A DNA stretch of 34,149 bases from Chthoniobacter flavus (GTDB lineage: Bacteria; Verrucomicrobiota; Verrucomicrobiia; Chthoniobacterales; Terrimicrobiaceae). Location of the stretch: the NCBI GenBank assembly GCA_020718585.1, contig DYRS01000006.1:1-34149 (forward strand), in the 5' to 3' direction. The translations under genes were made by a program, and so were the position numbers. Positions 1-34,149 of this stretch are shown piece by piece (within the stretch, counting starts at the first letter, position 1; the number at the start of each line of letters is the position of its first letter). Under the pieces are notes generated by a model. It did not search any database and was not told the origin of the DNA. It saw only the letters and a list, made by a program, of their open reading frames with translations.

Positions 1-110
1 GGGCAAGATGCACGCGCTCCCGGAAACTTGCACTCAGAGATGCGCCCGCGGGCCGGCAACCGGGCCGATACTTCTTGTCATTGGCGGAAGATCGGAAATT
101 TTAGTCGGCG

Positions 111-1106
111 ATGAACTTTGCCCCCTCGGAATCCCGCTATCAGTCCTCCACATTCCGCCGCTGCGGGCGAAGCGGGCTGCAGCTTCCGATCATCGCGCTC
201 GGGCTTTGGCACAACTTCGGCGGGGCTGATGACTTCGCGGGGGCGCGGGCGATCCTGCTGCGGGCGTTTGATCTCGGGATCACCCACTTTGATCTGGCCA
301 ACAACTACGGACCGCCCCCGGGCAGCGCCGAGGAGCTGTTCGGCAAAGTGCTGAAAACCGATCTGGCGGCATGGCGCGACGAGATCGTCGTCTCAACGAA
401 AGCCGGCTACCGGATGTGGCCCGGACCGTATGGGGAGTGGGGATCGCGAAAATCCCTGCTCGCGAGCCTGGATCAAAGCCTCCGGCGGATGAACCTAGAC
501 TACGTGGATATTTTTTACAGCCACCGCCCCGATCCCGATACCCCGCTCGAAGAAACTGTCGGCGCACTTGTCCATGCGGTGCGCTCGGGAAAAGCACTCT
601 ACGCCGGACTCTCCAACTACCCGGCCGACATGACCCGCAGGGCGGCCGCCCTGCTTGCGACCGAGGGGGTTCCGCTGCTGATCCACCAGGCCAGATACAA
701 CCTGCTTGACCGCTGGATCGAGGGCGGGCTGGTCGATGCCCTGCTGGATGTCGGCGCGGGCTGCATCGCGTTTTCGCCGCTCGCCCAGGGCCTCCTCACA
801 GACCGATACCTCGGCGGCATCGCAGAGGACTCCCGCGCGGGAAAAAATCGGGGATTTTTGAACCCCGGCAGCATCACGGAGGACGCGATGCGCCGCGTCC
901 GGGCACTCAACGCCATCGCCCGGAGGCGCGGGCAGTCGCTCGCGTGCCTTGCCCTGAGCTGGATCCTCTCGCGCCCCGCCGTCACATCGGTGCTGGTCGG
1001 AGCCAGCCGGATCTCCCAGCTCGAAGATAATTTGGAAGCGGCAAGCGCGCCGGGGTTCAGCGAGGACGAACTCCGCGAAATTGATGCGGCGTTGCAGCCC
1101 TCATAG
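111..1106 (+). CDS. Aldo/keto reductase (YghZ / L-glyceraldehyde-3-phosphate reductase-like)
   Basis: 331-aa ORF; FDLANNYGPPPGSAEE..G, STKAGYRMWPGPYGEWGSRK, SLDQSLRRMNLDYVDIFYSHRPDPDTPLEET, GLSNY and SVLVGAS motifs typical of the AKR superfamily. Confidence 0.95.
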   Translation: MNFAPSESRYQSSTFRRCGRSGLQLPIIALGLWHNFGGADDFAGARAILLRAFDLGITHFDLANNYGPPPGSAEELFGKVLKTDLAAWRDEIVVSTKAGYRMWPGPYGEWGSRKSLLASLDQSLRRMNLDYVDIFYSHRPDPDTPLEETVGALVHAVRSGKALYAGLSNYPADMTRRAAALLATEGVPLLIHQARYNLLDRWIEGGLVDALLDVGAGCIAFSPLAQGLLTDRYLGGIAEDSRAGKNRGFLNPGSITEDAMRRVRALNAIARRRGQSLACLALSWILSRPAVTSVLVGASRISQLEDNLEAASAPGFSEDELREIDAALQPS

Positions 1107-1175
1107 CACCTTGCTGTTGTCAACTGCGGGTCCGGCTTTGACTCCCGCCGAGCCGGGTGATACGGTTTCCAGCAC

Positions 1176-1355
1176 ATGAGCGCGCTTCCCAAACCGATCC
1201 TTGCCGCCGCCGATTATCTCGTGATCGAACGCGCCGCCTTCGTCAACCTGACGTCCGTCGCCTGCGAAGTCGCGGTCGCAGAGATCTACGAGCGGGTGGA
1301 ATTCCCCCTCCCCGCGGCTCCGGTTTCCGACGCGCCCCGCACCGCCCCCCGATGA
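1176..1355 (+). CDS. Putative 59-aa small protein, ATGA-coupled to rfbF
   Basis: ATG at 1176 reads MSALPKPILAAADYLVIERAAFVNLTSVACEVAVAEIYERVEFPLPAAPVSDAPRTAPR, with TGA at 1353-1355 overlapping the rfbF ATG at 1352 (ATGA). Just below the length cutoff of the supplied ORF track. Confidence 0.4.
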   Translation: MSALPKPILAAADYLVIERAAFVNLTSVACEVAVAEIYERVEFPLPAAPVSDAPRTAPR

Positions 1356-2134
1356 AAGTCGTCATTCTCTGCGGCGGAAAAGGCACGCGCCTGCGCGAGG
1401 AGACGGAGTTCCGTCCCAAGCCGATGCTGCCGATCGGCGGTCGCCCGATCCTCTGGCACATTATGAAGATCTACGCGGCCCACGGGTTCACAGACTTCGT
1501 GCTCTGCCTCGGCTACAAGGGCGCGACCATCAAGGATTATTTTCGCAACTACCTCTGGAACACCTCGGATGTCACGCTGCGCCTAGGTGCCAGTGGCAGC
1601 GAGGTTTTTCACAACCGGCAGGACGAGGAAGGTTGGACGGTCACGCTCGCCGAGACCGGGGAGGAAACGCTCACGGCCGGTCGCATCGCGCGAGTTCGAA
1701 AACACCTCGGCGACGACGAACATTTTCTTCTCACCTACGGCGACGGGGTCGGGGATGTCAACGTCCGGGCGGGCTACGAATGCCACCTCGCCAGCGGAAA
1801 AATTCTCACCATGACAACCGTCCACCCGCCCGGACGTTTCGGCGAGGTCTCGCTCGCCACAGGCGGCGGGGTCGCGTCGTTCAACGAAAAACCCCAGACC
1901 GAAGACGGCTGGATCAACGGCGGGTTCCTCTGCGCGTCCGCCCGGCTCTTCGACTATCTCGGAGACTCGGACGACATGCTTCTGGAAAAGCAGCCGATGC
2001 AGCGGCTCGCGGCGGAAGGCCAGCTCAACGCCTGCCAGCACACCGGGTTCTGGCAGCCGATGGACACGTTCCATGAGTTCACCCTCCTGAACGAAATGTG
2101 GGATGCCGGCCGGGCCCCATGGAAGGTTTGGTGA
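1352..2134 (+). CDS. rfbF: Glucose-1-phosphate cytidylyltransferase
   Basis: MKVVILCGGKGTRLREETEFRPKPMLPIGGRPILWHIMKIYAAHGFTDFVLCLGYKG...YFRNY; nucleotidyltransferase signature. The start is placed internally to the longer 1157 ORF. Confidence 0.95.
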   Translation: MKVVILCGGKGTRLREETEFRPKPMLPIGGRPILWHIMKIYAAHGFTDFVLCLGYKGATIKDYFRNYLWNTSDVTLRLGASGSEVFHNRQDEEGWTVTLAETGEETLTAGRIARVRKHLGDDEHFLLTYGDGVGDVNVRAGYECHLASGKILTMTTVHPPGRFGEVSLATGGGVASFNEKPQTEDGWINGGFLCASARLFDYLGDSDDMLLEKQPMQRLAAEGQLNACQHTGFWQPMDTFHEFTLLNEMWDAGRAPWKVW

Positions 2135-2147
2135 TGGGGGGAGACTC

Positions 2148-3605
2148 ATGAAAAAATCTCCCGACCAGCTCAGGAAGGAAATCCTGCGGCTCACAAAGGA
2201 ATACTCGGACGCGGTTCACCGCTCTCTGTCGCCGGAGCCGCAGGATTTTATTCCGGGCCAAACCACCATCCCCTACGCCAGCCGCGTCTTTGATGCCGAT
2301 GAGGTCGGCGCAGCGGTCGGCTCGTCGCTCGACTTCTGGCTGACTCTCGGCCCGGAAGGCGAGGCACTGGAAAACGAACTCTCCGAGTTTCTCGGCACCA
2401 AGCGCTGCCTGCTCACGAACTCCGGCTCCTCGGCCAACCTTCTGGCCGTCACCGCCCTCACGAGCCACAAGCTTCCGGCGGAAAAGCGGTTGCTTCCCGG
2501 CGACGAGATCATCACGGTTGCCGCAGGTTTTCCGACAACCGTCGCCCCGATCATTCAGAACCGCGCCGTCCCGGTCTTCGTCGACAGCGATCCTTTGACG
2601 TTGAACGCGCGCTGCGATCAGTTGGAAGCAGCCTACCGCCCGCGAAAAACCAAGGCAGTCATGATGGCCCACACATTGGGTAATCCCTTTGACCTCCATG
2701 CCGTGACAGAGTTCTGCAACCAGCACGGGCTTTGGTTGATCGAGGATAATTGCGATGCCCTCGGTTCCGAATACTCCCCGCCTCACGGCTCCCCGGCATT
2801 GACCGGGAGCTTCGGCGACATGAGCACCCAGTCATTTTATCCCGCACACCACATGACGATGGGCGAGGGGGGGTGCGTGAATATCCCCCGGGACATGAGG
2901 TGGAAACCCCTCGTCGAGAGCTTCCGCGATTGGGGTCGGGACTGCTGGTGCGCCAGCGGCAAAGACAACACATGCGGCAAACGATTCGGATGGCAGCTCG
3001 GAGAACTTCCGGAGGGGTACGACCACAAATACATCTACAGCCACCTCGGCTATAACTTGAAACCGCTTGACCTCCAGGCAGCGATCGGACGCGCCCAGCT
3101 CAATAAACTCCCCGCTTTCATCCGCGCACGCCGGGAGAACTGGCAATACCTCCGCGCCGCGCTCGCCGACCTCGAAGGATTTTTCGACTTCCAACTGCCG
3201 ACCCATGCCAAGATATGGAATGGGAAATGCGGAATGCGAAATGAGGAATGCCCACCCTCTTCAACTTTCTCATGGGATTCCTCCGGCGCATCCTGCGATC
3301 CCTCATGGTTCGGGTTCATGCTCGCGGTAAAACCAGCCGCGCCTTTCACCCGCACCGAGCTCGCCCGCCGCCTCGACGCAGCGAAGATCGGCAACCGCCC
3401 GCTCTTTGGCGGCAACCTGACCCGCCAGCCCGCACTCGCCCGAATCAAGGGCGAAATCCCCGCCGCCTTCCGCGTCATCGGGGATCTCCCAGGGGCGGAT
3501 GCCATCATGAACCGCGCGCTCTTCATCGGAGTCTATCCCGGCCTCACCCGCCCGATGATGGATTACATGGTGGAAACAATCCGCGAATCCGTCCGGACCC
3601 GCTGA
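2148..3605 (+). CDS. rfbH: CDP-4-dehydro-6-deoxyglucose 3-dehydratase-like PLP enzyme (RfbH; DegT/DnrJ/EryC1 family)
   Basis: MKKSPDQLRKEILRLTKEYSDA..., LTNSGSSANLLAVTAL, GDEIITVAAGFPTTVAPIIQN, EDNCDALGSEY, GSFGDMSTQSFYPAHHMTMGEGG (His in place of the PLP Lys, as in RfbH), FGGNLTRQPA. Confidence 0.93.
   Translation: MKKSPDQLRKEILRLTKEYSDAVHRSLSPEPQDFIPGQTTIPYASRVFDADEVGAAVGSSLDFWLTLGPEGEALENELSEFLGTKRCLLTNSGSSANLLAVTALTSHKLPAEKRLLPGDEIITVAAGFPTTVAPIIQNRAVPVFVDSDPLTLNARCDQLEAAYRPRKTKAVMMAHTLGNPFDLHAVTEFCNQHGLWLIEDNCDALGSEYSPPHGSPALTGSFGDMSTQSFYPAHHMTMGEGGCVNIPRDMRWKPLVESFRDWGRDCWCASGKDNTCGKRFGWQLGELPEGYDHKYIYSHLGYNLKPLDLQAAIGRAQLNKLPAFIRARRENWQYLRAALADLEGFFDFQLPTHAKIWNGKCGMRNEECPPSSTFSWDSSGASCDPSWFGFMLAVKPAAPFTRTELARRLDAAKIGNRPLFGGNLTRQPALARIKGEIPAAFRVIGDLPGADAIMNRALFIGVYPGLTRPMMDYMVETIRESVRTR
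3212..3251 (+). repeat. Short A/G-rich GGAATGCGAAATG-type repeat embedded in frame in rfbH
   Basis: atatggaatgggaaatgcggaatgcgaaatgaggaatgcc: imperfect repeats of GGAATG(C/G)(G/)AAATG, compositionally distinct from the GC-rich flanks and encoding IWNGKCGMRNEE. Confidence 0.6.
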
Positions 3606-3724
3606 CGCCTTCACTGTGTCCGGCATCATCCATCCGGGTGACAAAGCTGCGGGGTTCCGCAGCGGCGAAGCACCCGGAATTTTCGGCCATTGACTTTGAC
3701 CGGCGGCATGCCGACAACCGGACG

Positions 3725-5359
3725 ATGGACACGACAGGCATCGCCGCACTGAGGAATCCCCGCACGAACAAAGGCAGCGCATTTTCCGGAGCCGAGCGGA
3801 GGGCACTGGGGATCGAGGGGTTCCTGCCGACGGTGGAGGATTCGCTCGAAGTCCAGATCGGCAGGGTCCATGTCCAGCTCGACGCGCTCGCGGGGGATTT
3901 TCAGAAATACCAATTTCTCAGCGACCTGCAGATCCGTAACGAGACGCTGTTTTACGCGGTGCTCATGTCGGATCCTGCGGCGTTCATGCCGCTCGTTTAC
4001 ACGCCGACGGTCGGGGAGGCGTGCCAGCAGTTCAACCGGTTCTTTCGCGCGACCCGCGGGATGTATCTGCCGATCACCGCGCGCGGGCGGGTGAAGGAAA
4101 TCCTGTCGCACTGGCCGGAGAAGGACATCCGGTTCATCGTGGTCACCGACGGCGAGCGGATCCTCGGGCTCGGCGACCAGGGGATCGGCGGGATGGGGAT
4201 CCCGATCGGGAAGCTCGCGCTCTACACCGCCTGCGCGGGAGTGCCTCCGCAATTCACTCTGCCCGTGATGCTTGATGTCGGGACCAATAACCAGGAGCTG
4301 CTCGACGACCCGCTGTACCTCGGACTCCGGCAGAACCGCGTGCGCGGGGACGAATACGACGCGTTCATTGATGAGTATGTTCGGGCGGTGCAGGAACTGT
4401 TCCCGAAATGCTGCATCCAGTGGGAGGACTTCGCGAATTTCCATGCGGTCCCGATCCTTGAGCGATACGGCGGGAAGATCTGCACCTACAACGACGACAT
4501 CCAGGGCACGGCCGCCGTCGCGCTGGCCGGGATCTTCGGCGCGCTGCGGATTTCCAAGCAGCAGCTCACCGACCAGCGGTTCCTCTTTCTGGGCGGCGGG
4601 GCGGCGGCGACCGGCATCGCCGAGCTCATCAGCGAGGCGATGGCGCTCGAGGGGATCCCGATCGCCGACGGCCGCGCCCGCAACTGGCTCTTCGACGTCA
4701 ACGGGCTCCTCGTCTCATCGCGCGGCGACCTCGCGGATTTCCAGAAGCCGTTCGCCCACGACCACCCGCCGGTCGCGTCGTTCGTCGAGGCGATCCGCGC
4801 GCTGCGTCCGACCGGCATCATCGGCGTGAGCACGGTTCCCAAGCTCTTCAACCAGCCGGTCATCGCGGCGATGGCCGGGATCAACGCGTCCCCGATCATC
4901 TTCCCGTATTCCAACCCAACCTCGCGCTCGGAATGCACCGCGGAAGAAGCCTACAAATGGTCCGACGGACGCGCGATCTTCGCAAGCGGCAGCCCGTTCG
5001 GCCCGGTCGAAATCGATGGAAAAAAAATCGTCCCCGGCCAGGGGAACAATGTCTATATTTTTCCGGCGATGGGGATGGCGGTGCTGGCGACCCAGGCGTC
5101 GCGCGTTCCCCAGGAGCTTTTCATCGCGGCCGCCAAGGCGGTCGCCGCGCAGGTCTCCGACGCCGACCTTGCTTCCGGGCTGATCTACCCGCCGCAGAGC
5201 CACATCCTCGAGGCCTCACTCGAGACCGCCACAAAAATTGCGGAGGTCATCTTCGAGCGCGGGCTCGCGGGGATTCCGCGCCCCGACGACATCGGCGCAC
5301 ACGTCCGCAGCCTCGCCTACAAGCCGGCGTATCCGGCGAATCCGGCGAATCCGGCGTAG
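3725..5359 (+). CDS. maeA: NAD-dependent malic enzyme (malate dehydrogenase, oxaloacetate-decarboxylating)
   Basis: MDTTGIAALRNPRTNKGSAFSGAERRALGIEGFLPTVEDSLEVQ; LVYTPTVGEACQ; VTDGERILGLGDQGIGGMGIPIGKLALYTACAG; YNDDIQGTAAVALAGI; FLGGGAAATGIAELI; IFPYSNPTSRSECTAEEAY. The long upstream extension of the 3248 ORF is out of family. Confidence 0.95.
   Translation: MDTTGIAALRNPRTNKGSAFSGAERRALGIEGFLPTVEDSLEVQIGRVHVQLDALAGDFQKYQFLSDLQIRNETLFYAVLMSDPAAFMPLVYTPTVGEACQQFNRFFRATRGMYLPITARGRVKEILSHWPEKDIRFIVVTDGERILGLGDQGIGGMGIPIGKLALYTACAGVPPQFTLPVMLDVGTNNQELLDDPLYLGLRQNRVRGDEYDAFIDEYVRAVQELFPKCCIQWEDFANFHAVPILERYGGKICTYNDDIQGTAAVALAGIFGALRISKQQLTDQRFLFLGGGAAATGIAELISEAMALEGIPIADGRARNWLFDVNGLLVSSRGDLADFQKPFAHDHPPVASFVEAIRALRPTGIIGVSTVPKLFNQPVIAAMAGINASPIIFPYSNPTSRSECTAEEAYKWSDGRAIFASGSPFGPVEIDGKKIVPGQGNNVYIFPAMGMAVLATQASRVPQELFIAAAKAVAAQVSDADLASGLIYPPQSHILEASLETATKIAEVIFERGLAGIPRPDDIGAHVRSLAYKPAYPANPANPA
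5333..5356 (+). repeat. Tandem 9-bp CCGGCGAAT-type repeat at the 3' end of the malic enzyme gene
   Basis: tatccggcgaatccggcgaatccggcgtag; encodes YPANPANPA-stop. Confidence 0.6.
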
Positions 5360-5368
5360 CATCCGGAG

Positions 5369-6313
5369 ATGGCCGAGACCGTCCGCCTCCTGCAGATCGT
5401 CCTTCCCGTCTTTCTCGTCCTCGGGGCGGGCTATGCGATGCGGCGCGCGCGCATCCTCACCGAGGATGCCGACCAGTCGCTGCTCGGCGTCCTCGTCAAG
5501 CTCTTCGTCCCGTGCCTCGCGCTCGACGTCATCATCGGCAACGAGGCGCTCGTGCGTCCGTCCAACCTCTTCCTCCCGCCGCTTGCCGGGTTCGCATCGG
5601 TTGCCGTGGGCATCGGGCTCTCGCTGGCGGCCGCAAAGATCTTCCTGAAGGGCAACGCCAGGATCCGGACGTTTGCCTGTGCGACCGGGCTCCAAAACTA
5701 CGGCTACATCCCGCTCCCGTTGTGCATGGCGCTCTTCGACCGCGACGTCGTCGGCGTGCTCTTCGCGTTCAACCTCGGCGTCGAGGTCGCCATGTGGACG
5801 CTTGCGGTTGCCACTGTTGCGGGACGGCAGGCCGACCGGCGGTGGTGGGCACCGCTTTGCAGCCCGCCGATCATCGCGGTCGTCGCGGCGATTTTTCTCA
5901 ACCTCGCCGGAGCGGAAAAATGGATTCCATCATCGGTGGACACCGCTTGGCACATGCTCGGCGCGTGCGCGGTCCCGCTCGGGCTGCTCCTCAGCGGGGC
6001 GCTGCTCGAGGACTACGTCAGCCCGCATGTTTTGAGGTCCGACGGAAAATCCACCGGCCTCGCGATCGCCCTGCGACTCGGCGTGCTGCCAGGCGTCCTC
6101 CTCGCGCTCGCCCTCGCGCTGCCCTCCGACCCCGCGCTCCGCTCGGTCCTTGTCGTCCAGGCAGCAATGCCCTCGGCCGTCTTCCCGATCGTCCTCGCAA
6201 AACTCCACGGCGGCGACATCCCGACCGCGATCCGAATCGTGCTCGGCACGTCGCTCGTCGGGCTTGTCACAATCCCGCTCTGGCTCGCACTCGGCCTCCG
6301 GCTCGTTTCCTGA
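5369..6313 (+). CDS. AEC (auxin efflux carrier) family transporter
   Basis: 314-aa hydrophobic protein: LQIVLPVFLVLGAGYAMRR...VKLFVPCLALDVIIGN...GLQNYGYIPLPLCMALFD...AMPSAVFPIVLAKLHGGD; AEC-type topology and motifs. Confidence 0.88.
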   Translation: MAETVRLLQIVLPVFLVLGAGYAMRRARILTEDADQSLLGVLVKLFVPCLALDVIIGNEALVRPSNLFLPPLAGFASVAVGIGLSLAAAKIFLKGNARIRTFACATGLQNYGYIPLPLCMALFDRDVVGVLFAFNLGVEVAMWTLAVATVAGRQADRRWWAPLCSPPIIAVVAAIFLNLAGAEKWIPSSVDTAWHMLGACAVPLGLLLSGALLEDYVSPHVLRSDGKSTGLAIALRLGVLPGVLLALALALPSDPALRSVLVVQAAMPSAVFPIVLAKLHGGDIPTAIRIVLGTSLVGLVTIPLWLALGLRLVS

Positions 6314-6382
6314 ATGAGCAATTATGCGCCCGGTTGCAAAAAAATAGTTTTGCGCGCGGAGAATCCTGCATAATGTTTTCCC

Positions 6383-6835
6383 GTGCCGCCTGATCACATC
6401 CCCATGTCCGGCAACTCGCTCTATCAGGGTCTGCGAGCGATTTGGAACACCGAATTTCCGAAGAGCTGTCCGAAGTGCAGACGCTTGTATTATTCGTTCG
6501 AGGAGTATCTCGTGGATACGCTGCCGTTGCAGTCCACCAGCGGGCTCATGGGATACAACATCGGTGATCCGGGGCAGCAGGTCGGGCTGTTTCGCAACTG
6601 CAAGTGCGGGACGACGATCATGGCATTCTGCCACGACCGCAGAGATTTTTCCGAGTCGGGGCTGAAGCGGCGCAGGCTGTTCGGCGAGCTGATGGACCGC
6701 CTGCTGGTGGACGGCGGGATCTCGGTACAGGAAGTCCGTGAGAAGCTGCTGGCGGCACTGAGGACGGCGCCCGACATCGAGGAGTTTCAAAGGGCGGTCG
6801 CTCCCGAACTGCCCGATCAGCCCGAGGCGGGATGA
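6383..6835 (+). CDS. Conserved-looking hypothetical protein with a four-Cys (CPKC...CKC) zinc-ribbon-like module
   Basis: SCPKCRRLYYSFEEYLVDTLPLQSTSGLMGYNIGDPGQQVGLFRNCKCGTTIMAFC; the start could be GTG 6383 or ATG 6404; the stop overlaps the next ATG (ATGA at 6832). Confidence 0.7.
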   Translation: MPPDHIPMSGNSLYQGLRAIWNTEFPKSCPKCRRLYYSFEEYLVDTLPLQSTSGLMGYNIGDPGQQVGLFRNCKCGTTIMAFCHDRRDFSESGLKRRRLFGELMDRLLVDGGISVQEVREKLLAALRTAPDIEEFQRAVAPELPDQPEAG

Positions 6836-8295
6836 TTCTTTCTCCGCTGCAGATGATCGAGGCCGAACGGGAGGCCTTTTCCCGCGGAGCCGATGCGGGA
6901 GGGCTTATGGAATCCGCCGGCCGGCAGATGGCGGAATTTATTCGGCAGAACCACCCGGAGCCCGGCCGCTGCATCGCCTATGCGGGCAAAGGCCACAACG
7001 GCGGCGACGTGCTCGTGGCAGCCCGGCATCTTGCGAAATGGGGGTGGACCATTGACGTCGTTCTGCCGGCTTCACCGCTCGCCCCGCTCACTGCCTCGCG
7101 CCTGGAAATGCTCCCCCGCGCGCGATCGGAACGCTTGGAACGCTCCGGGCTTCCGCTCGTGATTCTCGACGGGCTCCTCGGGGTCGGGGCGTCGGGTGCG
7201 CCGCGCGGGCCGGTCGCCTGCGCGATTCGGGAAATCAACCGCCTCCGCGAGACCCGCGCCGCGTGGGTCGTTGCGGCGGACATCCCGAGCGGGCTCGACG
7301 CCGGGACGGGGCAGCCAGCCGATCCGTGCGTGCGTGCGGACGCAACGGTCACGGTGGGGTTCGCAAAATCCGGCCTCATTGCGGACGCCGCGACGAACTT
7401 TGTCGGCCGCATCGCCATTGCGGCGCTCGATGAAATCCTGCCTCCCGCCGACGCCGGCGCGGCGTGTGTCCTGACTGCCGACCTGCTTGCAGGCCTTCTG
7501 CCGCCAAGGGCTTTCGACACGCACAAGGGCATGGCCGGGCGCGTGGCCGTGGTGGCCGGATCGGTCGGATTCACCGGCGCGGCGCGGCTCTGCGCGGGCG
7601 CAGCCGTGCAGGGAGGAGCAGGGCTTGTCACGCTCTGCGTCAAACCCGACGTGTATTCGCTCCTCGCCACGTCCGTCATCCCGGAGGCCATGGTCCGCCC
7701 GGTGACGTCCTACGAGGAGGTCCTCTCCGGTCCGTGGGATGCGATTGCGATCGGTCCGGGGCTCTCGACCGCGCATGCGGAGGAAATTCTCGCGGTCGTG
7801 CGGGGTGCAAAATGCCCGTGCGTGGTCGATGCCGATGCGCTGAACGTGGTGGCGCGAGAGCCCTCGGTGCTCGACATCTGCGCGGGCCCGAGGCTGCTGA
7901 CCCCGCACCCCGGTGAAATGGAGCGGCTTTTTTCGTGCGGCAAACGCAGCCGCGCCGGTTGGGCGGGCGACTTCGTCGCGCGGTATCCGGCGACGTTGTT
8001 GCTCAAAGGCGCGCGCACGGTGATTGCCGAGCGCGGGTACCCGGCCGCCTACAACTCGACCGGGCACCCCGGCATGGCAAGCGGCGGGATGGGCGACGTG
8101 CTCGCCGGCGTGGCGGCCGCGCTGATCGCCCAGGGAAAAAGCGAGCGCGAGGCGGCCATGCTCGGCGCGTGGGTCTGCGGGCGCGCGGCGGAAATCGCGA
8201 TCACGTCCGGCGCGTCGCAGGAATCGCTGCGGGCTGCCGACATTGCGTCCAGTTTGGGCCGGGCGTTTCAGTCGCTTCGGGCGCGCTGCCTCTGA
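6832..8295 (+). CDS. nnr: Bifunctional NAD(P)H-hydrate epimerase / ADP-dependent NAD(P)H-hydrate dehydratase
   Basis: N-terminal YjeF_N: AYAGKGHNGGDVLVAARHL...DGLLGVGASGAPRG...ADIPSGLDAGTGQP; C-terminal carbohydrate-kinase-like: GRVAVVAGSVGFTGAARLCAGAAVQGGAGLVTL...LTPHPGEMERL...LLKGARTVIAERG...GMASGGMGDVLAGVAAAL. Confidence 0.95.
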   Translation: MILSPLQMIEAEREAFSRGADAGGLMESAGRQMAEFIRQNHPEPGRCIAYAGKGHNGGDVLVAARHLAKWGWTIDVVLPASPLAPLTASRLEMLPRARSERLERSGLPLVILDGLLGVGASGAPRGPVACAIREINRLRETRAAWVVAADIPSGLDAGTGQPADPCVRADATVTVGFAKSGLIADAATNFVGRIAIAALDEILPPADAGAACVLTADLLAGLLPPRAFDTHKGMAGRVAVVAGSVGFTGAARLCAGAAVQGGAGLVTLCVKPDVYSLLATSVIPEAMVRPVTSYEEVLSGPWDAIAIGPGLSTAHAEEILAVVRGAKCPCVVDADALNVVAREPSVLDICAGPRLLTPHPGEMERLFSCGKRSRAGWAGDFVARYPATLLLKGARTVIAERGYPAAYNSTGHPGMASGGMGDVLAGVAAALIAQGKSEREAAMLGAWVCGRAAEIAITSGASQESLRAADIASSLGRAFQSLRARCL

Positions 8296-8301
8296 TCAAC
8301 C

Positions 8302-9495
8302 TCAGAGTTGTTCCGGCGCTTCGAGCAGCTCGGCAACGCGCTTGAGAAGGCGTCCGGCCGCGCCGCCGTCGAGCACCCGGTGGTCGAAGCTGAGCGTGAA
8401 CAGTGCCTCGACAACCGGGATGAATTCCTCGATGGCCGGGTTCCAGAATGGCACGGTCTGGCCGACGCCCATCCCGATGAGAATCGTCTGCTCGGGGAGC
8501 GGGATCGGGGTGGCCAGCGTGAGCCCGAACGTCCCGTAATTTGTGATCGTGGCAATCGAGCCGCCGGTATCTCCGGCCGGCAGCCGACGCTGGCGCGCGA
8601 GCTCGACCATCCGGTTGTAGCGCGGCACAAGGTCGGTCAGCGAATACTGATCGGCATTCCGGATCACCGGCACCATCACGCCATCCTCCGCCTCGACCGC
8701 AAACCCGATGTCAACCGATGGCGGATGCACGATCCGCTCGCCGATCAGGCGTCCGGCGGGCGCGCTGTTCTCGCCGAGGGCGATCGCGAGCGCGCGCAGC
8801 GTGTAGAGCGCGGGCCCCGGCTTGAGCGGGTGCTTTTTCCGGTGGCCAAGCAGGTTGTCGAGCTGGATCGGACGGACGACGGTGGCGAGCGGGCGCGACC
8901 AGCTTCTGATCATCGCGTCGGCGACCGCCTTTCGCATCGGCGAGGCGGGGGTCGTCTTGTTGCGCTCGATGCCGGCCATGAACCGCTCGAGATCCTCGAT
9001 CGTCACGCGGCCGCCGGCCCCGCTGCCGGGGATCCCGGAGAGATCGGCCGCGCGGAGCCCCAGCTCGGCCATGCGGGCCTTCATGCGCGGGGATAGGTAG
9101 CTGGCACCGCCGGCGTGTGCCGGCACCGGCAGCCCGCCTTTGATCGTCGGCTCGACCGCCGCAGGAACGGCGGGCTTTTCGACGCGCTTCTTCTCCGGAC
9201 GCTTCGCCTTCGGCGGTTCGTCATCATCGAGGCCGAGCCGCTTGGCATCCTCCGCGCCGACCTCGATGTAACCGAGCACGGCGCCGACCGGGAAGCTGGT
9301 TCCGGCTTCCGCAAGCATTTCCCCAAGCGTTCCGGAGGCGGGTGCGGTGACCCCCATCACCGCCTTGTTTGTCTCGACTTCGATGATGTCGCTGTCGCCC
9401 TGCACAGAGTCGCCCTCTTTGAAAAGGACGCGGACAATGGTGGCCTCGGCGATGGACTCGCCGAGCTGCGGCATGAGGATGGGAACGAGAGCCAT
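8302..9495 (-). CDS. 2-oxoacid dehydrogenase complex E2 (dihydrolipoamide acyltransferase)
   Basis: One lipoyl domain (MPQLGESIAEATIVRVLFKEGDSV...IEVETNKAVMGVTAPASG), peripheral subunit-binding domain (YLSPRMKARMAELGL...GSGAGGRVTIEDL), catalytic C-terminus (LSFDHRVLDGGAAGRLL). Confidence 0.93.
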   Translation of the reverse strand: MALVPILMPQLGESIAEATIVRVLFKEGDSVQGDSDIIEVETNKAVMGVTAPASGTLGEMLAEAGTSFPVGAVLGYIEVGAEDAKRLGLDDDEPPKAKRPEKKRVEKPAVPAAVEPTIKGGLPVPAHAGGASYLSPRMKARMAELGLRAADLSGIPGSGAGGRVTIEDLERFMAGIERNKTTPASPMRKAVADAMIRSWSRPLATVVRPIQLDNLLGHRKKHPLKPGPALYTLRALAIALGENSAPAGRLIGERIVHPPSVDIGFAVEAEDGVMVPVIRNADQYSLTDLVPRYNRMVELARQRRLPAGDTGGSIATITNYGTFGLTLATPIPLPEQTILIGMGVGQTVPFWNPAIEEFIPVVEALFTLSFDHRVLDGGAAGRLLKRVAELLEAPEQL

Positions 9496-9502
9496 GGGAT
9501 GA

Positions 9503-10465
9503 TTAAATATGGAGCAGCCTCCGGGCGGCTTCTGCGATGGAGCGGGCGGTCGGACGGTGGACCGACCAGAGATCCGGATGGTAGGGCACCGGGGTGTCCT
9601 TGGCGTTGAGGCGCATTGGCGCGACGTCGAGCAGCCCGAACCCCTCGCTCGACACGCGGGAGATCACCTCGGCGGCAACCCCGCCCCACGGCCATTCCTC
9701 GCTCACGCAGAGCAGGCGTCCGGTCCGGGCGACCGATGCCAGAATCGTGTCGGTATCAATCGGCTTCACCGTGCGAAGGTCCACGATCTCGACCTCGTAG
9801 CCGTCCTCCGCCAGATCAAGCGCGGCGGCAAGCGACTCGTGCAACATCGCCCCGTGGGTCACGATCGTGGCGTCGCGTCCGGGACGTGCCAGCCGCGCCT
9901 TGCCAACCGGCAGCACCGACTCGGGAAGACCCTCGGCCTTCAGGTGGTAATACAAAAATTTGTGCTCGCAAAAGATGACCGGGTCGTCGAGCGCGACCGC
10001 CTGGAGGAGCATCCCGTAGGCATCTTCGACCGTCGCGGGCGTCATCACGACAAGCCCCGGGTAGTGCGCGTAAAGCGCCTCCATGCTCTGGCTGTGAAAC
10101 GGCCCGCCGCCCGAGGTCCCGCCCGAGGGCAGCCGCACGACGATCGGGCACGGCACCCCGGTCCGGTAGTAGAGCGTGGCCGCGTGGTTCACGATCTGGT
10201 TAAATCCGCAGGTCGAAAAGTCGGCGAACTGCATCTCGACGATCGGTCGCATCCCCTCGATCGCCGCGCCGACGGCCATGCCGATGATCGCATCCTCGCT
10301 CAGCGGCGCATCAAATACCCGCCCGGGAAATTCCTTCGCAAGGCTCTTCGTCGCCTTGAACGCACCGCCAAAATTCCCGACATCCTGGCCGTAAAGAAAT
10401 ACCCGCGTGTCCTCGGAAAGCGCCTTTTCCTGCGCGAGTCGAATGGCTTCCAGATACGTGATCAT
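9503..10465 (-). CDS. 2-oxoacid (pyruvate/branched-chain) dehydrogenase E1 beta subunit
   Basis: EAIRLAQEKALSEDTRVFLYGQDVGNFGGAFKATKSL...MQFADFSTCGFNQIVNHAATLYYRTG...PFHSQSMEALYAHYPGLVVMTPAT...VIFCEHK. Confidence 0.95.
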   Translation of the reverse strand: MITYLEAIRLAQEKALSEDTRVFLYGQDVGNFGGAFKATKSLAKEFPGRVFDAPLSEDAIIGMAVGAAIEGMRPIVEMQFADFSTCGFNQIVNHAATLYYRTGVPCPIVVRLPSGGTSGGGPFHSQSMEALYAHYPGLVVMTPATVEDAYGMLLQAVALDDPVIFCEHKFLYYHLKAEGLPESVLPVGKARLARPGRDATIVTHGAMLHESLAAALDLAEDGYEVEIVDLRTVKPIDTDTILASVARTGRLLCVSEEWPWGGVAAEVISRVSSEGFGLLDVAPMRLNAKDTPVPYHPDLWSVHRPTARSIAEAARRLLHI

Positions 10466-11478
10466 AGCCCGGCGTAATGCTCCGCGAATTCCGAATTGGA
10501 AAATGCCGCCCAGTCGTCGTCCTCCGGATCCGGTCCGGGTTCACGGCGGACCTTGTCCACCGTCGCGTTGACCTCCTGCTCGGCCTCCTGCCGCCATTTT
10601 GCGCATTCTGCGGCGGGCGCCCAATTTTCCGAAATGATCCGTTCCTCGGCGAGGAGCACGCAGTCGCGACCGACGGGCGAGGCCTTCAGCGCGGGATCCA
10701 CATAGCTCCCATCGTCGTGTTCGCCGTGGCCGACGAGCCGGAGCAGATCGCCGACGACGAGCTGCGGGCCGCCGCCAGCTCGCGCCGCCCCGATCGCACG
10801 GCGCAGCGTGGCGAGGCATTGCTCGAGATTTGTAGCGTCCACCTTGTGGCCGACCACCCCGTAGCCTACCGCCTTGTCGAGCAGGTCCGCGCATGCAAAC
10901 TGGCGGGCGTTCGGAGTCGAGTAGGCGTATTGGTTGTTCGCGACGACGAGGATGAGCGGCAGCTTTTCAACCGCCGCCGCGTTCAGGCCCTCGTGAAATG
11001 CACCCGTCGAGGTCCCGCCATCGCCGATGCAGGTCGCCCCGACAATCCCGCTCTCGCCGCGCAGCCGCCGCGCCAGGAGCGCCCCGGCGACGGCGGGGAT
11101 CATCGCGCCGAGATGGCTGATCATCGCGTAGTAGCCCTCGCGCGGCCGACCGCGGTGGATGTTTCCGTCGCGCCCGCGCATCGGCCCGAGCTGGGAGCCG
11201 AGATACGTGCGCAGCGTGTCCAGTACAGTGTCTCCAAACGCCATCCGCCCGGCCTGGTCGCGGATCAGTGGCGCGTAGATATCCCCGCGGTGGAGGTGGA
11301 TCCCGACCGAGACGCTCAGTGCCTCCTGACCGCGTCCCAAAAAAACCCCGCCCTTGATCGCCCCCGCCCGGTAGAGGCTCGCAAGCTTCTCCTCCAGGAC
11401 GCGCGCCACCAGCATCAGGCGATAAGCCTTGATGAAGTCAGCTCCCGTGACGGGAGGGTCCGCTTTTTGCGTCGGCAT
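10462..11478 (-). CDS. 2-oxoacid (pyruvate/branched-chain) dehydrogenase E1 alpha subunit
   Basis: MPTQKADPPVTGADFIKAYRLMLVARVLEEKLASLYRAGAIKGGVFLGRGQEAL...GATCIGDGGTSTGAFHEGLNAAAVEKLPLILVVANNQYAYST (ThDP-binding GDG...NNQYA). The 3' end overlaps the E1beta start by 4 bp. Confidence 0.94.
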   Translation of the reverse strand: MPTQKADPPVTGADFIKAYRLMLVARVLEEKLASLYRAGAIKGGVFLGRGQEALSVSVGIHLHRGDIYAPLIRDQAGRMAFGDTVLDTLRTYLGSQLGPMRGRDGNIHRGRPREGYYAMISHLGAMIPAVAGALLARRLRGESGIVGATCIGDGGTSTGAFHEGLNAAAVEKLPLILVVANNQYAYSTPNARQFACADLLDKAVGYGVVGHKVDATNLEQCLATLRRAIGAARAGGGPQLVVGDLLRLVGHGEHDDGSYVDPALKASPVGRDCVLLAEERIISENWAPAAECAKWRQEAEQEVNATVDKVRREPGPDPEDDDWAAFSNSEFAEHYAGL

Positions 11479-11542
11479 TAGAAAACGTAATACATCCCCT
11501 CCCCCCCGCGCGCAATCCCATTTGTCGGGTGCCCTCGTGCAT

Positions 11543-11684
11543 CGGGCGCATGCCCGTTTACTGCAAATCGACAAACATGCTCGACTGGACCGTAGCATGG
11601 ACATCTTGCCCATGCGAAAAACCATCCAGTAAGACATGGGCAGGATGCCCATGCCACGGTTTGCAACTTTCGGGCATGCGCCCG
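11543..11684. repeat. Nested imperfect inverted repeat (intergenic palindromic element)
   Basis: Outer arms CGGGCGCATGCCCG (11543-11556) and CGGGCATGCGCCCG (11671-11684) are perfect reverse complements. Inner arms cgtagcatggacatcttgcccatg (11591-11614) and catgggcaggatgcccatgccacg (11634-11657) match at about 20/24. Confidence 0.8.
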
Positions 11685-11744
11685 CTGGGAGCTCATGCAT
11701 TTTTTCCTATTCCCCTCCGCGCCCCGCGTGGCTAAATTCCACCC

Positions 11745-12983
11745 ATGGCGCGCCTGAATTCCAACTACTTCAAGCTCAAAGCCGGCTACCTATTTCCGGA
11801 GATCGGCCGACGGGTCAAGGCGTTCACCGATGCGAACCCCGCCGACGCCGCGCGGATGATCCGCTGCGGGATCGGCGATGTCACCGAGCCGCTCCCGGCG
11901 GCCGTTCGCGCGGCGATGCACGCGGCGGTGGACGAGATGGGCGCGCGCGAATCGTTTCGCGGATACGGGCCCGAGCAGGGATACGAATTCCTCCGGCGGG
12001 CGATCGCGGAAAACGACTACCGGGCGCGCGGGATCGAGGTTGCCGACGACGAGATTTTTGTTTCCGACGGCTCGAAGTGCGACTGCGGGAACATCCTCGA
12101 CATCTTCGGGCACGACAACCGGATCGCGGTGATGGACCCGGTTTATCCGGTCTATGTGGATACGAACGTGATGGCCGGGCACACCGGTGCGGGCGACGAG
12201 GCCGGGCTTTACGACGGGCTTGTCTATCTCCCATGCACTGCGGAAAACGGGTTTGTGGCGACGGTTCCGCACGAGCGGGCCGACATCATCTACCTCTGCT
12301 ACCCGAACAACCCGACCGGTGCCACCGCCACGCGCGCGCAGCTTGCGGCATGGGTGGATTACGCGCTCGCGAACGACGCGGTGATCCTCTTCGACGCCGC
12401 CTACGAGGCGTATATCGGCGACCCGGAGATCCCGCATTCGATCTACGAGATCCCCGGAGCGAGGAAATGCGCGGTCGAGTTCCGCAGCTTTTCAAAAAAC
12501 GGAGGATTCACCGGCGTGCGCTGCGCATTCACCGTCGTGCCGAAGGACCTCGTGTGCGCGGACGCATCGGGAGAATACCGTCCGCTGCATCCGCTCTGGA
12601 ACCGCCGGTTCAGCACGAAATTCAACGGCGTCGGCTACGTCACCCAGCGGGCCGCCGAGGCGCTCTATTCGCCCGGTGGAAAATCCGAGGTTGCCGCGCT
12701 CATCGGCCACTACATGGGAAATGCGGCGATCCTTCTCGAAGCGGTTCGCGCCTGCGGCCTCGCGGTCTATGGCGGCACGAACGCCCCCTACATCTGGGTG
12801 CGCGGTCCGCAGGGGCTGACGAGCTGGGAGATTTTCGACAAGGTTCTCACCGGTGCGAACGTCGTCGTCACCCCGGGCAGCGGGTTCGGCCCCGCCGGCG
12901 AAGGCTATTTCAGAATCTCTTCCTTCAATACCCGCGAGAACGCCCTCGAGGTCTCCGCGCGTCTCCGCGCACTCGCATGGTAG
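11745..12983 (+). CDS. dapL: LL-diaminopimelate aminotransferase
   Basis: [27 protein letters not shown]..., [91 protein letters not shown]. Confidence 0.96.
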
Positions 12984-13972
12984 CCCGACCTCCAATGAAC
13001 CGGCGCGCGAAAGCCCTGGACCTCGGATCATCCGCCACCGGCGTCGGCCGGTGGATCCTCCCAGCGCTCCTGCTGTCGCTCCTCCTGCACGCGGGGTTTT
13101 TATTGTGGACGAACCGCGTGACGATCAACTCCCTGAGCGGGGTGGACTACGATCCGTCCCCGCCCAGGCGGTTCCAGCTCGAAAGTGTGGATCTCGATCC
13201 GAGGCTGTTGAACCCCGCCCCTTCGGAGGTGAAACGTCCGGCCGCATCCCCGGTCGCGGTCAAGCTGCCCGACGAGTCGGTCGCGCTCGAAAAAGCCGGA
13301 GGCGAAAACCTCGCGATCCCGCCCGCCCAGAAAATTGAAAGCGCGATCCTCGCGGAGACCCCGCAGTTCGCCCTGCCTCCGCTGCAAAACGCGATCGCCT
13401 CGGTGCGCTCGCCCGAGGCCGCATTCCCGGAGGGTCCGTCGCTGGCTGATGAACTCCTCGCCGAGAAGCAGGTCATCGCAGGCACCTCCGGCATCGGGTT
13501 TCCGGGTCCGGATTCTCCCGGTGGAGCGAGCAAGTCCGGCGGCGGCCCGGGCGAGCGAGGGTTCAGCGACCTCGACGACCTGCTTGCGCAGACCGGTCCG
13601 CTCACGCCGGAGACCGCGCCGATCCTCATGCCGACCGACCTGCTCTTCGACTACGATGCCCCCGCCCTTCGCGAGCAGGCGGTCGCCAGCCTCCAAAAAC
13701 TCGGCATCCTCATCCGAAGAAACCCCGGCGCAAAATTTGTCATCGAAGGCCACTCGGACTCGTTCGGATCGGAACAATACAACCTCGACCTCAGCCGACG
13801 CCGCGCGGAATCGGTCAAGGCATGGCTCACCGAAACCATGAGCCTGCCGGAATCCTCAATCCAGACGGTCGGCTACGGGAAGTCGCGCCTGATCGCCCCC
13901 GCCGACGGAACGATCGAAGACCAGCAGATCAATCGGCGGGTCGAAATTGTCATCCGCTCGGAAAAACCGTAA
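12977..13972 (+). CDS. Cell-envelope protein: single N-terminal TM helix, Pro-rich TonB-like linker, C-terminal OmpA-like peptidoglycan-binding domain
   Basis: [20 protein letters not shown] (TM); C-terminal [63 protein letters not shown]...[14 protein letters not shown]...[11 protein letters not shown] (OmpA signature). Start at 12977 or 12995; overlaps the dapL stop. Confidence 0.88.
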
Positions 13973-14135
13973 GGAGCCGTCAAGAAATAAGGTTTGCATG
14001 AAATGGCGCAGCAGATTTTTGTCGATGGCAAGGCGTGAGCACCAAGCAGCCTCGTTGCCGGCTGTAAGAAGCGAGCAACGCAGCCATCGGCAAAAAGATC
14101 CAGTCAGGCTGTAAAGATTATTTCTTGACGGCTCC
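13973..14135. mobile_element. MITE-like non-autonomous element with perfect terminal inverted repeats and TAA flanks
   Basis: GGAGCCGTCAAGAAATAA (13973-13990) and TTATTTCTTGACGGCTCC (14118-14135), flanked by TAA at 13970-13972 and 14136-14138. Subterminal arms tttttgtcgatggc / gccatcggcaaaaa and a core CGTTGC/GCAACG. No internal ORF. Confidence 0.7.
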
Positions 14136-14192
14136 TAATGCCCGAGACTCCCGCCGAAGCCATCAGCCGTTGGCTCTTGAAAAAATGCCCGG

Positions 14193-14822
14193 CTACGCGA
14201 CCGCTGCGTCGTAGTTTTTTTTGGCGGCCGCCCACGAGACCGTGTTCCACCAGGCTTTGAGGTAGTCGGCCCGGCGGTTTTGGTAGTTCAGGTAATACGC
14301 GTGCTCCCAGACATCGCATCCGATGACCGGGGTTCCCGTGCATTCGACGACTCCCGCCATGAGCGGGTTGTCCTGGTTTGGGGTCGAGCACAGGCAGAGC
14401 GATTTGTCCGGCTTCACGCAGAGCCAGACCCAGCCGCTGCCGAAGCGCGCGAGCCCGGCCGCCTCGAATTTCTCCTGGAACTCGGCGAAGCTGCCGAAGG
14501 ATTTGGTGATCGCGTCGCCGAGCGATCCGGTCGGCGCGCCGCCGGCGTTCGGGCCCATGAGCGTCCAGAAAAAGCTGTGGTTCCAGTGGCCGCCCCCGTT
14601 GTTGCGGACCGTGCCGCGGATGGCGTCCGGCACCGACGCGAGGTCGCCGATGAGCGCGCAGAGCGGCTTTCCTGCGAGCTCGGGCGCGGATTCGAGCGCC
14701 TTGTTGAGGTTTGCGAGGTAGGTGGCGTGATGCTTGTCGTGATGGATCTCCATCGTGCGGGCGTCAATGTTTGGCTCGAGTGCCGTGGCGGGATAGGGGA
14801 GTGCGGGAAGTTCGAATGGCAT
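14193..14822 (-). CDS. sodA: Superoxide dismutase (Fe/Mn family, Mn-like signature)
   Basis: [41 protein letters not shown]...[13 protein letters not shown]...FGSGWVWL...QDNPLM...[28 protein letters not shown]. Confidence 0.95.
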
Positions 14823-14936
14823 GGCTATTTGGATTGGATTTGTGGCTGCAAATTAAGCCGCCCCGGGCGGGTTTCAAGCGCGATTTTTTTATCGGCTGGT
14901 TGTTGAGGCGGACGCGCGGCGGAAGCCCGCAGTCAA

Positions 14937-15010
14937 GTGACGAATTTGTCACAATCCCGCCCTTTCTCCGGCGGGGTCCGATGAGGATCGTATGGGCCAA
15001 TTCTGCCCAT
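14937..15010. promoter_or_regulatory. Dyad-symmetric sequences in the divergent sod / giant adhesin intergenic region
   Basis: GTGAC-GAATTT-GTCAC (14937-14952) and ATGGGC-CAATTCT-GCCCAT (14992-15010); the second contains the proposed ATG of the adhesin. Confidence 0.35.
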
Positions 15011-18000
15011 GTCCGGATATTTTCACTCCTCCGATCTGCAACCGACCTCCGCGCCACCGCGCGGGGGGGCGGAAGCGCATGGTTCGGAGCGGGGGAGATC
15101 ATCGAAATCCCGGTGCCTGGCATCCCGTGTTTTCGAGATTTGCAGGCGCGCGGCCCTTGCTGTCCTCATGGCCCTTGTCGTGATAAGCTCTCCGTCCACG
15201 GTCCTTGCCGGTGACATCCTTCGCGGCGGGGCGACCTCGGGAAACAGCCGGAAAAGCTCCGAGGTCAGGGCAAATGCCGGGGCATCCGCCGCGTCGCTTG
15301 CGAAGGCAAAGGCGGCGGACCGCCTCGCGCGGACCTCGCAGGCGATCGCCGCGATGGGGAACCTTCAGGCATCCGCCCGCGCGGCGGCGGGTGCCGTCCC
15401 CGACGGGCTCGCGACCGGAGGGCTGGAGCCGCTGGCTGGCGGGACATGGACCGGTGCCGGACTGCCCGCGCAATCCGGCAGCAGCGTCAGGATCAGGCAA
15501 ACCACCGCCCAGGCACTCCTCGACTGGAAAACCTTCAACGTCGGCAAGAACACCAGCCTCATCTTTGATCAATCTGCCGGCGGGAGCGACTCGGGAAAAT
15601 GGATCACCTTCAACAAGGTCTTCGACCCGTCGGGAAAACCCTCCGAAATCCGGGGCAGCATCAAGGCCGACGGCCAAGTCTATATTATCAACCAGAACGG
15701 GATCATCTTCGGTGCCGGCAGCCAGGTGAACGCACGCTCTCTCGTTGCGTCGTCGCTCCCGATCAATGACAATTTGATCGCGCGGGGGCTGCTGAACCAG
15801 AAGGCGAATGCTCCGGAGTTTCTCTTTTCGGCACTGACCACCGGCACGTTCAACCCGGCTGTAGCGGACCCGGCCAGCGGAAGCCCGGCCCAACTTGATC
15901 CAAGCAAGCCGGTGGGGGATGTTGTTGTCGAGCGCGGTGCGCTGCTTGCGAGCCCGGTGACCAACGAAGGCTACGGCGGGAAGATCATGCTCGTCGGAAA
16001 AAACGTACGCAACGACGGGGTCATTGTCACGCCCGCCGGGCAAACGATCCTCGCGGCTGGGCTGCAGGTCGGGATTGATGCGCACAGTGCGGCAGATCCC
16101 AGCCTGCGCGGGCTCGATGTCTTTGTCGGTGCTGTCAGTGCCGCAACCCTCGGCTCCGGGGGCGAGGCAAAAAATACCGGCCTGATCGAGGCCGCCCGCG
16201 GGAGCATCATCATGGCAGGCAAACACGTCCTCCAATACGGCGGGCTTGAGAGCAGCACCTCGGTGGACGTGAACGGGCGAATTGACCTCCTCGCCAATTA
16301 CGGGGCGGTCGCCAACCCCGCCTACGATCCCACCAACCCGGCCATCGGTTTGCCCTTCCTATTCCAGGAGAGCGGGCTTGTGGAGCTGGGGCCCGATGCT
16401 GTGGTCCGCGTCCTTCCCGAGTGGTCCAGCCTGAAAACGCTTGCGACGGCATCCCTGCCCCTGCGCTCGCAGGTCAACATCCAGGGCCGGACTGTTCACC
16501 TTTCGAAGGGCTCGATGGTGCTCGCCCCGAATGCGAAGGTGAACGTCGATGCGGGCGAATGGATCTTCGAGCCATCGGTGACCAGTCCCCGCTCGACGTT
16601 CGTTTATTCGGCGGGACAGATCTCCATCGACGAGGACGCGTTCATCGACGTTTCCGGCTCGACCGACGTTTTCACCCCGCTCGCCCAGCACATCATGACC
16701 TTGCAGCTTCGCGGCGCCGAGCTGGCGGACTCCCCCCTACAGCGTTCGGCCGGACTGCGCGCGGTCGATCTGGTCATCGACATGAGGGTGAGCGGATCAT
16801 TTTACGGGCGCGAATGGGTCGGCACTCCGCTGGGCGACGTGACCGGATACCTCAACCTCATCGAGCGCACCGTCGGACAGCTCACGATGGAGGGTGGCGA
16901 TATCAATCTCCGGTCCGGCGGCTCGGTGGTCCTCCGCAAGGGTGCCTCCCTTGACGCCTCGGGCGGATTCACCCGCAACGAAGGCGGAAAAATCCAAACC
17001 TCACGGGTCCGTCTCGGACGCTATCTCATTGATATCGACGAGGCGACACCCGACCGGATCTACGATGGCCTCTACGACGGGAAAATGACCCGCTCGTCGA
17101 AAAAATGGGGGGTTTCCAAAACCTACCTCAACGCCCTGGCTCCGCTCGGTGGTTACTCTCAGAAGGAATACATCGCCGGAGCCAATGCCGGAACGATCTC
17201 GATCTCCGCACCATCAATGGCGCTCGATGGGGATATGAAGGCCGGGCGCATCATCGGGCCGCGGCAACTGCGCGACTCGATGGTCTCCAGCAGCCTGCCC
17301 GGCGTCGGCCGCCTGGAGCTTCGTTTCGAGGCCCAGGATGATGACCCCACGAGGAGCAGCAACAAGTTCGGACACATTTCGCCCACCCCGCCGACCATCA
17401 CATTCAGTCAGGGGGCAAGCGCGGCTGGCGTCCCCGTATTCTCGATGGCGGCCGACGATTCGGCTCCCGCGCTTCCTGCGAGCCGGCAATCTCATGTCGC
17501 ACTTTCTCCCGACCTGCTTGGCGATGACCGTTTTGGCGAGGTCCTCATCCGCAACGGTGACGGCGATATTAAAATCGGCAAGGACACAACATTGCGCGTG
17601 CCGGCCGGCGGCGAACTCGACTTCACCGGCGCCAACATTTTCGTTGACGGCACTATTTATGCACCGGGCGGAACGGTCGATCTTGTGGCCTATACGTTCT
17701 CTCCCTACCGCGCGAAGTTTTTGACTGCCGCGGATGTGCTTCCCGCTCCGAACTTCACGCGGGGGATCGTCAGGCTCTCGCCGGGTGCCACGATCAGTGC
17801 CGCAGGACAGATTCATGACGACCGGCCGACCGGCGGCATTGGCAATACCGCGCCCATCGCCAGAGCGGGGGGATCGGTCACACTCGAAGGCTTCACTGTC
17901 GAACTCGAAGAGGGCAGCATGGTGGATGTCTCCGGCGGCATCGCCTATGGTGCCAACGGAAAACACAAATACGGCGACGCCGGTTCGATTTCCCTCCTCG

Positions 18001-21000
18001 CCGGCCAAGACCCAAACCTGACGGGAATTTTGGGTGGCCGACTCGTGCTCGAGGGTCGCCTGGCCGGGTATTCCGGCGCACACGGGGGATCGCTTACGAT
18101 CAAGGCGCCTCTCGTTCAGGTCGGGGGTGCCTCGGCCCGCGAGAACACCTTTGTCGTGCAGCCGGGGTTTTTCAACGAGGGCGGGTTCGCACGGTTTGAG
18201 CTGATCGGGATTGGAGCCACGGAAGCCGGGGTAACGGTTCCGGGCGTCTTCGTTGTTCCGGGAACGATCATCGAGCCACGGGTCACCAGCGCGGTCGCGG
18301 TTCCGTTCGGTCGGCGCGGTCGCCCGGAATTCCGTCCTGTTCAAAAACCGGTCGGCCTGCGCGATCCTGTGAGCCTCACGTTGCGGGCTATCGGAGCCAA
18401 GGATAACCTCAGCAATATCCCGAGTGTTCGTGGCGATCTGATGTTCGGTGAAGGGACTGCGATCCTAGCCGATCCCGGCGCGGAAGTTGCCCTCATCGGA
18501 CAGACCGTCACGGTTCTCGGGACAGTGAGTGCTCCGGGGGGCAGCATTACGATTGATGGCGGGGACGCCTATCCGGAGTTGGTTGCCGGGCCTGTCGCGC
18601 TGCCCACCGTTTATATTGGACCCTCTGCGCGCCTTTCTGCGGCCGGCACAACCGTCCTGCTCCCCGATTCCTATGGGCGCAGGCGCGGATACGTCCTGCC
18701 CGGTGGAACCATCGAAATCTCCGGCAATATCGTGGCGGAGGCGGGTGCTGTGCTCGATGTCTCTGGCACCGCCGACTTTCTCGACTTCACCCCCGCAGAG
18801 CTCGGGCTGGTCGAATCCCCGAACGTACCAAAAAATAGTGGCGTCAATGCGCCTCTGTATTCGCTCCAAGTGCAGCGCACGCGCGTCGAGAGCAATGGTG
18901 GCGCGATCTTTCTCAATGGGTCTCAGATGCTGCTCTCCGATGCGACGCTGCTGGGCCATCCCGGCGGGCCGACCGCACTTGGCGGCTTCCTCTCGGTCTC
19001 CTCGGGCCGCTACGTGCCGCCCGGCACCCCCAGCACGACGGCCGATATCAACCTGGTCGTGAAGCAAGGAGGCAGCGTTCTCGGCGGCGGCTCCAGAGGG
19101 GTTGGAATCCCGGTCTTTGATTCATCGGGCACCCCGGTCGTTGGCATGGGGCATTTTTCAGCCGACCGGTTCCTTGCGGGCGGGTTTTCGGCACTTGAGC
19201 TGGGCGGCAACGTGCGGTTCAACGGGCCGGTATCGATCACTGCGCCTCTGGCGATCCTGCTCGGCAGCGGCGGAGTTGTGGAAGCCAATTCCCCGGTCAA
19301 GCTTTCGGCTCCCTACATTCGGGTCGGACAACCATTTCCAGATCCGCTTGCAGCGGATGAAAAGGCTGCGCTTTTTCGGGCCTTCGACAATAACGGGAAC
19401 GAACTCCCCAACTTCAACCCTTCGCCAACTTCCGGTGCCGGGAGCATCGATCTCACCGCAAGCCTCCTCGATGTCGGAACGCTTATTCTCAACAATATCG
19501 GCAGGGCCGAGCTTTCCGCACCTGGCGGTGACATCCGTGGCAACGGGGTCTTTGTGATGGCTGGCGATCTGGTGCTGAAGGCCGGGCAGATCTATCCCAC
19601 CACCGCCGCCAAGTTCGATATTTTTGTTTATGACAACACGGTCACAGGCGCGCCTGGCAGCGTGAGCGTCCAGGGTTCGGGCACCCGCCCGCTGCCGATG
19701 TCGGCAGGCGGAAGCCTGCGAATCATGGCCTCCGTCATCGAACAGGGGGGGACGCTGCGCGCTCCCTTCGGGAATATCGCTCTGGGCTGGGATGGGATTG
19801 TTGAGGAGCCCACAAACGATGTGGTCGGAGATGCTGCGGGTGCCATGACAACCCCGGTCACCCAGCGGCTCACGCTTTCGGCAGGAAGCGTCACTTCGGT
19901 TTCCGCCATCGATCCGCTCACCGGCGCGGCTGCCATCATCCCATATGGCATGAGCCCGGACGGGCTCCGGTGGATCGATCCCACCGGGCTCGATGTCACG
20001 CTTGCCGGTCTTCCTGAAAAGGCCGTTTCGTTTGGTGCGCGGAATATCGACATGGCGGCGGGTTCGGTGGTGGATGTCCGCGGCGGAGGCGACCTGTCTG
20101 CCTACCGCTGGGTGCAGGGAGTCGGAGGATTCGGCGACATCCTGGCCAACGAAAATAGCTTTGCCGTCGTGCCCGGCTACGCATTCAACTATGCGCCATA
20201 CGCCCCATTTAATCCGAGTGCGGACGATCTGCTCGGGGATCGCGGGTATCAGAACTCGAATCTGAAAGTTGGGGATACGATCACGCTGCGAGGCAGTGCT
20301 GCACTGCCTGCCGGAACTTACACGCTGCTGCCGGCGCGCTATGCGCTGATGCCCGGCGGGGTTCTTGTGACGCCGTTCGACACGCTGGAAGTGAGTTCGA
20401 GAGATCCCTTCTCACGTTACCAATCGAGCACGCCGGGAACAATCGCCCTTGAGGACGGTTCGTATCTTGTCGCCGGACGCGTGTCCAATGCGCTGGCACC
20501 CGGGCGGGGAGCTTCCGCAACAGCCACCACATTTCAAGTGCTGACCAGTGAAGCCATCCGCGCACGTTCGCAATACGAGGACTATCATGCCAACGACTTC
20601 CTGCGGCGGGCCGCCGCCGATCATGAACAGTCGGCCCAGCGGCTCCCGTCCGACGCTGGGAGCGTGCAATTTTTCTCAGCCTCGGGGCTTGTTCTCGAGG
20701 GTGCCGTCCTGGCCCAGGCTGCCTCGGGCGGGAGGGGCGGGTTTGTTGACATTGCGGTGCCGGGAGCGGTCTCGATCACGGGGGGGGGCGCCGCGCCCGC
20801 TCCGGGGACAGTCGCATTGAAAGCCTCGGTGCTTTCTTCATGGGGAGTCGAGAGCCTGCTCGTCGGCGGGAGCCGCAGCGGCTCCGCGCTCGATGTCCGC
20901 GCTACAAGCATCACCCTCGACAACCCCGGATCCGCACTCACGGGGCCGGAAATTATTCTTGCGGCGCGGCAGAACCTCACGCTTGCCGATAACGCGCAGC

Positions 21001-24000
21001 TCGTGTCCACGGGAGAACTCACCCAACCGGGTGCTGCCCTGACGATCACGGGGGACGGTGCGCTGGTCCGCGTGACCGGAGATGGCGCCGCGACAGTTTC
21101 CCGCACGGGCTTCGTCAACTCCCCGCTGGTCGGCCTCACCATCGGGGCGGCCGCTGTGGTATCGGGCACAGGGATCACGCTTGATTCGACCTACGACACC
21201 GACCTCGACCCGACAGCAAGACTCGAAGGTGAGAATTTTTATCTCAACAGCGGGCGAATCAGCATTCTGCTCGACAACCCGGCACCCGCCGCGCCTGCCT
21301 TTGGCCTCGTGCTCGCCGGCCCGGCGCTCCAGAGCCTCGCCGGGGCGGGATCTCTCTCCCTTCTCAGCTACTCATCGCTCGACGTTTACGGCATCGGGAC
21401 GATTCCTTTCGGCAACCCCGAGTCGCTCGTTCTGCGCGCCGGCGCGGTCCGCGGGTTCAACCAAGCGGGGGGAACCGTCACCATCCAGGCCGGAGAGCTT
21501 CTCCTCGACAACTCGCAGGGAGCGCTTGCTCCCGCAGACGAGCAGGCCGCCAATGGCACGCTCGTCCTCGACATCGGCACTCTCCGCGTCGGAAAAAATG
21601 TGGTTGCCGTCAGGCAGTTTACCGACCTCGTCGTCAATGCGAGCGGCGGCATTTTTCTCGATGGCGAGGGTGGCCTTGCCACATCGGGGAATTTCCGGGG
21701 TGCCGTCTCCGGCATTACCGCCGCCTCTGCCTCGCGGCAGGCACTTTCGGCTGACGGGGACTTTGTCCTGCTGGCAGCGGTCGGCACTCCCACCTACCAA
21801 AGCGGCCTGGGCGCAACCCTTGCGGTCTCGGGCCGCACGGTCACTTTGAACCCCGGCATCGTTCTCCCAAGCGGACGGCTTGAAGTGACCTCTTCGGCAG
21901 GCGCATTGTCCCTTGGGGGGAATGTGGACGTTGCCGGGCGGGCGCTTGTCTTTTTTGACGTCGAGCGGTTCACCGGCGGCGGATCGCTCGACCTTTCGGC
22001 AACCGGTGGCGATATCACAATCGCCGGGGCCGTCGATGTTTCTGCGCCAGCGGGCGGTGGCAATGCCGGGTCGGTCGCTCTTTCCGTGCCCGATGGCGCC
22101 CTGCACCTGACTGGCTCGCTTGCGGGCACTCCCGGCGCGGGAGGGGGAGCCGGCGCATTCTCGCTCGACACGCTGGGCCTCAGCGCGCCGGGCGAATTCG
22201 ATTTCCTGAATGCAACGCTCGATGCGGGATCGTTCTTCGCCTCCCGGTCGTTCCGCGCGCGCACCGGAGACGTCACGCTTTCCGGGTCCGCCACGGCAAG
22301 GGACTTCCGGCTTTTTGCTGACACCGGTGCCATCACGATATCAGGGACAATTGATTCCCACGGAGCGACCGGCGGCAGCGTTCACCTTGCTTCCCATCAT
22401 GACCTCACCGTCGCTTCCGGCGCGCTCATTACTGTCGAGGGCGACGATTTCGACAATGCTGGAAAAGGAGGACGCGTGACGCTCGAGGCGGGAACCCAGC
22501 GCGATGGAGCCGCCGGGCCGGGCGAGGTCGTCATCGCCGGAGGTTCAAAAATCGACCTCTCGGTGCTGGCGAATGACGTGGCGGGCTTAGGCACCAGCAC
22601 CTTCCGGGGGCAGTTCCAAGGGACCCTCCACATCCGGGCACCTCAGAATGCGGGCGGGACAGATCTTAAGGTCGCCGCGATCAATGGGCTCATCGAGGAT
22701 GCCTCCAGCCTCCTCGTGGAAGGCTTCCATGTCACCGACCTCACAAACCCTGCTGGAAGCCAGATCACAGCGGCTGTCCGCTCGGCAATCCAAACAAACG
22801 GAAACACCTTCGGTGCGAATACCGGAACCCTCTTGACCGCTGGCTCAATCACCCAGCGCCTTCTGGCATCGAATGCCGGACTGGCCGCCACCCTGGTGGT
22901 GGCACCCGGAGCGGAAATTGTGAATCGCACCGGTGGCCTGTCCCTGCTCACCGACTGGAACCTGGCGGCATTCCGCTTCGGGCTAGAAAATGCCCCCGGC
23001 GTGCTCAGCATCCGGGCGGCTGGCGATATCGTTTTTGAAGGGGCGTTGAGCGATGGATTCAATGGTGGAACAAGCCTCTGGGCGTCCCCGCTCATGGCGA
23101 ATAACCCGCTCCAGCCGATGAATGCCCAGACGTGGTCCTACCGGATCACTGCCGGTTCGGATACCCAATCCGCCGATGTCTCAGCCATCCGGGGAGCGGG
23201 CTCGATCAAGCTCGGCAAGGACTACGGCGCAGCCGCCACGGCAGGTGGTGCCACCGCCTACACCCCCGACTATGTGGCGTCCCGCTACCAGGCGATCCGC
23301 ACCGGCTCAGGAGGCATCTCCCTGGCTGCGGCGACAGACATCCAGCTTCTCAACCAGTTCGCCGTCATTTACACGGCTGGCACCCGGCTTTCTTCCGAAA
23401 ATTCGATTTATGCGCTCGGTGATTTTGAGATCCCCCACCTTGTCCCCGATGCCGGGCCAACGAATGTCGCCGATTCCTACGTTCTCGGAAAGCAGCAACA
23501 GGTTACGACCGCACAATACTCGGTCGCGGGAGGTGACATCTCACTCACCGCAGGCAATGACATTGCCCGCCTCACTCGCAATTCCTCCGGGCTCATCGAC
23601 GATTCCTCTCGCCAGACACCCACCAATTGGCTCTACCGCAGAAGCTATGTGGACGAATCGGGAGAATACGGACGAAGCGGCCTCAAATTTACTACTTCTG
23701 GCTCGCGCTATGTGAACGATCCGGATTCCTCGACAACGTGGTGGGTGGATTTCACAAACTTTTTTGAGGGCGTTGGCACCCTCGGCGGCGGAAACATCCG
23801 GATTTCCGCCGGGCAGGATATCCGTAATATCGACGCCGTGGCACCCACGACGGCGCGGGCGCCGCGCGGGATCGCCGACGAATCACTGATCCTCGAAATG
23901 GGAGGCGGCGACATTTTAATCAATGCCGGACGCGATATCAGCGGGGGGCTCTACTATGTCGAGCGGGGCGGCGGCGTTCTGAAGGCCGGTCGAGATGTCA

Positions 24001-26441
24001 CAACCAACCAATCCCGCTCGCTCTCCCTCGGCATTTTGAAAAACCTCAACAACCCGAATGAAGTCGGCGTTCCCTCCACGGCCAAACAGAATTATATCCT
24101 CGACCCTTCGACATTCCTCCCGACAACGCTGTTTGTCGGGCGTGGCGGTTTTGACATTTCCGCGCGCGGGGATGTCCTGGTCGGCCCTGTCGCCAATCCC
24201 TTCCTTCTCCCGCAGGGGATCGGAAACAAATTCTGGTATAAGACCTACTTTAACACTTACGGCGAGAGCAGCTACTTGAATGTCTCTTCGGTGGGCGGGG
24301 ATGTCACCTTCCGCACCGAGGTCACTCTGCCGGGCAGCCCTGCCCCCGCTCCGATCCTCGGCCTCTGGATGGAAAAACAAAATGTTTGGAGCACGGGCAG
24401 CACAGGGGCCGCATCCAACTACCAGCCGTGGTTGCGGCTTTCTGAGAGCAGCCTGAGCCCGTTCAGCAACACCATTTTCGGCCTCATGGCACCGAATCTT
24501 TCGGCCTCGGCACTCAGCGGAGCGATCCACCTTGTCGGCGACCTCACGTTGTTTCCGTCGGCCACCGGCGGGCTGGAAATCGTCGCCGCCCAGGGTCTCT
24601 CTGGATTCGAGCCCTCCGGTTACAAAACATTCGATACGACGGCAGGCAATTGGACTGACCGCATCTGGTCCTCATCAACCATCAATGTTTCGGATACCAA
24701 CCCGCTCGGAATCCCGGGCAAGACCTCCCCGTTTGCGTATTTCTCGACGCTTGCAAGGGACTTGTCCCGCCCGCCGCAGGGTGACTTGCCAACTGCTCAG
24801 GTCGCCGCCCAGACGACCGGTTCGTTTCTGGATTTCATCAGTGTCGCCTTCACAGAATCCGGTGCGTATTCCGGTGCGGACGCCTTATCGCCAACCAAGC
24901 AGGCGCGGCACGCGGCGGGCATTCTCCACTCCGGGGATACGAATCCGGTGCGCGTTTATGCCTCGGACGGAGATATTTCCGGCCTGACCCTTTTCACCCC
25001 GAAGGCTGCACAGATCACGGCGGGCAACGACATTTCCGATGTGGCATTTTACATCCAAAACGTGTCCGAGGACGATGTGTCGTTTGTGTCGGCCGGCCGC
25101 GACATTGTGCCTAACAATCCGAATACGTCTGCCCGCCAAGCTGCTGCAGCGCCCGGGAATCTTCTTGCACAGAGCCAGGTCGCATTGCCCGGCGACCTTC
25201 AGATTTCCGGTCCGGGCTCGCTGCAGGTATTGGCGGGCCGTGATTTGGATCTCGGGACCGGTGCCAAGGGCGGCGTGGGACAGGTCGGCCAGGGGATCAC
25301 AAGTATCGGCAACGCCCGAAATCCCTACCTGCCATTCGGCGGCGCCTCTCTTTACGTCGGCGCTGGCATCGGGCCGTCGGCCGGACTCGCGAATTCCGAT
25401 ATCAAGGCAGATGACTTCCTTGACGAGTATCTGGACGAGTATGAAGGGGAGCTTCAGGAGGACGGCCAGGAGCTGGATCCCGATGCGATGACCGACGCCC
25501 AGCGCGCGCAGCTTGCCCACCGGGTTCTGGCATTGGTTTTGCGTGATACCGGACGCAAGGCGGCAGACACCGGGAGCTACGAGACGGGCTTCGCGGCGAT
25601 CAATACGCTTTTTGGAAGCCTCACGAAAGGCGGGGATATCAACACCCGCAACCGCGATATCCGCACCCGCAGTGGGGGGGGAATCAATATCTTCGCTCCC
25701 GCCGGCTCCCTCATCTTGGCGGAAAGCACGACCGACAGGGTCACCGAGCGCCCGAAAATTGGGAATTTCTCAGGGACCGGAAGCCTCATGCTCGTCAGCA
25801 ACACGCAGAATGCCGACAAGGCACCCGAAGGAATCGTCACCGAATACGGCGGCGGCATCGGCATCGTCACCGATGGCGATGTCTCGATCGGCCAGGGCCG
25901 CATATTCACACTGCGCGGCGGGAGCATCGTGATCTGGTCCTCGACCGGAGATATTGCGGCCGGTGCCGCCTCGAAGACTGTTTCGGCCGCACCACCGACC
26001 CGTGTTCTGATCGATCCGGTTTCGGCTACTGTCGAGACCGACCTTTCCGGCCTTGCCACCGGCGGTGGCATCGGCGTGCTCAGCACCGTCGAAGGAGTCG
26101 AAGCGGGCGATGTTGACCTCATCGCCCCGGTTGGCACGGTCGATGCCGGAGATGCCGGCATCCGGGCCACGGGCAACCTCAACATTGCTGCAGTCTCGGT
26201 TCTCAATGCCGATAATATTTCCGTGGGAGGTTCCTCGCAGGGGGTTCCCTCGGCACCGACTGTCGCAGCACCAAACATCTCAGGCCTCAGTTCCGCATCA
26301 AGCTCGACCGCAGCCACCTCGACCGCAGCAAATTCCGTCAGCAACCAAGCCCAGCCATCACCCACTCCCGCCGATGAGGCACCCTCAATCATCACCGTAG
26401 AAGTCCTCGGCTACGGGGGAGACGACGAAGAAGAAGGGTGA
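15009..26441 (+). CDS. Giant filamentous-haemagglutinin-family exoprotein (TpsA-like adhesin, DUF3739-like C-terminal region)
   Basis: Single uninterrupted 3810-aa ORF. Extended basic N-region plus hydrophobic signal (RRAALAVLMALVVISSPSTVLAGD); TPS domain (ALLDWKTFNVGKNTSLIF...GQVYIINQNGIIFGAGSQVNARSLVASS); long Gly/Asn-rich beta-helix-like repeats; C-terminus IFTLRGGSIVIWSSTGDIAAG...GDVDLIAPVGTVDAGDAGIRATGNLNIAAVSVLNADNISVGGSSQGVP...PSIITVEVLGYGG. Confidence 0.92.
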   Translation: MSGYFHSSDLQPTSAPPRGGAEAHGSERGRSSKSRCLASRVFEICRRAALAVLMALVVISSPSTVLAGDILRGGATSGNSRKSSEVRANAGASAASLAKAKAADRLARTSQAIAAMGNLQASARAAAGAVPDGLATGGLEPLAGGTWTGAGLPAQSGSSVRIRQTTAQALLDWKTFNVGKNTSLIFDQSAGGSDSGKWITFNKVFDPSGKPSEIRGSIKADGQVYIINQNGIIFGAGSQVNARSLVASSLPINDNLIARGLLNQKANAPEFLFSALTTGTFNPAVADPASGSPAQLDPSKPVGDVVVERGALLASPVTNEGYGGKIMLVGKNVRNDGVIVTPAGQTILAAGLQVGIDAHSAADPSLRGLDVFVGAVSAATLGSGGEAKNTGLIEAARGSIIMAGKHVLQYGGLESSTSVDVNGRIDLLANYGAVANPAYDPTNPAIGLPFLFQESGLVELGPDAVVRVLPEWSSLKTLATASLPLRSQVNIQGRTVHLSKGSMVLAPNAKVNVDAGEWIFEPSVTSPRSTFVYSAGQISIDEDAFIDVSGSTDVFTPLAQHIMTLQLRGAELADSPLQRSAGLRAVDLVIDMRVSGSFYGREWVGTPLGDVTGYLNLIERTVGQLTMEGGDINLRSGGSVVLRKGASLDASGGFTRNEGGKIQTSRVRLGRYLIDIDEATPDRIYDGLYDGKMTRSSKKWGVSKTYLNALAPLGGYSQKEYIAGANAGTISISAPSMALDGDMKAGRIIGPRQLRDSMVSSSLPGVGRLELRFEAQDDDPTRSSNKFGHISPTPPTITFSQGASAAGVPVFSMAADDSAPALPASRQSHVALSPDLLGDDRFGEVLIRNGDGDIKIGKDTTLRVPAGGELDFTGANIFVDGTIYAPGGTVDLVAYTFSPYRAKFLTAADVLPAPNFTRGIVRLSPGATISAAGQIHDDRPTGGIGNTAPIARAGGSVTLEGFTVELEEGSMVDVSGGIAYGANGKHKYGDAGSISLLAGQDPNLTGILGGRLVLEGRLAGYSGAHGGSLTIKAPLVQVGGASARENTFVVQPGFFNEGGFARFELIGIGATEAGVTVPGVFVVPGTIIEPRVTSAVAVPFGRRGRPEFRPVQKPVGLRDPVSLTLRAIGAKDNLSNIPSVRGDLMFGEGTAILADPGAEVALIGQTVTVLGTVSAPGGSITIDGGDAYPELVAGPVALPTVYIGPSARLSAAGTTVLLPDSYGRRRGYVLPGGTIEISGNIVAEAGAVLDVSGTADFLDFTPAELGLVESPNVPKNSGVNAPLYSLQVQRTRVESNGGAIFLNGSQMLLSDATLLGHPGGPTALGGFLSVSSGRYVPPGTPSTTADINLVVKQGGSVLGGGSRGVGIPVFDSSGTPVVGMGHFSADRFLAGGFSALELGGNVRFNGPVSITAPLAILLGSGGVVEANSPVKLSAPYIRVGQPFPDPLAADEKAALFRAFDNNGNELPNFNPSPTSGAGSIDLTASLLDVGTLILNNIGRAELSAPGGDIRGNGVFVMAGDLVLKAGQIYPTTAAKFDIFVYDNTVTGAPGSVSVQGSGTRPLPMSAGGSLRIMASVIEQGGTLRAPFGNIALGWDGIVEEPTNDVVGDAAGAMTTPVTQRLTLSAGSVTSVSAIDPLTGAAAIIPYGMSPDGLRWIDPTGLDVTLAGLPEKAVSFGARNIDMAAGSVVDVRGGGDLSAYRWVQGVGGFGDILANENSFAVVPGYAFNYAPYAPFNPSADDLLGDRGYQNSNLKVGDTITLRGSAALPAGTYTLLPARYALMPGGVLVTPFDTLEVSSRDPFSRYQSSTPGTIALEDGSYLVAGRVSNALAPGRGASATATTFQVLTSEAIRARSQYEDYHANDFLRRAAADHEQSAQRLPSDAGSVQFFSASGLVLEGAVLAQAASGGRGGFVDIAVPGAVSITGGGAAPAPGTVALKASVLSSWGVESLLVGGSRSGSALDVRATSITLDNPGSALTGPEIILAARQNLTLADNAQLVSTGELTQPGAALTITGDGALVRVTGDGAATVSRTGFVNSPLVGLTIGAAAVVSGTGITLDSTYDTDLDPTARLEGENFYLNSGRISILLDNPAPAAPAFGLVLAGPALQSLAGAGSLSLLSYSSLDVYGIGTIPFGNPESLVLRAGAVRGFNQAGGTVTIQAGELLLDNSQGALAPADEQAANGTLVLDIGTLRVGKNVVAVRQFTDLVVNASGGIFLDGEGGLATSGNFRGAVSGITAASASRQALSADGDFVLLAAVGTPTYQSGLGATLAVSGRTVTLNPGIVLPSGRLEVTSSAGALSLGGNVDVAGRALVFFDVERFTGGGSLDLSATGGDITIAGAVDVSAPAGGGNAGSVALSVPDGALHLTGSLAGTPGAGGGAGAFSLDTLGLSAPGEFDFLNATLDAGSFFASRSFRARTGDVTLSGSATARDFRLFADTGAITISGTIDSHGATGGSVHLASHHDLTVASGALITVEGDDFDNAGKGGRVTLEAGTQRDGAAGPGEVVIAGGSKIDLSVLANDVAGLGTSTFRGQFQGTLHIRAPQNAGGTDLKVAAINGLIEDASSLLVEGFHVTDLTNPAGSQITAAVRSAIQTNGNTFGANTGTLLTAGSITQRLLASNAGLAATLVVAPGAEIVNRTGGLSLLTDWNLAAFRFGLENAPGVLSIRAAGDIVFEGALSDGFNGGTSLWASPLMANNPLQPMNAQTWSYRITAGSDTQSADVSAIRGAGSIKLGKDYGAAATAGGATAYTPDYVASRYQAIRTGSGGISLAAATDIQLLNQFAVIYTAGTRLSSENSIYALGDFEIPHLVPDAGPTNVADSYVLGKQQQVTTAQYSVAGGDISLTAGNDIARLTRNSSGLIDDSSRQTPTNWLYRRSYVDESGEYGRSGLKFTTSGSRYVNDPDSSTTWWVDFTNFFEGVGTLGGGNIRISAGQDIRNIDAVAPTTARAPRGIADESLILEMGGGDILINAGRDISGGLYYVERGGGVLKAGRDVTTNQSRSLSLGILKNLNNPNEVGVPSTAKQNYILDPSTFLPTTLFVGRGGFDISARGDVLVGPVANPFLLPQGIGNKFWYKTYFNTYGESSYLNVSSVGGDVTFRTEVTLPGSPAPAPILGLWMEKQNVWSTGSTGAASNYQPWLRLSESSLSPFSNTIFGLMAPNLSASALSGAIHLVGDLTLFPSATGGLEIVAAQGLSGFEPSGYKTFDTTAGNWTDRIWSSSTINVSDTNPLGIPGKTSPFAYFSTLARDLSRPPQGDLPTAQVAAQTTGSFLDFISVAFTESGAYSGADALSPTKQARHAAGILHSGDTNPVRVYASDGDISGLTLFTPKAAQITAGNDISDVAFYIQNVSEDDVSFVSAGRDIVPNNPNTSARQAAAAPGNLLAQSQVALPGDLQISGPGSLQVLAGRDLDLGTGAKGGVGQVGQGITSIGNARNPYLPFGGASLYVGAGIGPSAGLANSDIKADDFLDEYLDEYEGELQEDGQELDPDAMTDAQRAQLAHRVLALVLRDTGRKAADTGSYETGFAAINTLFGSLTKGGDINTRNRDIRTRSGGGINIFAPAGSLILAESTTDRVTERPKIGNFSGTGSLMLVSNTQNADKAPEGIVTEYGGGIGIVTDGDVSIGQGRIFTLRGGSIVIWSSTGDIAAGAASKTVSAAPPTRVLIDPVSATVETDLSGLATGGGIGVLSTVEGVEAGDVDLIAPVGTVDAGDAGIRATGNLNIAAVSVLNADNISVGGSSQGVPSAPTVAAPNISGLSSASSSTAATSTAANSVSNQAQPSPTPADEAPSIITVEVLGYGGDDEEEG
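15440..15790 (+). other. TPS (haemagglutination activity / FhaB N-terminal secretion) domain of the giant exoprotein; approximate bounds
   Basis: WKTFNVGKNTSLIFDQ..., GSIKADGQVYIINQNGIIFGAGSQVNARSLVASS; the canonical NPNGI is NQNGI here. Confidence 0.8.
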
Positions 26442-26781
26442 TGGCGCGCCCTCGGCGTGAACCGAAACCTGGAGGGCGATGCACCGGCAGAACCGACATG
26501 TTGAAAGGCTTGCCAGAGAGGAAATCCCTTCTTACCTTTTTCCTCCATACAGGATCACTACGCTCCATGCGATTATCCAGCCACCAATGCGCAAAAATAT
26601 CACCTTGCCGGAGCAAGCACCGCCGAAAATCCACACCCCGCAAACCATCTCAAATCCAGCACGGCTGTAGTGCCCGACCTTTTGATGTCAATATCGCAAA
26701 ATAGCGGCCCTCCGGCCTTCCAACCCCTCCAGTCCGCGAAGTGGGGCTAAAATCGTACATATTATTGCTTTGGATCAATGA

Positions 26782-28329
26782 ATGAGCAACGCGATGCAAG
26801 TAGACTTCGCTGGAAGGGTGGGAAGAATCATGCATTCACGCAATACACGAACGATCAGACACCATGCCTTGGATACTGCAAAGACTTTCTCTCGGAGTAT
26901 CTTGTCCGGTTCAGCAGACCTCCGGATTCTCGGCCTGTTGCTGTTCGGTGTTTCCGTGCTCGTGGTCCTTCTCCGTGTCCCCCACTTGAAATGTAAGCTC
27001 CCTCCGCCCGGGCCTTCGTTGTCGGTGGATCGGTTTCTTCCAGGACGGGAACTTGAACTGCCGGGGAAATTTGCGCTTCTCACAGGCAGGACCGACCCAG
27101 ACCCTCAATCGCTGGCGACCGGTTTCCGGAACCGGACTCGATCTTTTCCGGAGCGGCTGGAGTCCGCAAGACAACTGGCACTGCTCGGCAGCCCGTCCGC
27201 CAGACGAATTCTGATGGATGTGTTCCTCTCCGAAACCCGGGAGCATCAACTCGAACTGGCGCGGATGCTTGCGAGGACCGACAAGGGTTCGTTCGAGGAG
27301 GCCCTGGGAAAAATCTTGGAGACCGGCACCGATGCGGAAGCGGCGTCCGCGATCCAGGCACTCGCTGTGGTGGGAGGGGAGGAAAATGTCACCCGCCTGG
27401 GCGACATCATGAACGACCCCGGCTGGCCCACCCACCTGCGCGGGGAAGCCGCCCAGGCGCTCCTGCAAACCCGCGACGAACAATTGTGCCGTCTCGCCAT
27501 CCGGGGCATGGCCACCATCGGCACCGAGGCGGAAACCGGAAGTCTCGCGGCCATCCTCCACAACCCGGACTGGCCGCAATCCCTGAGGGTGCAGGCGGCT
27601 GTCGGTCTCGGAAAAGTCGCCACCCCCCGCTCCGGCGACGAATTGATCGCGGCGTTCAGCGAGTTCTCGGATGAAGACGTGCAGGGAGTGCTTCTCGATG
27701 CGCTCGGGCATTTTCCTTTTCTCCAGATCGCCGGGACATGGAGAGCCTTTCTCGACGACCCCTCGACTCCGAATGGCTTGAGGGTGGCTGCCGCGGAAGC
27801 GCTCGCCAATTCTTCCGGCGACGCGGTCCCGTTCCTGGAGTCGCTGGCTTCCTCGGATCGTGATGCCGACGTGCGAGAGATGGCGGCCTGGGCACTTTCG
27901 ACCCAGGTGCCCGGCGGCACGCTCGGGCCCAGAATCGCTGACATGATCCGCTCGGAAGCGGAGCCCGATGTTCGTCGCAGGCTCTACGAGAGTTTGCTCG
28001 TCCAAGCAGAAAATCCCTCGGAGTCAGTCCTCCCCATCATCCAGCAGGAGGAGGATCCCGCCGCACGGGTGGCCGCCATGAACGCGGTCGGCGATGCCGT
28101 GGGACACAGGACATCTCCTTCGTTGTCCGCCACATTCGATTCCCAGATGGTTCCTGAACTCCAGTCGGTCGCGCTCGGAAATTCCAGCCCGAACCTGCGC
28201 ATGCGCGCGGTGTTCGCCCTCCGCCGTGCCGCAACCCCCGCATCCCTAGCCGCGCTCCAGATCATTTCCACGACACCAACCACAGAAATCGCCACCGCAG
28301 CCCGCAACGGGCTGCAAGCCTCCAGATAA
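26782..28329 (+). CDS. Membrane-anchored HEAT-repeat protein
   Basis: 515 aa; N-terminal TM ILGLLLFGVSVLVVLL; tandem alpha-helical repeats such as NDPGWPTHLRGEAAQALL / HNPDWPQSLRVQAAVGLG / DDPSTPNGLRVAAAEALA. Start at 26782 or 26830. Confidence 0.8.
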   Translation: MSNAMQVDFAGRVGRIMHSRNTRTIRHHALDTAKTFSRSILSGSADLRILGLLLFGVSVLVVLLRVPHLKCKLPPPGPSLSVDRFLPGRELELPGKFALLTGRTDPDPQSLATGFRNRTRSFPERLESARQLALLGSPSARRILMDVFLSETREHQLELARMLARTDKGSFEEALGKILETGTDAEAASAIQALAVVGGEENVTRLGDIMNDPGWPTHLRGEAAQALLQTRDEQLCRLAIRGMATIGTEAETGSLAAILHNPDWPQSLRVQAAVGLGKVATPRSGDELIAAFSEFSDEDVQGVLLDALGHFPFLQIAGTWRAFLDDPSTPNGLRVAAAEALANSSGDAVPFLESLASSDRDADVREMAAWALSTQVPGGTLGPRIADMIRSEAEPDVRRRLYESLLVQAENPSESVLPIIQQEEDPAARVAAMNAVGDAVGHRTSPSLSATFDSQMVPELQSVALGNSSPNLRMRAVFALRRAATPASLAALQIISTTPTTEIATAARNGLQASR

Positions 28330-28335
28330 AACACC

Positions 28336-29571
28336 ATGAAAACCACAATCCCAATCCTGCTGAAAGCCGCACTGCTTGTCCTCCTTGTCACCGGCTCATC
28401 CGCCTTGGCACAGTCGATCTCCTGGTCGGTCAACATCCTTCCGCCCGGATCCAGCGTGATCACTTGGTCCACGACCTCCCCTGTCGCGAACGGCACGCTC
28501 ACCAAGTCCGGAAAGATCACCTTCAACAGCTTGTCCAACATCGACTTCCACTTCGCGGCCAACCCGGGCTACCAACTCATCCACGTCTTGAAAAACGCCG
28601 AGGATGAGATCGTCTGGGTCAACTCGCATGGCGGGAACGATTCCTTCGGGCCGGTGAAGAAGGCCCATACCATCACAGTGATCTGCGAACAGCTCAATCC
28701 CACCGGCAATTTCACAGGAACCTACACGGACGCAAAAAATCTTACAGCCATCGCCGACGTCACCGGGAACTACAACGGAACCACCACCATCAAAAACACC
28801 TCCCGCACCTACAACGCGGATGTTGCGATGGATGATTCCGGAAAACTGAGCGCGATGGGAACGGCGACCGGCATCGCCAACAAAGACGGTGGTCCCCTGG
28901 TCTCCGGCTCCGCCGGTTCCGTGAAGACGGTCGATGACAAGCCCTATGCCGACCTCAAGGGTTCGTTCAAAGGCTCCGTGGATGGCAAGCCCGCCACGAC
29001 TTCCGGCGCCGCCTCGGGAGATCTTGTCTTCGAGACGAGCGACCCCCAGACACAACTCGCCGGAACGGCGTCCGGTTCGGCGGTTGTGGATGGCAAAAAA
29101 TCCACAGCCAAGCCGACAGCGGGAAATCTCAATGTGCCGGCTGCGGACGTGTTCAAGCTCAAGAAATCCTGGGGGCTGACGTTGTCGATTGTCGAGGTGC
29201 CGGCCACGGCCAAAGTCAAAAAGCATGTGACAGCCTCCGGGGTTCTGCGCCTCACGAGCGGGGAATCCAGCAAATTCCTGCCCAAGAAGGTGACCTACTC
29301 GAAGAAAACCGGCTACATCGTGAGCTTCGCCTCCGGACAAAAGCTGGATACTTTGGGAAATCCCGTTTATGTGAAAAATCCGAAGACCGGCGCGAACAAG
29401 CTGGACAGCAAAGGAAATCCTATCTCGGTGATCGACAAAAAAAGCACCGTGAAAATCTCAAAGATGCTCCTCAACAGATCCGACAGAGCTTGGGTTCCGG
29501 CCAGCGGGCTCATGGAATACAAGTTCCTCGGTCAAAAAGGAAAAGGAGACCTCGCGTCGTTTTTGGATTAG
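28336..29571 (+). CDS. Secreted protein of unknown function with an InlB B-repeat-like N-terminal module
   Basis: Signal peptide MKTTIPILLKAALLVLLVTGSSALAQS; ANGTLTKSGKITFNSLSNIDFHFAANPGYQLIHVLKN...GPVKKAHTITVICE resembles divergent InlB B-repeat domains; Lys/Gly/Ser-rich C-terminal half. Confidence 0.65.
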   Translation: MKTTIPILLKAALLVLLVTGSSALAQSISWSVNILPPGSSVITWSTTSPVANGTLTKSGKITFNSLSNIDFHFAANPGYQLIHVLKNAEDEIVWVNSHGGNDSFGPVKKAHTITVICEQLNPTGNFTGTYTDAKNLTAIADVTGNYNGTTTIKNTSRTYNADVAMDDSGKLSAMGTATGIANKDGGPLVSGSAGSVKTVDDKPYADLKGSFKGSVDGKPATTSGAASGDLVFETSDPQTQLAGTASGSAVVDGKKSTAKPTAGNLNVPAADVFKLKKSWGLTLSIVEVPATAKVKKHVTASGVLRLTSGESSKFLPKKVTYSKKTGYIVSFASGQKLDTLGNPVYVKNPKTGANKLDSKGNPISVIDKKSTVKISKMLLNRSDRAWVPASGLMEYKFLGQKGKGDLASFLD

Positions 29572-29580
29572 GGTCATCCG

Positions 29581-30315
29581 GTGGAATTACATCGGACCCA
29601 TGACACCGGAAGCGTCGCGGAATCCGGCGACGTTCCGGTTGTGGAATTGAAAAATGTGCGGCGAACGTTCGATGGCGGTCGCATTGAGGCCCTGCGCGGG
29701 ATCAACCTCGCGATCCATCGCAACGAATTTGTCGCGATCTCCGGGCCGAGCGGATGCGGCAAGTCGACACTTCTCAACCTGATGGGGGTGTTGGACGAAC
29801 CGGATGCGGGAGAGGTTCTGTTCGGCGGGAGGCGATTGGATGGCATCTCCGCGCGCACCAGGTTCCGCTCCCGCGAGGTCGGATTTATTTTCCAGGCTTT
29901 CCACCTTCTGCCGACACTGACCGCACTTGAAAACGTGCAGATCCCGATGTTTGAGATGCCGTGGTCCTGCCGGGAGCGCGTGAACCGGGCACGCCAGTTG
30001 CTTGAGGAAGTGGGGCTCGCCAGTCGCCTCAACCACCTGCCTTCGGAATTATCCGGAGGCGAACGCCAGCGGGTCGCCGCCGCCAGAAGCCTGGCCAATG
30101 AGCCCAAACTCATCCTGGCCGACGAACCGACCGGAAATCTCGACTCCGGGAGCTCGACACAGTTGATGGAGCTGTTAACCACACTCCACGCTCGGAAGAA
30201 TTTGACTCTCATTGTGGTCACTCATGATCCGGCCTGGTCCGGGCGAGCTGGATGCGTGGTCCGGATGCGCGACGGGCAGATTGTCGGCGACATTTTCCGC
30301 GAGCCAGCGCCATGA
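29581..30315 (+). CDS. ABC transporter ATP-binding protein (LolD/MacB type)
   Basis: Walker A GPSGCGKST, Q-loop FIFQAFHLLPTLTALENV, signature LSGGERQR, Walker B LILADEPTGNLD, H-loop VVTHD. Start GTG 29581 or GTG 29641. Confidence 0.95.
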   Translation: MELHRTHDTGSVAESGDVPVVELKNVRRTFDGGRIEALRGINLAIHRNEFVAISGPSGCGKSTLLNLMGVLDEPDAGEVLFGGRRLDGISARTRFRSREVGFIFQAFHLLPTLTALENVQIPMFEMPWSCRERVNRARQLLEEVGLASRLNHLPSELSGGERQRVAAARSLANEPKLILADEPTGNLDSGSSTQLMELLTTLHARKNLTLIVVTHDPAWSGRAGCVVRMRDGQIVGDIFREPAP

Positions 30316-31451
30316 GGTTCCCAGCCTTTGTCTGGAGAAATCTCTGGTGCCGACGCAGCAGAAGCCTTCTGACCCTAGCGGGCGTGGCCGTTGGCGTTGC
30401 CGCCGGAGTTTCGATGTTTGCGGTCGCACGCGGTTTCGACCGCGAAATCCTGAACAAATATGCGGTGCGCGACACGCAGATGATCGTCACCGGTGCCACA
30501 AAGAAGAGGCCGTTGCCGACGCTTGTCGATCAGCGGGTCGGGGATGAACTGGCCAAACTGCCGGGAGTGCTGGGCGTCGCAGGGGCCCTTTGGGATGTTC
30601 AAAATGTCGAAGGATCGACGGCTTTGGGGGTGATGGGTTGGGAGACCGGCAGCTACCTTTGGAAACACCTCGCTCTTCGGTCGGGCGAGCAGCTCATCAG
30701 CCAAGGCACCGAGGATACGGTCTATTTGGGCCAGATCGCTTCTGGCTGGCTCAGGAAGAGCGAAGGCGGCTCCATCGTCTTTGAAACCGATCGGCCGGTT
30801 GCGAGCAGGTTCCGGGTGGCCGGAGTTTTTGAAAGTGCGTCTCTTGCGGAAAGTGCCGCAGCGATCATGCGGCTGGAGATCCTCCAGTCGCTCCTTGGAT
30901 GCGAAGGGAAAGTGAACTACTTCAACCTCCATCTCGATCCGCAAATCAGCCCGCAACAGTTCGAGGCGTTACGGGAAATGATCCGCGCCCGGTTTCCGGA
31001 CCTCAACGTGCTGCGGGCGGATGAAATCGCATCGAACAACACCGGACTCCGCGCAGCCAGGGCCATGAGTATCGCCACCTCCGCGATCGCCCTCCTCATT
31101 GGAACGCTCGGCGTCACGAACAGCGTCATGATGAGCGTCTTCGAACGCTCCCGCGAGGTCGGCCTCCTCATGGCTGTGGGTTGGAAAACCCACCGCATTG
31201 TGGCCATGATTTTGATGGAATCGGTTTTTCTTTGTCTCGGCGGAGCCGCCGCCGGGAGCGCGGTCGCTGTCGCAGGGGTGACGGCCCTGCAGAGCATGGA
31301 ATCTCTCCACGGAAGAATCTCCGCGGATTTCGCTGCAGACCTGATCCTGTCGGCGTTTCTGGTGGCCGCTGCGGTCGGCCTGCTGGGGGGGCTTTACCCT
31401 GCCTATCTGGCTTCGCGGCACCAGCCTTGTGAGGCGTTGCGCCATGAGTGA
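30312..31451 (+). CDS. ABC transporter permease, FtsX/MacB type (paralog 1)
   Basis: MRFPAFVWRNLWCRRSRSLLTLAGVAVGVAAGVSMFAVARGF... ATSAIALLIGTLGVTNSVMMSVFERSREVGLLMAVGWKTHRIVAMILMES...GLYPAYLASRHQPCEALR; 4-bp ATGA overlap with the ATPase gene. Confidence 0.92.
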   Translation: MRFPAFVWRNLWCRRSRSLLTLAGVAVGVAAGVSMFAVARGFDREILNKYAVRDTQMIVTGATKKRPLPTLVDQRVGDELAKLPGVLGVAGALWDVQNVEGSTALGVMGWETGSYLWKHLALRSGEQLISQGTEDTVYLGQIASGWLRKSEGGSIVFETDRPVASRFRVAGVFESASLAESAAAIMRLEILQSLLGCEGKVNYFNLHLDPQISPQQFEALREMIRARFPDLNVLRADEIASNNTGLRAARAMSIATSAIALLIGTLGVTNSVMMSVFERSREVGLLMAVGWKTHRIVAMILMESVFLCLGGAAAGSAVAVAGVTALQSMESLHGRISADFAADLILSAFLVAAAVGLLGGLYPAYLASRHQPCEALRHE

Positions 31452-32097
31452 TGCCGGGTGCCAGGCCAAACCGGTGGAACACCGCAGCGGATTCACAAAC
31501 ATCGATGTGTTCGCCGCCGCCAATACCGGGTTGTTCGCGTCCATGTGCGCCTTCCGATACTTCAACCGCTTTGTCGCCTATCGCGGAGCCGGAAATCTCC
31601 ACGAATTTTTTATTTATGCCGTGGCGATCATGGCCGTGATCGGTTTGCTTTGGCGGCATTTCCGAAAGGTTTCGGTTCCGTCCTGGTTGTTGTGGGGCCT
31701 GCAAGCCGGGATTGTGATGCACTTCGCGGGCGGGTTCGTCACGCTCGATGGCCGCCGACTCTACGACGTTTACCTGTTCGGGTTGCCCCATCAAGAATAC
31801 TTCCGCTACGACAAGCTGGTTCATCTTGTCAACGCCTTCATCGCGGCCCTTGTTGTGGGGAGGCTCCAGAGCGATCTCGGCCGGGGGGAGTTTGTGGCCG
31901 CGGCATTTGTTATGCTGACCGTCCTGGGGCTTGGTTCGGTTGTGGAGATCGTCGAATACTTCGTCTGCGCGACGATCCCAGGCAACGGGGTCGGCCGCTA
32001 CGACAACAATATGCAGGATCTGGTCGCCAATTTTCTCGGCGGCTCGTTGTATGTGGCCCTCCGCATGTTCAGCGCCCGCTCCATTTCCCCTGCCTGA
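31444..32097 (+). CDS. Polytopic membrane protein, YjdF/DUF2238- or VanZ-like
   Basis: Several TM segments; YDKLVHLVNAFIAALVVG and GLGSVVEIVEYFVCATIPGNGVGRYDNNMQDLVANFLGGSLYVAL resemble the conserved His/Glu/Asp-in-membrane motifs of DUF2238/VanZ-like proteins. Overlaps the permease 3' end by 8 bp. Confidence 0.6.
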   Translation: MSDAGCQAKPVEHRSGFTNIDVFAAANTGLFASMCAFRYFNRFVAYRGAGNLHEFFIYAVAIMAVIGLLWRHFRKVSVPSWLLWGLQAGIVMHFAGGFVTLDGRRLYDVYLFGLPHQEYFRYDKLVHLVNAFIAALVVGRLQSDLGRGEFVAAAFVMLTVLGLGSVVEIVEYFVCATIPGNGVGRYDNNMQDLVANFLGGSLYVALRMFSARSISPA

Positions 32098-32107
32098 TCC
32101 GGCCACC

Positions 32108-32476
32108 ATGTCCCCGCGCTCCCTGAAACTCGTTGGCGCGATGGAGGTGCTGGGCTCCTTGCTGCTCGCGCTGGCGGCGGTCTGGATCCTGGCCATCTGC
32201 CTGCTTTGCTCCGCGCAGTTTGTTTTATATCACGCGCCGAACGTTCCCTTGATGGGCGTGTCGTTTTTCGCAGGGTTGATCGTCAGTCGCATTTATCTTT
32301 CGATCCCCAACCTGGTTGCGGCCGCAGCCAGCCACGCGCTGATCGGCACCCTGCTGCACCGGATTGTCGGGACCTGCATGAGGAGCGGCCCGTTCTACTA
32401 CTACGACCAGGATGTTCATCCCTTGCGCACCCTCTTCCCTTTCTTCACAAAACAGCTGATTGGCGACATGTGGTAG
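32108..32476 (+). CDS. Small membrane protein resembling the C-terminal half of a CPBP (CAAX) intramembrane protease, without the EExxxR motif
   Basis: AQFVLYHAPNVPLMGVSFFAGLIVSRIYLSIPNLVAAAASHALIGTLLHRIV resembles CPBP FxxxH and terminal H-containing helices; the protein ends GPFYYYDQDVHPLRTLFPFFTKQLIGDMW. Confidence 0.5.
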   Translation: MSPRSLKLVGAMEVLGSLLLALAAVWILAICLLCSAQFVLYHAPNVPLMGVSFFAGLIVSRIYLSIPNLVAAAASHALIGTLLHRIVGTCMRSGPFYYYDQDVHPLRTLFPFFTKQLIGDMW

Positions 32477-32480
32477 GCGT

Positions 32481-33605
32481 TCATCCTCCTTGAAGCGCAG
32501 AGCGTGGCGGAATGGACGCCGCCTTCCACGCGGGGTAAAGGGCGCCGGCGATCCCCAGCCCCGCCGCCAGGACAAAGGCGGACAGGAAAAGTCCCGGACC
32601 AAATGCCGCCTGGATCTTTCCCCGCATGAACTCCATCGATTGCATGGTCAGCACGGCCGCGACCCCCATCACGACACCGGCCAGCGCCCCCACGGAACTG
32701 ATCGCGACCGACTCGGCCAGCACCATGGCCACGATCCTCCTCCTCCGCCAGCCGACCGCTGCCAGCAGCCCGATCTCCCTGGTGCGCTCGTAAACACTCA
32801 TCAGAACGGCATTCATGACGCCAAGGGTGCCAACAATCAGGGCGATTGCCGTGGTGGCGATGCTCATCGCCTTGGATGCCTGCACGCTGGCGAGATTCGA
32901 GGCGACCTCGCCCGCGCGATAGAACTTCAGCCCCCGGAATTTCCGCTCGATGACGGTGCGCAGATCATCGAATTGTTCGCTGGTCGTTGCCACATCCAGG
33001 CGGAGGTTGAGAAAGCTCACCTTCCCCCGCCTGCCAACGATCTCCTGGAGTTGCGAGAGTGGGAGAACCACCGCGCCGTTTTCCACCAGAGAATCGCTCT
33101 CGAAAATTCCCGCCACTTCAAAAACCCGGTCCCGGATACGCAGCGAATCCCCCGCATTTTTTTTCAAGAGCCCCGCAGCGATTACCCCGAGGTAGACGCG
33201 TTCCCCGGCCTCGTGAATGGAGGGGCGCGTGCCCTCGCGCATGTCGAGGTGGTCCCACAAAAACGAACCCGGCTGCCAACCGTAAACAATCAGCCCGTCC
33301 GAACCCTCGAGGTTGATAAAATCCGAAAGCATGGCCGCCACCGAGCGGACGCCGGGGAGAGAGGCAACGTCCCGAGCCCGGCTTTCGTCGAAAAACCCGG
33401 GCATCAGACTGGCGCTCGTGAGTTTCGCAATAATCGCGTCGGTGCCACGGGCGAGGTAGGCATTCTCAAAACTCTCGTTGAATCCCCAGGCGATGGCACA
33501 CAGGGAGACCCCGGCCCCGACGCCGATGGCCACCCCGGCCGCCGTGAATCCGCTCCGGCTTTTCCTGCGGAGGATATTCTTCCAGATGATCGAAAAAAAT
33601 GTCAT
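32481..33605 (-). CDS. ABC transporter permease, FtsX/MacB type (paralog 2)
   Basis: MTFFSIIWKNILRRKSRSGFTAAGVAIGVGAGVSLCAIAWGF... TTAIALIVGTLGVMNAVLMSVYERTREIGLLAAVGWRRRRIVAMVLAES...GALYPAWKAASIPPRSALQGG; co-linear with the 30312 permease. Confidence 0.92.
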   Translation of the reverse strand: MTFFSIIWKNILRRKSRSGFTAAGVAIGVGAGVSLCAIAWGFNESFENAYLARGTDAIIAKLTSASLMPGFFDESRARDVASLPGVRSVAAMLSDFINLEGSDGLIVYGWQPGSFLWDHLDMREGTRPSIHEAGERVYLGVIAAGLLKKNAGDSLRIRDRVFEVAGIFESDSLVENGAVVLPLSQLQEIVGRRGKVSFLNLRLDVATTSEQFDDLRTVIERKFRGLKFYRAGEVASNLASVQASKAMSIATTAIALIVGTLGVMNAVLMSVYERTREIGLLAAVGWRRRRIVAMVLAESVAISSVGALAGVVMGVAAVLTMQSMEFMRGKIQAAFGPGLFLSAFVLAAGLGIAGALYPAWKAASIPPRSALQGG

Positions 33606-34120
33606 CGGCCCGAATTCGGTGCCACTGGGTGCCGCCTGCGGTAGCTCCTCACGAAAAAACTGCTTTGAATGAATTGGCTCGTGAAAAAATGGCGCGGGTC
33701 TTCCAGCAGAGTGTCGGGAATCAGATGAAACCATCGGTATCCGAGGTCGCGGTAGAACCTCGCGACCTCCTCCCGGTAGCCGGCCTTTTCGGCTGCGAGG
33801 AGAATGGCATCCCTCTGGCATCGGGAACGGGAAATAGGCTTGATGAGACGCCGGTTCCAACCATGTCGAAGCAAGAGATCCCGCACACGAAGGTAGTTCT
33901 GATACCTTGAGCGCGCATCGGCCTCGGCAAAAAGAAAAAACAGAAAAAGGAAAGCTGCCACAGCTGATTCCAGCCATCCCCCGATGAGCTTTGCGCTGGA
34001 GAAATCCCGCTGTGCGGCATGTTCTAACAGAACGCCTCCGACCACGAAGGCAAGCGCGACGGCATGCGGGAAGGGGGCCGCGTTGACGAAGAGGAGAAAA
34101 GCTCCGAGCACCTTCTTCAA
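33602..34120 (-). CDS. Hypothetical membrane protein coupled to permease 2
   Basis: 172 aa; two hydrophobic segments (VALAFVVGGVLLEHAA, AVAAFLFLFFLFAEADA) then SRSRCQRDAILLAAEKAGYREEVARFYRDLGYRWFHLIPDTLLEDPRHFFTSQFIQSSFF. The stop overlaps the permease start (ATGA). A start upstream of 34120 cannot be excluded near the window edge. Confidence 0.65.
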   Translation of the reverse strand: MKKVLGAFLLFVNAAPFPHAVALAFVVGGVLLEHAAQRDFSSAKLIGGWLESAVAAFLFLFFLFAEADARSRYQNYLRVRDLLLRHGWNRRLIKPISRSRCQRDAILLAAEKAGYREEVARFYRDLGYRWFHLIPDTLLEDPRHFFTSQFIQSSFFVRSYRRRHPVAPNSGR

Positions 34121-34149
34121 ATCGAAACCGCAGGGCGCAATTACTGGCA

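Follow-up and report, generated by a model that had tools for sequence, protein, structure and literature searches.

The tpsA gene and its surroundings

The window, i.e. the whole stretch of DNA analysed (34,149 nucleotides), corresponds to the full length of contig C332 in a Chthoniobacter flavus assembly (2.58 Mb, 345 contigs). It carries tpsA (15009..26441, forward strand, as for all the tpsA features below), which encodes a giant exoprotein of 3810 aa of the two-partner secretion (TPS) type with a C-terminal DUF3739 domain. As proposed in an earlier note made from the letters of the sequence, the translated frame is intact over 3810 codons, with no internal stop. This frame is not due to chance since homologues found across the same order (about 3,600 to 4,040 aa, complete or nearly so) align along its length. 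The note had also recognized TPS and DUF3739 regions in the protein, and profile searches matched both.

The N-terminus shows, by eye on the translation and on the relatives, the hydrophobic core of a candidate extended Sec signal peptide (15150..15209) followed by a conserved post-cleavage motif, AGDILRGG, with an AxA-like site. Between this signal peptide and the TPS domain, the alignment and the AlphaFold model (model residues 18-57) place a helical segment (aa 84-123, 15258..15377), which is kept across phyla and lies outside the Pfam TPS match. The TPS domain itself (aa 154-258, 15468..15782) matches PF05860 above the cut-off (E 4e-16) and, for aa 172-250, NCBIfam TIGR01901. Its sequence profile matches the EtpA, HxuA and HMW1 structures of the PDB. 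Furthermore, the model of aa 67-420 (pLDDT 81) has the fold of the TPS domains of EtpA, HxuA, HMW1 and HpmA and, more weakly, that of FHA. The NQNGI that had been noticed in place of NPNGI is present at aa 228-232 (15690..15704); nearly all aligned relatives have an N-x-N-G form of this motif.

At the other end of the protein, the DUF3739 domain (aa 3637-3747, 25917..26249) covers nearly the entire PF12545 model (E 1.4e-29). It is folded in the structural model, where it has no fold relative in the PDB, and our literature search found no paper on DUF3739. It is followed by a disordered tail (aa 3751-3810, 26259..26438; pLDDT <50 at model residues 281-340). Motif counts and alignment identified in this tail a conserved short motif, PSIITVEVLGYGG (aa 3792-3804, 26382..26420), whose core VEVLGYGG is found in nearly all TpsA tails. 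In the complete TpsA that have it, the strict motif has a single copy, always close to the C-terminus. A looser form, like SIITVEVLGYGG, is present in 42 of 45 tails versus 0.15 expected after shuffling. As the motif was defined on these same sequences, this count reflects how conserved it is and does not test it independently. In some relatives from Methylococcales, the motif is followed by two nearby cysteines; some TpsA are known to be anchored through a disulphide near the C-terminus, within a periplasmic domain (PMC8151025). We hypothesize that the tail may stay in the periplasm, where it could contact TpsB, the LamG domain described below or TonB.

TpsA was also considered as a contact-dependent inhibition protein (CdiA); this was rejected since its C-terminus consists of DUF3739 and a disordered tail and the next gene encodes a HEAT-repeat protein. 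Across tpsA, no sigma-70 promoter was found above chance. Terminator-like matches are more numerous than in shuffled sequences, yet they are scattered and mostly lie within the frame.

Both neighbours of tpsA are outside the system. On the left, a superoxide dismutase gene (14193..14822, reverse strand) has its best relative (87%) in a genome of the same genus, G001, and the contig therefore fits this genome bin. On the right, the HEAT-repeat gene (26782..28329, forward strand; Pfam HEAT_2) has no full-length relative in the genus, and an empty-site comparison there did not reveal the insertion point of tpsA. Directly after it, 28336-29571 encodes a secreted-looking protein of 411 aa with no Pfam match. 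Other genes were noticed by eye in the window: a frame at about 13000-13972 whose product has a membrane anchor resembling that of TonB and a C-terminus resembling that of OmpA and, near the contig end, two FtsX/MacB-like permease genes, paralogues on opposite strands (30252-31451, forward; 32481-33977, reverse).

An unlinked TpsB heads a cluster encoding a TonB-type motor

In two-partner secretion, tpsB usually lies beside tpsA, and this arrangement is not obligatory. The earlier note saw no TpsB gene alongside tpsA, and this holds for the entire contig: a search of the genome with the ShlB and POTRA_2 models retrieved a single gene, on contig C204 (locus L006, 5499-7274; POTRA_2 4.9e-12, ShlB 2.6e-18). 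The lack of a linked TpsB thus has an ordinary answer, i.e. the TpsB is unlinked. Even with the two contigs adjoining, the positions of tpsA and tpsB imply a distance of about 13 kb or more. A second Omp85 protein, encoded on contig C141, is probably BamA-like, since it scores much higher with the general Omp85 model and is absent from the ShlB matches. The genome has one TPS protein and one TpsB, and it is very probable that the latter exports the former. Since TpsA and TpsB give different trees (see below), this specific pairing is deduced from the presence of one of each. The genome being fragmented and about 96% complete, a second TpsB or a TonB-dependent receptor may possibly have been missed. 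Of the two export routes that the note had envisaged, the unlinked TpsB gains support from this intact gene, and we found no evidence for a different route.

The TpsB gene is the first of seven. It is followed by genes encoding a DUF2341-LamG-ExbB fusion (7283-9226) that retains the motor helices of TolQ/ExbB, ExbD (9226-9627), TonB (9624-10337), a Porin_5 protein (ending at 12630), a coiled coil protein (12636-13370) and a PpiC foldase (13382-14461). The porin matches only the Porin_5 model, with no plug domain, and by eye its N-terminus has no TonB box conserved across phyla. PpiC is followed by a TPR-like gene containing a gap of 100 N (15194-15293), about 0.7 kb past PpiC. Since this gap lies within the TPR-like gene and has repeated sequence on both sides, it is unlikely to conceal a large (11-kb) gene such as tpsA. 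No cell-surface-signalling gene was recognized among the frames inspected by eye near the cluster or in the window.

Upstream of the cluster and on the reverse strand, the locus encodes a periplasmic-binding-type protein (1682-2767), a PEP-CTERM protein (2820-3788) and, directly upstream of TpsB, a DUF4143/AAA_14 ATPase (4203-5438); at this last place, genome G002 has a divergent TpsA.

Comparison with known systems

TpsA and the C204 cluster constitute a variant of the Pdt-type two-partner secretion system. In Pseudomonas aeruginosa, the locus pdtA-phdA-pdtB-exbB2-exbD2-tonB4-PA0696-PA0699 has the same succession of TpsB, ExbB, ExbD, TonB, a putative porin, a protein lacking an assigned function and a PpiC-type isomerase (PMC7035377), a likeness that we draw for PAO1 from the published description. 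This gene order is complete at L006 (5499-14461). The locus of Pseudomonas botevensis (L200) is homologous throughout this order, and its ExbB is a DUF2341/LamG fusion. In P. aeruginosa, the genes phdA-pdtB-exbB2D2-tonB4-PA0696-PA0701 share one common promoter and pdtA (TpsA) has its own, which in PAO1 is distinct from that of the exporter unit (PMC4971064). In the source genome, the giant TpsA is not beside the operon but on another contig, far from TpsB. Moreover, in contrast to the Pdt locus, no ECF sigma, FecR or STN genes and no Hxc type II system were seen beside the C204 cluster, there is no YbjN-type gene between the coiled coil and PpiC genes, and the host is a member of Verrucomicrobiota in which no TonB-dependent receptor was detected.

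Classical type Vb systems (FhaB/FhaC, HMW1A/HMW1B, EtpA/EtpB) share the TPS fold and a ShlB/POTRA_2 TpsB but, unlike the C204 cluster, no motor genes are described at their loci in a review (PMC5422565). HxuA/HxuB/HxuC of Haemophilus influenzae likewise combines a TPS pair with a function linked to TonB. However, HxuC is a TonB-dependent transporter, whereas in the C204 cluster it is the motor that is encoded, with no receptor of this kind.

Parts of this association have been reported. A 2009 paper noted that TPS, ExbBD and PA0696 are associated with PUMA3 in several proteobacteria (PMC2729926), the TonB part of the pdt locus is described as "still uncharacterized" (PMC7035377) and DUF2341 with ExbB has been mentioned merely as an unexplained appendage (PMC12505986). 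In the literature searched, we found no account of the set without signalling genes and outside Pseudomonadota, of the DUF2341/LamG-ExbB fusion within the set, or of set-bearing genomes that are apparently receptor-free.

The set recurs in distant phyla

Among 58 genomes of the order, 32 have the ExbB fusion and exactly these 32 have ShlB; DUF3739 occurs in 29 of the 32 and in one other genome. The Fisher values for this co-occurrence are extreme, but they are uncorrected for phylogeny and related genomes are not independent. At four other ShlB loci of these genomes (G033:C23, G030:C36, G039:C8 and G046:C86), neither the fusion nor DUF3739 is on the contig of the ShlB gene. In the relatives, the gene order is often TpsB-ExbB-ExbD-TonB-Porin_5-coiled coil-PpiC-TpsA, and TpsA is next to or beside the set in most of those inspected.

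A scan of named genomes for the ExbB fusion retrieved 80 loci. Twenty-two belong to Verrucomicrobiota (including Chthoniobacter, Prosthecobacter and Akkermansiaceae), two are labelled Myxococcota, one of them a MAG, and the rest, among them the P. botevensis locus, come from Pseudomonadota. ExbD is encoded at 78 of these loci, TonB at 71, the porin at 69, the coiled coil protein at 63 and TpsA or TpsB at 75, the five loci with neither being short or ended by a contig end. Hence, the set recurs in Verrucomicrobiota and Pseudomonadota, and probably in Myxococcota. The same set is also carried by plasmids of Methylosinus (C49), Cupriavidus and Klebsiella quasipneumoniae, i.e. in alpha-, beta- and gammaproteobacteria, and a rearranged or partial set by plasmids of Methylomagnum and Aquabacterium. 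The remark of the earlier note that the neighbourhood is "not proteobacterial in style" consequently applies to the flanks of tpsA, which are of Chthoniobacterales (Verrucomicrobiota) type, but not to the export cluster, whose genes all recur in Pseudomonadota.

Periplasmic-binding-type proteins, with a possible link to phosphate, were observed at loci L006, L107, L095, L076, L115, L116 and L117. Those of Pseudomonadota are PBP_like_2 proteins and their relatives in Verrucomicrobiota have no Pfam match.

TpsA as a proposed movable cargo

The source genome is not the only one in which TpsA is apart from the set: this is also the case in G001 and for the second of the two copies of G002. Four genomes (G002, G045, G051 and G057) encode two or three DUF3739 TpsA for a single TpsB. 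Furthermore, the TpsB tree unites the genus and the TpsA tree, which has long branches and was built by a quick method, is incongruent with it. These three observations lead us to read the system as stable exporter-motor genes associated with an exchangeable, movable TpsA cargo. In addition, members of a membrane protein family that have in common a stretch resembling DNAPDGREVHWSSLL are encoded after TpsA genes distant from the cluster (L077:14774-15398, L076:3488-5749 and L106:15618-17828).

What does the motor do?

The usual targets of TonB-ExbBD are receptors with a Plug domain. A search for such receptors came back empty for 15 of the 32 genomes that have the cluster, the source genome among them. 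Within the genus, none of the four genomes yielded a receptor, and three of these four possess the cluster; all these absences come from draft genomes, where a single one weighs little, and the pattern covers several genera. Among the genomes of the order, the presence of the cluster is not associated with that of Plug domains (p 0.6). Since no receptor was detected in these 15 genomes, it is probably the secretion system itself that the motor serves in them, and on the basis of these genomic data we consider a functional coupling of the two likely. Seven MotA/ExbB matches are present in the source genome, and an alternative is that TonB works in some other envelope process.

We propose that, after Sec export, the TPS domain of TpsA would engage the single TpsB of the genome, its presumed partner, and that TpsA would then be threaded across the outer membrane as a long beta-helix, the co-encoded PpiC foldase presumably keeping it unfolded. 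The ExbB-ExbD-TonB motor would act, not on nutrient receptors, but on TpsB or on the presumably retained VEVLGYGG tail, both being putative action points. The tpsA gene would have been separated as a movable cargo gene, the exporter-motor genes remaining together. Taken as a whole, this Pdt-type explanation (an unlinked TpsB exporter, a dedicated motor and a movable cargo) has in our estimate a probability of about 0.7, as judged from sequences. We are more hesitant about a direct action: the motor might drive the export or the display of TpsA, which we put forward tentatively. Just as speculative is a two-partner secretion powered by the proton motive force in at least two phyla, in which the motor would pull TpsB or the VEVxGYG tail and thereby drive export, display length or release; the ExbB would then, by hypothesis, bear a lectin-like periplasmic domain. 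Type V secretion is regarded as independent of energy input, and its reconstitution has succeeded without any (PMC5422565). Moreover, P. aeruginosa mutants in tpsA, tpsB or the tonB homologue show unchanged virulence in zebrafish and hence bring no phenotype in support of coupling (PMC2729926).

Two other functions of the motor have to be weighed. HxuA works with HxuC for haem and, by analogy, TpsA and the porin could capture a scarce nutrient (e.g. phosphate or organophosphate), the motor powering uptake through Porin_5 and being unrelated to export. The induction of the pdt genes in phosphate-starved P. aeruginosa (PMC7035377, PMC5422565), periplasmic-binding-type proteins by the cluster or TpsA at 21 loci (some overlapping, C204 included), PhoX and an alkaline phosphatase near the cluster in Methylomagnum, and the constancy of Porin_5, one of the most regular members of the cluster, all agree with such a role. 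However, the porin has no plug domain, several of the binding-type proteins match no Pfam family and have no assigned ligand, and neither the window nor C204 has a Pho-box-like site above chance, although the box of Verrucomicrobiota may differ. We therefore regard nutrient uptake as rather unlikely. It is still less likely that the TonB module is a signalling device and nothing else, as VreA-VreR-VreI in P. aeruginosa. In Methylosinus C49, Klebsiella and M. trichosporium, the cluster or TpsA is indeed flanked by genes for ECF sigma factor, FecR and STN-type proteins, as is the P. aeruginosa locus (PMC2729926). Since none was recognized beside the C204 cluster or in the gene lists of the relatives inspected, signalling looks like an add-on and not the core role.

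The distance between tpsA and tpsB could also be explained in two ways that we consider very improbable. TpsA could be an orphan, either unexported or exported by a route other than TpsB; the absence of a linked TpsB and the disagreement of the trees would be in line with this. Against it are the intact TpsB of the genome, the intact and conserved tpsA frame and the joint presence of DUF3739 and the fusion in 29 genomes, with one exception on one side and three on the other. Alternatively, TpsA could truly follow PpiC and the window contig be chimeric, as a draft in 345 contigs and the gap shortly after PpiC might suggest. Such an artefact is, however, hard to reconcile with the location of this gap inside a repeated TPR-like gene, with the intact flanks of tpsA, the left one being of same-genus type, and with the off-cluster position of TpsA in G001 and of its second copy in G002.

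The earlier interpretation of tpsA is thus partly supported, and the main interest of this locus lies in a Pdt-type system that has a dedicated proton motor in a host with no detected TonB receptor. In many bacteria that are phylogenetically far apart, the TpsB gene is accompanied by those of a full TonB-type motor. If the coupling to the motor is true, a type of secretion deemed energy-independent may be powered. The role of exbB2-exbD2-tonB4 in the pdt locus of P. aeruginosa becomes a question that can be tested, also in hosts that are not pathogens, and for which the DUF2341/LamG-ExbB fusion and the tail motif of TpsA provide two handles.
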